Shown here: positions 1-64,000 of the stretch, piece after piece
Layout: every line of letters begins with the position of its first letter
Numbering within the stretch: position 1 is the first letter of the stretch
From: Romanomermis culicivorax
Taxonomy: Eukaryota > Nematoda > Enoplea > Mermithida > Mermithidae
NCBI GenBank assembly: GCA_963922205.1
Contig: CAWUHX010000066.1
Coordinates: 1,054,001-1,118,000 of the forward strand
Length of the DNA stretch: 64,000 nucleotides
Direction: 5' to 3'
The notes under the pieces: generated by a model
Database searches by the model: none
Told to the model about the DNA's origin: nothing
Seen by the model: the letters and a program-made list of their open reading frames with translations, nothing else
Translations under genes and position numbers: made by a program

Positions 1-660
1 AATATTGTGTGTTCTCTGATAATCAGTTTTTAAATAAATATTTTCACTGCTCATTATGGCCCGTTGAAATGATGGACGATGCGAATCGAGAAAATAAATC
101 CAACTTGACATGCAGCTTTCACGGAGTGAAAAATTGTACTGTAGAAAAACGCTAAATTTGTCCAAGATAATGAACGTCCCAATTACAGAAAAACCACCAT
201 GCTTATCAAATAGAATGGAAAGAACTTCTCTGTTATGTTGACGAGGAATATTCTTTGTCCATTACAGTGGTAAGCTTCACTAGTTTTTCCGTATTGAACT
301 TACTTTCACAGTATAAAATGAATGCTCACTATATCGTCAGAAGAACCACTTGACAAAAATCAGGATGATAGACACATTGAAGGATCTTGTTACGTAAGGA
401 CAGACCACTTGTTACCTAATGGGTAATTTTCCTGGTTACGTAAACGCCTCTAAAATATTCGTTTATTAAAATAGAATATTAACAGGCTAAATTGCAATAA
501 TGTGGATAAGGCAGGGGACACGGGCAGGAGAATAAGAGCAACTGAGAGAAAAGGGAAGCTGAGAAACTACTAAATATGAGGCGGGGAAGTGAGATTCTAT
601 GGAGGGATAGGCGTCGTCCAGAGGATAAAATATTGGCGGATAAATGTCGCTGATAAACAC
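1..660. other. Non-coding stretch, no gene seen
   Basis: AT-rich sequence without a convincing reading frame, RNA gene or recognised repeat. The small open frame at 479-703 on the minus strand runs into the tandem repeat that follows and has no recognisable domain. Confidence 0.5.
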
Positions 661-815
661 ACACAATTGGACGGATGAACATCGTCCTCAAACAAATACA
701 CACTAATTGGACGGATGAACGTTGTCCTCAAACAAATACAAACTAACTGGACGGATGAACGTCGTCCTCAAACAAATACAAACTAACTGGACGGATGAAC
801 GTCGTCCTCAAAAAT
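661..815. repeat. Four-copy 40-bp tandem repeat
   Basis: The sequence GGACGGATGAAC recurs at 669, 709, 749 and 789, an exact 40-bp period. Each is followed by a GTCGTCC-type segment and an ACAAATACA spacer. The GGAC and GTCC ends of each core can pair as a small stem. Only a few substitutions separate the copies. This is a short minisatellite; no function is inferred. Confidence 0.9.
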
Positions 816-1157
816 ACAATACACGAAGAGGTAGGGAACTCACTTAGTCGGTAAAGTGAGACGCTGCCGATTTTCGAGAATCCAAAAGAACTGCCCTCTC
901 TGTTTTTCCGTTTTTTCCGAGGATCCAGAAAAAGAGGTGGGGTCTTGGTGAGGGGAATCTCATTCGCTAGAGTTGTTTATTGGGAATGGGAGGAAAACGT
1001 CTGAACCTGATTGGTTGAACTTGCTTACGACGGGTTCCTTGAATTATGATTCTCCATTCCTTGGCCTTACAATCGCATAAAAATTATATAACGCTTTCAT
1101 TTTGCCCGTAGGCACACAATGAACGAATAATAATACAGTGGTTATAGTAATGTGACG

Positions 1158-1187
1158 TTTCGGTAGTCTACCTACTACCTTCCTCAG
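1158..1187 (-). other. Hammerhead-ribozyme-like core downstream of Penelope-like element
   Basis: Read on the minus strand, CTGAGGA (complement of 1181-1187) matches the hammerhead CUGANGA core. It is followed by a six-pair stem (GGTAGT with ACTACC) and then GAAA (complement of 1158-1161). Hammerhead motifs are known in the terminal repeats of Penelope-like elements, and this one sits about 150 bp past the element's ORF on the same strand. Stems I and III and the cleavage site could not be built by eye, and one extra A lies between CTGAGGA and stem II. It could be a decayed motif or chance. Confidence 0.4.
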
Positions 1188-1211
1188 GCGACAATAAACT
1201 CCTTTTTACAA

Positions 1212-1286
1212 AATTCGCTACTTGAGGGAATTGAACCCTGGTCGTTTGATTGAGAGTCTAGAGCGCTACCACTGGGCCATGGGGGC
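1212..1286 (-). pseudogene. tRNA-like remnant (A and B boxes, Glu-CTC-like)
   Basis: On the minus strand an A-box-like segment (TGGCCCAGTGGTAGCGC) is followed at tRNA spacing by a B-box-like segment (GGGTTCAATTCCC). A loop reading CTCTCAA would place a CTC anticodon. The acceptor strands do not pair and the anticodon stem pairs at only three of five positions, so a functional tRNA is unlikely. It lies between the Penelope-like ORF and the hammerhead-like core, so it may be a tRNA-derived piece of that element or of a SINE. Confidence 0.45.
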
Positions 1287-1332
1287 CAGTAGTAACTTGT
1301 TTAGAAGTGCTATATATCCTGACTTGGGGGTA

Positions 1333-2343
1333 CTAGTTCAGACTAGGGTACCTGTCCGTTGCCCTTCTAAGGAATGCTTGGTTCCATATGTGGCCTATTT
1401 CAATGCTCTTACTACCTACATTTTTCAACCCCACTTTTTCCATCTCAATGGTTTCTCTGATCTTCCTTTTGTAGGCATTAGGCTCTTGGGCAAGTATGGT
1501 GGTATTGTCAAAATTGGGTGCACATCCACATGATAGGCAATGTTCCGCCACACCACTTTTCTCAAGGCTCAGGTTCTTAAGGGCATTTCTGTGTTCTGCA
1601 ATACGGGTCTTAAGTGTTCTGCCCCTTTCTCCTATGTATACTTTCCCACATGGAGCCATAGGTACTTGGTATACTATACCCTGTGTATCTTCTTTATTTC
1701 TAGGTGGTGCTACTTTGCTGACTCTTTTCCTGATTGTGTCTTTACTTGTGGCAACTAGTCGAACCTTGTACTTGTGGCATATTCGCTTCAGTTTCTGTGT
1801 TAGTTGGCCACTGTAAGGTATTACAACCGTGCCTTTGTATTCAACTTTTTGTTGGTCATTTGCATTTCTTCTTATATTTGCTTTGTTAATGATTGCTGTG
1901 GGATAACCATTTTTCTTGAAGGCTTGCCTGATGTTATTTTCTTCCACTTTCCTGGTTTCTTCAGTTGAGCATAGTGTACCCGACCGTAATATCATTCCCT
2001 TTACAATTCCTGCTTTGGTGTTTACAGGATGGTTTGACTGGAAGTTCAGATATTGGTCTGTGTGCGTTGGTTTACGGTAGACACTTGTTGCCATTGTCTG
2101 TCCTTGCCGTTTGACAAGAACATCTAGGAATGGTAACTGCCCATTGATTTCTGTTTCCATGGTGAACTGTATGGCTGGATTCTGTTGGTTCATATGTTCT
2201 AGGAAGGATCTTAGTTTTTCCTCACCATGGTCCCACAGGATAAATGTGTCATCCACATATCGCAGCCAGATTCTTGGCTTGTCTGGTGCTGTTTTCAATG
2301 CTGATGTTTCAAGTTTGTCCATGAACAGGTTGAAGTTGTCCAC
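1333..2343 (-). CDS. Penelope-like element, RT palm fragment plus GIY-YIG endonuclease
   Basis: This 336-residue frame carries the reverse-transcriptase catalytic box YVDD (residues 29-32) in a context typical of Penelope-like elements, then the RT thumb and a linker. A C-terminal GIY-YIG endonuclease follows, with GIVYQV at about 222-227 and KVYIGE at about 234-239, plus downstream Arg and Glu candidates. Such elements copy their RNA into DNA at a nick made by the GIY-YIG domain. The RT is missing everything before the YVDD region (usual proteins are roughly 700-900 residues), so this is a 5'-truncated copy or the last exon of an intron-containing copy. A CAG precedes the frame on the minus strand at about 2343 and could be an acceptor. 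The first codon marks the open frame only and is not a proven start. Confidence 0.85.
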   Translation of the reverse strand: MDNFNLFMDKLETSALKTAPDKPRIWLRYVDDTFILWDHGEEKLRSFLEHMNQQNPAIQFTMETEINGQLPFLDVLVKRQGQTMATSVYRKPTHTDQYLNFQSNHPVNTKAGIVKGMILRSGTLCSTEETRKVEENNIRQAFKKNGYPTAIINKANIRRNANDQQKVEYKGTVVIPYSGQLTQKLKRICHKYKVRLVATSKDTIRKRVSKVAPPRNKEDTQGIVYQVPMAPCGKVYIGERGRTLKTRIAEHRNALKNLSLEKSGVAEHCLSCGCAPNFDNTTILAQEPNAYKRKIRETIEMEKVGLKNVGSKSIEIGHIWNQAFLRRATDRYPSLN

Positions 2344-3373
2344 CTGTCGGGTGGGAGTTGGTAAGTGGACAGAAGGGATTAGTAGTTCTCTGTTTTTTTT
2401 GGCTCTTATTTTCCTACTGTAATCCTTTCCATATGTATTTTACAATTTCCGAGTAAATAATAGAATGAAAATGCATTAATGGTTTTGGCAAATTAACGTA
2501 AGAAATGTACAAAACAATAGGCTACTTAACCTACATTTTTCCTAATGAAAAAAAAAATATTCCGAGAAAAATAAAAATGGATTACTGTACAGGAAACTAA
2601 TTTGGACGAAATTATACAGTAAACTTAGGCTTAACTTAATTTACATAATTTACAAATTCACTTATCGTGACAAAACTTTAAAAATATAAAATCAAAGACG
2701 TTGCTCTGTTTGATTCTACTCCAAAGTGGATTTCTGGGGTCAGGGATCGCGTGAATTAGGGCGCCCTTGGTTTCTACGGAGCTGCTACAATGATAGATTG
2801 ATTCGCTCGCAGAATCCGATGGAAGTGTTGATTTTTCATAAAACTTTTACTATCCGGGATTTTTCAGAAGAACGTTGAAATTGCCTGTTCTTCAAAAGGG
2901 CTGTAATTTCAGAAAACAAGGCAAATTTTGATCTCTTGCTATTTCCTACCTACCAGGGAACCATGTCCGCGCTTATATAAGTGCCACGAAACAGCTACGA
3001 ACCAAGGCTGTGTTGCATAAAACTTACAAGCTACCAGTTCTTGTAGTCACAGTTCAACAAATTGGCCTTGAAAAAATCTCGATCATCAGCTACAGACTAC
3101 AAGTAAATTGACAAAATTACAAGTCAATCGACCATTTCACAAGTGGGGCCTACAAGTTGCTACTGCTGTAACAAGTGATAAGATTGCATAAAGGACTTGT
3201 AGCAAAATCCTCCCACGGTTGGTCCAATGGAGTTACTACTGCTGTAATTAGTTAGCGTTGATAAAACATTTGTAGAAAGCACATTGTAGAAAAGTCTTCC
3301 ACATTGTGAATATATGTACTATGAGGTCATTCAAAGGAAATTTGTTGAATCAGTTATCTTGATTGCAGACTCT
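2344..3373. other. Non-coding stretch with CTTGTAG/CTTACAAG-rich segment
   Basis: No gene is seen. Around 3010-3260 the sequence is rich in TTACAAGCTACCAG and CTTGTAG words. Related words occur in the opposite orientation near 13743 and 14750, suggesting a dispersed repeat. Confidence 0.5.
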
Positions 3374-3968
3374 TGTTGAATTTTAAAATGTGATGGGCGT
3401 TTGGGGGCGGCTCTGGCCGATTTTTGCCTCCTTGATCCATCAGGTCGGAGGAAGGGGTGTAAAATCCGCAAGGGGAATTGTTATGCAGGAGAGATAGCCA
3501 GGGATTGACCTTAATGCCAGTGCTTCCCCGCGCCTGCCCTAAACCTGGGAATGACTCCTCACTCAGGGGGGAGAAGTCCAGTACAAGAATACTACCTGCC
3601 CAAGAAATGCCTGACTAAAACTATTCAGACAAGGTAACACACTTTTGGACACAAATAAAACCCTTCTCTAACTAAACATTTATTTATAAAACTTACCTAA
3701 AAATCGCCCCTTCCAAAAAGCATGACGTCTTACCAATATAAAAACCAGGTGAATAATGTACAGGCGAAAATTATAATTATTATATGAGAGGCGAGACGCG
3801 CGAGAATAATCAATAAAACACTGACTAATTCACAAAAACCATCTTCTACAGTAACTGTCAGGCTGGGCCAGGTCGGGCATGGTTGGATGTCTTGTACTTG
3901 AGGGCGTTTTTACAAATTGACAAATCTATTAGACAATCGTGAAAAATCAGCGGAAACACACTACAACA
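3374..3968 (-). repeat. 3' LTR of element 1
   Basis: Direct repeat partner of 12012-12606. It starts TGTTG and ends CAACA. The repeat carries a CTACAGTA word and a purine/pyrimidine-biased middle. Confidence 0.92.
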
Positions 3969-3981
3969 CCCCTCCCCCCTT
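3969..3981 (-). promoter_or_regulatory. Polypurine tract of element 1
   Basis: On the minus strand AAGGGGGGAGGGG abuts the 3' LTR directly. This is the expected RNase-H-resistant primer for plus-strand DNA synthesis and it fixes the element's orientation. Confidence 0.85.
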
Positions 3982-5835
3982 GCAGTAGATCGCCTTAAGC
4001 GATCGTCAAGAAATAACCAAAACATGCAAGGGGAAGGGCTCCGCCACTACACGCCTTCACCGGGGTAGCCGAAGGGATCTTTGGTATCACACAGTGGGGC
4101 TGATGGAGTTGTTGGGGTTGTTTGAGCCAATTTTGGATGGCGCGTAGGGTGAGACCTCCCAACATGGGTTGCAATTAGCGAGGCCGTAAGTTCAGCAACA
4201 CCAGGGCCCGTGTCGGCACACCATCCGCACGGATATACTGGAGTGCACCAGCATACGAGTCCATGCAGAGGGGAGGGTGAGGCCAGCCACTACCTTCGGG
4301 ATTCGGAGAGTGAAGGTCCGACCAGTCACGGGGAGGATGGAGGATAGCGAAAACATTACATGGCAGGCGAAAAGGACAAACTATCGGCAGCGGCTTGTGG
4401 TAGAACATTCCGGGGCAGATGAGGAAGTTGTAGTGGGAAATTGGACTGGTGATGAAAACCAAGCCACCGTGCCAGGGGAGTTAAACATCCATAGCAGAGC
4501 CAGCCGAGTTATGTTGATCTGACATTGTGAGGAAATCGAAAATTGAAAGTGGTAGAGCCAGCCAAGTTGAACATCGTAGTTGCATGCTGCGATCTGGCGG
4601 GCGTCCATCGAAGATGGTTGATGTTGAAGAAGACGATTGATACAAAACAAATGAGCAAATGAAAGATATATACAAGAAAACAGTGAGAAATACGATTATA
4701 CTATACAGTAAACAGATGAACAATTTTTGGGGCGATTTAAAGGCTATATTTAGATAGTGAATTTGGACCAAGAATAAGAATAGTTTTTTGAAATGAGAAG
4801 TAAATTTTTGGGAAAACTAAACTGTGATCAGCTCCATGTTGCCGATTGCTTCTTTCGTATTGGTGTCCAGTCAAATTTCGGGTTCAGAGTATCGGTCAAC
4901 TTCACGAAGTGGTGTTCAAGCAGCGGGAGATGCATGGTGAATCAAATCGACGATGTGGATATAGCAAGCAGTGACTGAGGCGAAAACCAACCAAGCTTCT
5001 CAAAAAAAAACGATTGATCAGTCACAAAGAATTGTGCTCAATAAACTGCGGTGGTTCAAATCGATGATCGGAGTCCAAACTGGAACAGTCAGCAAATAAG
5101 CTGAAAGCTCGAGCCAGCTCCGTAGTTATACCAAAAATAGAGTGCATTTTGAAAATTAGAATAGCAGTGCGACACCATAGAAGGAGACTATGGGGCGGCC
5201 TTCACACTCACTAATGGAATGAAATCTGGATTTTTGATTTGAAAATGAAAAGAAAATTTTGACGGAATTTGATGGAAAAATTGTAAAAATGATATTCTCA
5301 CTCGGGCGGCGGTAACATTGGGCACGAAATTCACCAAGACTGGGGCAGTATTGCCATTTCCAAACGTCCCACTTGAGCGAGGCGTCGAGAAGAAGGTGTA
5401 GGGCACCAGTCGAGGCAGCGGCGAACCATGGCCTCGGAAATTGCACGAGCTAGGCCATGGGCGAAAGTCGCGGCGGCTGACCACTGATCTTCCTGTTTGC
5501 GGCTGTGGCGAGGATGAGTTGAGTGGGAACCCAAGGTTATGGGGCAAGTGAAAATATACATATATAAAAAGGGGATAAATAAACAAAAATTAGCATGCAA
5601 ATAAATATAATTGAAACAAAAATCGTTCTTGTAGGCATCGAGGTTGTGGCAGTCGGGATCGGCAAACGATTTATGCGGCGTTGTAAAATAGGATAGAATA
5701 AACAAAAAATAAAAAGAAGGAAAAAAAATCCAGAGGGTCATCCCAACCAAAAAAAATTGCACTCTGACGTTAATGTTGCTGGGCAGCATCGATTTGTTGG
5801 CAGTGTGATCCACTGGCTTCAGTGATTAAAGTGTC
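3982..5835 (-). other. 3' untranslated region of element 1, no env seen
   Basis: About 1.85 kb lies between the integrase end and the polypurine tract. Several open frames of 80-160 codons overlap one another here on both strands, but none shows a domain, a signal peptide plus cysteine pattern, or similarity to the extra ORFs of the element at 18609-33265. I see no env-like gene. Confidence 0.5.
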
Positions 5836-6462
5836 TCAGGCCAGGCATAGAATAAATGGCTTAAATCGGGAAATGGCGACAAGCTGCGGTCGGCCAGGCG
5901 TATCCAAGGCATCAATCGTAACCATATTGTTATCAATAGTACTGACATCCGTGATGATGAATGGGCCTATAAAATCTGGTTGAATTTTGTTACCTTTTTT
6001 ATTGTTGACCAAAAGGACGAGATCGTTGACGCTAATTTCTCTTTTGTGGGCTTTCAGGTCGTAGTATTTCTTGCTGGCATCGGCGGCCTTATCAAGGTTC
6101 AATTTGATCGATTCGTACATTTTGAGTTGCGCTTGCGTCAAGATGTGCTGGTAGGCATCGTAGTTGAGCGGAGTGTAAGACGGCGAGCACAATCGTAGTC
6201 GAATGTAATTTGGGGCTCGTAACCACGTAATAATTGGAACGGCGAGTGGCGTGTTGCTGTATGCGGTGTTGCATTGTAGGCAAAGACAGCGTATGGTAGG
6301 TAGCGCTCCCAATTGTTGGGGTCGTCGGCAGTATATTTCTTTAGTTGAGCAATAAGGGTTTGATTGAAGCGCTCGACCATTCCATTGCATTGCGGGTGGT
6401 AGGCGGTCGTTTTGACTTCTCGGAGTTCGCAAATTTCTTGCATCAATTTCGATGTGAAACAT
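5836..6462 (-). pseudogene. Integrase C-terminal part, element 1 (shifted frame)
   Basis: The last ~110 codons match the C-terminal integrase domain. They contain a tether segment (KMYESIKLNLDKAADASKKY) and a GPFIITDVS motif, equivalent to GPFIVTDIS at the end of the intact Pol at 19964-26146. This frame differs from the integrase core just upstream, so at least one frameshift near 6140-6200 separates them. In this family the domain binds DNA during integration; here it is part of a dead copy. Confidence 0.8.
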
Positions 6463-7640
6463 CCACCTTGATCAGAAAGGAGGACAAGTGGGCTACCGTG
6501 GGCGAGGACAACATTGTTCACAAAGCATTCGACAATGGTTGAGGCCTTTTGATCCGGAATGGGGTGCGCAGAAACCCATTTGGTGAAGTAGTCCTGAAAA
6601 ACAATAACATAGGGGCGTTTCTCACCTATGAGGGAAATATTGAGGATGTCTGTGGCAACAATTTCAAAAGGGTGTGTTGGTTGGATCGGTAATAGCGGCG
6701 GAGGCGGCAATGTGCGCGGCGTCGTCAATTGACAAATTTTGCAGGACTTGATCCACTCGCGGACGTTTTCTTCCATACGGGGCCACCAAAAATGAGCTTT
6801 GATGGCTGCTAGCGTACCGTTGGATCCTTGGTGGTTCAAAATTTTCGCGCCATGGAATTGGTGTAACATTTGATCGACCAAGGATGCGGGGATGACTAAT
6901 TGGCGGTTGTCTTTGATCTGGCAGTACAGGAGTCCATCTTCCATGAAGAAAATCGGTGGGCGCTTTGAAATGTTGTGATTTTGGAGAGAGGCAACGATCG
7001 CAGTGATGGCGGGATCGGCAGCCTGTGCTTGAAAAACTTCATTGTGGGAGGCGATTGTTATGGCTTCGGCCAGAGGCGGTGCATAGTCAGCGATCAATGG
7101 CATAGAATCGGGGAGTGTGGGTTGACTGATGGTCTTTTTGGTCATTGCTCGAGTGACGGCGTTGATGTCCGCGTCGACTTCCATGGGCGGCGAGGCCGCT
7201 GCTGGGAGTATATTGGGTACCATTAAGTCGGCGGCCGATATTGCACCAGCAGGGTGAAAATCTTTATGGAAAATTTTAGCGGTTAAGTTTTCGGTGTTCC
7301 AGATCGGCGTTTTATCGCGGTCATCTTTCCTGGACAAAAAATTGGTGCAAGCATTGCCTTTACCTTTAACGTATTCAACCTTGTAATCGTAGTCTTGAAG
7401 ATTGATAGCAAAACGCTGGAGGCGAGAATTTTGGTGCTTTTCCTCCTTGAGCCATTCGAGGGGCTTGTGATCGGTATGAACAATAACTTTTTGGCCATAC
7501 ACATAGTGGTGGTACATCCGGAAGCCGTAGACAATGGCGAGGCATTCGCGCTCAGTTGTGCTGTAGCGGGTTTCGGCATCGGTAAGTACGCGGCTGTTGT
7601 ACGCGATGACCCATTGATCGTTTCTGTTTTCCTGGTACAA
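6138..7640 (-). pseudogene. RNase H and integrase core, element 1
   Basis: This 500-codon frame begins inside the RNase H domain (IAYNSRVL, then HTDHKPLEW) and continues to the integrase zinc-binding HHCC region ([12 protein letters not shown] ... CKICQ). The DDE core follows, with [17 protein letters not shown] and NGMVERFNQ supplying the three acidic residues. Order and spacing are as in Ty3/gypsy Pol. The frame starts at a non-ATG codon because the upstream RT is in another frame, so this is an internal fragment of a broken polyprotein. Several conserved positions are changed, for example YHPQCNG. Confidence 0.88.
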
Positions 7641-7799
7641 TATTGCTCCAATGGCGGTCGTACTGGTGTCGGTTTGGATTACGAATTGAGCTGTTCCATC
7701 GTAGACCGGGTAGCGGAGGAAAGGCGATGACGTGAGGGCTGTTTTGATACTGTCAAACGCGGCGTGATGTTCTTCCGCGGCGATGTATTGGGCATCTTT

Positions 7800-8600
7800 T
7801 CATAGGAGTCCGTACAAGGGACTGGACAAGGTTGCCAAGTTTGGGATGAATCGCTTGCACCATTGGACTAGACCTAAAAAACTTTGCATACCTTTTTTGG
7901 TCTTCGGGAATTTGTGTTCAGGGATAGCTTTAACTTTATCCGGATCGGCGGCGATGGGGCGTTCAGGAGATGTCCCAAGAATTTGACTTGCGGCGGCAGG
8001 AATTTGCATTTGTCGGGCCGAAGTGTGAGGTTGGCTGCGCGGAGGGCACGAAAATGATTTGCAGATGTTCCAAATGTTCTTCCAACGAATTAGAGAAAAT
8101 GATGATATCGTCGATGCAAACGAGGCAAATCTTCCAAATGTACGGGTGGAGAATTCTTTCCATCAGGCGTTGGAATTCGGCGGGCGCGTTTTTCAAACTG
8201 AACGGCAAAACTTTGAATCAAAACAAACCTTCTTGGCAGATGAAAGTTGTTTTATCGCGGGAGTCGACATCGAGAGGTACCTGCCAGTACCCTGCTTTGA
8301 GATCCAACGTAGTGAAGAATTTTGCTTGTCCCATCGCGTCCAAATAGTCGTCAATGCGCGGGATCGGGAATTTGTTGCTGGGCGTGACGTCGTTTATTCC
8401 ACGGTAGTCGACAACGGGTCTCCATGAGCCATCTTTCTTTTTTACCAGGAATAGCGGTGCGGCCTAGGGTGAGCGGGATTGTTCTATGAAGTTGTTGTCA
8501 AGCATTTCTTGGATATGGCGGCGTACAATTGGTCTTTCCTCCATCGCGACGCGGTAATAATGACGGGATACTGGCCTCGCCGTGCCGGTGTCGATGCTGA
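7800..8600 (-). pseudogene. Reverse transcriptase region, element 1, multiply broken
   Basis: Separate short frames encode RT pieces in order: [18 protein letters not shown] and then CIDD in place of the usual YIDD catalytic box (7963-8208), followed by the thumb region FLGLVQWCKRFIPNLA (7800-8009). Frame changes and an in-frame stop near 8463 interrupt the coding. The change of the tyrosine next to the catalytic aspartates and the breaks make it non-functional. Confidence 0.82.
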
Positions 8601-8661
8601 CGGTTAATTTACTGGTTATAGTGGGTTTGTCGCTGGGTAGGCTGAAGACGTCTCGGTTTTG

Positions 8662-9096
8662 TCAAAGCATAATGAGGGCCTTTGCTTTTTGAGCGGTGGA
8701 GACGTAAGTTTTTTTGGTCATTTTGTTCAAGGCCAACTCCAGCTTTTGTTGCGCGGTGTGGCCAGGGAACGATTTATCGAGTGCGGCCGGCTCGTGGTCT
8801 GTTAAATCGCGGTCGGTGGCGGCGGTTGCTATCTGGCAATCGGCGTAGGATTCGGAATACTCTAGCGTGTGTTTTGCCATCGCGAGGAGCTGGTTCGTTC
8901 GGAGTTTGATGCTGTTTGACATGTTATTGATGAAGAGTAGCGGACAATGACCATTGGTAATATTTACGACTGCGGTTTCAACTGGAAGCTCTGCGGCTAC
9001 GTTGTTAGTGGCTAGCGGTTGAACGATCACGTCAGGAATTGTCACCGTTGTTGTGGGGAAAACGGTACTTTTGACCCATTGCTGACAATGCGGCAA
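8662..9096 (-). pseudogene. Protease-RT linker region, element 1
   Basis: This 144-codon frame lies between the protease remnant and RT. It is rich in short hydrophobic/polar stretches and contains NGHCPLLFINNMSNSIKLRTN, which aligns in position with the segment around [18 protein letters not shown] of the intact Pol at 19964-26146. It is a linker of unknown enzymatic role in a decayed copy. Confidence 0.65.
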
Positions 9097-9207
9097 AATT
9101 GAGATGGATACTTGGGCAACGAGGAAAATTGATTCGGCGAGCTCGGTAACCTCCAGCCGCCAGGGTGGTGGTTGGTGTGGATTAGGTTGAGCTGGGGGAA
9201 TTGGTTG

Positions 9208-9513
9208 TTAGGCCTCGATTTCTTCGGGTTGACTGAAAATATCGGATTTATCATCATAGAAACTTACTCGCTCGTCCTCAGGAATTTCCTCGAAGGCATT
9301 GTCATTGGCGGCGTTTAGGAACAATTCAGTTTGAGGGCAGACCGAGGTGATTACTTTGAGCGGCAGCTTTACGTCTTGTATTTCTATGTAATTATCTTTG
9401 AAATTCAAAATGGCGTGAATATCTGGGTGCGCAAGAAAATTGGTGTATCTGGGTGCGCGAGAAAAAAATCGTATGGAGCCAGCACTGTGTTGTAGTGGAT
9501 ATGTTGTTCCCAT
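9208..9513 (-). pseudogene. Aspartic protease C-terminal remnant, element 1
   Basis: The frame contains NFLAHPDIHAILNFKDNYIEI, which parallels [17 protein letters not shown] of the protease in the intact element at 18609-33265. No DTG/DSG catalytic triplet is visible upstream in any frame at 9514-9760, so the active-site half appears deleted or mutated beyond recognition. Confidence 0.7.
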
Positions 9514-9599
9514 GGTGCCGGGAATTGTTGATTTGGGTAGACGGCGTAGGTATTCTGAACAAAATCATTTGGGCGCTGTATAGAGTTACCTTCATAAAA

Positions 9600-9854
9600 T
9601 TAATTTCGTGCACCGCGGGCGTAGTTTGTGCCTCTTTGGGGCGGTGCTCCGCGGCGGGGTCTCCAGTCGCATTGGCCACGAATATTGTTCGAGTTGGTTC
9701 GAAAGTCAGTTTGCCGTGAAGGGGCGGGGTAGGTTGGGCGATTTGGTTCATGCGGGGTTAGTTGTTGAGCGTTTTGCGGCTTAAGCCAGACACAATCTTC
9801 GGTGTTGTGGGTGCGGGATTTGTGAGCATCGCACCAAAGACCAGTGGGTTGCAT
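9600..9854 (-). pseudogene. Nucleocapsid zinc-finger part of Gag, element 1
   Basis: WCDAHKSRTHNTEDC gives a C-x2-H-x4-H-x4-C finger, the same unusual form seen in the element at 18609-33265 ([15 protein letters not shown]). It is followed by an Arg/Gly-rich tail (RGQCDWRPRRGAPPQRG). The fragment is out of frame with the capsid part upstream. Confidence 0.78.
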
Positions 9855-10019
9855 CGTGCGCGTGCGGTCTCTGCTAGCGGATCGCTCGAAACAGGTTGCA
9901 TATGATTCTCGGTTTTGAGATTGACAGCGTGGACTCTGTTGTCTATTGGGGTGTAACGTTTCCTCTGGACGCTGGAGTGATTTTCATTCTTCATAGTCGC
10001 AATCGTATCTCTGAATCAA

Positions 10020-10556
10020 TTATTCTAAAAGCACCTCCGTGCGCAGTGGCTGTTGTGGGGGTTGTTCGATTGCTTGTGGTTGGAAAGAGACGAATTTAGT
10101 GGGCAGCGGTGCTGAATTTTGGGGCCTGCAGTCAGCTGAAGGGAAGCGTTTGCAGTAGCCATTTTGAGAGCGGTCCATGCTGCGGCGGCATTCAAAACGG
10201 TGGTCAAAAGGCTGCAGGGACTTGGGCGGTTGTACTTCCGGATCGGCTTGGTTCACGAGGATAGGTCGTTCCGCGGTGCCAATTTCGGCTTTGGTTGCGT
10301 TGAGGACACTTCGGGCTTTAGCTACGGCGTTGGTTAGTTGTTGGACGTTCGTGAAACTTTTGGCTTGTTCCCCAATTGTTAATTGATAGAAAACAGGCAT
10401 TTTTGTCAAAAAGGTGTCAATTACTTGTTTGTGCTGAAAGGTTTGGTCTTCATGCTGATACAATAATTGTACATAAGTCATTACCGGTGTGATTGACGCG
10501 AGCTCGCGTTTGAGAGTCATTTGATTGCAATCCGGGGCTAGTTGGAACATGAGCAA
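10020..10556 (-). pseudogene. Gag capsid C-terminal part, element 1
   Basis: The frame contains [19 protein letters not shown] and [12 protein letters not shown]. These correspond in order to the capsid stretch around [19 protein letters not shown] and [13 protein letters not shown] in the intact Gag-Pol at 19964-26146. The reading frame shifts at its upstream edge relative to 10538-11341. Confidence 0.75.
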
Positions 10557-11341
10557 ATTTTTGGCATAGTCATGTCTTGGATCATATCCCTCGGTGTATC
10601 GCGGGTGAGTTGGCGTAGTGCACTCATTTTTACGTGGTTGGAGGCATCGTAGCCAAACTCATTTTCCAGGCCGATGAAGAAGCATAATAGACCTTTGTTC
10701 GTCGTGGCGCCATCAATAATCAATGGGTGCATATTGTCGACGATTGTTTTGATGCGGCTATCTTCTTCGCAATGAGATGTACGTGGCATTTTGTACCGAG
10801 GTTGCGGGTGGTCATAATAATCGTCCAGCGGGTAATCCGAGAAGCCGAAATGGTTTGCCACGGGCGGTTGGCATCTTTGAGGCACGGAACGGGGTAATTC
10901 TTTGTCTCCGCGCATGGTGCGGGAAAATTCGTTATTATACAGGGTATCCATTGACGGCGCCTTAGGTTTGACTTGGTTTGGCAGTCCGCCAAAGACTTGA
11001 GCCCGTTCGGTTTTGCGGAGAGTTTCATTTGGGATATAGATATCTCGCGTTTCCTCACCGTGAAACCGTGAGGACACTGGCAGCGGTCTTGGTGTGGGCA
11101 GGTTGCGCGCATTAGTTGCAGCGGCGGTTGTTGAAATCAACTGTTGCATTTGCTCTGCGAGGGCGGCGAAACACGCATTTGTAGCTTTAGTTTGTTCTTG
11201 GATTTCACATTGGATGCGTAGTTGCTGGGCTTGAAATTGATCGGAAACGGCACCGATAATTTGATCAATCGTTTGGACTGTATGCCCACATTGTTGGTGA
11301 TGCGCACGGCGGTGGTGTTGAGCTGATCCAACGCGTGGCAT
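10538..11341 (-). pseudogene. Gag N-terminal and capsid part, element 1
   Basis: A 267-codon frame starts with a Gln/Ala-rich, probably coiled-coil region (QFQAQQLRIQCEIQEQTKA). It continues into capsid-like sequence ([22 protein letters not shown]), matching in position [21 protein letters not shown] of the intact relative. It is one piece of a frameshifted gag. Confidence 0.72.
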
Positions 11342-11553
11342 GCTTCAATTCGAAAGTTTTGAACTTCATTAGCATTTGCGATTGCTAGGCTGCTGCGGTG
11401 ATTGTTTGTTCAAGCGCGGGTGGCGGCTGGGGCCTGCGGTGGATCAATATTAATGAAGGATTCTGAAGAGTCAGTTCTGGCGACGGTGTGATCATTGCTA
11501 CTTCGGACGGCGGTGCTTGGCAGCAGTATTTGTGGTACGGCGGGCGCATTAGG

Positions 11554-12000
11554 TCAATTTACGGCGGCAATGAGAGGGTTTTGATTTAGCGACGGCGGGG
11601 GTTGTGAATTGGTTATCGCCGCGGTTGCGGGAATGAGTGGTACGTGCGGTTGTGCTGTCCCGTCCAACACAGGGGTACTAAAAGTAGACAAGGGCGGATT
11701 ATGGGGTAGGAGGCTTACAGTGGGTACCGCTGTTGATTGCGCAATATTTGATGGTCGCAGCAGTAACATTTGATCAAAACTCAGGGCGCGGCGCGTGGCT
11801 GTGGCGGCATTAGGAGAACTGGATCGCGATGGTAGACATGTGAAGTCCGGCGACGTATGGCTTACTTTTGGCATCTTTTTCCGCAGGATATAGTAACCTT
11901 TTTTGTAACCTTGGGCGCAGCTGCGGCGGGGTCGAATTTTGAAACTTTTGAGCATTTTGGGATGCAACGCAACGGCGGGGAAAGAAAGCGTACAATCCAA
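11554..12000 (-). pseudogene. Leader ORF before gag, element 1
   Basis: A 148-codon frame rich in Pro, Ser, Ala and Thr begins just inside the primer site and ends before gag. Its place and composition resemble the separate Pro-rich ORF at 19320-19967 in the intact relative. There is no ATG at its upstream edge, so the true start is uncertain. No domain is recognised. Confidence 0.5.
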
Positions 12001-12010
12001 GCGGTCACCA
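11995..12010 (-). promoter_or_regulatory. Primer-binding site of element 1
   Basis: On the minus strand TGGTGACCGCTTGGAT begins one base inside the 5' LTR. A tRNA ending AAGCGGTCACCA would anneal; the implied acceptor GACCGCT is most like certain tRNA-Arg genes, but that assignment is an inference. Confidence 0.7.
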
Positions 12011-12011
12011 G

Positions 12012-12606
12012 TGTTGTATTTTAAAATGTGATGGGCATTTGGGGGCGGCTCTGGCTGATTTTTGCCTCGTTGATCCGTCAGGTCGGAGGAAGGGGTGTAA
12101 AAATGGCAAGGGGAATTGTTATGCAGGAGAGATAGCCAAGGATCGACCTTAACGCCAGTGCTTCCCTGCGCCTGCCCTAAACCTCGGAATGACTCCTCAC
12201 TCAGGGGCGAGAAGTCCAGTACAAGAATACTACCTGCCCAAGAAATGCCTGACTAAAACTAGTCAGACAAGGTAACACACTTTTGGACACAAATAAAACC
12301 GTTCTCTAACTAAACATTTATTTATAAAACTTACCTAAAAATCGCCCCTTCCAAAAAGCATGACGTCTTACCAATATAAAAACCAGGCGAATAATGTACA
12401 GGCAAAAATTATAATTATTATATGAGAGGCGAGACACGCGAGAATAATCAATAAAACACTGACTCATTCACAAAAACCGTCTTCTACAGTAACCGTCGTG
12501 CTGGGCCAGGTCAGGCATGGTTGGATGTCTTGTACTTGAGGGCGTTTTTACAAATTGACAAATCTATTAGACAATCATGAAAAATCAGCGGAAACACACT
12601 ACAACA
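12012..12606 (-). repeat. 5' LTR of element 1
   Basis: Direct repeat partner of 3374-3968, same length and ends. It should hold the promoter for minus-strand transcription of element 1. Confidence 0.92.
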
Positions 12607-13539
12607 CTCTATGTACCTGTTATTCTACATTCTGTAAAATTCACTATTATAATCCCTTCAAATTTTTTTAACTGTTAATGTTTGATTGAAATTTATTCTA
12701 GATTGAAATGTTCCCTCAAGATATACTTGACCAGCTTCAATCTCGTCATCACTGGTAATGCAATCCCTAAACAACGCAAAATCCATGTTGGCCTAAAATC
12801 TCAAATCAACATTCTAAACCAAAATGAAACACATCCTCTTGGACATCACATAAGAATCAAAATATCATTGCACTTGTAACAAGTGTAACTGCACGGATTT
12901 GAGATACCTCTGCATTATTCCCACATGCGAGCTAAGTTATCTGAGTTTTCTAAAAATTCAATAAAGAAATTAATGCTTTTTAAAACTTAACAAACTAAAG
13001 TGGGTTAAAAAGAAAAAAGCAAAAATATGATGTAGTTTATTTATTTTCGAACGTACCTTGGAAAGCAAAATAGGCAGTAGAAATACGCGGTTATAGTCTG
13101 TTTTTCTTGAAATGCTTCTAAATAATGAAAGTAGAAAGCAAGTAATATTTTAGATTTTCACGATTTTCTGATACACAATATAATATATAATACTGGAAAC
13201 TTCTGAGCATAATGACCTTACCTTTAACAATTTTTGGAGTGAAAAATTTTACGGTAAGAGTTCTATGTAAACGATTTTGGCGACAGTACTGATTTGCATC
13301 ACTTTTCTATTTGGAAGTATTTTATAACAAAAACAGGCTATAGACAATAAACCCTGCATCGTTGGCTGAAATCTTCTCAATTCTCTCGCCTGCTACAGTC
13401 AACTCGAGAAAGAGTGTCCATATACACAGGTTGTTCATTATTTGCATGCTGCGCGCAGAGGCTCATCTGTTGAAAAATTTTGACAAGGTTTGCAGCATTA
13501 CAAAAAGTCAGAATCGACTCGTAAATTTTAACATGACAC

Positions 13540-14830
13540 ACTAATAGCAAGCAACTAACTGGCAGTTGTAACTAGATTTCATCCATTTCAAAATGATCGA
13601 CGCATTGAGGTCGCAGCCAGACTTTCATTTAAAATTATGGAAGACCTGTTGACTATTCAATAAATTTTTTCTTCGTGATACAGACTTCTTGATAGTCAAC
13701 TTTTAACTGGCATTAAAAGTCCCAGTGTAATTAGCGAACTCCACTGGTAGCTTGTAACTGTAGCTGACTGAGGCTGAGTTGTAGCTACAATTGTAGGATT
13801 CACAGATAATTTCCTGGTAAGACTTGTAAAAACTTGTATTGTAACTATAGCTTGTAAATATCAAATTTTTGCAACGACGCCAAGTTGTAAGCTTGTAACG
13901 TACATGCTGAAGCATTAGTGTAAATACAAATTGTACAGTATGTGATATTCATTTTCAAATATAAATTAATATTATAATCTATCGTCTCAAGGGTGTCTGG
14001 AATTCACACCCAAATATGCCCATAAATTTATGTGAAGCACTTTGTTTTTATCATCCCACACCCCATTGACCCAATTAAAGACGGACATAATTATTTCCAC
14101 ATTGGCACCTGGCCCTCGTAATGCACATAAGAATATACATTCCATAAGTACAATGATTCCCTCCAGACGCCTAAACACACCTGCCCATGTAGAAAGTACA
14201 GAAATCCCGACCCAGACAGAAGATTTAGGAGGAATGCATGGAAAACCGAAAAATGCATGAAAAACTAAAAAACATAGGCGGCAAAGCATACTGTAGATTA
14301 AAAGGCATGTAAGCGTGGAAATTAGGAGTAAATTAAAGCAAGAGGCGTGGCAAAAGAAGCATACAGTAAGCGGAAACAGGTAAGCGAAGTTTGATTGGTT
14401 AGGTGAGCTGACGGAAGCGGACCTCCCATGATGCGAGGGCGTGGGTCAAAGAAGTGATATAAAAGACAAGAAAACGGGGAAAAAGACAGATTTTTATGTA
14501 GATTTTGATTGAGTTGTTGATGCATTTTTTAGGCAAGCGTGAAACGTGGTTTATTCCGAAGCGATTGTGTTGTGTATTATCGACGACCAAAGGGATCGTC
14601 GACTTCGTTTATTGTAATATAATTGTCGTGCCCCTTTTATCGCCGTTGTCCCCCATCGCCATTTTTAGATCAAGTAAAAGTATTGTAGAATCTAGGCTGA
14701 GAACCAACCAATATCAAAACTGGTTGTTACAAGCTAATATTGTAGAACTGGCAGCTTGTAAGAAGAATTCGTAGCTTCCATGCAACGCAATTTGCTCTTA
14801 ATTTTCAAACTTGTAGGATTTGTAGCCCTA
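13540..14830. repeat. CTTGTAA-rich dispersed repeat segment
   Basis: CTGGTAGCTTGTAA (near 13743) and CTGGCAGCTTGTAA (near 14750) recur here, and a reverse-complement version lies at about 3017-3032. Many extra CTTGTA words surround them. This looks like pieces of one dispersed element, but no inverted termini or target duplication could be fixed. Confidence 0.45.
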
Positions 14831-15567
14831 TAAGTATTTCTAAATGAACCATAGTTTTTCATTAGTGAGACGTACTACGTACTGAAACGTGCCTTCATAA
14901 GAACCATCAGTCGCACTATCCTGACGAAAACTTTGAAAATATGGGTGATTCAAAATAGCTGAGAATGCATATGCTTTTCGCTGAATTTTATGGAGTTTGG
15001 AGTTATCTCAAGTAACAACCACCCAAGCCGCACAAAAAAACTGAAAAAAACTTATAGACCGTCGATTTTGTTGGAGACGTGATCACCATTTGACGTGGAC
15101 TCGAACTACACGTTAATACAGGTACCTTCTCAGAAAGAAAGAATGCATTTCCAGCAACTTTTTTGATATATTTTAAGCAAATCAGAATAGGGATCTAAAA
15201 TTTTAAAAAACAATGAAATTATTGTTTTCTATTGTTCATTTATTTTAAAATGCGACTTGGAACCTAGAGAAATGCTTTTGCAGATGGAAGACCTGCAGTG
15301 CACAAACCGAAATTTATTGTAGGCCTGCTACAGTACAGCTTGTTTTTCTCTGCCTGAACCTTTGGTCTGTTTGCAACTTGTTAGTTGGGAAATGACAAAG
15401 GTTAACCCTTCTTTGCACGGAGTCAAAAAGTAGTAATTTTTTCGTCGAAAACTTGCGATATTTCGATCAATTTTCGATATATTCAAAAGCGGTAGTTTTT
15501 ATTGAATTCAGCTGTAGAAGACGAATCGAATGATGTATATAACTCTATGAGTCGAAGAAAAAAATTT

Positions 15568-15600
15568 CCCATGTTATAACATGGGCGCCGAGGGCGCCGG
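15568..15600. repeat. Perfect 18-bp palindrome beside GC-rich inverted repeat
   Basis: CCCATGTTATAACATGGG (15568-15585) is a perfect palindrome. It overlaps the start of GGCGCCGAGGGCGCC, a second dyad. The function is unknown; it may be part of a dispersed repeat. Confidence 0.6.
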
Positions 15601-16956
15601 TCGGGTACTCTCGACCTACCTAAGATTTGGCGCATAGGTATAACTTTACTTCGCGTAAAAACCCAATAAACTTACAACCAATATATAAAGCAATAATAAT
15701 CATCGTTCTCCGCATCGATATCGCCGATTCGTGGACGTGGGGAGTCGAAAATCCGCCGAAAATTGCCCGAAAAATCGAAAAAATTGAAAATTTTCCTAAA
15801 AAATTAGCCAATTCAGACTTTTTAGGGGTCTAACATCACTAAATCTAACCTCGGCGATCCGAATTAGCCTATAAGAACACGCGGAATTCTAATATTCTAA
15901 TCGAATTCGCGATTTAAATCTGAAAAAAATGAATAAATGTGTATCCGCGAAATGATGTTACAAAAAAAACGGGGTTCGAGCCGGAAAAACGCGCTGAGAA
16001 AAACAATTCTAAAAAATTGCAATTTCGGCGAAATTCGGCGAAACGACAGCGCAAACTGCTGAAAATTGCATGAAGAATGCGTTCCTGTCATCAGAAAACA
16101 AAATTAGGCCTGCGCCGCGGCGTCTCTGTCGGAAAAATCGAAATCAGCGCGGAGGGGGGGCTCGGACCGGAATTTCGCGAGAAAAACGCATCAGCGTCAA
16201 AGATTCGATGTTCTACAGTAACTTTCGAACACGGTGAACCCAATAAAACAAACCGCATAACCTTATCATCAATACACGCTTTTTGACACGGTTTTCAAAA
16301 TTTCGCGAAATGAGTGCATACAAACAAGGGTTAAATTATTCACACAAAGCTTTTAAGGTAAATTTTCAAAGTGTTCGAAGTCAGTCGAGAATGCTTACTA
16401 ATTTCCAGTCCTGAGAAATTTAGTTCGGCAATACTTGATCTCCACTACTATATTTGCAAGCATTTCAGGAAAAGGAATCTCGGCGAGATAAACGTAGGCG
16501 TCGGATCAATCGGAAGTTTAATTTGACGAATTTACATTATGTACGTTGACTCCGGATTTCGGAATATAATAATGGAATTTACATTAAGGAAATGAAATAT
16601 AACATATTCACCGAACAAAAAATGCAAGACATTATTCAGTGTTACAAAAATTCAATCATTGAAACACCGGATTGATGGACTTTTAGCACTCTCATTTAGC
16701 GACTTCTTGCGAAACGACGTCGTCGGCATGGTACCACTCGTTTTCACGTTTGATCTAAATCAAAATAACAGAAATATGCACGTTTGGGTCACAATTTAGA
16801 GTTGAATGGTCAATTTTTTGTTCACAATCATGAAGCATTAATTTTTTCAAATTTTCTGCATCAAAATTACATGAAAACATAGATGTACGGCCATGATCAA
16901 CGTTTTTTTGCCGGAGGCAAATGAAAATTTTTTGGGACAAACGAAATTGGAGTAGT

Positions 16957-17911
16957 CATTTGTACATGTACAAACGGCTCTTTCCCATTTAGGGAAGAAA
17001 ATTTTGGGGATAAGGTACTGAAAATATGCATTTTGGTGCGTTTTAGAAGTTCATAATCTCAAAATTTTCCGGTGCTTCGCGCCGGTTAAACTTCAATAAT
17101 CATTATTATGTATTACCTAGCTCAGACGCAACTTTCAGAATGTCTACCTTCACCTATCATTTAATGTATAATAGTTTTCATCATCTCAAACGTATTATCT
17201 CATTTTAAAAGCGGTAATCTTCAATATTTTATCTTGATATTTGATGAAGATTCGTAGTTTTTCCTTGAAATATTTTTTGAGGAAAATCAATACGTCAAGT
17301 CTACTTTTCAAAGTGATTATTCCTTTCTTAACATAAAATCAGTTCGAAAGCTTCATGGAAGTAGCCTTCGGAAATCTCTTCTCTTACACTCATATCTTTT
17401 CGGCCAAGGTCATGAGAGTTAACGAATAAATTACCGTTTTCAAAATTTTCAAGATGATAAAATTCTAAAATTTACGACTTTTGAACACTAAATTCGAATC
17501 TAATTCTTGAAATAAATGTTTGGAAAATTGATTTTCCAGCGTCGCCGAATGTTAATACACAAAAAACTTTTCCGATGCATCTTTTTTTGAGCTTTCATTT
17601 CTCATCGTAGAGGACTTAACCACCAATTTATCATCTAATGCAAAGTCATTATGCTATTGGATAGTTTTCTACAAAATTTGTTCCACAATGCTTGTAAATT
17701 AGAATTGAAACTCGAAAATTTCAATTTTTTTCGAAATTTTAATGAATTAACGGCATTTTTTGAGTTATGAATAAAATTTGAAAATTACACTGATTTGGTT
17801 ATTAGTCTTTGGCCATGACATAGAGGAACACAGATTACTTATTTTACGTATTTTTGCTATGTACAAATTGTACAAATGAAATATCGGCTACCGTTTGTAC
17901 ATGTACAAATG
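16957..17911. mobile_element. Candidate DNA element with 21-bp perfect inverted ends
   Basis: The 21 bases at 16957-16977 are exactly the reverse complement of 17891-17911. Each arm contains the palindrome TTTGTACATGTACAAA. The 955-bp segment is non-coding. No clear target duplication is present, so it could be a non-autonomous transposon or an inverted repeat of another origin. Confidence 0.5.
17069..17085. repeat. GC hairpin repeat, copy 1
   Basis: CCGGTGC-TTC-GCGCCGG forms a seven-pair stem (one G-T) with a three-base loop, next to AAAATTTT. The same design recurs at 38174-38188, 41363-41379 and 41846-41860. Confidence 0.6.
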
Positions 17912-18608
17912 GGTCATGTACAAAAAAAACCCTGGCCATGATATAAGTTAAATTTTTCTGATCTTATAGCAAAGTGCATTATACTAAAGTTGGAAATAGC
18001 TGTGAAAATATGCAAAAGCACCTCCCTGGAATCTTAAAAACTGTTGGGCCCAAAATCTAGATAATTTGTACGGGTGCATTGGGTCGAGTTCTATCAGTAA
18101 ATTTATGCGGAAATCTGAATGAGGTTGCTCTACATGAGGCAATGGTCAACCAAACTTTGAGTTAAAGCTTCCCTTTGAACCGCACTCGTGATTATTTTTA
18201 TTTAAAAATGAAAATTTAAGCAATATTGTTCGTAACGAGGGCTGCAGAATCAACGAACGTGAAGCACGGGAACGTCAAATAGACGAAATTTTCTCCCCAC
18301 TTGAGTCCTGTCACTCTGGTTTTCCGAGCCTCATGTCATGCGGCTGATAAATTGACGTTTTCAAATTTTTACGGTAACATAAAAATTATATTAGTGAAAT
18401 TATGCATATTATTCTCACATTTTGATGTCGAACGAGTATCAGCAGCATAATTTGCAAAATCTAAAGGCAAAACTTTGATGCATCGCTCTCTACAATGCAT
18501 TGGGTGGTACCTCATATCCATACCTGAACAGTAGGTTTAACTAGATGCAACTCGGTACCAGATGAGGCGACTTTGATACCAGATGACTCAATTCTCGGCA
18601 CCAGATCA

Positions 18609-19223
18609 TGTTGGGCACCCTGTTGATGCCAATTCGTGTGGGGAAATCGACATGCAAATCGACGACAGGGACGACCAGCGGCGCAGACATTTGCATAGAA
18701 TGGAGCGCCAAAGAAAGACGGAAAAGTGAAAGTGAAATCATTCTTCGCTTAATATAGTTTTCTATTATATTTTTGGTATTTTTGCTGGCGTCCCCAAATA
18801 TAACTTTCCCAGCAACTTGTTTTGTTTATGAGTATTTCACAGTGGTGTACCCACATTCGTTTTACATATTTCGTCGGACTTATTGCTTAATATATTCGTT
18901 TATTGGTTTAGATTATTCGCATCGACGAAGGCGGAGGGCCAGGGGCCCAGGCGCCGGCTTACATCAAGTAAGTTTTGGGAAACCCCTTGCGGGTTATACC
19001 CAAGTAAGTTTATCCCTGAGGGGATTCCTTGTCTCATCTAGGAGACTGCGGAGGTCTTTGGTAAGGCCCCCGTATTTAGAACAAAGTTTATCTTTGTTGT
19101 TGTAGGTCTGGGGATAAACGGACTGTTGCACAGATCACCGAGGCTTAGCCAAGGTATCAGTTCTAACAGGTCAGTTCAGACCCAATCTTTTCTTACGCCT
19201 CTTAAGGAAAGACCTGCACAACA
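18609..19223 (+). repeat. 5' LTR of element 2
   Basis: Direct repeat partner of 32651-33265 with about four mismatches. It should carry the element promoter. An AT-rich TATATT-like stretch lies around 18750-18775, but no start site can be fixed. Confidence 0.95.
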
Positions 19224-19225
19224 AG

Positions 19226-19242
19226 TGGTGGCTTTTAACTCC
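19226..19242 (+). promoter_or_regulatory. Primer-binding site of element 2
   Basis: TGGTGGCTTTTAACTCC begins two bases after the LTR. It would pair with a tRNA whose 3' end is GGAGTTAAAAGCCACCA. The tRNA identity is not assigned. A similar site, TGGTGGACTCTTAATGCC, stands at 59746 in the related partial element. Confidence 0.75.
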
Positions 19243-19319
19243 TTACCACGGAACTTCGTAGTCAGACTAGGAGAAAAGAAAATCCTCCAGGTTTCTACAG
19301 AAAGTTAGCAGGATTTAAA

Positions 19320-19967
19320 ATGCCTAACGAAAGGATACCGAGAGGTAATACTTTACGTAGATCACCACCCAGAGTGGCGAGTGCTGGGAATCTAGTCAAT
19401 TTGGGAGACGGAGATCAGCAACGGCATGCTGCTCCGGACCCAGTAATCCCAGATCAAACTCCCGCGAGGGTTCAACCATTGCAACAAAATGCAATGCATT
19501 TTACGCCTCAAGATGCAGGCGTACCAATTGACCGACCGCCAGCGATTGCCATCGATCCGCAGGAGGCAGGCCCGGCGAATCCGAACCCAGACGCCGATGG
19601 ACCGCCGCAGCAAAATTTCAAAAGGTCACCGCCGCCAAAGGTCGAATTAGCAGGACCAAAAAGGGACGTCGTTACGCCCGAAATTCGACCAAATTTCGAA
19701 GAAAGGGACCCCGAAATCGATCAAAGATTAGAGAGGATTCCCCAGGAACAAGAGCGATTCCAACCGCAGGAAAGAGCTCCCGAGATGTCCAATCAGGAGT
19801 TGGCGACGCAGCTACGCGAGTTGAAAGGGACTGTCGAGGCCTTGTTCGACATAATCGCAAATGCCGCCACAGAGGACAACAAAAGGGAAGCCGACAGGAG
19901 CCGGATAGACAGGTTAGACCATGTAATAGGGGTGCAGAAAGAGATAACCGTCTCCCTGCTGAAATGA
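19320..19967 (+). CDS. Pro-rich leader protein ORF1 of element 2
   Basis: A 215-residue frame starts at the first ATG after the primer site. Residues 1-120 are rich in Pro, Arg and Asp and look disordered. Residues 125-215 are charged and helical, with a likely coiled coil ([20 protein letters not shown]). No catalytic domain is seen. The stop TGA overlaps the ATG of the Gag-Pol frame in the four bases ATGA (19964-19967), an arrangement suited to termination-reinitiation. The product is probably an N-terminal Gag-like or matrix-like protein. A counterpart may exist at 11554-12000 in the decayed element 1. Confidence 0.8.
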
Positions 19968-22900
19968 ATGCAGGCGCAGGGCCTAGTAATAGGCCTGATG
20001 TTGATGAAGGGCAAAGGCTTAACTTTGAGCCCAAAAGTTGGAGAGGTCCGGCTAGAGATCTTCGATTCGAAGGAGCTGAGCAATCGGCAGACTTCAGGAA
20101 TCAAAGTCAGATAGCTCCGCAGCATCCAACTTTAACTAGAGTGGTCTATGATGGTAGAGGAAATATAGTTGATCCAAATACCCTTAGACCAGATCAATTG
20201 GCATGTTTCCCATATAGGGATTACAGGTTTGACAAAGACAATATGCCATCATATCAAGGAGGTGTACCACCTCAACGAGATCCAAATAGGGTTATGCTGC
20301 AATCCCTGAACTCTGATCTTGATCCAGTGTTAACAGCAGCTTATGATCAGAGGGAAGTGCCATCAAATAATTTGGCACAGGAGATTGTAGTCAGGAATAT
20401 CGTTAAAGGTGTGTTACCCAAACTTTTAGATGAGGGTATGGTAAATCAGCAGGTGCTTAGCTTTTTAACAGCACTTGAAGGGGAATTCCATAGGGATACA
20501 CCCGAATCAGCCAAGTATGAAGCACTGCTGAGGCTTTCTAAAGGTAGACCGAAGGCTGTTGCAGGAGACAACATGACCTATAGGGAGGCCAGGAGAGCCA
20601 TTATTAATGTCTTTGCACCTGAGTGCAACCTGGAAATGTTAACCAGGGAGTTGTTTGAGATCCAACAAAGACCCAATGAACAGGCCGTAGAGTTTTTAAA
20701 AAGGGTCAGTATATTAGTGGAACTAGTTAAAGGTGATTTAGACTATCAGTCTAAACAGAGACTGATTATTGATACCTTTATTTACAAGAGTGATCCTACA
20801 TTTCAGTCTGAACTGAAAAATTCAAAGCATACCTTTAGAACCTGGTATGATCTTGCAGTAGAGGTTCATGATATTGAACGTAGGTACAAAAATGCCTTTC
20901 AGAGATATGGACCCAAGGGTACACAACAGGATCCTATAGTAATTAATGAAGTAGGTATGCCTAGTGGGCATGATCCTGAAATTGCCGTAGTTGCTAGGAA
21001 CCAGTCAGAAGGATATCAACAAGGCCAGAGGCAAAGGTTTCGGCAACCATATCAAACCGTAGGTAATCAGGTACAGGCCCAAACCCAAAGGTCAAGGAGT
21101 GATTCTCCTGAAATAGAGGAGATTCCAGTTCGGGAAGCCCCTAGGGCTCAGACCGAAAAAGGTAAAAAAGAATCTCTTCTATTGAAAATCTCTAAAGAGA
21201 TGGTACAACTGGTCGAAAGGTTCGACCAGCTCCAGCAAAAGGTTGATAACAGGCAAATGGAAAATCGGTCTGATGTGGCCATACCTAGTACCAGTCAGGG
21301 AGGTCAAGTTTCCCGAGATCCGACTAAGCCATGGTGTGAGTTCCACAAGAACATAACACATAATACTGCAGACTGCAGGACATTGAGAGTATTGTCCGAG
21401 CGCAGGAGCAGAGGTAGAGCCAGCTTCCCTACCTTCAACAGGGGAGGCTTCAACACTTTTGCTCGAGGTAACTATAGAGGTAGAGGAGGTTACCCAAATG
21501 CCAACTTTAATAGCAGAGGCAGAGGTGCTTATAATGTAGGCTATTCAGGTTATCAGGATAGCCACGAGAGTTATCAACAGAATTCAGATTATAATGAATT
21601 TCTGGAATTTAAGAAACAGAAGGAGCTGCAGAAGCAGTTCCAACAGATGCAGCAATACCAACAGCAAGCTGCATTACAGCATCCTCAGCCTCCTCGGGCG
21701 ATTATGGGTCCGACTCAGACTCTGCAACAGGGTCAATTCACAAATCAGCCACCTCAAAAGGATTATTCAAGTGTTATGGTTGCAAGGCAATCTCAAATGA
21801 GTCCTTTAGGTGAAGTAAACCAGAGAGTGAGTTGCCCAAATGTTGTATTGGGTAGTATTGTGCAAATGAATGCAATTGCACCACAACCTATAGTACCATC
21901 AGTACAAGTAATAAGGAGAGGCACACCAGCTAGTCCTCAGGAACAACATTTGCTGGATACGTACCCCAGAACAGCCCCATTCCACATTGAGGTTGTTATA
22001 GGAGGTCGTAAGACAATGGCTTTAATTGACACAGGAGCTCAGTGCACTGTCATGTCGGCTAAGTTTCTGAAAGAAACTTTGGGCCCGGATTACACTGAAT
22101 ATCCAAGGATATTAAATGTTACTGTAGCCAACGGTAAGACAGTCCAAGCCCATGGGTATATCCAATTTAGGATGGATACATTGTGTGGACAGTTCCCCGT
22201 AAAAGCAATTGTAATTCCTGAAGCAGGTGAAAATGTCATTGTAGGAACAGACTTTTTGGCTCATCCTCAGGTAGGAGCCATAATAGATTTCAGGAATAGG
22301 ACGATGACGCTCAACAATCGCCAACAACGGATATACGTGACGCCGGACCAGCCCCAATCCAATTGTGGAGAGGTCATGACCACGAGCGCCGCGGAATCCA
22401 CAATGAGCGCCGCTGACCAATACCAGCCAAAGATTTGCCTGCTAAAGGTTTCGGTGCCAGTGGTGAGTGTGAACCCCATCTACTTACCTAGTGGTACTGA
22501 TATACTTCTGAGGGCAAAACTTTGGGATAAGGTAGGCGAAAATCGCCTAAATGGAATCATTATAGAGTCTGAAGAAAACGAAGAAAGGTTCCACATAGAT
22601 AGTACCATAGTAGATGGTACAAAAGATGATTTTGTTGTTATGGTATCCAACAACACAGGATCAGGATGCCATTTGAAAAGAAGTCAAATAATTGGCCATA
22701 CTAATTCAGTGTTGTGTGATACTGATAACGAAGATCAACTTAAGGGGAAGATAGTCGAGGATTTGGAGAAGCTGCAAACTTGTGCAGTCCAGGCTAGACC
22801 TGATTCGACTCAAGTGGATGAGAAAGAGTTCAAGGAAGCCTTGTACAATATGCTAGCTAAATCCAACATACCATCTGAACAATTGGAACAAGCTTTACGG

Positions 22901-25900
22901 TGTCTCGCAAAATATAGAGACGTGTTCAGCTTGCCCAGTGATCCTCCAACTACTACACCCTATTTGACCTGTAAAATAAATACACGGGATGCAGCACCTG
23001 TGGCAAAAAGGTACCACAGGACTGCCATAAATTTACGGCCACATGTTCGTGAGCATGTGCAAGATATGCTCAAGAAGGGTGTAATTGAGCCATCAAAGTT
23101 GCCTTGGGCAGCTCCGTTATTCCTTGTAGGAAAAAAGGATGGTACCAAGCGACCAGTAGTGGACTTTAGGGGTATAAATGACGTTACCAAGGATGATAAG
23201 TATCCCATTCCTAGAATGGATGACTATCTAGACTGTTTAGGTAAAGCCAAATTTTATACTACCCTAGATCTCAAATCAGGATATTGGCAAGTGCCAATGG
23301 ACGAAGAAAGCAAGGAAAAAACTGCTTTCATATGCCAAGAAGGGCTTTATCAATTTAAAGTCATGCCCTTTGGCCTAAAAAATGCGCCAGCCGAATTCCA
23401 GCGTATGATGGAAAGAGTTTTGCATCCATATGTTTGGAAAATCTGTCTAGTCTATATAGACGACATTATTGTGTTCTCAAATACGTTTGAGGAACACCTA
23501 GTTAATCTAGAGCTAGTCCTGCAAGCTCTAAGAAAGGCTCATTTGACCTTGAAGCCGGAGAAGTGTGAATTCCTGCCTGAGAGAGTTCATTTTTTAGGAC
23601 ATATCTTAAATTCGGATGGAGTTTCCCCAGATCCGAAAAAGGTCAAAGCTATAAATGATTTCCCATTCCCAGAATCTAAACGTAAACTGCAAAGGTTTCT
23701 AGGTATGTTGCAGTGGTGTAAAAAGTTCATACCGGGTTTGGCTAAACACGCCGAACCATTGTACAAACTAACTGGGAAGAACTGTGTTTGGGAAGTCACG
23801 GAGGTTCACCATCAGGCTTTTAGGAGCCTCAAAGAAGCACTATTGTCTGTGCCATTCCTTAGGTATCCGGTTTTGGACGGGTCTGCGGATTTTGTCCTTC
23901 AGACAGATGCCAGCGGAACGGCACTAGGAGCAGTCCTTTACCAGGAGACCAAGTCAGACCGCTGGGTAATTGCTTACAATAGCAGAATTTTAAAAGCGGA
24001 TGAGAAAAAGTGGTCAGCCACGGAAAGGGAGTGCTTGGCAATTGTGTATGGCTTGAAGTTATACAAGCACTACTTAGTAGGTCATAAAGTGATCATAAGA
24101 ACTGATCACAAACCTTTATTATCTATGAAGGTCAATGCCATGACCAATGGTAAGTTGAAGAGATGGTACTTGTTCATCTCTCAGTTCAACCACAAACTAG
24201 AGTATGTGCCTGGAAAACAAAATGCCATGGCAGACTTTTTGTCCAGGATGGATGAACCAGACAATCAAGCGGAAAAGATACCGCCAAAATGGGAACATAT
24301 GTTCTCAGAGGATAAACGAGAGTCCGAAAATCTGAAAGATCTTGAGGCACAGCTAATTGAGAAAAAACATCTCAATTTGGTAAAGAGATTCAGAATTCTG
24401 ACAGATCGGAATCCTGAAGACGGTACTCCGTTACATCCGGAGCCAAAAGGTAAGAAGAATCAGAGGACTGATATGAGTCCGAGATTCACCCAGGTTTATC
24501 CAGAAGATTCTGAGGGTGATCCAGAATCAAACTCGCCTGCAGACTTGGTAAATGCCGTAACTACAAGGAGCATGGCGAAGGAAGCGGAGAAGAGTAATCA
24601 GGCTCAGATCCAGCCTGATGGCAATCAGGTCAACGAAAAGGTAAGTAGGAGAAACCAGGACAAAGGTAAGGAAAAAAGAGTAACCTGGTTATACCCAGAA
24701 AAGGAACAGGATTTTACTTTGGCAGACCCTAAAGAAGATGAATTACCAAAAGGGCTAATTAGAGATGATCTCATGGCCCTCTTGCAGAGAAAAGATGAGG
24801 TACTACGACCATACTTTGATAGATTGGGTCCAAACGGGACAACCAAGTATCATAGTGGATTTTATATCCAAAATGAAGTGTTATACCGCGAAGCCGGACA
24901 GGGGTCGGACGATCAAGTGGTCGTCCCATCCTGCCTTAGGGACAATACTTTGCACCAGTACCACGGTGCCGTAATGATGACTCATCAGGGGTTCAAAAGG
25001 ACCCTTGCTATGATTAAAAAACGGTTCTGGTGGCCTGGAATTGAAAAGGATGTCAGGCACTGGATCAAGTTTTGTCCAGTTTGTCAAATGGCTAATCAGG
25101 GAAACACAGAAATTCCGCCACTGATACCAATTATTCCACAAGGTCCTTTTGACATAGTATCAGTGGATATCGTGGGTATTTCTCCACTTAGTGAGAAGAG
25201 ACCGTATGTCATAGTCTTTCAAGACTATTTTACAAAGTGGGTTGAAGCTGAACTGATCCCGGATCAGTCAGCTAGCACCGTTGTAGATACTTTTCTACAA
25301 GCTATTGTATTTAGGCACGGGACTCCACGGAGACTACTCAGCGATAGAGGAGGTTGTTTTACCTCAGATCTAATGAAAGAGATCTGCAAGTTGTTGGAGT
25401 GTCAAAAAATTTTTACAACAGCTTACCATCCACAAGGAAATGGTATGGTGGAAAGGTTCAACCAGACACTCATCAAACAGCTCAGAAAGGTGGCCATCGA
25501 GGAAAAAGATAACTGGCCAAGATACTTGAGAGCCGAGGTGTTTGCATATAATGCCACACCACATGCAGCCACGGGGCAATCCCCATTTTCGTTGCTTAGA
25601 GGTCATGAGGCAACCTTCGGGTTAAACTTATCGAAAGCATACGATATTGTAATGCCGGACAGCAATGCTGAGGCATACAAATTTGTGTTGACAAATCATT
25701 CAGTCAACCTTTACGAGGATATTGCCAAAAATATCCAGAGTGCTGCCGAAAAATCGAAGAAATACTTCGATAAAAAGTCCAAACAAAATGGATTTAAAGA
25801 AAAGGATTGGGTTCTGCTCAAAGTAGATAAGCAGAAAAAACTAGGACTACCATGGTCCGGTCCGTTCATAGTTACGGACATTTCGCGAGAAGCAGAGAAC

Positions 25901-26146
25901 GTTGTCACCATTGTGCATTGGGACAACCCGCTAAATCGCCAAACAGTTTCAATCAGCAGGTTGAAACATTTTCGTTACGAGACCACTAGGGTCTTGCCGC
26001 GAATAGCGCGAGCCAATCAGAATGCGCCACGTGACGAAAATACGTCACTTTCCAATATGGCACAAACAGTTACGACTGGAGCGCCGATTCAAATGAAATC
26101 ATTTGAAAATTCGCTCAAGGCGAATCTATGCGCGATCTCGCGCTGA
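19964..26146 (+). CDS. Gag-Pol polyprotein of element 2 (Gag, PR, RT, RNase H, IN)
   Basis: This single 2060-residue frame contains every retrotransposition enzyme. Capsid sequence spans about 100-320. A finger [15 protein letters not shown] (C-x2-H-x4-H-x4-C) and an RG-rich stretch follow. Then come the aspartic protease with DTGAQ (D689), reverse transcriptase with YIDD (1164-1167) and RNase H (QTDASG, D1315; RTDHKPL). Integrase has an HHCC zinc region near 1663 and catalytic D1735, D1794 and E1830, a 35-residue D-E gap. The C-terminus has [11 protein letters not shown]. Gag and Pol are fused without a frameshift or stop, so particle stoichiometry must be set another way, perhaps by the separate ORF1. 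The frame begins inside the stop codon of ORF1. No inactivating change is seen. Confidence 0.96.
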
Positions 26147-26571
26147 TTTTTTTTATTTATTTTATGTACATATCTCGCGCGTGTAAGTACTAATTTTAAT
26201 TAAAATTGTATTAATTTGTAATATTTATCGCGTTTATGTAGTATTCGTAATAATTTTGTAAATTTTTCATATTTATTTCAGACTTTGGGAAAAATTCTTC
26301 GGAATTTTAGACCAAAGTGACAACCCAAAACATTTTTGATATTTTTTCCAAAAAATTAATTTTCAAAATTTTTCATTTTTTCAAAATCAAATTATAGCTG
26401 CCCCGCTTATCTGAATTCTAAACTTCCATCGGAAGGAAGAAGTAAAATATTCCCCGAACCGTGATAAAAAGGAAATTAGCAAAATTGCTAGATTAAACTT
26501 TTTCAGCGTTCAAAAAATTTAAATTTTATAAATTTATTATTCGAAAAAGAAAAATTTCGAAGCGTAAAGAA
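26147..26571 (+). other. Gap between Gag-Pol and extra ORFs, element 2
   Basis: AT-rich, non-coding sequence after the Gag-Pol stop. No terminator or promoter can be assigned with confidence. Confidence 0.5.
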
Positions 26572-26796
26572 ATGGGAAAGGGCGCGCGGAACTGCCAACA
26601 AGCTCCGACGCGCGAGTGGTCGCACACAGAGCGCCACGTTGAATATGGCAGGGCCCAGCACCGCCAAGACAACCGTTTTTTCTTCATTGACGGTAAGTTT
26701 CGAACTTATTTTTATCAAATATTCTTGGAAACCGCAGGTAATGCCCAGAAGTCACTGGAAGACCAGCTCGGCGCCCCAAAGGGCAGACGAGGTTAG
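26572..26796 (+). CDS. Candidate 5' exon(s) for the exonuclease ORF3
   Basis: A short frame starts ATG at 26572. It contains a strong donor (GACG|GTAAGT, exon end 26692), an acceptor (CCGCAG, exon start 26738) and a second donor (CGAG|GTTAGA, exon end 26791). The acceptor TTTAG ending at 27371 restores the ORF3 frame with either donor, because the 45-base first intron and the 54-base middle exon are both multiples of three. The frame's stop falls directly after the second donor, as expected if it is meant to be spliced. The model predicts an ORF3 protein of about 949 residues. It rests on splice-site inspection only. Confidence 0.5.
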   Translation: MGKGARNCQQAPTREWSHTERHVEYGRAQHRQDNRFFFIDGKFRTYFYQIFLETAGNAQKSLEDQLGAPKGRRG

Positions 26797-27466
26797 AACT
26801 TAGAGGGAACGAAAAATGGGAGTACTGAGAAGCGGAAGCTCGAAGCCAAGCAGGGAATTTCCAACTTGGAAATATACCTGATACCACCAAGAGCTATACG
26901 ATTCAAGGGAAACCTAGAACCTTGGGTTCAGCCCGTTTTAAAGTTTTATCATTCAAAAATTTATCAAAAATTATTTATTTTCAAATCAAATCATATCACT
27001 TTTTCGATATCAAATTCATCAAAAATTATCAATTTCGAGCGCTATAAAAATTGTAAATACAGCGCCATAAATGGAGCGTAGTTGGTCGCTCAAGCAGCTG
27101 GTCAGAGATTGGTGTCCGATCAAGTGGTGGACAATCGGATCAGGTCTACCCTCCCCAACATATAGAGGTAGCAAGGGTAAGATTTGGTAAGGTGTTAGTT
27201 GCCTACCAGCTCAATGTTTGTATATCAGTGGCTCACCTAACAACCTGCACTAAACTTAATTTTCTGCGAAACTTAACCCGCTTGGTGTTGTGGTGCTGGT
27301 GTAGTATAGACCCGAAAATGCGCTGAAAAAAGGGGAATAAAACACTAAAATTAATAGTACTTTATGTTTAGATTATAACGTCAAACGGGCCGTACGAATC
27401 CACGAACTGGATCAGTGGTTCAAAGCCACATTTGGGTACTGGCCGGCCAATCCCAAGGAACCTCGA

Positions 27467-30046
27467 ATGGTAGACATCGGGAAGGTCAGCCAGGTACTCC
27501 ATTTTATCCGAGAAGTATCAATCTTCAGAGGACAACCAGTTTGTGGCTTCGACGTTGAAAAAGTCAACCAGGATAAGGTCGCCGCCTTGTTCAAAACAAG
27601 GGAGGTCGACAATCCGATGGGAAAGCAGTTTGCCCGATATATCAGCTTCGCGCTAACGAATGGTCAAACTTACGTTATTGATACAACGTCGATGATGATC
27701 AAAGAGTGGACCAGCCTCCACGACTTCTTGAACTCCGACATGCTCTTCGCCGGATATGCCGTACTGGAAGATCTGGTGAGTATCTATAACGTTTGTGGCG
27801 CAGGGCGAGATAATAAGGACAGGGACAAAACTGTCCCCTTACGGGAATTTCTAAGAAAAACCAAAGGTCGACTCTTTGACTTAGACCGTTTCGCCCTCAC
27901 CATGGTAGGAGTAAACCTGGAGAAAAAATGCTTTCAGACAGGTATATGTCCCGAAACCTTTCGGTTAAAGGGACTGTTCACGGAATTTTATTTGATAGAC
28001 GTGGGCCCCTACCAATATGACTTTTCGTTAAAAGCGAACCGTGATCGGTTTGCCAAAAGGGGTATATTGCCGGAAGAGCTCAGATACGCCGCTCTAGACG
28101 CATACTACTCCTTATTGGTCATGTTTGCCGCCATTCACTATGGCATGGCCGATCAACTGCTTATGCAAATGCAGATTTTCGACCATGACAAGGTGGATCC
28201 CAAACAGATCAACACCATTGCCCTACACTTTTATCAACAATATCTAATGATTCCGGGCAATGTGAATCGAGAAATGGGGCTAGGTACCCCAGTTATGGAA
28301 ACCGATCAGGTTCAACCAAATATGGTCTATCACATGATGAAGTGTGAGATGTATAACCGTTGGGCGGTACAGATGCAGGGAAATAACACAGGTTATTATA
28401 CCGCGCCCACGGAGTGTAATCCAGTTCGTCCGCAGGGAGTTCAGCTGCCAAGTGGTTTCTACCCACTACTTCCAAGAGATAACAAACCAATGAAGGACGA
28501 CGGATACACCACAGATAGCGATCCCGACGAAATCCAGGACGTCCAGATACCAGACTGGGTTAATATTTCAAAAGATATCCTGGAAAATCTCAAGTCAGGT
28601 GGAACCTACTGGGATTTAGACGGGAAAATTTCTTTAACGTTGTACGAAAACGCCAAGCTATACTGGCAACAAGCCGGGAAGCCCGATACCATTCCACAAG
28701 AGGTGTTTTCCTCTAATAACCACTACCCAGTGGGTATCGAGGGCCATAGACAGGCCTATAAGACCAATTTTTACACGCCAAACTTGGCAAAAATTTCAGG
28801 TATGCTGGATGAGCGAAACTTCCCAGAGTTAGAGGTCATCTGCAAATTCATGCCATTGGCCTATCATTTGGCGTGGCCTCATTCTAGAGCGGAGTGCGAC
28901 TATGAAACTAGCGCTCTGCTAAACTATAACTTTCTAAATAGTTATACTAAAGAAGGCCAGGAAATGATAAAGAAAATGTCCTGGAAGTCAGGCGACCGCC
29001 TGGCTTACTATTTAGAATTAGCAGCGACGCTACCGCCGTCGGAACCCCGCTTTCCATCTAAAAAAGGGGTATACGCATGGCAGAATCGGTTCGGTTTTGT
29101 CCCGCTACGATTTCGAGAAGCCGAGGAGATCCTACAAATTGGCGACGACAAATCGTTATTGAAGGACGGAGCCTACAAGGTAAATCCTTACTTCTATGTA
29201 ACTTTTTACTACGTAGGCTTCGAGACTTTAACGCCGGGACTGCGGTATCCCATGACGGAAGACGCATCGCCAACCGACTACCCAATTACCTACGCACCGA
29301 GAAATCCGCTCGAGCTCAGACCGGAGTTTGTCAGTAAAAGCTTCCGGGAGAGAACAATCGCTTCGGAAATGCCCGGGTATACATTAACATATACCCCAGC
29401 CGCTGAGTTAATTTCTAAGGTACCGGTAAATCGTCCCTCAACTTCCCAAACGGCGCAAGCCGGAGGGACGGGACAGGTTAAAGCGCAGCCGCAGGCGTTA
29501 GCGCCAGTGGTCAAAGCTACACCAGCTTTGGACACTGCTGCTACGCAGGCAGCTGCAGTAGTTGTCGTGGTGCCGCCGCCAATCCAACCAGCGGTGGCAC
29601 AGCCGACTCAAGTACCTCAAGTACAACAACCGGCCGAGCCTGAGCCAGAGGTTGTCACCATCATGCAGTCTGTACCTCCGGCACCAGCTGTGTTACCGGC
29701 TAAAGTAAAACAGCTATTGCCAAAGATACGAAATTCAGACTCTGAGTCCAGTTCAGAGGAGGATGTAGAAGAAGAAGAAGAAGGTGAAATCCTCGAATCT
29801 GAGGGCCAGACATCAGAGAATAAGGATGCGATGGAGGCCAAAACTCAGAAACAGGCTCTTGAGGAGGAAAAAATCCAGACTCAAATTGACGAAGCAGTCA
29901 CCAAAATGTCAGGGATCGATGTCAGACTGGAAAAGATGCAGGAAGCATCCCAGGAGATACCTGTGAAGGCCAAGGTCCTAAGGATCATGACCGTCAAGCG
30001 AAGCAAGAGGCCCTACAGGCCAAAATTCAGGAACAGAGAAGGCTGA
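27467..30046 (+). CDS. ORF3 of element 2: DEDDy 3'-5' exonuclease (RNase D/WRN-like) fused to long unknown region
   Basis: This 859-residue frame has an N-terminal DEDDy exonuclease domain. Motif I is GFDVEK (D29, E31). Motif II is GYAVLEDL (D102), preceded by [18 protein letters not shown], which resembles the RNase D strand-helix. Motif III is [14 protein letters not shown], the diagnostic Y-x3-D (Y207, D211). [14 protein letters not shown] stretch sits where the family has its LG-x2-L-x-K element. Known members trim RNA or DNA from the 3' end; nematode MUT-7 is one. Residues ~230-640 match nothing I recognise. About 660-760 is Pro/Ala/Gln-rich, followed by an acidic tract and a coiled coil. 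The frame is open upstream of this ATG to the TTTAG acceptor at 27371, so the true N-terminus probably comes from the upstream exon. Capture from a host gene is an inference. Confidence 0.8.
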
Positions 30047-30147
30047 CGCAGCAGGAATTCCTGCGTCAGAGGGCAATCCAAAGAAAGCTGAAGGAGCAGG
30101 CACTAGCCGACGATAGCTCAGATTCAGCCATTGCAGCGACAGAGCTG

Positions 30148-31899
30148 ATGCGGAGGGGAAGAATTGCCGAGGAAGGTATTCCTGGAATTTATTCCCCAGA
30201 CAAAGTTCAGCAGATGTTAGCTGAAGGTATGTCGGAAAAATTTATCCGACACCTAGCCAAGGAAAAGGTAAGGCGTAGAAAGAGGATAGGTAAGGCCAAG
30301 CGACGCAGACTTGCAGCTCAGGGACAGCAGAAACAAGGAGCAGCCGCCACCGGATCCGAAAACGACGCCTACGATACGGCCGAAGAAACGACGACCCCAC
30401 AATACTCGATGAGCCAAAAGTCGAGATCGGAGACTTCAAAGAGTCAGACGAGAACGGAGACTTCAAAAAGTCAGACGCGAACGGAGACCTCCATAGGCCA
30501 GACAAAATCGGATAGGACAACAGGGTCCACTGCGACAACATCGTACACTCAGACGCGAACGGTATCGAAAACCGGCGGAGAGGTTAGTACTTCTTCTGGC
30601 AAAAGTAAATCCGTGCCCTCCAGCTATACCGCAAGAAGTAGCAAACCTGCGGGAAGCGTATTGGTGAAGCCCGATCTTGAATCGGAGGAGAAATTGATCA
30701 AGAAGGTCAAGCTGAATGTGGTAGCTAGTAGACCCGAAAGGGAACCACAGCAGTTTGTCACTCCTGGTCAATTAGCCGAAACTCTGATTGATTATTGGGA
30801 GTGGCAACGGGAACAAAGGCGCCTAGTTGGGCCGATCTCATTTGAAAATCCAGAGGTCGCCAATTATTTCGCCTTTGATCGGCAAGAACGGCCGATAATT
30901 TACAGAATGGTCAATGATGCCATGGCCGAGATTCACGAAAATTACCGCCAGCAATTCGAAAGGCAGGGCCGATTTATGTTTGACGGAGAGCGCATTCCTG
31001 AGGAGATCTGGGAATGGATAATTTTAATTCTCATCCCCAGATGGCTTCAGGACTACGATGCCTCAGACGTCTTTACGGCCATTAGGTATGTGACCCTAAT
31101 GATTTTTCTTCAGTTGGACTTCGCTCCGATCACGCCAACGGCAATTGGTAGGTGGTATGCCCAGGCGTGTTCGTTTGCGAACAGACAACTAGTCGTTGAG
31201 GCCCAGGGAAACCGCGTAGACGATGTCTACATTGCAGCCTTTAATCAGTATATTTTTATGGGCTCGCAAAGGTTAAACCAGATGGGTGTTAAGAGGAAGG
31301 CACCAGGCGATGACAGGTCGCAAGCTGATAAATTTCAGCGAACGGCTGCCAAGAGCCCGAGTAAGTTCAAGGTGCCTAGACTCCCTCCGGCTAAGAAACA
31401 ACCACCGATGATACAACAATCATCGGCTACGACCAGCCAGAGGTCATATAGTGAAGCTGCTAGCACTTCTTACAAAAGTCCGCTTTCTCGGTCAAAATCA
31501 ATTTCATCTAAATCTCTTAATTCAACTTACCGGACACAAAAACTGCAGCGCAGCAGCTCCACTAGCAGTGGTCAAAGGCAGCAGGGGAGAGACGATATGT
31601 TCTCAAACCCGGCCCCGTACAGGGCTAGACCGGGGTATGACCAAGGTCAACCCAGGGGAGGCTTCAGAGGGCGCCCTCAGCGACCTTACAGAGGCCGAGG
31701 AACCTGGCAACACCAAGGTCAAGACCCGGATGCTCAATTCCATAATCCGAATTTTATGCCGCTAGGTAGACGCGGCGGGAGCCAACAAGGCCAAAATCGA
31801 GGCCAGGATGGAGGTCATACCAGAGGCCAACCAGGTCAGAGGGGGTACTATCAAGGTAGACCTCGAGGAGGTTACCGAGGCGGCGGGCAGCAGCAGTAA
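30148..31899 (+). CDS. ORF4 of element 2: basic, repeat-containing protein with RG-rich tail
   Basis: From its first ATG this is 583 residues. The frame is open well upstream and overlaps the end of ORF3 in the -1 register, where it encodes a coiled coil ([15 protein letters not shown]). A basic stretch ([18 protein letters not shown]) follows at about 39-55. Then comes a Ser/Thr-rich segment with SQTRTETSK repeats, a folded-looking middle (about 205-390) with several Trp, and an RG/RGG-rich C-terminus (about 490-583) typical of RNA binding. No transmembrane segment or cysteine pattern suggests Env. It may be a nucleocapsid-like or RNA-chaperone product, or the C-terminal half of ORF3 reached by frameshift. 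The function is unknown. Confidence 0.75.
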
Positions 31900-32650
31900 A
31901 TAGCCGCAAAATTTTGGCCCAAAAATTTCTTTTTCGTACATATATTTTTACTTATTTCATAAAACACAAAACCCAAAAACACTAATAAAATAACAAAAAA
32001 TCCAAAAAAAAAAAATCAAAAAAAAACAAAAAATCCAAAAACATTTCTTTTCGGTGCTGCTGGCCATCAAAAATCTCCTTTTTGACAAAACCGGTGCAAA
32101 AACGCAACCGTAAAAAATATTTTAACTTTTGGCCACATTCTTGCTCAAATTTTTTAGCGCATTTTAAATTTTGTGATATCCGTACAACCCCGCGTCGTCT
32201 TTTTGTATCGCCATATAATCTCGTATTTTAGTTTAATTTAGAAAAAATAGAGACGCGGGAAGTCGATTTGCATGCGGTTAGACCCACGGCCAACGAATTG
32301 ACACAGCATGCAGACCGAGCGGCCGAGCCCGAAGCTGACCACACATCCCGCACCGACGTTTACGTCATACTCCTTAGGGCAGGAGGTTATTCCATCAATG
32401 CCGAGGTCAAAATGGACATCACTTGCCAGCTATTGCGGCGAAGCCCTTGGTATTCGTTGTGTCCAACGACCAGCACAGGAGTTCTATTAGGACAGACTGT
32501 GAAACGGGAGTCCGGTGAGACAAACTGTTTATCAGGAGTCAGCCGGAATTGTAGATTTTTTCTTTTTGATTAATTCTTTTTAATGCCGGGGTAACCCGGC
32601 CAAAAGTTTTTTTTTCTACCTCCCGTAGGTCGGTTTCGACGCGCGAGGGA
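31900..32650 (+). other. 3' region of element 2
   Basis: About 750 bp of non-coding sequence, very A-rich at 31940-32040. Only a short purine run (GAGGGA, 32645-32650) abuts the 3' LTR, so the polypurine tract is weak. The open frames at 32268-32573 show no domain. Confidence 0.55.
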
Positions 32651-33265
32651 TGTTGGGCACCCTGTTGATGCCAATTCGTGTGGGGAAATCGACATGCAAA
32701 TCGACGACAGGGACGACCAGCGGCGCAGACATTTGCATAGAATGGAGCGCCAAAGAAAGACGGAAAAGTGAAAGTGAAATCATTCTTCGCTTAATATCAT
32801 TTTCTATTATATTTTTGGTATTTTTGCTGGCGTCCCCAAATATAACTTTCCCAGCAACTTGTTTTGTTTATGAGTATTTCACTGTGGTGTACCCACATTC
32901 GTTTTACATATTTCGTCGGACTTATTGCTTAATATATTCGTTTATTGGTTTAGATTATTCGCATTGACGAAGGCGGAGGGCCAGGGGCCCAGGCGCCGGC
33001 TTACATCAAGTAAGTTTTGGGAAACCCCTTGCGGGTTATACCCAAGTAAGTTTATCCCTGAGGGGATTCCTTGTCTCATCTAGGAGACTGCGGAGGTCTT
33101 TGGTAAGGCCCCCGTATTTAGAACAAAGTTTATCTTTGTTGTTGTAGGTCTGGGGATAAACGGACTGTTGCACAGATCACCGAGGCTTAGCCAAGGTATC
33201 AGTTCTAACAGGTCAGTTCAGACCCAATCTTTTCTTACGCCTCTTAAGGAAAGACCTGCACAACA
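32651..33265 (+). repeat. 3' LTR of element 2
   Basis: Partner of 18609-19223. The flanking ATCA duplication at 33266-33269 marks the insertion edge. Confidence 0.95.
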
Positions 33266-33269
33266 ATCA

Positions 33270-33724
33270 TGTTTTGTGTGTGAACCGATTTTGACCGCGA
33301 AAACGGGATTGATGACTAGAGATAGACCATTAACCACTAAAAACTAGATAACCATCCAACTAGGAAGTTAACCAACCGAGAAACTTATCTGGGAACGCCG
33401 ACCAAAAAAGCAATCAGGAAATCAAACAACTAAAACGGAAATCTATGAACCAATCAACTAGGAAATTAACCAACCAAACGAACTTGGAATTAACAAATCA
33501 ATCAGGAAATCATTCCACCAATCAGCGAATTAATGGGCCAACCAACCAGGAAATCAACCAACATCAGGGAATCGATGAAGCAATCAACAAGTGAATCAGC
33601 GAACTTACTCTTGAATCAAACAATTAACCTACCAAATCAGGGAATAAACTAATCTGGAACAAATAAATCAGGGAATCATTGAAGAACCAACCAGGAAATC
33701 GACAAATCAAACCGGGAATGTACC
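33270..33724. repeat. Low-complexity (CAATCA/AACCAACCAGGAAAT)n stretch
   Basis: Irregular short repeats of AACCAACCAGGAAATC and AATCAGGGAATC fill 33330-33720. No coding frame is present. It lies just past the 3' end of the skr gene model. Confidence 0.7.
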
Positions 33725-35786
33725 TCATTTTGTACCCAGCTGATCCAGTTGAAGTATCGCCCAGGTGTATGACTGCGGCTATGAAACTGTATATTATTTA
33801 AACAAGGATTAATTATCGCGGATTCAAGGCGCCAGATTTCAAAAAAAATTTGACTTCAACTTCCGCAATTTTGACATTTTTGTACGATTGTACTCACTTT
33901 CCTTATTTCGGCTGGGCTTAAATCGTTCTTGATATGGAATAATGAACGAATTTCATCGGGTGGCAGACCGCGCATACTATCGGCGAGGAAAATACAAGCG
34001 TGGTCCAAAAGATCTTTGATATTCAAAAAATTGGCGGCCTGGAATATAAGTTTACGTCACGAAAGACAGATGAGATTACAAAAGGAAAACGTTCAGACAC
34101 ATTTTTTATGGGCGTTCTAAATGTTGCTATAATGATTGGGAAATATTTGATCAAAATGCGATGGAACACGAAATTCTTACATTTGTAGGAATTAGGGTTG
34201 TCTCGGGGCAGGCACATAACATATTAACGTATACATAACTAGTGGTACCATACTTCATGTATCACATCGGAAAATTTTTAAGGCGATTCTTTTTCTTTTC
34301 ATTTCATGTCAGCTGTGATACTGCATTGATTGATAGGTCAGAAAGGGTTTGATTATTGTAGACAAAAAATTAGCGTTTTAAGATAACTGTCATTACTAAG
34401 TATGAGGAAACTCATTCTTTTCCCGAAGAAACTGCATTGCATACACGAACTTCTATCGATTCATCTGCAGGGTTTTCAGCATGCTAATGGAACCAGAGCC
34501 GTGCTAATGGAAATTTTTAGATGTTAGCACGCATGCTAAGAAGAAAGTTGGAGATATCACAAAATTGCGGTAAAAAATCAAAAATCACCATTTTCACAAA
34601 TAACCAACTTCGTCAATATCCTCATTCTCCTTTGCATAGTGAATGACTGTGGCTCGAATCTGAATTTGCTTCAGCTCTAACTTACTGGGTAATTTGAAGA
34701 CAGCTGTTTTGACATGTATGCTGAAGTGTAGGCAAATCAGTAATAATGAATAGCGAATATAATTGAAAACTTTTAAATTTTTATCCAAATAGAACGTGAA
34801 TTTAGCGATTCCTAAAAGTATTACTGTCGAACTAACTACTGAATATTTACTTGTCATATCCTTAACTTCAATTCTATTATAAATCGAGCTTGTTATACTA
34901 TCGAAAATACTAGTTTTTTGTAGTCCTGCCCCGAAGCGGGGGCAACCCTAGCCCCGGAGCTGGGGCCTGGGACAACCCTAGTACTTAGTAGGAATCTAAA
35001 TTTCACATCGTGTTCAAGTCGACGATAGTAAAGCATAAAACAGAATCAGATCCGATACGAAGATTTGTTACCTTGATTATGCCGCACTTCATTTCGATCG
35101 CCATACCTCGGAAAAAATTTATTTCCCACTTGGACAATTTATTCATCGGGGAGTAATCGCCCTCAACGAAATCATCATCTTCTTCACGAGGTTTCTCGTT
35201 TACTTCATCATCCGAATGATTGATCGGCAAATTTTTATGTTCTTCGCACCATCCAATTACCTGTTTAAATGTATAACTAGGATTAGATTAAAGAGCAAAA
35301 GTCCATTTGTCATGTTTTAGGGAATGATACAAAAAAACAAATTCAGCAATGCATCGCGTTCCGATTTATAAGCTTAGAAAAATTTATTCTAACCTAAACT
35401 GTGTGGCCAACATGATCATCCAAATATGGTTTCTGTAGATTAGATTTCAAAAATCAACAAACAACTAACAAAAGAATTTCAACAAAGAAAAACTTAAAAT
35501 TAGCTTACGGTCTCTAAAGTTGGACCGTCGATATTTTGCAATTGAATGGGCTTTTTATCTTCTTCGCTTTCCGAGCGGGTGCCAAGCGCTGTAAAATTAA
35601 AAAAAAGAATTAATCAATATCAAGCCTTCGGCAAACGATCACAATTTAGGAGGAAAAATAATCGTGAACTAAAGACTCGCCTTCGTACATATCCCTTATC
35701 GTTTTTGATAGTTTAACGATGTCATAATCGACGTTGAATACCTTGTCGTCGGCGGTTTTCAACTGAACAATAGCGGACGAAGCCAT
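33725..35786 (-). CDS. skr: Skp1-related protein (SCF ubiquitin-ligase adaptor), five-exon gene
   Basis: Exons on the minus strand: 35681-35786, 35509-35588, 35072-35260, 33898-34038 and, tentatively, 33725-33772, giving about 187 residues (Skp1 is about 163). Exon 1 encodes the BTB/POZ strand (IVQLKTADDKVFNVDYDIVK). Exon 3 carries VIGWCEEHKNLP and LSKWEINFF. Exon 4 encodes the F-box-binding Skp1 helices (AANFLNIKDLLDHAC, LPPDEIRSLFHIKNDLSP). Family members bridge cullin and F-box proteins. All exon phases join cleanly. Intron 1 uses a GC donor (AAG|GCGAGT) with TTTTACAG; the others are GT-AG. Intron 3 is about 1 kb and holds GC hairpins. The last exon is the least certain; reading through the GTGAGT donor would end after 13 more residues. 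The sequence is divergent, fitting the expanded nematode skr family. Confidence 0.85.
34923..34980. repeat. Twin GC hairpins in skr intron 3
   Basis: TGCCCCGAAGCGGGGGCA and GCCCCGGAGCTGGGGC lie side by side, each followed by a CAACCCTAG word. They probably belong to a dispersed repeat inside the intron. Confidence 0.5.
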
Positions 35787-35965
35787 TTTTTAAATTTAAA
35801 ATTCAAGCTAAAATTAAATTTTTGTTTTCCAAGAAAAAATAAGACGGTACCCTCGGGACCTGAAGTCGTTTGGGGCGCTAATCCAAAAAATTGAGCTAGA
35901 GATTACCCTAGTTTTGCAAAATTCTTAGGTAGTGATGAACAGAAACAATCAAAAAAGCAGTTTTT

Positions 35966-36160
35966 AATATCTGTAAGACCTCTGGTCCTGTGGGGGACGT
36001 TAAACGTCAAATTCTTGAGGTAAGGGTAACCATTTCATTAAAATCCGAGAGTCCCCAAAAAAGTCGATAAAAAACTAGAAACTTCAAAAATTTTCCGAAA
36101 AAGGAGTAAAAAATACTACTTTTTTCGAGTTGATGAGGAGAATCTGAAATTACAGGTATG
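35966..36160. mobile_element. Poly-G MITE family, diverged copy a
   Basis: It begins AATATCTGTAAGACCTC (one arm mutated) and ends TTACAGGTATG. Flanks CAGTTTTT and CACTTTTT agree at seven of eight positions, as an 8-bp duplication would. The interior shares the AAAAAAGTCGA-type motif but has lost most G runs, so it is an older copy just upstream of skr. Confidence 0.65.
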
Positions 36161-36609
36161 CACTTTTTGACAGAAAGTTCAGACAAGGCTCCTTTATGCC
36201 CAGTTTGTCGAGTCTGGCGGGTTAGGTAGGTTAGTGAAAAGCAGCTTAAGAACCATCAATTCCTTTTTCCAAAATGAAGCGGAAAGCAAGCGATTTGCGC
36301 GGATCGAAAAATTTTTAACATGTTCAGCAAATATCTAATGTGCGCTCCACACCCAGCTTTCACGCAAGAAACGCAAGACGCTTACAAAACAGCTGATACC
36401 TGCAATACTATGCAAATTTTTCATATGACGTGCACGACAAAATTCTTCGACAAAATGGTATGGACGGACCCTAACAAAAAGACTGAGCTGAAATGGTACC
36501 ACATAGATCCAACACATTCAGAGTGATTAATAATTGGCATTTCGTTTCGGTATGAATATTTTGAAGACTCTAATTTTTCGATATCCCGATGTTCAAGACG
36601 AATATAAAA

Positions 36610-36800
36610 AATACCTGTAAGACAAGACCTACAGTCGATTAGGGGGCGGGATAAAATCCAAATTTGTGGGAGGTACGCATGGTTCCCTAAATCTTGGATG
36701 GGGGTCCAGAATAGTCGAAAAATGGCAAAAAATTCCCAGAAATGCCGAGAATTTGTCCAAAAAAAGTCAAAAATCGTTTTTTCCCCAATTTTTTCTAGCT
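36610..36800. mobile_element. Poly-G MITE family, left-end fragment b
   Basis: An ATACCTGTAAGAC left end is followed by GGGGGCGGGATAAAATCC and a GTCGAAAAATGGCAAAAAATTCCC interior, as in the copy at 37259-37939. No matching right end is visible, so it is truncated or heavily mutated. Confidence 0.5.
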
Positions 36801-37463
36801 GAGGGAGGGTCCACAATTTTACTCCAGTCAACCATTTTTGATTTTTAAATTGAGGAAATTTTTTTTGTGCCCAGGCATTGGGGAAATCATGGTCAAGTTC
36901 ATACTCTTATGTCAGATTGTCAGCCGTGATTATTTTTCCGGGAAATCCCTTAGATTCAGATTATTTTTCCAGAAAATCCCTCACTGCTTTATTCTTTACC
37001 AACAAAGATTGCATTGCTCGCTCATTTCCTAGTTCTACGTCACAAATTATGGCAATGAAAATTAACAAACTTTTGCTGCATTAACCAAAAAAAAGAAATC
37101 CTGAGAATCTCAGTAGTCATAAAAATGTAGATTTTTACAATTTTGACGATCAAATGGAAGTTGGAACATCTGCTCAAGTCGAACCAAAATTCATGATGAC
37201 ATGAATTCGCCGAAACAGTTGTTGGTGTAGAAGCTTGTGCTTTACAGAATTCTGAAAGCATACCTGTAAGAAGTTCGCCAAGTGGGGGGAGGATAAACCC
37301 AAAATTTTGGGGTGGGGGTTCCAACATTTCCAAAATTTTGGGGAGGAGGTTCGAAAAACATCCAAAAAAGTCGAAAAAATTTGGAAAATTTTCCCAAAAA
37401 AGGCCAAAAAAGCCACTTTTTCCTAATTATTTCCAATTTTTCCAAGTTTGGGCGGCTTGGGTA

Positions 37464-37503
37464 CATACCTGTAAGAGTTCCCCACCCCCCAATTACAGGT
37501 ATG
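37464..37503. mobile_element. 40-bp minimal MITE
   Basis: CATACCTGTAAG and AATTACAGGTATG are separated by only 15 bases, and the unit is flanked by CTTGGGTA and CTTGGGTG (seven of eight identical). It is essentially two terminal repeats with an insertion footprint. Confidence 0.6.
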
Positions 37504-37561
37504 CTTGGGTGGGTTGACCAAGTTGGGGGTGGGGGTTCCCACATCAACCATATACCCACGC

Positions 37562-37782
37562 CATACCTGAAAGACCTCCGACCAGTTGGGGGGGATAAAT
37601 CCGAAATTTGGGGGGGGGGTAGGAAAAAGTCGAAATTTTTCCCAAAAAAGGCCAAAAAACATACACTTTTTTGAAAAAAAATTTTTTCCAAACTGGGGGG
37701 GGGTTGGGGGGGGGGGAAATGATTTTGGGTACAGGGTTGGCCAAGTTGGGGAGGCCCCAACCCTCCGCCAAGTACAGGTATG
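37562..37782. mobile_element. Poly-G MITE, inner copy
   Basis: The unit runs from CATACCTGAAAGACC to AGTACAGGTATG, 221 bp, with the same interior as the copies at 38423 and 39903. Near-duplicated TACCCAC flanks are visible with a one-base offset. Confidence 0.65.
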
Positions 37783-38173
37783 TACCCACCCCCCCCCCCA
37801 GCTTGGAAAAAATTAAAAAAAATTTGCAGAAAAGTGTTTTTTGGCCTTTTTTTGGGAAAAATTTCGACTTTTGGGACCCCCCCAACTGGTCGGACCTCTT
37901 ACAGGTATGTGGGTGCCCCCCCCCCAAATTACAGGTATGTCTACAAGTAATTCGGATGCCGAACAACTGATCAAACATGAATTATGAGGAAATACTGCTG
38001 GATGATGCACAAAAAGACTCTGCAACCAACAAAACACGGTCGTTTCGAATGCATTGGCAACAGTGTTTTTTTTTGTGCCAAAACATGGTTTTTGGCACAA
38101 AATTCTTGGCTGGTCAAACATTAAATTTCCTCGATTTTTAGACGTTTTAGGGGTTGAAAACGCAAAATTTTTT

Positions 38174-38188
38174 CGGCGCTTCGCGCCG
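38174..38188. repeat. GC hairpin repeat, copy 2
   Basis: CGGCGC-TTC-GCGCCG, a perfect six-pair stem with a three-base loop, directly preceded by AAAATTTTTT. Confidence 0.65.
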
Positions 38189-38422
38189 AGTCAATCAATA
38201 TAATATTTCCTATTCGTATATTTGACCCGAACGCGAAAGATTTCTCTTCGAACAGTGTATTAGTATCGTTGTAGCAAACTTTATAGGCTGTCAAATGACT
38301 GATGAATATAAAGAAATACGGAATATTCTCTGTCCATTCAGTCAGATCAGATTTAAAACTGAAGTTCTTACTTTTTGTGTTTGATTGATTCAAATAGAAA
38401 AATCGTTATCGTTGGTAATGGT

Positions 38423-38644
38423 CATACCTGTAAGACCTCCGACCAGTTGGGGGGGGGTAAATCCGAAATTTTGGGGGGGGGGGGTAGGAAAAAGTCGAAA
38501 TTTTTCCCAAAAAAGGCCAAAAAACATACACTTTTTTGAAAATTTTTTTAATTTTTCCCAAACTGGGGGGGGGGGGGGTTGGGGGGGAAATGATTTTGGG
38601 TACAGGGTTGGCCAAGTTGGCCCCCCCCCCCAAGTACAGGTATG
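38423..38644. mobile_element. Poly-G MITE with exact 8-bp duplication, copy d
   Basis: The 222-bp unit has 10-bp inverted ends CATACCTGTA/TACAGGTATG and a perfect 8-bp target duplication GTAATGGT (38415-38422 and 38645-38652). An 8-bp duplication is the hallmark of hAT transposases. The interior is non-coding with G runs of 7-13 and a conserved AAAAAGTCGAAATTTTTCCC block. Confidence 0.88.
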
Positions 38645-39527
38645 GTAATGGTATAATGTGTCGTTCGACCGAAAATTTATACAATTTGTGACGTTATTAT
38701 CTCTAGTCTTAACATTGTTGTTAAATAGTATATAGATATTCGTTTTTCTTATCTCACTGACATGGTCAGCTGGAAATACGTTGAGCACGATTTCAACAAA
38801 AAAATTAAGATTCGTTAAACATTAACTTTTTATCAAACTTTTGGCCTAAAACTTTTCCCCAGTTTTTAGTATGTTTCTAGTATGGAAAAAAATTTTGTGC
38901 CATTGGCACAAATTTTTTTGGCCTCTTGTGCCAATTGGCACAAATGTCCGTGCACAAAAAAAACGCTGATTGGCAATCTGCATTCACTTGGCTTGGCTAG
39001 AAAAGTTATCAAATAATGAAGTCGAACGTACAATCAGCGAACAGAACAAATGAATTATTCTCTTCCTTGGCTCTTGTAAACTCACTTAAATATCTATTTA
39101 TAAGCAGGTCATAGCCAGGGCTGGCAAACATAGGTTTTTTTCAACCTAGGTTTTTTAGATTTTTTTAAAAAACCTAGGTTGGTCTGATTTTTTAGGTTTT
39201 TTGGAAATTCTGTAAAAAAATGCATATTTCCTAATGTTTAGCATACTAGAGGTATAGGAAAGCACAGATAAAGCCTTTTATGTTACCTGTGGAAAGCATT
39301 TCTATTTACTTCATGGTTTGAACTATCTACCTATACAGTATCGATGTACTATGCATAAACACTGGAAAATACGTAGGTGATAGTATGTACCTTGCCTTAT
39401 TTTTTATTATAAGTACCTATGCAACTGTCCCATTTTCTATTATAATAAGTCAACTACGTATATCAATTATTGCCCTTGCATATATCTGATTTCAGGCAGT
39501 TACTATTTTTGCTTTTTGCCCTTAAGC

Positions 39528-39714
39528 ATGCAAAATCCCGATGACGAAAATATTATCGGTATTGATTCGGAAAGTGATACACCGACGGCGGTGGCCAGCA
39601 CTGACGCCGATCATTCTATTTCAACTCAACAATATTGCTGAAAATGAGAAGTCTGGCGACGAAACTGATGGCGAAAACGTCGAAGAGATTGATTGGTATA
39701 ATGCTGCAGACTGA
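39528..39714 (+). pseudogene. Acidic C-terminal coding remnant inside hAT element
   Basis: After a TTTCAG acceptor-like site (to 39495), a frame from ATG 39528 encodes an acidic peptide (NPDDENIIGIDSESDTP) ending at a TGA at 39639-39641. The next frame continues the acidic character (ENVEEIDWYNAAD) to a TGA at 39712-39714. An AATAAA follows at 39733. This looks like the 3' end of a transposase or captured gene with a one-base frameshift. Identity is uncertain. Confidence 0.4.
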
Positions 39715-39902
39715 AATATATGATAAAAGCTAAATAAATGTTGGTCATTTGATTTTGTGATTTGTGTGTCGTGTCAAGTTGTTACGTTATGTTGTTGTGT
39801 TGTGCACTTAATTTTGAGTTTATAAATTTTCTTCATTTGACTCATTATTTTGATATGAAAAGGTGTGCTAGCCTTTTATCATTAATTTTACAGAATTCAT
39901 AT

Positions 39903-40120
39903 CATACCTGTAAGACCTCCGACCAGTTGGGGGGGGGGGGGTAAATCCGAAATTTTGGGGGGGGGGTAGGAAAAAGTCGAAATTTTTCCCAAAAAAGGCC
40001 AAAAAACATACACTTTTTGGCAAATTTTTTCAATTTTTTCCCAACTGGGGGGGGGGGTTGGGGGGGGAAATCATTTTGGGTACTGGGTTGGCCAAGTTCC
40101 CCCCCCCAAGTACAGGTATG
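39903..40120. mobile_element. Poly-G MITE with exact 8-bp duplication, copy e (nested in hAT)
   Basis: A 218-bp unit has the same ends and interior as 38423-38644 and a perfect duplication ATTCATAT (39895-39902 and 40121-40128). It lies inside the hAT element, so it inserted later. Confidence 0.88.
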
Positions 40121-40495
40121 ATTCATATGGCTTAAAGTAGTCTTGTAAGCGATTGTAGGGCAATACAAAATATAAAACCTAGAAAAAACCTAAAAAAACC
40201 TAAAACCTAAATTTAAAAATTTTTTAGGTTAGGTTTTTTCCAGCCTTGGTCATAGCTCGAAACTTTTAGCCAAAAAATGTCGGTTTTTTGATGGAATAAG
40301 GTGCAAGTTAATGAGAAACGTTCAAAAAACACATCATAAATGATTTCGAACGATTTTTAAGCAAGGAAGCTAAAAAAATTGATTTTTCCTCGTGAAGAAA
40401 AAATTTTTTGGGGTTTCCCTCAAATGGGGTAAAAAGTTTTTGGAAGAAAAACACTGGGAGCACCGTTTTTTTTTTTCCTCGAAGATTTTTTCCAC

Positions 40496-40529
40496 ATGAG
40501 AACCGGACCCAAAATTTTTTCCTCATTTT
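40496..40529. repeat. T-rich CCTCATTTT repeat, copy 1
   Basis: ATGAGAACCGGACCCAAAAT followed by a T run and CCTCATTT recurs almost exactly at 41941-41974. Similar TTTTTTCCTC words surround both. Confidence 0.55.
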
Positions 40530-40732
40530 CCAAAAATTTTCCACATTTTTAAAAACGCTTATAATGTGGCTACGGATGCTTTTTTATGCATTTAAGGAGC
40601 ATACCCATGCATTTTTTTGTATTTGGAGTCAGAAACCTGCAAAAATGAGAAAAAAATTGATAAAATTCTAGTTATATTAGCCAACATGAGCTCATGAAGA
40701 ATATATTGGTGTTCTACAGGAGCGGGTGAAGC

Positions 40733-41221
40733 ATGTTAACGAATAACGATAGAGTTCTCAGGAATTTATCCGCTATTAACATTTCTATGGCTCTAGAAAA
40801 TACTAAATTGGTAGAAAAAGTTCAACGAAGGTTTACAAAAAGACTTTTTGGATATAAAGATTTAAGCTATAAAGAGCGCCTCAACAAATCTGGCCTTGAT
40901 GACCTTGAATTTAGACGTACGTGTATCGACCTATCTTACATGTTCTTAATTTTGAAATTTAAAGTTATTCCACCCGACTTATTTTTCACTTTGAGTCCAT
41001 TCAATTATCGCGCGTCTAACTTATTTAAATTGTATAAATCGAAACATAACTCTAACGCTTTAAAACATGATTTTTGCTCGCGAAATATTGATGTTTGGAA
41101 TTCCCTACCCAATGATATCATTCATTCAAACAACATGCCCTGTTTTCGGTCTAAATTGAGTCGTTTTTTAAAGCTCAATTCGCACGTGCTTTTGTCACGT
41201 CCAAGAGCTTTTCTGTATTAG
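40733..41221 (+). pseudogene. Non-LTR retrotransposon (CR1/Jockey-like) RT C-terminus, 5'-truncated
   Basis: The 162-codon frame matches the post-RT C-terminal region of CR1/Jockey-type LINEs. It has KLVEKVQRRFTKRLFG, YKERLNKSGLDDLEFRR, then NIDVWNSLPNDIIHSNN and CFRSKLSRFL. The RT catalytic core and endonuclease are absent. An AATAAA lies about 30 bases past the stop. This is the usual 5'-truncated relic of incomplete reverse transcription. The first codon is simply the open-frame edge. Confidence 0.85.
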
Positions 41222-41362
41222 TTGCATTTACTCGTGTATTTATTCGCATTTAATAAATTTCTTTCTTTTCTTTCAAAATGATTTGGAAATTTTATCAAAT
41301 TGGTCAGAAGTTTTGCAAAAATGAATATATCAAGAATCATCTAATTTTATTTAGTTCTTGGT

Positions 41363-41379
41363 CCGGCGCGGAGCGCCGG
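41363..41379. repeat. GC hairpin repeat, copy 3
   Basis: CCGGCGC-GGA-GCGCCGG, a perfect seven-pair stem, followed by AAAAATTTTT. Confidence 0.65.
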
Positions 41380-41845
41380 AAAAATTTTTGGATTTTCACT
41401 TTCTACAACGCTGGAAATTGAAACTTCACAACGTTGGGAAATAAACTAAAATCCGACTCATGAAGTATAATTTGTTTCCCATTCCGGCGGCGGCGAAAAT
41501 TTTTCAGTTTTTATATTCTAAAACGCTGGAAAATAAATCTCTCCAACAGATATTCATACACAGAAGTTCTAAAATCGCAGTCTAGAATGATGTCTTCAAT
41601 TTCTATCTTCAATAAACGCAAAAGTTCAGGTTGCAGACGTTTAAAAAATTCCAAACATCTCGCGAGAAAAAATTGAGAAAATTGATGAAAAATCTCAATA
41701 TTGGGCGACATAATTGACTGTTAACGATTAGAAAATGAAACGAGCTAACTTGATTGATAGAAACTGTTGAGCATTAATTAGTAAGTCGAAGTAGATATGC
41801 TAATGGCCCCGCCTGATAGAAAATAGTCAAGATTGTACCCGTGAT

Positions 41846-41860
41846 CGGCGCGAAGCGCCG
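41846..41860. repeat. GC hairpin repeat, copy 4
   Basis: CGGCGC-GAA-GCGCCG, a perfect six-pair stem, followed by GAAAATTTC. Confidence 0.65.
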
Positions 41861-42814
41861 GAAAATTTCGAGATTTTGACCCTTTTAAGTCCACCATACC
41901 GCATCTTTTCGGTTTGGAATTCCCCAAAATTTTTTCCTCAATGAGAACCATACCCAAAATTTTTTTCCTCATTTCGAAATTTTTTTCCTCAAAAGACCCC
42001 ATTTGAGGAAAAAAAAACGGTGACTGGGAGGGTTTCGTTCGACATTTGCGTAAACGTCCGACCGAGTTGGGAAGGGGAGGGGGAGGGTTCAACATTCGGG
42101 TAAGTACTTGTGTGCCGCTAGCAAAGCAGTAGGGTCGATTATTACAAGTATGATGCTAATGAACTACTTGCTAAACAAACATATTTAAAATACTGGGCGC
42201 TGCTCGCTTCTGCCTCGCCGTGCGCGCAAATATTTGCCGAGAGGTGTGGAAGTACAGTAATTAACTGAGCTATGCACATTTCAGCAAATTTTGCACCTGC
42301 TCATTGATTTCTCTCCGAAGCACGCATGCATGAAGAACGGTATAAAAAGGAATCTTCTCGGCAAGTATCGTCGACTAGATGGATATCAATGAGGCACTTG
42401 CCTCAAAACTTCACCAATTATTGCGCCAAAAAATTATATCGATTAGATTGGGGTCATTTCCCACGTATTCAACAAAATTTGCTTCAATGATAAAGACTTC
42501 TTCCTTCAAAGATTATCGAAATTGATTCTCAGGTCTTGTACGGCGGACGAGACCGGCAAAATGAAAAAAAAACTTTTCAATCAAGAAAAAAATTTTTCAA
42601 CAAGAAAAACAAATTTTGCACCAGAAAATTTTCATTTGGTGGCAGAAAAAAAATTTTGACCGAAAAAAAATTTATTTTTTTCGTGATGAAAAATGGAAAT
42701 TTGCATTCTGCCACTCTCGGGCACCTGCATCAGCCGAGAGCAGCAATAATTGATGAGCATGTTATTTTTCTTTTCATCTGCTTATAATAGCGCGAAAATA
42801 AGAAAATTTGGAGT

Positions 42815-44239
42815 TGTCACATTAAACGAAAGTGGAGCCATGTCACATTAAACAGAGGTGGTGATCAGTCACATTGACGGGCAAACCCGTACCATATCCC
42901 CTAGGAAACATGGCCATGACACGGTAGGTGACATGCTGTGACCCCGTGGGGTGGCTCCAGTATGTTTCTTCGTTTCGGGAACCCAACCCAGCTGGTACTA
43001 CCACAGGTAAACCTATGGTGTACCTCGGCCTTGTCCTGGGGTTAATGCTGTAGAATAATGGACAACGCGGCCGGGTCGGGGGTGTCAATCCCTAATCCTC
43101 ATTCTACGGAATGGGGGACGGTGCCATTCGGAGAATGGCTTACTGTAGGGGACCCGATTGTTAACCTAAATCCCCTTTTTAGGCCCCGACCTTAAGGGTC
43201 TGAGGGCTTTCTTAACTGAGGGTCCTTCCGAGGGAAAACTAGCTTAGGGGAGACTCCCACAAATATACCCTTAATAACAATAACCCCTGAGAAGACTCAC
43301 GACACTTCTTCTCAAATTACTCGGCGCTGGGCGACGGGTTCGGGGTCAAACGCGGGGTCCTACGGACGGCGATGTGGGAACGAACTCCGAGCGATTCGGC
43401 GGCTGCTAAACGGCAGGCAGCGATCACTAACGTTTCCTCGGCGAGGGGCGACGGGTCTCTACACTAACGGCGACGGTGACGGGTTCCTACGGTCGGGTTA
43501 CTGTAGGCGATGTGTGTCTGTGTAGGTCGGGGTCCGAATATGGTAATTTATTCGACGTGTGATGGCAACGCAGTTGACAACAATAGTAATATAATAAAAT
43601 ATATCGACGGCGGACGCGACGTGAAGCTAAATGACGAAAAACCAGTTAGGCCCAATAATGAGTCGAAGACAACCAAAAATGACAAAACATGCCCTTTTAA
43701 AGGGCTCCATAAAATACAGTATGCCTTGGGCGGAGTTAACACTCCCCCAAGCTAACTTCTGCAGCGGAAATCGTTGCAGAAGATGCCTATGATCACATAG
43801 ACATTTTCCAGTTCACAACGTTAAGCATTGGGGCGAGTTTTCACTCTCCATGCTTAACATAGGAACGTCACTAGTGAGAATTTCAACTAGTCCTTTCACG
43901 TTGTGAAACGTTGCTGGTTTTTACTGATAAGAAGTGCACGTTGTGCTCTAATTACAGCGACGAGCTCGGAGAGCTTATCTCTAACGGAAATTCTTGACTA
44001 GCGGGCACATACCGTAGTCTACGTGTGCGATTGAAAATAATAAATCGAAACGGAAATAAATGTGTGCAAAAGCAACAAAAATAAACATAAAAAGTACACA
44101 CATAAATTGCATGTAAAAAGTATAAAAACGAAACGCAAAATTGATGTAAATTACTGTAACACAAAACATAACGAAAAACATAATGAAAAATTGTGATGTG
44201 AATCACGTGACGTTCGACGAAATCCGTCGGCACGTGACA
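42815..44239 (-). repeat. 3' LTR of element 3
   Basis: 1425-bp direct repeat of 57622-59046 with inverted tips TGTCAC/GTGACA. Short open frames on either strand (42843-43088, 43510-43755) recur in the other LTR simply because the LTRs are copies. Confidence 0.94.
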
Positions 44240-44694
44240 CGGCGGTCCTTCGAAAAAGGGCGTCCTCGTCCTTGTGCTCGTCTGCGACGGTCAAACGTTC
44301 AGGTGAGGGTGGCGGCGAGCGGTTGCTGGTTCAGTGGTTTTTCGGTATGTTCTGGTTTGTGGAATTGTGTCAATGTTGCGTGGAGTTGCTGACGTCCATC
44401 GGAGATGCCTGAAGTTGCATTTGATCCCTTCGTTGAAGTTGCCAATTGTCGGTTGATTTGCGAAATCTGAAACGAGACTAAGAGAAAAAATTTTAGAGGC
44501 TAGATATAGGCTATCGCATGGATGCACCTGCAATGTGAGGCAATACCCTAGTTTAGATGCATTGATCGCTGCTCATTCTCTTCTTTACACTGCTATTCCA
44601 GCTTGGAACAGAAGTGGGTATTTTGTGAGGGGCACGGCGGTCCTTCGAAAAAGGACGACCCCATCCGTGAGTAAAGAAGAGAAGAGTGACTTGA
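44240..44694 (-). other. 3' region of element 3 between integrase and LTR
   Basis: A 22-base sequence (CACGGCGGTCCTTCGAAAAAGG plus context) stands at 44238-44259 and again at 44633-44654, bracketing about 370 bp. No normal polypurine tract abuts the LTR; only GAAGGA is purine. The bracketed segment has a long open frame on the opposite strand. It may be an insertion or a duplicated 3' end. Confidence 0.55.
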
Positions 44695-45105
44695 TTACGG
44701 GTCGGCGACCTCTGCATCAAGATGTGGGTCAATGAGATCTTGTGTAAAATCTCTATTTGTTGACGGGATCAACAAAGGTGCCGTCTCGATGACCTGTGAA
44801 GTGGAAGGTATCACCTTTTCTTCTGTAGGCTGAGCTGGTGACATGTAGCGTCTAAGCTGATTGACATGTACAGTATCCTCTTGATCAGTCTCAAGTCGAA
44901 TGGAGACATTAGGATAAGCCACATTCGTGACAAGGTAGGGGCCATCATAAATGGGCAATAATTTGGGCGTCAGACCACGTTTTCCAGTAGTGCGCAGTTT
45001 GAACACTTGATCCCCAACCTTGTATGAGACATCTCGTGCCATGCGGTCGTAGGACCTAGCATAAGCCGCCTGTGATCTCTCAATTCTGCTCTGGATCAAG
45101 GTCAA
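44695..45105 (-). CDS. Integrase C-terminal domain, element 3, after an in-frame TAG
   Basis: The frame is the same as that of the pol ORF at 45130-48963 and continues directly past its TAG stop. It encodes the integrase tether (SRIERSQAAYARSYDRMA), VGDQVFKL and the GPY motif (YDGPYLVTNV), the DNA-binding end of Ty3/gypsy integrase. It ends with a Thr/Pro-rich tail of about 60 residues. The domain is complete, so a single TAG is the only break from the catalytic core. In this copy integrase would be truncated unless the stop is read through. Confidence 0.85.
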   Translation of the reverse strand: MTLIQSRIERSQAAYARSYDRMARDVSYKVGDQVFKLRTTGKRGLTPKLLPIYDGPYLVTNVAYPNVSIRLETDQEDTVHVNQLRRYMSPAQPTEEKVIPSTSQVIETAPLLIPSTNRDFTQDLIDPHLDAEVADP

Positions 45106-45129
45106 GGCATTGGTAAAATGCCGTTTGAC

Positions 45130-48100
45130 CTACATATCATAAGTAGAAACATCTATGATATGGGCCGGAGGGTTGAATGAGAGTGCTGCATCAGCAGGTA
45201 GCATGGGAGTACGACCATACATGAGCTCGAAGGGTGAATACCCTGTGGACTCATTCATGCCAATGTTGACAGCGAACACAGAGTACGGCAGGTGTTCATC
45301 CCAATCAGTATGACCTTGGTGGACATACATACGTAACCGTGTGGCTAGCGTTTGGTTAGCTCTTTCCACTTCTCCGTTTGTCATGGGATGATAAGCGGTG
45401 GAGTGGATTTTCTTAGTTGAACAAATGGCAGTGATTTCAGTCATCAGTTTGGACGTGAAATCAGTACCACGATCAGACTGAAGAATCTGCGGTGCCCCAT
45501 GTCTGCAGACAATTTGAGTAACAAAAAGTCGAGCTATAGTTTGCGCAGTAATGTCCGGAGTAGCGAAGGCTTCAACCCATTTGGTAAAGTAGTCTATGAA
45601 AACTACAATGAATCGGTTTCTGTTTTCACTAGTGGTCATTGGTCCCATACAGTCAACACCGACTCGATGAAACGGACCCGTAATGGAAATCGGTTTCAGA
45701 GTTGCACGGGTCTTTTGTCTCGCAGGTTTATTCCGTTGGCACAGATCACACTGCTGACAAAAGGACTTGACGTCCGCACTGAGGGAAGGCCAGTGGTACC
45801 GGCGGGCTATAAGCCTCGCGGTACGTTTCGCACCAAAGTGTCCAGCAAGAATGTCGTTATGATGAGCCTCAATAATGGTAGTAACCATTAAACGAGGGAC
45901 AACAATCTTGTTGGACTCGCCTGTCCACTTCTGAAGGATGTTATCCAACAGGTGGTAGCCATTAACATCATTCTGATCACCGTAGGGTTTTAGTGACCTA
46001 AGAATGGAGGCTAATTCCGGATCCTCAAATTGAGTTGCGAGAAGGTCATGGTGCTGCGCATCCTGTGATATCTCTGCATAAGACTCAGACCTGGCCAGGT
46101 GCTGGGCACCATTGGTGGTCCTTTGGGATGAGTTCGCCAGGCGCTGCGCACCATCGGAGATCATCATAACTTCTCCCTTGGGTCTGTATAGGGGAATATC
46201 GTCAATACTCTCCCCGGCAAGGGAATTAGGATCAGGAAGGCGTGATAATGCGTCGGCATTACCATTAGACCGACCTTTTCGCGGCGGAATAGTCAGTTTG
46301 AATTCAGCTAACGCGAGGCCCCACCGAGCTATCCGGGACGAAGGGTTCGGTTTTTCCAACACAGCCTTAACGGCAGTGTGGTCGGTCTGAACGACCACCT
46401 CATGTTGAAAGAGGTATGGCCGAAAGTGCTTGACGAAATGGACAACAGCGAGAGTTTCCAACTCCGTAATAGTGTAGTTTTTCTCAGCTGCTGTTAACCC
46501 TCTACTGGCGTACGCAACAGGATGGTCGTATCCATTCTCGTCCAACTGGCTTAGAACTGCTCCTATCCCCGAAATGCTTGCATCAGTTTGAAGTATAAAG
46601 GATTTCGTAAAGTCCGGATGGCGCAGGACAGGAGGGTTCAACAACAGCCTTCGGAGTTCGTCGAACGCCTCCTGCTGAGGTTTTGACCACTGGAAGGTAA
46701 CTTCCTTCCGTAAGAGCTTGGTCAGCAGCTCGCTGAGCCGAGGGCAACCAGGGATGAAACGCCTATAATAAGACACTAGACCAAGAAAAGACTTGATGTC
46801 TTTAGTGTTTTGTGGAATGGGTAGATCCTGGACGGCAGCCAATTTGACTTTGTCTGGCTCGAGCCCCTTCTGTGAAATGCGGTACCCGAGATATTCTACC
46901 TCAGAGTGCGAAAACTTGCACTTGCTCAGTCTGAGCTTCATTCCACCCTGACGGAGACGCGTAAACACATCCGTCAGGCGCTCAAGCATCTGGGTGTGAG
47001 AGTTCCCGAACACCAAGATGTCGTCGAGATAGGTCAGTGCAGTGCGCCACTGCAGTCCTGTAAGAAGCAGGTCCATGAGGCGTTGAAACGTCCCAGGGGC
47101 ATTGCAGAGACCAAAAGGCAGATAGTTGAACTCGTAAAGTCCAATAGGTGTATTAAACGCCGTTTTTTCTTTGTCTGCCTCGGCAATAGGTATGGACCAG
47201 TAGGCGTTAGCCTGGTCAAGGGTAGTAAAGTATTTCATACCCTTGAGTGTGTCCAGGATATCATCAATCCGTGGGAGAGGATAGACATCCTTTTTCGTGA
47301 CCTCGTTGAGACCACGAAAGTCAACACACATCCGGTGTGACCCATTTTTCTTGCGAACCAAGACGGTGTTAGTAGCCCAGGGAGAAGTACTAGGCCGAAT
47401 AATACCTTTCTCTTGGAGCGCTTTGACCTCTTGTATGATGAGATCCTTTTCCTTGGGCGCGGTGCAGTAAGGGAAACGGCGGACTGGGCGAGCGTCACCC
47501 GTGCTGATCTCATGGTGCACGAGGTCAGTGGAACCTGTGTCCTTTTCATCAACCGCGTAGAGGTCAGTAAATGCGACCAGCAGATCGAGCAACGCTGTTT
47601 TATCCTGTGAGGAGATATCTGAAGATATCACAGCATTGGCTTCAACCCACTTACGGTCAAGAATGGTATCAGACTTGACTGCCGATCCCTGTAAGGAATC
47701 AGTATGCATCTGCACATGACCGATGGTCGTGTGTGGGTAGAGAACCACAGCGTGTGTACTTGGGTTAACTACCTGTAGGGGTATGCGACCATCGGTCACA
47801 GTACTCACAGTACCAGCAAAGTATACATTACGTTGCTGACCCAAAGGAGGCTTAGGGAAGAAAGCTACTTCGGGCACAGTTGCATATATTGAAGGTACGG
47901 GTGCAGTGAATTGTGTTAGCGAGCGAGGCTCAAGGACAATCAACTCCTGCGAGGGTAGTGCCCCACGAGCAGAAGGTGGATTGTGGATGAGACCTTCACA
48001 CGGGACTCGAAGTTCCTTGAACTGGAGAAAGGATTTCTCCCAGCTCAAGCTGACGCAATTGAAACGTCCGAGGAAGTTCGTCCCCAAGACTAGTTCAGCC

Positions 48101-48963
48101 GAACAATTCTCTTGAACCTGGACTTGAATCCGTTCAGAGACATCAGCCACTGTCACCGTGACATAGGCAGAGCCTAGCAGTAGAATCGGGGACCCATTGG
48201 CTGCTATGGGGCGAGCCCTAGTCTCTGTGAGTACCAAGTCGGGTAACTGGACCGCCAACTTGTGATCCAGGAGCGAGAAAACTGCCCCTGTATCAATTAG
48301 AGCTTTGGCTTCTACCCAATTGTTCAGTAGAACCTTGATATGAGGGGTCCTCATTTCAGTGGGGTAGAAAGCTGATACTACATGACCTGGGTCAGGTACA
48401 GAGTCGTCAAAGCTCGACTCTGGCGCGTTGGTTCGCCTCGGTATGGGTAAGCCAGTGCGTCTGAGTAAACCTACCAGAGCATAACCAACTGACGTGTCCG
48501 GATTGGCCGTAGAAGTTGGGTGGACCTGGACAGTAAGTACATGATCTGACCTCTCTCCTGAGCTCTGAATAGCTCCTAGTGATTCAACCTCAACATTAGA
48601 GAGTGGTGGCACCTCTAGTACAGGGGATGCTGGTGCATCAGAGTCACTAGGCTCGCGAAAACGGCCTTTCTCCAGTGTAATTGGAGAATTTCCAGGCGGG
48701 GGTCGAGGACAGTTTGACCCTGACCTGGCCATGGAATGACCACTAGCCCGTCTAGAAGAGGTCCTACTTCCTCTGGTTGACCCACGGGATGAGGCAATGG
48801 AGGAAGCTCGCGAGGGTGGCCGAGAAAGGGACGAAGTCCTTGATCTTGATCGAGACCCGGACCTGTGGGAGGCCCTTGATAGTGAACGTGTGTTCTCCCA
48901 CCAGGGTTCGATCTGATCAATCTCAGCTGCTGTCAACAGAAGTGGCAGTTCTACTGCATTCAA
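45130..48963 (-). CDS. Pol of element 3: second protease, RT, RNase H, integrase core
   Basis: This 1277-residue frame follows the Env-protease frame in register, separated by one TGA, and has no ATG at its start, so it depends on upstream initiation. The N-terminal ~110 residues are Ser/Arg-rich. An aspartic protease carries DTGA (D224), followed by [12 protein letters not shown] has VDFRGLNEV and YLDD (645-648). RNase H has LQTDASISG and QTDHTAV. Integrase has the HHCC region ([11 protein letters not shown] ... CDLCQ) and the DDE residues in [14 protein letters not shown] and NGEVERANQ. The frame ends at a TAG just before the tether helix. All catalytic boxes look intact. Confidence 0.92.
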
Positions 48964-51201
48964 TCAACAGACATGTTGTTGGTAGTCAAACGTAATATTC
49001 TGGAATTGTTCTAAAAAGTCCAATCCAAGAATCAGATCGACCGGTGCCCAGAAAGGAGACGTAGTCTTACACACATGGAGATGTATATCCACTCGTGTGT
49101 GTGGCTGACGGGTTCCAGGCAACATTATCTCATACGGTCCTGAAAGGAGAGTATGGACGGCTTTACCATTGATACTCATCAATGGATTAAAGTCGTGATG
49201 TTGCTGGAAGGCCATCGCTGCCTTCGGACTTTCTTTGATCAGCGCTTTGTGAAGGCGCTGACTAATGATAGTCCGTGGACAACCAGTATCAAGGAAAGCT
49301 GGAGTTTCCTTGTGGTCAACCAGTACAACAAAACACGGGGTGATCCTGTCTAACTGGGTTGGCACATCGTTTTGTACGTAATGAAAACCTACCCAACGCT
49401 GAACTTTCCGGAGGAGGTTCAACGGAGAGTATTGGCTAACAAACCGAACCTGCCTTTTCCGCAGGTGGTAGCTGAGGTAATAGGAGATCCCAACGTAGAT
49501 GAGAAATCCTGTACCGGCCAGTACTGCCAGGGCAATAAGTGTGTTAAAGATTAGCTGCACTGGTCCGCTCAAAAGAGACTGTAAGCCCTGCATGAGGTTG
49601 TGCTGCTGACCAGTAATCACATGGTTTGCTGCCAGACCAACACCTTCCAGGGAGGCTCTGATGTCAGTCCCTACCCCTGCAACCGCCTGATACAGGGTAT
49701 CTGGTTGTAGGGATAAACCAGCGGTATAATTTACCAACCGGTTCAGGACTGCTTCAATTTGCTCAGTCTTGTAAACGTACTGTTTAAAGAAAGCAAAACT
49801 TGAAGGGGTCATGGCCAACTGATCATAAAAGAGCGCAGGAGCCTCAAAGTGAGTGACGTTGAAGCGCTGCTTCCAGAACAGCTCCAGTGGAATATGGCTC
49901 ACATGGACCGTGCCAGATTCAGTAAACCAGCCAGAGCGATTTCGGAAAATCCCTGTAAAGTGGTGGTCACACAGCACCTTTGGACTGAATTTAGTGAGAT
50001 CTGGGCCACCGGGGGTGGCAAAATAAATGGTACCGCCAACCTGTACGGGTAGATACTTGTAACAGGTGTCTCCCACTCGGTACGAATGATAGACATAAGT
50101 GGCGTTGACCTTTTGACACGGCCATATCGTCAGTGCTTCACCCGTAAATTCTGCCGTCAGGTCATTCCTCTGAAGGAATGCCCGGGCTCCTAGTGTAGGG
50201 TCAAAACGAAGCAACTGCCAAGTCAGATCAAGGTAGCGTTGAGCGTGAGAACACAACTCTAGCCACATGAATCGAAAATTGTTAATTTCTGACTCTTTGA
50301 TCTGCTGAGCCAAGTAATTCAGTTTGGCATTGACAGGGTCAGGGACGGAGTCCTTTGCCAATCCGAATAACCTCTGGGTCAGATTAAATCTTCCGTGGAT
50401 GCGTAGAAGAAGACCCTGATCCGTTCGCACTGTATTCATCCGAAGGTCAGGACACAGTCGAAACACGCGAGAGTTTCCCGGGATCTTCAGGGCAACTTGC
50501 AAATCATCGATGATGATGTGGTTCCCTGATACAGACGCAGTGTAATTACCTTGTGGCCGATAATGGCACTGTGCTGTAAAGTTTGTGGCAGGCCAAACAA
50601 TTACCCCGTCTAGAGTAGTGCATTGACCTGCAGTGGGACTGCATCCACCTACATCTCCTAAGGTACTTAGAGCTGTAGTGCCATCCCACGAAGCAACCTG
50701 TCCCTCCTCGATGAAAAGGTTAGTCACTGTCTTGCAGACGTCATTGCAGCACCATGAGTACATCACCTCCAGTGTTTGGTTAGTGCTATAAAAGCCAGGA
50801 CGTATTTCCACGAGCTTTTGTAAACCAAACACCTTTGTGCGATGTGCTAGAGTACACGCCGCAGGCGCGAGGTGCTGAGTAGTAATGACGTCCGCAGTAA
50901 TGCCCCTAGATCCGAAAAAACCAGTGTTTGTGCATACCTTACGATTCCGCAAGGTACATTTCCATGCTTTAGTCGTGATTGGATCAGAAATAGGTACATA
51001 TACTGTAACGTTCATGCATCGTGGACTCCACGAAGATTTTGGTGGTTTGCATTCAACTTTTTGAGGTAACTCAAGTGGATGACCGCTTCTTGAAAGACCA
51101 CAAAATTGGTATTGAGTAGCATGTGTTGCAGAGCTCAATCCTAAGAACAGTAGTGTCACGAAGGCCCAATTTATTACAAACAAGATATTTACAAACGGTG
51201 T
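48964..51201 (-). CDS. Env-like glycoprotein fused to an aspartic protease, element 3
   Basis: The coding exon probably starts after an acceptor (TTTGCAG, exon from 51201). The open frame extends further to 51465 but has no ATG before the signal peptide, so a spliced leader exon must supply the start. A hydrophobic signal (NILFVINWAFVTLLFLGLSS) precedes a ~540-residue ectodomain with many paired cysteines and about nine N-x-S/T sites. A transmembrane helix follows (NTLIALAVLAGTGFLIYVG), then a basic tail. The tail continues into a protease-like domain with LDTGC and, later, LILGLDFLEQF. Known Env proteins mediate cell entry; none I know carries a protease on its cytoplasmic side. The ectodomain family is not assigned; a chuvirus-like glycoprotein is one weak guess. 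It ends at TGA, with pol open in the same frame behind it. Confidence 0.82.
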   Translation of the reverse strand, partial: TPFVNILFVINWAFVTLLFLGLSSATHATQYQFCGLSRSGHPLELPQKVECKPPKSSWSPRCMNVTVYVPISDPITTKAWKCTLRNRKVCTNTGFFGSRGITADVITTQHLAPAACTLAHRTKVFGLQKLVEIRPGFYSTNQTLEVMYSWCCNDVCKTVTNLFIEEGQVASWDGTTALSTLGDVGGCSPTAGQCTTLDGVIVWPATNFTAQCHYRPQGNYTASVSGNHIIIDDLQVALKIPGNSRVFRLCPDLRMNTVRTDQGLLLRIHGRFNLTQRLFGLAKDSVPDPVNAKLNYLAQQIKESEINNFRFMWLELCSHAQRYLDLTWQLLRFDPTLGARAFLQRNDLTAEFTGEALTIWPCQKVNATYVYHSYRVGDTCYKYLPVQVGGTIYFATPGGPDLTKFSPKVLCDHHFTGIFRNRSGWFTESGTVHVSHIPLELFWKQRFNVTHFEAPALFYDQLAMTPSSFAFFKQYVYKTEQIEAVLNRLVNYTAGLSLQPDTLYQAVAGVGTDIRASLEGVGLAANHVITGQQHNLMQGLQSLLSGPVQLIFNTLIALAVLAGTGFLIYVGISYYLSYHLRKRQVRFVSQYSPLNLLRKVQRWVGFHYVQNDVPTQLDRITPCFVVLVDHKETPAFLDTGCPRTIISQRLHKALIKESPKAAMAFQQHHDFNPLMSINGKAVHTLLSGPYEIMLPGTRQPHTRVDIHLHVCKTTSPFWAPVDLILGLDFLEQFQNITFDYQQHVC

Positions 51202-51247
51202 CTGCAAATTTACACCAAAATTTACATTTTTCACCCGTCGGGCGGCT

Positions 51248-51843
51248 TCATTCTTCGACGTCGTCGTTGTCGGACGACGCGGGATCTTCTCCGGGGAAGT
51301 CGATGACCAAGCCTCCTCCAGGGTGGACTTCTCGAAGAACGCCAATCTTCGGGGACCGCGGGACGGTAGCCGTCGGAAATGGCGACGCCTCGGTGATGTT
51401 GACCGCGTTGTGAATGGCGGGCAACAGTTCTCCAAAGGCGTTGGCGATCGGTTGCTGTGGCGCAATCGCCGCCAGGGTTTGGGCTCCCGTCATTGTTGTC
51501 GTCGGTGACGTTGCAACAACTGCTGTGGGCCGCACGTTGCGACTGGCCTTGTCCACAGCGCGGCGGACGGCGTCCACTGCGGGTGATGACGGTTCACCGT
51601 CCAACAGGATCTTGTCCACCGGGGTGGCGCGAATAGTTCCGTCGGTGATAAACTCGAGCGCCCGTTGAGCGACGTCGGGTCCCAAAATCCGCAACACCGC
51701 CGGTGCCGATAGCATGACGTCGGCGGCCGTAAGCGCCTCAACCTCGAATGGCTCGTTGAGTAGCGCCCAGGGGAGGTGCGGATACTTTTTGGCCAAATCG
51801 GTTGACCAAACAGCCCGCATCGCATCGGTGACGGATGAGGAAT
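51248..51843 (-). CDS. Accessory exon downstream of gag, element 3
   Basis: The exon follows a clear intron (donor ATAG|GTAAAC at 51929, acceptor TTGCTTACAG ending at 51844; 86 bp) and continues the gag frame in phase. It encodes about 198 residues: an Ala/Leu-rich helical part ([20 protein letters not shown]), then a Thr/Ala/Pro-rich stretch, ending in an acidic DNDDVEE. No known domain is seen. It overlaps the unspliced upstream extension of the env frame in a different register, so alternative splicing would choose between this product and Env. Confidence 0.6.
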
Positions 51844-51929
51844 CTGTAAGCAAGAAATCATTAAAGCCGGAGACTTGTAAAGATATCTAATTTTCGAACT
51901 TGAAACTTCAGAAAAAGAAGGCAGTTTAC

Positions 51930-52491
51930 CTATCAGATTCATCGATTCCAGTTGACTGACGACCTCCAACGCGGAGTCCGTGGGAATTCCGGGCGGCGGT
52001 CCCTGGCTGATAACACGTGCCGATGGCGCCGTTGTACCTTCCGTCGGTCGATACGACGCGATTACGCTGACGTCGCCAGTCGTTTTCGGTGTCGCTGACG
52101 GGTTTACGTTGACCGGCGTCGCATATTTCGGTGGTGGCGGCGGAAAAGTCGACAACGGGGTCGCCGAAACCACTGCCGTAGCTGAAAAACCAATACTGAT
52201 TACACAGACAGGATACCACAGTTGTGAGCGATCCGCCAGGTGTTCAGCCAAAACTCCATCATCCAGATCAAATAAGTCTGGGTGAAGAAGGCTGTCGGTA
52301 ACCCCTACAGCATTATTTTGCCGTGGAGGTGACCGATATTGGTTCCCTGTCCCGTGGGGAGTTGGGTTAGCATACCTCCGAAAATTTCCACTTGCCCCCT
52401 GAGGAAAATAACCAGAATTACCAAAATTAGTCTCACCAGGCAGTGTCGAATTTCGATTGGGGCAAGCCGTTGCCCGGTGCACTCGTAGTTT
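51930..52491 (-). CDS. Gag C-terminal extension after in-frame TGA, element 3
   Basis: The frame is in register with gag and follows its TGA stop. Its first residues (HRATAC) contain the His and Cys expected to complete a zinc knuckle begun by CPHC just before the stop. The rest is Asn/Pro/Thr-rich, with a FPPPPP run. It ends at the donor at 51930 and splices to 51843. Without splicing the frame runs on to 51490. Confidence 0.65.
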
Positions 52492-53589
52492 TCAACAATG
52501 CGGGCAGGGTCTGTCGCATCGGTCAGTCGGGTGCGCCCTCATTCGACAAAAGTAGCAACGGCTGGTGCCGGTGGCGGAGGCGGTGCTAGGGCCGGCGCTA
52601 TGGGGATTTTGCGCCTGGCAGGTAGCGTCGTTGTGGGTGCAGCGTCCATGGTAGGAGCACATCTGTAGATGTGTCCCTGACGGGCGATCGCCGGCGGTTT
52701 GGACACGCCTCGACGGCGTCGATGACGGCGTCGAATTTCTCGAAGGTGGAGCCGATTGCTGAGCCGTAAGTCGCACAACGTGAGCCGTGAGCCGGGCCAT
52801 CTCCGATTGTAAACGTCGAACCTCATTGGACGGCGTGGCCGATGGACGTTGAGCGGTGCTCCTTTGATTCGACATTGACCTGACGTTGTCGGCGGTCCTT
52901 TGTTCTGAAGAGAAAACAGCATTAGATGGGGCAGTGTACCTAATCTCATCCCGAAAAATCTGTGATTCCGCGTAGCAGGCTGCTTTGAGAGTCTCTTCAA
53001 GAGTTGTGAACTCCCTGAACTTAATACTATCTCTAAGGACTGGTCGCAACCCTCTCAGGAAGATAGGTTTAATAATAGAATCCCTAACGTCAGTCGCGAG
53101 ATCCGGATAAGCCACCCTGGACAGTCTCTTAAGGTGCTCAAGGTAGACTATCGCGGATTCAGTCGGCTTCTGCAGGGGATCCTGGATCAACTGCTGATGC
53201 AGATCTGAATCACGCCCTACTGGAAAGTCTCTCCTAAGAAAAGCTGTGAACTCTTCGTAGCGGGTAGGCTGCAGAGTACCACTGCTAAAGTCCCGGTAGG
53301 ATGCCAGAGCAGGACCTGTAAGGCAAGACTCCAAAAACGCGATTTTATATGCATGATCCGCTTCTGTTACCCCTTGAAGTGTAAAGAAGCGGGTCAAGTG
53401 GGATATAAAATCCGTTATGGACTCACCAAAAGCACCTGAGAAGGCTGGAGGGGCCATGAAGCTGGACACAGGAGGGTGCCTTCTGCCATTCATAGCCTCT
53501 AGCTTTTGGTTGAGTGGTTCAAGGGCATTCTCAAATGCAGCTTGGACCTTATTCTCAATCTGTGAAGGTAAATCAATTTCTGACTTCAT
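52492..53589 (-). CDS. Gag of element 3
   Basis: A 365-residue protein starts at ATG (53589), although the frame stays open upstream to about 53752. Capsid-like sequence around residues 50-190 contains FSGAFGESITDFISHLTRFF, typical of Ty3/gypsy and retroviral-like Gag. Two zinc fingers follow: CSYHGRCTHNDATC (311-324) and CYFCRMRAHPTDRC (345-358). It stops right after CPHC, in the middle of what looks like a third knuckle. Gag forms the particle and packages RNA. The position of the TGA inside a finger suggests either regulated readthrough or a recent nonsense change. Confidence 0.88.
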   Translation of the reverse strand: MKSEIDLPSQIENKVQAAFENALEPLNQKLEAMNGRRHPPVSSFMAPPAFSGAFGESITDFISHLTRFFTLQGVTEADHAYKIAFLESCLTGPALASYRDFSSGTLQPTRYEEFTAFLRRDFPVGRDSDLHQQLIQDPLQKPTESAIVYLEHLKRLSRVAYPDLATDVRDSIIKPIFLRGLRPVLRDSIKFREFTTLEETLKAACYAESQIFRDEIRYTAPSNAVFSSEQRTADNVRSMSNQRSTAQRPSATPSNEVRRLQSEMARLTAHVVRLTAQQSAPPSRNSTPSSTPSRRVQTAGDRPSGTHLQMCSYHGRCTHNDATCQAQNPHSAGPSTASATGTSRCYFCRMRAHPTDRCDRPCPHC

Positions 53590-54778
53590 AGATGAGAATT
53601 CGTCTTCCTGTAAGGTATCTAAGACTGTTGATCGTGCCTGTGAAGTTATTCGATCAAACTGAATAGAGAGGGGTTCACTTGTCCGTTTAAACTTAGTACT
53701 AAGTCGACAGGAACGTCTAGGTGTCTCTATTTTGTAGGAGTAAAGTAAGAGTTACTTTTGTAGTCGCGTGGCGAGGAAGCGCGGGAAGTACGAGATCGTT
53801 TGCGCGACGGCGTGTTGAGGCTGTAACGCTTGTTCTTTCCAATATCTAGCGGCCACTCAGCGATGGGGCTAGAAAAGGACAAGGTTTTAGCTCTCAGAAC
53901 AGCCAGACGGAGAGGTAGGTTGACGCAGAAGGGAATTTATCTGGTCACCTACGTAGGTAAAGAGGGGATAACCTGAGTGTAAAGAGAGGGAGAAGTATAC
54001 CCAAACTTTAGAGGTAAATGGGGCAAGACCCGGTTATTTGAACCAAAAGTATAATACATTTGAAAGAAAGTGGTGGAACTCCAACCATAAAATTAAGGAA
54101 CCGACGTGAGGGCGTACGGATAAACCCGCTCAAAAGAGAATTTTATCTGGAGGTTAAGTCCGTTGTACTAGTTTACAAACTTTGGGATATGGGAGGGCTC
54201 GTAACCGACAAAGTCCTACTCACCAGGAGTAGCGCATGGAGTAGCTTAAGAATTAATAAGTAAAGGGGGACAACTTAAAGTAAACTTAGTGGGCGCTAAT
54301 AGATAGGGACAAAATTAGTTTACAAACCAGACTACGCAAAGGGAATCGCACTATTACGCAATCGGCCTCACTCACTAGGAGCAATTGCGAACTCTGAAAA
54401 GTGTGATGACTAGACAGGAGGATCCCGGGAGGACGTCATTCGCGTATATGCTACAACCGTGCCCAAAAACGGGAATGCGCGTTTTGAACAGAACGGGAAC
54501 TCTCCAGGAGTATTATATACAGCTGGGGGCCGGGTTTCCGTTCACTGAGATGAAGTGAGGATCGCAGGTCACCAGTTGAGATATAAGAGCACCAGGTACC
54601 AGGGTGCTATTCTGACACACTCAGTCAGTAAAAGGGCATGGGGGTCCTTGGCCCAGCTGTGCCGGTGGTGGAGGTGGGGAAATGCAGGCTTCCTCCTATG
54701 AATCGAGGCTAGGCTCAACGCATCTTGAGATCAGGGGTACAGTCTGTCTCGAATAAATGAGTGTAAAGTGAGGAGCTA

Positions 54779-54880
54779 AGGCGGACTTAGTTGTAACGTG
54801 TTTAGGCGGACTCGAACACCTTCGCTTAGGCGGACTAGCGGTAATATTATGCTAAGGGACAAACCAACTGAGGCGGACTC
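54779..54880. repeat. AGGCGGACT short repeats
   Basis: AGGCGGACT occurs at about 54779, 54806, 54829 and 54871, with a decayed GGGCGACTC after them. Spacing is irregular (23-42 bp). Confidence 0.6.
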
Positions 54881-55429
54881 AGGATTAAGGGCGACTCTAG
54901 TGCGGACATTATTAGGCCAGCTAACAAAGGCGTTTGAGTGTAAAGAAAAGTATACAGGGGGTCTTTTACACCTTAGGCCCAACCAGTGGCTGTGCCGTAA
55001 TTCCTGAGGAATTATTCTGGTGGGGACACTAAAGAAGATCATAAATGAGAAAGAAATGCGAGAATTTAGATAAGAAATTTACAGGAAGGTTGTCAACCCT
55101 TGCAGTTGTTAGACACAGGCAGTACCGACTGCAAATGCCCAACGGTTGCGTATGTTAAACAACCAACCCAGTTGAGGCCGAGTGTAAACCTGTTCGAATC
55201 TACAGTTAAAGCTTAGAAGAGTAGTCACGTGCTGATCCATCAGTGCGGCTACCCTTGCGGACAACTTGATCAGTGCCACGGACCGAGTGCATCTCAGGTT
55301 GCGTGAGTATGTCTACTGATGTTTCCCAGGCACCGGTAGCACACAGACACAACCCTAAAACAAGAGCCGTAGGTGAGAAAATAATACTACAATCATCACC
55401 TAGAACTCAAGTGGCATCTTGGAAACCCA

Positions 55430-56330
55430 CAGTAACCCGGTGCTGACGTCAAAAGATGTGATACACACCACCACACTCGGTGCTGACCTCAGGTAACTGG
55501 GATGTAAGTGCCATAATCTCATATTGCAGTACGTACGCCAAAAGTAAGAGCCTATGGCTACAAACTCTTTACGGCAATACGGGGCATCGCCATTGCTGAC
55601 GCCAGAATAAGACTGTCCACAATGATAAATCTCTATTCCAGTATCGGAATTAATATCTTAATTCCGATACTGGAATAGAGATTTATCATTGTGGACATCA
55701 GTAGATAGGGCCCTAGGCCAGCAACCTTGCTACGACAACACGGAGCATCGCCGTTGCTGACGTCAAAAGGTAATAGCTGAGTCTCAGTTATCCTACGACA
55801 ATGATATGAGATGCAGTTGTTGGAGACGCCAGATGTGCGGTTTGTAAGGCCTCACATCTCCGAACAACAATATGGTGCATTGTTGTTGCTGACGTCAAGG
55901 ACTGAAGTTGGAATAATCGACCAATCCTAGTGCAACAACACGAGCCTCTGCTGTTGCAGACGTCAGGAAGACAGTGCCATACGGTCACCATCCTGCAATA
56001 ACAACCTGTTACGTTGCCATTGCTGACGTCAGAGGTAGAGCCAGAGGGCCACCCACCCCTTAAAGCAACAGCAAGGGATGCAGCTGTTGCAGACGTAGGG
56101 GGAGGACACGGAGAATCATCAACCCCTTAATGACCACCTGATATGTGGCCATTGCTGACGTCAGAAGCATGACCCCGCTAGTCAAGCCTTAGTGCAACAG
56201 CAGCATGTGAGGTAGTTGCGGACGTCAGAGGTGAGGTCGCACAAGACACAACACCTCCGAACAACAACCCAATAAGTAGTTGTTGCTGACGCCAGTGGTC
56301 CCGACCAGTAAGATTCTCACCACAGGCAAC
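55430..56330. repeat. ~66-bp tandem array of CRE-like sites in element 3 leader
   Basis: Octamers TGACGTCA or one/two-base variants (TGACGCCA, AGACGTCA, GGACGTCA) start at 55444, 55597, 55758, 55824, 55890, 55958, 56024, 56091, 56156, 56220 and 56287. Over the regular part the spacing is 64-68 bp. Each is preceded by a GTTGTTGC-type arm complementary to a CAACAAC-type arm upstream, so each unit can form a hairpin. TGACGTCA is the consensus site of CREB/ATF bZIP factors. By analogy with the Su(Hw) insulator repeats in the Drosophila gypsy leader, this could be an enhancer or insulator; that role is inference. Confidence 0.8.
55614..55697. repeat. Perfect 40-bp inverted repeat with 4-base spacer
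   Basis: Bases 55614-55653 are the exact reverse complement of 55658-55697, with TATC between them. The palindrome interrupts the tandem array, making that array interval longer by about its own length. It would form a very stable hairpin in RNA or a cruciform in DNA. Confidence 0.9.
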
Positions 56331-57604
56331 CACTCAGAATGAAAGAGAGAAAAAGAAAAGAAAAAAAAGAAGAAAAAAAAACCGTACAGTAGTGGAAAAA
56401 ATAATATGAATGACCTACTGAAGGTTTGCCAACTATGACGTATGTGTGACCGATGAAGAAAAAGTTTTGTTTGTTTGAAAAATTTGAATAGAAGTGAAAA
56501 GAGAAAGTTGGGGTTTGTTGGGTTTTTTTTTGTAAGGAAAAGGATAAATTTTAATTTGTTTGTTTAGAAAGGGGAAAGAAAAGGAAATGGGGTTATAAGT
56601 TTTTATTGAGTTGATTTTGGAGATAAGAAAATTTATTAGGTGAAAAAGTTATTTTAATTGGGTCACACACTACGCATAGGGGATGGAGAAATAAAAAGTA
56701 AAGTAAATAAAATTAAAATTTGAGGCCCTAGAGATAAGCGATGTGATCCGCTAAGTACGGTGTTATATGTGTCAACAGTAAAATTTTGGCTTGTTTGGCC
56801 GGAAAAATGGGCAACTTGGCTAGTGCTCAGTGAAGATAAGAAAAATTTTGAAAAAGTGTGTTGACACACATACCGGACACAGATAACAACTCACCACCAC
56901 ACTTGACGTCCAGAATCAAGAGTGGAAGGGTTACTGTACCTCGTGATCGGAGATCCCGAAACCCTCAGGGGCTGTGAAAACCTCATGGGCTGTGATACTC
57001 AAGTACCCGTACCCAAGTATACTGTAGTGAGAGTATGTGCAACTCGCAGTCATACTGTAACCAAATGCCTAAGGCGCTACAGTAACCTGTCCGATCACAC
57101 GCAGTGAATGGAGGCTCAAATTGACGAAAAATGGAAAGAAAAAGGAAAAAATGAAAGCTCAGAGGAGAATTACGGCAGAATACTCGATTTACTCAACTCT
57201 GGGAATTTTATGACTCTTGGGGATTAGATCTGGGGAAAAAATCGATACCAGAGGATTAACCAAAGCTTACGGGATATACGACACTCATAAGGGGTTAAGT
57301 ACGCGCAAGAATCATTAATTTAATCACGCGTGGGGCAAATCCCGACCTACAGTAATTAAATTTTACTCAAATGCGGTGCTATCTGAGTTGGCGTTAAGCT
57401 CGAATATAAGGGCCTATTCCGAGTGTCCCACTTTGGAAGCGAATCAGCAGACCTGAGAGAGGTTTCCCCACTCAAGTGGCGATTCTCATGATCTGATGGA
57501 GGTTTCCCCTACTCAAATCGAAAATGTACCTAATTGAAAGAGATATCTCACTCAAAAGGTTAAAAGGTTCGTTCCCAAGGACTGTGGAGTCAGACTTAAG
57601 GTCG

Positions 57605-57621
57605 ATTTTCCAGCCTCGCCA
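57605..57621 (-). promoter_or_regulatory. Primer-binding site of element 3
   Basis: On the minus strand TGGCGAGGCTGGAAAAT begins immediately at the LTR edge. It would pair with a tRNA ending CAGCCTCGCCA; the G discriminator hints at tRNA-Ser, which is an inference. Confidence 0.75.
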
Positions 57622-59046
57622 TGTCACATTAAACGAAAGTGGAGCCATGTCACATTAAACAGAGGTGGTGATCAGTCACATTGACGGGCAAACCCGTACC
57701 ATATCCCCTAGGAAACATGGCCATGACACGGTAGGTGACATGCTGTGACCCCGTGGGGTGGCTCCAGTATGTTTCTTCGTTTCGGGAACCCAACCCAGCT
57801 GGTACTACCACAGGTAAACCTATGGTGTACCTCGGCCTTGTCCTGGGGTTAATGCTGTAGAATAATGGACAACGCGGCCGGGTCGGGGGTGTCAATCCCT
57901 AATCCTCATTCTACGGAATGGGGGACAGTGCCATTCGGAGAATGGCTTACTGTAGGGGACCCGATTGTTAACCTAAATCCCCTTTTTAGGCCCCGACCTT
58001 AAGGGTCTGAGGGCTTTCTTAACTGAGGGTCCTTCCGAGGGAAAACTAGCTTAGGGGAGACTCCCACAAATATACCCTCAATAACAATAACCCCTGAGAA
58101 GACTCACGACACTTCTTCTCAAATTACTCGGCGCTGGGCGACGGGTTCGGGGTCAAACGCGGGGTCCTACGGACGGCGATGTGGGAACGAACTCCGAGCG
58201 ATTCGGTGGCTGCTAAACGGCAGGCAGCGATCACTAACGTTTCCTCGGCGAGGGGCGACGGGTCTCTACACTAACGGCGACGGTGACGGGTTCCTACGGT
58301 CGGGTTACTGTAGGCGATGTGTGTCTGTGTAGGTCGGGGTCCGAATATGGTAATTTATTCGACGTGTGATGGCAACGCAGTTGACAACAATAGTAATATA
58401 ATAAAATATATCGACGGCGGACGCGACGTGAAGCTAAACGACGAAAAACCAGTTAGGCCCAATAATGAGTCGAAGACAACCAAAAATGACAAAACATGCC
58501 CTTTTAAAGGGCTCCATAAAATACAGTATGCCTTGGGCGGAGTTAACACTCCCCCAAGCTAACTTCTGCAGCGGAAATCGTTGCAGAAGATGCCTATGAT
58601 CACATAGACATTTTCCAGTTCACAACGTTAAGCATTGGGGCGAGTTTTCACTCTCCATGCTTAACATAGGAACGTCACTAGTGAGAATTTCAACTAGTCG
58701 TTTCACGTTGTGAAACGTCGCTAGTTTTTACTGATAAGAAGTGCACGTTGTGCTCTAATTACAGCGACGAGCTCGGAGAGCTTATCTCTAACGGAAATTC
58801 TTGACTAGCAGGCACATACCGTAGTCTACGTGTGCGATTGAAAATAATAAATCGAAACGGAAATAAATGTGCGCAAAAGCAACAAAAATAAACATAAAAA
58901 GTACACACATAAATTGCATGTAAAAAGTATAAAAACGAAACGCAAAATTGATGTAAATTACTGTAACACAAAACATAACGAAAAACATAATGAAAAATTG
59001 TGATGTGAATCACGTGACATTCGACGAAATCCGTCGGCATGTGACA
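57622..59046 (-). repeat. 5' LTR of element 3
   Basis: Partner of 42815-44239, equal length, about 11 differences by eye, mostly transitions. It should contain the promoter for the minus-strand transcript. Confidence 0.94.
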
Positions 59047-59050
59047 GAGT

Positions 59051-59745
59051 GGTCAATTTGCACGGATTATTGGCAGCTTTGGTCTAGTTTATCATGCTAA
59101 GCCTGGAAAGGCAGCAATTTTTAAAAGATAAAAATTGTTACAGAACCCCACATTTTTCAAAAAATGCTATTAATGGGCCAATAAATGAGCAATTAATTAA
59201 ATTTACTGTTTGGGAAATCTCTTCTCTGGGCATTTGGATTATTTCCAGAATGTGGCAAACTGGGTATTGATCTGTATGTCGGGGTTACCGTGGGTGCATG
59301 TGTTCAGCTTCTGGCGTCCGCCCGCAGGCGGTGGACGTGGCGAGAAGTGGCAAGAAAGAAAATAAATTTACATAGATTTATGTTGCCACTGTTTGTTATT
59401 GGAGCATCACCGTCTATCGTCAATCTTTATATTTTATTGTGTTATATTATTGATGACATCGTCCTGTTTTCCCAATACAACGTTTGGACAATAATTTGCA
59501 TTGTTTTATGAGCATAGTGGAAGGATTTTTAAGAATAGAATTGCAGACTTGGGTAGGAGCTCCTGAGGTATGTGTCAAGGTGTTCTGCCTGAGGTTTGGT
59601 GAAGTACTGGAGTGTATCTGGTATTCCGTGTGAGAGAGTTTTGGTGTGTTTGTATTGTGTTAGCCTGTGGTCAGAACTGTTGCAACTTCCTTTGTATAAA
59701 CCCAAAGGTCACTTACATCATCTAAGGCCATAGCAGCCTAAGAAG
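59051..59745 (+). other. Probable 5' LTR region of element 4 (boundaries unresolved)
   Basis: The primer-site-like TGGTGGACTCTTAATGCC at 59746 implies that an LTR ends just before it. The matching 3' LTR lies outside the window, so the start cannot be set. A small open frame at 59290-59511 has no recognised domain. Confidence 0.45.
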
Positions 59746-59763
59746 TGGTGGACTCTTAATGCC
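59746..59763 (+). promoter_or_regulatory. Primer-binding-site-like sequence of element 4
   Basis: TGGTGGACTCTTAATGCC resembles the site at 19226 in its first six bases and in its placement before the leader ORF ATG (59759). Confidence 0.5.
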
Positions 59764-60335
59764 TCTCCGGACAGATAACCAGAGAACCACCAGGAAGATA
59801 ACTAAACCACCAGTGTTTGATAAGCAATTGCACACGGGTAGGATAGCAAAAATGAGTGTTCCTTTAGGTAAACCTTTGAGAACACCTCCTAGGTCATATG
59901 AGCCTAGTGTTTCAAATTTCAACTCTGCTGAAGAACATGCAGTGTAGGAAAAATTCAAGCACAGTGCATGAGACTGAACTGAGGCAGGAAAGTGAGACTG
60001 CTGAAGTGTCAAAATTGGAAGAGGAATTAGCGAGGATTAGCTTCGAGATGGCTAAGCAAGCCAAAGGCGAAGCTACTGTAGCCGGAAATGTCAAAGGTCA
60101 TCAGACCTTGGGAAGACAAAGACCGACAACACCTCCAAAAATTGTCCATCCTATGATGGAAATGCTGGTCAAGATTAGACTGAAATTGAGACCAGCGTGG
60201 AAGTCCAATTTGGTTGACATGAATATGGATGATTATTACAAGGATGCACCGGCCGAATTATTTGATGATCAATATTCGAGGCGATACAAATGGGAAATGG
60301 CGAATTGGATACGACATGAAGATCAAAAGGAATGA
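59759..60335 (+). pseudogene. Gag leader region of element 4
   Basis: A 62-codon frame from ATG 59759 and an overlapping 145-codon frame (59898-60335) together occupy the place of the Pro-rich leader ORF1 of element 2. The second has an acidic helical stretch (ETAEVSKLEEELARISFEMA) and ends with a TGA. No domain is seen. Confidence 0.55.
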
Positions 60336-60365
60336 ATCGACCCGAAAGACCAACAAATTAACACC

Positions 60366-61352
60366 TTGGAGAAAAAGGTCAATTTATTGATAAAAGTATT
60401 GGAAAGTGTGCAGGATCACAAAAAGGAGAATGAAAAGGAGTGGCAAAAGAAGATAAGTGAGTCTTCTTATGCAGAAAGTAGAGTAGAAAGGGTTAGTCAA
60501 CCTAAAAGAGAGGTTGAATCAGAAGTTTACATTAGATTTCAGGAGAACAGACATAGATATTGTACTAGAGATAAAGTATGGAGTCAGGAACCACAGAGTT
60601 CGAGAAATGCTGAAAAAGCACAATCCAATGATTATGGTTATTCAGAAAATGGGAAATCCAGGGAAAGGAAGATGACTATTTGTAAAAAATCGTTCCAAGG
60701 GGAGGACAGATTTTCTCATCTAACTCCTGGGAGAGATACCACAAATAGAGCGGAACCTAGCCCTGAGAGAAGGAAAAGAAGAAAATCAAAGAGTAGAAGA
60801 AGATCTCATAGATCTAGAGTTAGAAGTAGACATTATTCAGATAGTGATAATAATAGTTCATCAACATCAAACTCTAGCTCAAGTGTGGAAGTAGGTGTGA
60901 GAGATGTAGTGAAGGCCTTGAAACATAGACCTTTACATGATAGTATAAAGCCAACAGAAGCGCTCAAGTTCTTTACTGATCTGGAAAGTGAGTTTTTGGA
61001 GAATACTACCGATAAGATCAAGAAAGAATGTTTGAGAAGATTGTCTCAGAACATGGCTAGAAGGATAGTAAGAATGTCATCAAGTTATACAGAAGCATGG
61101 AGAAATATCTTAAAGTATCTAGCATGGACTTATGACTTGACGATGCTCAAGAGAGAGCTATTCAATATGAAACTAGAGGAAGGTGCATCGGCTTTAGAGT
61201 TCTTAAAAAGGTTGAGTAATCATGTGAATCTGGTCTATGTAGATCAAATGGATCAAGTGAGGCAGGAGAACATTGTCAATGCTTTCATTTACAAAAGTAG
61301 TCCATTCTGTCAGATAGAGTTGCAGGATGTATTGCCATTGATGAAAACATGA
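60366..61352 (+). pseudogene. Gag capsid region of element 4
   Basis: A 328-codon frame has a charged coiled-coil start, an Arg/Ser-rich stretch (RRKSKSRRRSHRSRVRSRH) and then capsid sequence (MLKRELFNMKLEEGASALEF, NAFIYKSSPF). This parallels [20 protein letters not shown] and DTFIYKSDP of element 2. It ends prematurely at a TGA, after which homologous coding continues in another segment. Confidence 0.78.
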
Positions 61353-61377
61353 CAAGACCTTAAATACGCCGTAACGC

Positions 61378-62069
61378 AAATTGATATAAAGTATAAAAAT
61401 GTTTTTACTACTTTTGGAACCAAGGATAAACCTATAGTTGTAAACCAAGTGGTAGCTACTGAGGAGGAGAAATGCCAGGAAATTGCTTTTGTAGGGAATG
61501 CTCAGTATGGAAGTGAGAAGTATAACCAAACTAAAGCAAGACCACAAAATCAGTTGCAAAAGGCAGTTGAGGATCAGAGGAGTGATGGGAATGTCGAAGA
61601 GATGGAACCTGGTCCATCAACTCGTGACATCAAACAGACTAGTGAGGAGCAGGCCAAGGAATCATTTTTAGCTATTCTCTCAGAGGAGTGACTAGGGTTG
61701 GTACAAAAGGTGAATAAATTACTCAGATTGATAAGAAGTATAAGAATGTTTTTACTACTTTTGGAGCCAAGGATAAACCAATTGTGGTGAATCAAGTTGT
61801 AGCTATGGAGGAGAAGTGCCCGGAAATTGCTTTTGTAGGGAATGCTCCATATGGGAGTATTAAAAGTATAACCAGACGAAGTCAAGACCACAAAATCAGT
61901 TGCAAAAGGCAGTGGAAGAGGAGAGAAGTGAGGAGAATGCTGAAGAGATGCGACCTGGCCCGTCACTTCGTGATGTCAAAAAGTCTAACGAGGAGCAGGC
62001 CAAGGAGTCTTTTTTAGCTATTCTCTCAAAGGAATGGCTGCAATTAGTTCAAAAGGTGGATAAATTACA
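61378..62069 (+). repeat. ~346-bp imperfect tandem duplication within gag, element 4
   Basis: The segment beginning TATAAAAATGTTTTTACTAC (about 61390) recurs at about 61737 as TATAAGAATGTTTTTACTAC. Both copies share the stretches encoding EIAFVGNA and EEQAKESFLAILS, and both end with a QLVQKV-like segment. The copies differ by scattered substitutions, so the duplication is old. The first copy ends in TGA. Confidence 0.85.
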
Positions 62070-62610
62070 GGTTACTCAGAATGAAGCTTTAAAGGAGTTG
62101 ACTACTGTGAAGACTGTGTCTGCTGAAAAGCAGAAGCAGTTGAAGCAGCAGAGACCCTACTGCATATATCATAAGAATAATACTCATGCTACGGAGGAGT
62201 GTAAAACATTAGCTTACCAGGGTCAGCAACAGCAACGCGGTGGATTTAACCCTGGTATGCCTAATCAGTATTATGGTGGTGATAGAAATGCTTCATTTAG
62301 AGGAAGTTTTAGAGGTAGAGGTGGACCTCAGTTTGGATTTAGAGGAAGAGGAAGAGGTGCCTATTATGTGGGATTCCCTGAAGAAGATCAAATGTACGGG
62401 TATGACCCAGAATTTGAGAGATACAGGGAATTCTGCACACTTAGAGAACAAGGCACCCAATTGCAAAGGCAGCCTCAGTTGATGCTACTTGCATCAACTA
62501 GTCATCAGCAATTCAGGCTAGTACCATCCAGGACCAGACTGGGTCATTTGTTCCGAGCCAGTGGCAATCTACTTCACATAACATTATGGTCACAAGCCGT
62601 GCAGATGTGA
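61900..62610 (+). pseudogene. Gag nucleocapsid region of element 4
   Basis: A 236-codon frame carries the finger YCIYHKNNTHATEEC (C-x2-H-x4-H-x4-C) and an RG-rich stretch ([19 protein letters not shown]), the same order as in element 2. The frame starts within the second copy of the tandem duplication. Confidence 0.8.
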
Positions 62611-63375
62611 ATGATGAAAGTGATTTGAGTAGAGAAAAATCTCCAAATCTGATTCTAGGAAGTATTATTCACCTGGATAAAGTGAGGCCTCATGAAAGAG
62701 TCAGAAATAAAGATTTGGCTCATGTGATGTATGGAAGGCAAGTGGCAGATCAGGAGAAGAAGTTGTTGGAAAATTATCCAAAGACAGTTCCATTCTACAT
62801 TAATGTAGTTATTGGAGAAATGGCTACTAGAGCCTTAATCAATACAGGAGCACAGTGTACTGTCATTTCTTCTAAACTTTTGAAAAAGGCATTAGATGTT
62901 GACTATACAGTGTACCCTCTGATCCTTAAGGTGACTGTTGCTGATGGAAAAAATGTGCATGCCTTTAGGTATGATAATCGATTTCCGAAGGAATGCCATG
63001 ACTATACAGGGCATTGAAAAGGTGATTGACGTAATTCAAGTCCCTTCTGTAACTACTGCGCAAACGGTAGTGGAAGAAGTACCTAAAGTTAGTGCAGCAT
63101 GGACTGATTGTCAAAATCAAAATGTTTATCCGAAGGTCTGTCTTGTAAAGACAACTGTTTCAATTGTTGTATGTGGGAAAACCTACATTCCGTATGGAAC
63201 AGGAGTTTTGATAAAGGCAAAACTTTGGGATCAACATAGAGATGCTACATTAAACAGAATTATTGTTGAATTAAGAGATTCTGAAACCAAGTTCAGAATG
63301 GAGAAAGCAGTTGTAGATGGATGGCAGGAATCATTTGTAGTACTAATCTCAAATAATATGGGTTCTGGTTGTTGA
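62586..63375 (+). pseudogene. Protease region of element 4, catalytic Asp changed
   Basis: Two overlapping frames (62586-63017 and 62938-63375) encode the aspartic protease and the linker. The catalytic triplet reads NTGA (ALINTGAQCTV) where element 2 has DTGA, which should abolish catalysis. A frameshift near 62980 and a TGA at 63373-63375 add further damage. Confidence 0.83.
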
Positions 63376-63501
63376 TTTGAGAGAGATCAAATCATTGGCT
63401 ATACAGAATTAATGTTAGTTGAAGATGATGATACATACAAGAAGGTGAAGAGAATGGAAAAAATAGGAGGAGGAAGAATATCAGACATGTATGGTGAAGG
63501 A

Positions 63502-64000
63502 AGAAATGACTAGAGAATCAAAATCAGATTCTCTAGAGTTTTATAATTCACTATGCAAGATGATATCAAAGAGGAAGATTCCAGAGGAGCAGAAATTGAA
63601 GGCTATAGAATCTCTGGTTCAGTATAGAGATGTCCTTAGCTTGCCTGATGATCTGGTAACTACAACTCCAGCTCTTACTTGCAAGATAGATACGGGAAAT
63701 GCAAGACCTGTAGCGAGGCGACATATTAAAGAGATGATGGATCAAGGAGTGATAGAGCCCTCACAGTTACCATGGGCTGCACCTTTGTTCCTAGTGGGGA
63801 AAAAAGATGGAACTATGAGACCCCTAGTTGATTTCAGAAGTATAAATGAGGTGACCAAGGAGGATAAATATCTGATTCATAGAATGGACAACTATTTAGA
63901 TTGCCTTGGAAAAGCCAAATTTTATACAACTTTGGATTTGAAATCGGGATATTGGCAGGTTCCAATGGAAGAGGAGAGTAAAGAGAAAACAGCTTTTATA
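63502..64000 (+). pseudogene. Reverse transcriptase N-terminal part of element 4, window-truncated
   Basis: The sequence encodes [14 protein letters not shown] and then [16 protein letters not shown], the RT fingers and first palm strand. Compared with element 2, about 16 codons between the PVA-RR stretch and the EMMDQGVIEPS stretch are missing. The catalytic YIDD would lie beyond the window edge. Confidence 0.82.

What the first reader, a model, noticed from the sequence alone, without database searches (positions are those of the whole stretch)
27467..30046. LTR retrotransposon encoding a DEDDy-type 3'-5' exonuclease
Seen: ORF3 lies between the LTRs of a young element and has all DEDDy motifs in order: GFDVEK (D, E), GYAVLEDL (D) and RYAALDAYY (Y-x3-D). 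Known: this signature defines RNase D/WRN/MUT-7 exonucleases, and I know of no Ty3/gypsy family that carries one. MUT-7 acts in nematode small-RNA silencing of transposons. Inference: the element captured a host exonuclease, which might trim its own RNA or cDNA, proofread, or interfere with silencing.
Basis: partly seen in the sequence, partly recalled or inferred. Interest (0 to 1): 0.93.

Follow-up and report, generated by a model that had tools for sequence, protein, structure and literature searches.

The report
Exonuclease gene inside worm retrotransposons
A jumping-gene family in the genome of a mosquito-parasitic nematode carries, besides its usual genes, a large extra protein that begins with an RNA/DNA-trimming enzyme domain; the protein is kept nearly unchanged between copies, so the element probably needs it, and the only other published case that was found is in rotifers.

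Summary
Confirmed and enlarged, with prior art. The window is Romanomermis culicivorax. A complete 14.66-kb LTR element (LTRs 613/617 identical, 4-bp target duplication, PR-RT-RNaseH-IN order) carries an ORF3 whose N-terminal ~200 residues have all DEDDy motifs. The window domain alone scores below the Pfam cut-off (E 0.087), but relatives link it: family C (38% identical over 708 aa), family D (PF01612 E 1.5e-7) and, by profile comparison (E 1.1e-7), family B (E 1.7e-13). B and C loci also sit between young LTR pairs. ORF3 and ORF4 are one ~1,519-aa frame in 49 of 53 scored places; the window copy is frame-broken. Upstream exons with shared splice sites and phase occur in A and C. dN/dS is about 0.03 (A), 0.07 (B), 0.22 (C); motif III reads Asp at 722 genomic sites, Glu at 25. 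DEDDy ORF3s in LTR elements were published for bdelloid rotifers in 2017, so this is a new variant of a known kind. New here: a nematode host, high copy number, a giant ORF3 with RG-rich tail, and purifying selection. Activity and substrate are unknown; AlphaFold failed, so the one-pocket test is open.

The parts
18605..18608 (+). 5' copy of the 4-bp target-site duplication (ATCA); the 3' copy is at 33266-33269
   Evidence: direct reading of flanks
18609..19223 (+). 5' LTR, 615 bp, TG...CA
   Evidence: BLAST of the two flanks, 613/617 identical
19320..19967 (+). ORF1, 215 aa, N-terminal gag-like part (by position), no Pfam hit; overlaps the ORF2 start
19964..26146 (+). ORF2 gag-pol, 2,060 aa: protease, RT, RNase H, integrase in Ty3/gypsy order
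   Evidence: Pfam, (RVT_1 E 4.7e-39, rve 6e-15)
26572..26692 (+). inferred first coding exon of ORF3 (40 aa), donor GACG|GTAAG
   Evidence: frame and splice sites; equivalent exon and donor in family C (L033, L036, L037); similar junctions in gene-model proteins P0001, P0005, P0020
26738..26791 (+). inferred optional 54-nt exon
   Evidence: phase-consistent; its peptide is present in models P0001 and P0010 and skipped in P0020
27372..30046 (+). main exon of ORF3; in most scored copies this frame runs on through ORF4 as about 1,519 aa
27527..28141 (+). DEDDy 3'-5' exonuclease domain; catalytic codons at 27551 (D), 27557 (E), 27770 (D), 28085 (Y), 28097 (D)
28200..29428 (+). conserved middle region without known domain (A-C alignment continues over it)
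   Evidence: BLASTP A versus C, 38% over 708 aa; no Pfam hit
30148..31899 (+). ORF4: C-terminal part of the ORF3 polyprotein in other copies; region conserved with family C and RG-rich tail (10 RG in the last 150 aa)
32651..33265 (+). 3' LTR, 615 bp

Best explanation
The window holds one copy of a large, recently amplified Ty3/gypsy-type LTR retrotransposon family of Romanomermis culicivorax. Its third gene makes, from a spliced mRNA separate from gag-pol, a ~1.5-kilo-residue protein: an N-terminal DEDDy-type exonuclease domain, a conserved middle region, a Pro/acidic linker, a further conserved region and an RG-rich, probably RNA-binding tail. Shown: sequence relationship of the domain, position between LTRs, presence in several LTR families, shared splice sites and phase, purifying selection. 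Inferred: the splicing itself, that it is catalytically active, and that it serves the element by working on nucleic acid during replication. I think it most likely an auxiliary enzyme held on the element's own RNA by the RG tail that trims or clears 3' ends of element RNA or cDNA in the particle; protection from small RNAs is the closest alternative. Probability: genuine, functional DEDDy-derived domain needed by the element, about 0.8; the own-end-trimming role specifically, about 0.4.
For: Motifs and Pfam position (7 of 8 members of the A/C/D alignment hit PF01612 at E<=1, best 1.5e-7; D over the cut-off); A-C homology, 38% over 708 aa, E 2e-145, continued in ORF4, E 4e-45; A-D E 3e-13; profile A/C/D versus B/E 94.2%, E 1.1e-7, through all motifs; of 16 PDB sequences hit by the mixed A+B+C profile, 13 bear DEDD-exonuclease names. 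LTR pairs: A here, B three loci (99.8, 99.4, 96.9%) and C two loci (99.7, 98.7%), each with a 4-bp duplication. Selection: A, 8 copies, dN/dS 0.030 in the domain and 0.036 in the rest; B, 10 copies, 0.074 at mean dS 0.88; C, 4 copies, 0.222. YAALDAYY is encoded at 722 sites against 25 with Glu; reversed-pattern control 0 in both. At motif I, 95 of the 100 places listed (453 in all; control 1) keep Asp. Splice donor, acceptor and phase shared by A and C.
Against: The window protein alone never reaches the Pfam or PDB threshold, the window locus is not among the 119 PF01612 places found in its own genome, and the A/C/D profile alone hit MUT-7 only at E 1.1, behind an unrelated ribosomal protein at 0.077. 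Both AlphaFold models failed (pLDDT 45 and 50) and Foldseek on the second found no match at E<=0.001. In A-type gene-model fragments the motif I Asp is replaced in 5 of 14 and the motif III Asp in 4 of 7 assessable rows (my count). In family D, L049 has His for the motif III Tyr. Copies in the dN/dS test of A were the top-ranked by protein score, which lowers dN. No RNA or activity data.
Confidence: 0.75

Rival explanations
1. Counter-defence: the exonuclease degrades small interfering RNAs or dsRNA and so shields the element from RNA silencing, as the arenavirus exonuclease domain suppresses innate signalling.
For: An exonuclease domain in arenaviruses has such a role (PMC7968707, passages); the family is abundant and the window copy young; clade I nematodes keep RRF-3-type RdRP (PMC4323106, passages).
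Against: No 22G-type RNAs or piRNAs were detected in R. culicivorax, so the pathways in which MUT-7 works in C. elegans (recalled) are not seen there; no small-RNA data were examined here.
Confidence: 0.25
2. Pseudo-exonuclease: the fold is kept for RNA binding and particle assembly, without catalysis, as in Maelstrom or EXD1.
For: Weak profile scores; Asp replaced in part of the fragments; large fusion with an RG-rich tail; precedent cited in PMC5408684.
Against: All five catalytic residues are kept in A (8 of 8 copies read), in the aligned C rows and L045 of D and in the aligned B rows; 722 sites with Asp against 25 with Glu at motif III (Asn not counted).
Confidence: 0.15
3. ORF3 is an envelope substitute for cell-to-cell passage, the exonuclease being incidental.
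For: Position downstream of pol and inferred expression from a spliced message are env-like.
Against: No strong membrane segment: highest 19-residue hydropathy 1.41 and 1.5 in A ORF3/ORF4, 1.79 in C; RG-rich tail instead of an anchor.
Confidence: 0.07
4. Chance: a one-off insertion of a host exonuclease gene, or a spurious motif match.
For: Sub-threshold Pfam score of the window copy.
Against: The ORF is found at 53 scored places for A and 34 for C (copies without it would not show in these searches), and in B and C between LTR pairs; purifying selection.
Confidence: 0.04

Closest known systems
Bdelloid rotifer LTR retrotransposons Juno and Vesta with DEDDy ORF3 (Rodriguez, Kenefick and Arkhipova 2017, PMC5408684)
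   Same: LTR element, DEDDy exonuclease ORF3 downstream of pol, expressed from spliced messages according to that paper, occurs in more than one element lineage
   Different: [quoted passage not shown] here the host is a nematode, copy number is high, the ORF3 is about 1.5 kilo-residues with an RG-rich tail and is under purifying selection
Bdelloid Terminons (Athena Penelope-like elements) with DEDDy ORFs (PMC6431247, passages; PMC5408684)
   Same: Retroelement-borne DEDDy exonuclease
   Different: Penelope-like RT, telomeric, not LTR elements
MUT-7 homologs and WRN exonucleases (PF01612)
   Same: Motifs; family B matches a MUT-7 homolog (E 9e-5) and WRN (E 0.002) by sequence
   Different: Cellular genes; ORF3 shows none of their other domains (no Pfam family at E<=1)
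Nidovirus and arenavirus ExoN
   Same: Virus-type genome carrying its own 3'-5' exonuclease
   Different: DEDDh subgroup (PMC7968707, passages), unrelated replication

Membership tests
Ty3/gypsy LTR retrotransposon | Direct LTRs with TG...CA ends and target-site duplication | tested here: met
Ty3/gypsy LTR retrotransposon | Order protease - RT - RNase H - integrase | tested here: met
   positions 675, 1056, 1307, 1654
Ty3/gypsy LTR retrotransposon | RT tree placement; tRNA primer site | not tested
   the same primer-site-like stretch follows the 5' LTR in A and C; no tRNA was matched
DEDDy exonuclease (PF01612) | D-x-E, D and Y-x3-D in order | tested here: met
DEDDy exonuclease (PF01612) | Score over the curated Pfam cut-off | tested here: not met
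   window domain 13.1 of 23.6 bits; relatives D (31.8) and B (41.7, 51.2) pass
DEDDy exonuclease (PF01612) | RNase H-like fold with the acids in one pocket | tested here: inconclusive
   two failed AlphaFold models
DEDDy exonuclease (PF01612) | Metal-dependent 3'-5' exonuclease activity | not testable with these tools
   needs purified protein
Bdelloid DEDDy-ORF3 LTR elements | DEDDy ORF3 downstream of pol between LTRs | tested here: met
Bdelloid DEDDy-ORF3 LTR elements | dUTPase domain between PR and RT | tested here: not met
   no such Pfam hit at E<=1
Bdelloid DEDDy-ORF3 LTR elements | Common ancestry of the exonuclease | not tested
   bdelloid sequences not in hand; the profile search returned 37 proteins, 36 labelled R. 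culicivorax and one label cut off
MUT-7 | Mut7-C and other MUT-7 domains | tested here: not met
   no Pfam family in ORF3 at E<=1

The most novel reading that the evidence does not exclude
The exonuclease acts on the 3' end of the growing or finished cDNA (or genomic RNA) inside the particle and edits or polishes it, so that 13-15-kb elements can be copied with fewer errors: a retroelement counterpart of the coronavirus proofreading exonuclease.
Probability: 0.1. Interest if true: 0.88.

Novelty: new variant of a known kind. Interest (0 to 1): 0.62.

Why it matters
The bdelloid report left open whether such ORF3s help their elements, because copies were few and the ORF3 variation it tested (env-like and GDSL-like) looked mostly neutral. 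Here one genome holds the exonuclease ORF at many places (722 exact motif-III sites) and in several LTR families, with clear purifying selection on the exonuclease part. That makes the question testable: why should a reverse-transcribing element need its own 3'-5' exonuclease? It also shows the association in a second animal phylum, either by repeated capture or by exchange among elements.

Tried and rejected
Single-sequence searches with ORF3: no Pfam, NCBIfam or useful PDB hit. They were too insensitive; relatives from the genome solved this.

AlphaFold with 23 and 22 sequences, mostly fragmentary gene models: pLDDT 45 and 50; Foldseek on the second model gave no match at E<=0.001. Not used as evidence either way.

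Programmed -1 frameshift between ORF3 and ORF4: no slippery heptamer was found in the overlap, and most other scored copies have one continuous frame; rejected. The window copy is frame-broken near ORF3 residue 837 (intact copies exist).

A tree with host DEDDy genes or bdelloid ORF3s: not made, because I had no such full sequences. So single capture, repeated capture or exchange is undecided.

Literature on LTR elements with an exonuclease: searches. What I opened that reports a DEDDy ORF in LTR elements is the bdelloid paper (PMC5408684, parts 1-3 of 5) and two reviews that mention it (PMC6431247 and PMC5718144, passages). Other papers in those listings were seen as listings only, except PMC11728184 (passages; exonuclease there is a reagent) and PMC7968707 (passages). 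R. culicivorax with retrotransposons (10 papers listed): passages of PMC10879605, PMC10989877 and PMC4323106 read. and one search failed on wording and were not repeated in that form.

Full report
Where it is. The database relatives of ORF3 are Romanomermis culicivorax proteins: 2 of 2, 25 of 26 and 36 of 37 by the printed label, the label of the remaining one (P0008, in both) being cut off; many hits recur between calls. The window's assembly has 359,112,060 bases in 595 contigs, the size and scaffold number printed for R. culicivorax v2 (359.1 Mb, 595; PMC10879605, passages). The species is a mermithid, class Enoplea.

The element. Two LTRs (18609-19223, 32651-33265) are 613 of 617 identical in BLAST, begin TG and end CA, and are flanked by ATCA on both sides. 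[quoted passage not shown] The element is 14.66 kb long.

ORF3 and its domain. Residues 52-256 (counted from 27374) carry D-x-E, D and Y-x3-D. PF01612 is the only family found for the trimmed domain, at E 0.087 and 13.1 bits, under the cut-off of 23.6. That alone would be a hint.

Relatives decide it. Family C (five loci looked at: L033/34, L035/36, L037/38, L041, L043; 34 of 34 scored places full length or one residue short, out of 4,932 candidates) is a Ty3/gypsy element (L033: RVT_1 E 1.2e-35, integrase 1e-13). Two of its three long loci show LTR pairs, 602 bp (99.7%) and 599 bp (98.7%); in the third the fetched stretches gave no pair. TSDs are CTGT and GACG. Its ORF3 is 38% identical to the window's over 708 aa and matches ORF4 as well. 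It keeps all five residues although the domain is only about 46% identical. Family D (L045, L046, L047, L049; frames partly broken, LTR context not examined) is 25% identical to the window domain (L045, E 3e-13) and passes the Pfam cut-off at E 1.5e-7 (L045). In the alignment only L045 covers motif I, and L049 has His in place of the motif III Tyr.

A second lineage. PF01612 finds 119 places in the genome, 95 of them marked over the cut-off by my count; the window's own copy is not among them. The 20 best were fetched: 13 read as family B; the other 7 lie on the minus strand, my script took the wrong frame, and they were not read again. Three more places read later (L044, L048, L050) are B too. 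The B ORF of about 608 aa has PF01612 at E 1.4e-10 (L016) and 1.7e-13 (L009); L010 matches MUT-7 homolog and WRN chains of the PDB. Three B loci lie between LTRs (99.8, 99.4, 96.9% identical) with TSDs GGTG, TAAG and TAAT (read). Its upstream ORF (two copies scanned) has RNase H, H2C2 and CCHC matches but no RT match, so B looks non-autonomous. Family E (L042) is 33% identical to B (PF01612 E 1.8e-4, 21.8 bits, just under the cut-off). Profile against profile, A/C/D and B/E align over 188 columns through all motifs (94.2%, E 1.1e-7). A mixed profile (A, C and B, with more B rows) hit 16 PDB sequences at E<=10: 13 bear DEDD-exonuclease names (WRN 3, MUT-7 homolog 2, Rrp6 2, EXD2 1, NrnC 4, diDNase ancestor 1; that all are of the DEDD kind is recalled), one is uncharacterised and two are unrelated (eL28 at E 0.0065, lactadherin at 0.6). 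The A/C/D profile alone hit only an unrelated ribosomal protein (0.077) and MUT-7 at E 1.1. So the membership of A rests on the chain of relatives, not on its own score.

Gene structure. In 49 of 53 scored A places (4,365 candidates) the ORF3 frame is at least 1,510 aa long, that is ORF3 and ORF4 together; one of the 49 has a stop inside. The search used ORF3 itself, so element copies without it would not appear, and the LTRs of these other places were not examined. The window copy matches only to residue 837 and is broken there. Upstream, an exon at 26572-26692 ends GACG|GTAAG; the main exon begins at 27372 after TTTATGTTTAG. Family C has the equivalent exon with GACG|GTAAG (three loci) and an acceptor in the same phase (two loci). 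Gene-model proteins of other copies show equivalent junctions (P0001; P0005, P0010, P0020). So ORF3 is most likely made from a spliced, env-like message. No RNA was seen.

Selection. Among eight A copies (window and L002-L008) mean dN/dS is 0.030 for the domain and 0.036 for the rest; the seven fetched copies were the best protein matches, which biases dN down. Yet dS between the window and them is 0.064-0.089, too much for such a bias to explain ratios of 0.03-0.06. Family B gives 0.074 at mean dS 0.88 (10 of the 20 fetched top places, all plus-strand; L011, L012 and L013, also plus-strand, were left out); C gives 0.222 (4 of the 5 loci). Genome-wide, YAALDAYY is encoded at 722 sites in many synonymous spellings, YAALEAYY at 25, reversed controls 0; the Asn form was not counted. 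For CGFxVEK with x = D, N, H or Y there are 453 sites (control 1); of the 100 listed, 95 have D, 3 N, 1 H, 1 Y (my count). Against this, A-type database fragments, which come from gene models and probably often from decayed copies, lack the motif I Asp in 5 of 14 and the motif III Asp in 4 of 7 assessable rows (my count, rows cut at the motif left out).

Function. The protein has an RG-rich tail (10 RG in the last 150 residues of A ORF4, 9 in C) and no strong membrane segment, so a nucleic-acid role fits better than an envelope role. R. culicivorax lacks detected 22G-type RNAs and piRNAs (PMC4323106, passages), which weakens a MUT-7-like role. I favour processing of the element's own RNA or cDNA ends; this is inference.

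Known and new. DEDDy ORF3s in LTR retrotransposons were reported for bdelloid rotifers in 2017, with spliced ORF3 messages, independent acquisition by Juno and Vesta, and the same functional proposals (3'-end processing, silencing) (PMC5408684, parts 1-3 of 5 read). What is new here is the nematode host, the spread over several LTR families at high copy number, the giant fused ORF3, the shared intron, and the purifying selection.

Limits. Structure prediction failed. No tree with host or bdelloid sequences was possible. Protein-search counts are lower bounds, as the tool states.

Noticed in passing
window 45130-53589, minus strand: Another Ty3/gypsy-type element in which an 833-aa ORF with a viral fusion glycoprotein domain (PF24664 Monjiviricetes_fusion E 1.5e-15; BDV_G E 1.6e-4) lies between a gag-like ORF (52492-53589, by eye) and the pol ORF (45130-48963), not downstream of pol where env genes of LTR elements usually sit.
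   Followed up: partly
L029:5026 to L030:2552 (G000 C69) and loci L031/L032, L039/L040: Family B: LTR elements of roughly 7.5 kb whose upstream ORF (1,155 and 1,154 aa in two copies) holds CCHC, partial RNase H and integrase zinc-finger matches but no RT match, plus the exonuclease ORF; apparently non-autonomous but young (LTRs up to 99.8% identical).
   Followed up: partly
L042 (G000 C429); PF01612 places on C180 and C54 cover the same model range: A further divergent exonuclease frame (family E, 33% identical to B), context not examined.
   Followed up: no
window 1333-11341, minus strand: Remains of other retroelements: pieces of a gypsy-like gag-pol (5836-11341) and a Penelope-like frame (1333-2343); by eye, not searched.
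   Followed up: no
window 60366-62610, plus strand: Gag-like frames resembling the ORF2 gag part of the studied element (by eye).
   Followed up: no
window 37242-40000: Diverged G-rich repeats of about 60-70 bp with inverted copies.
   Followed up: no
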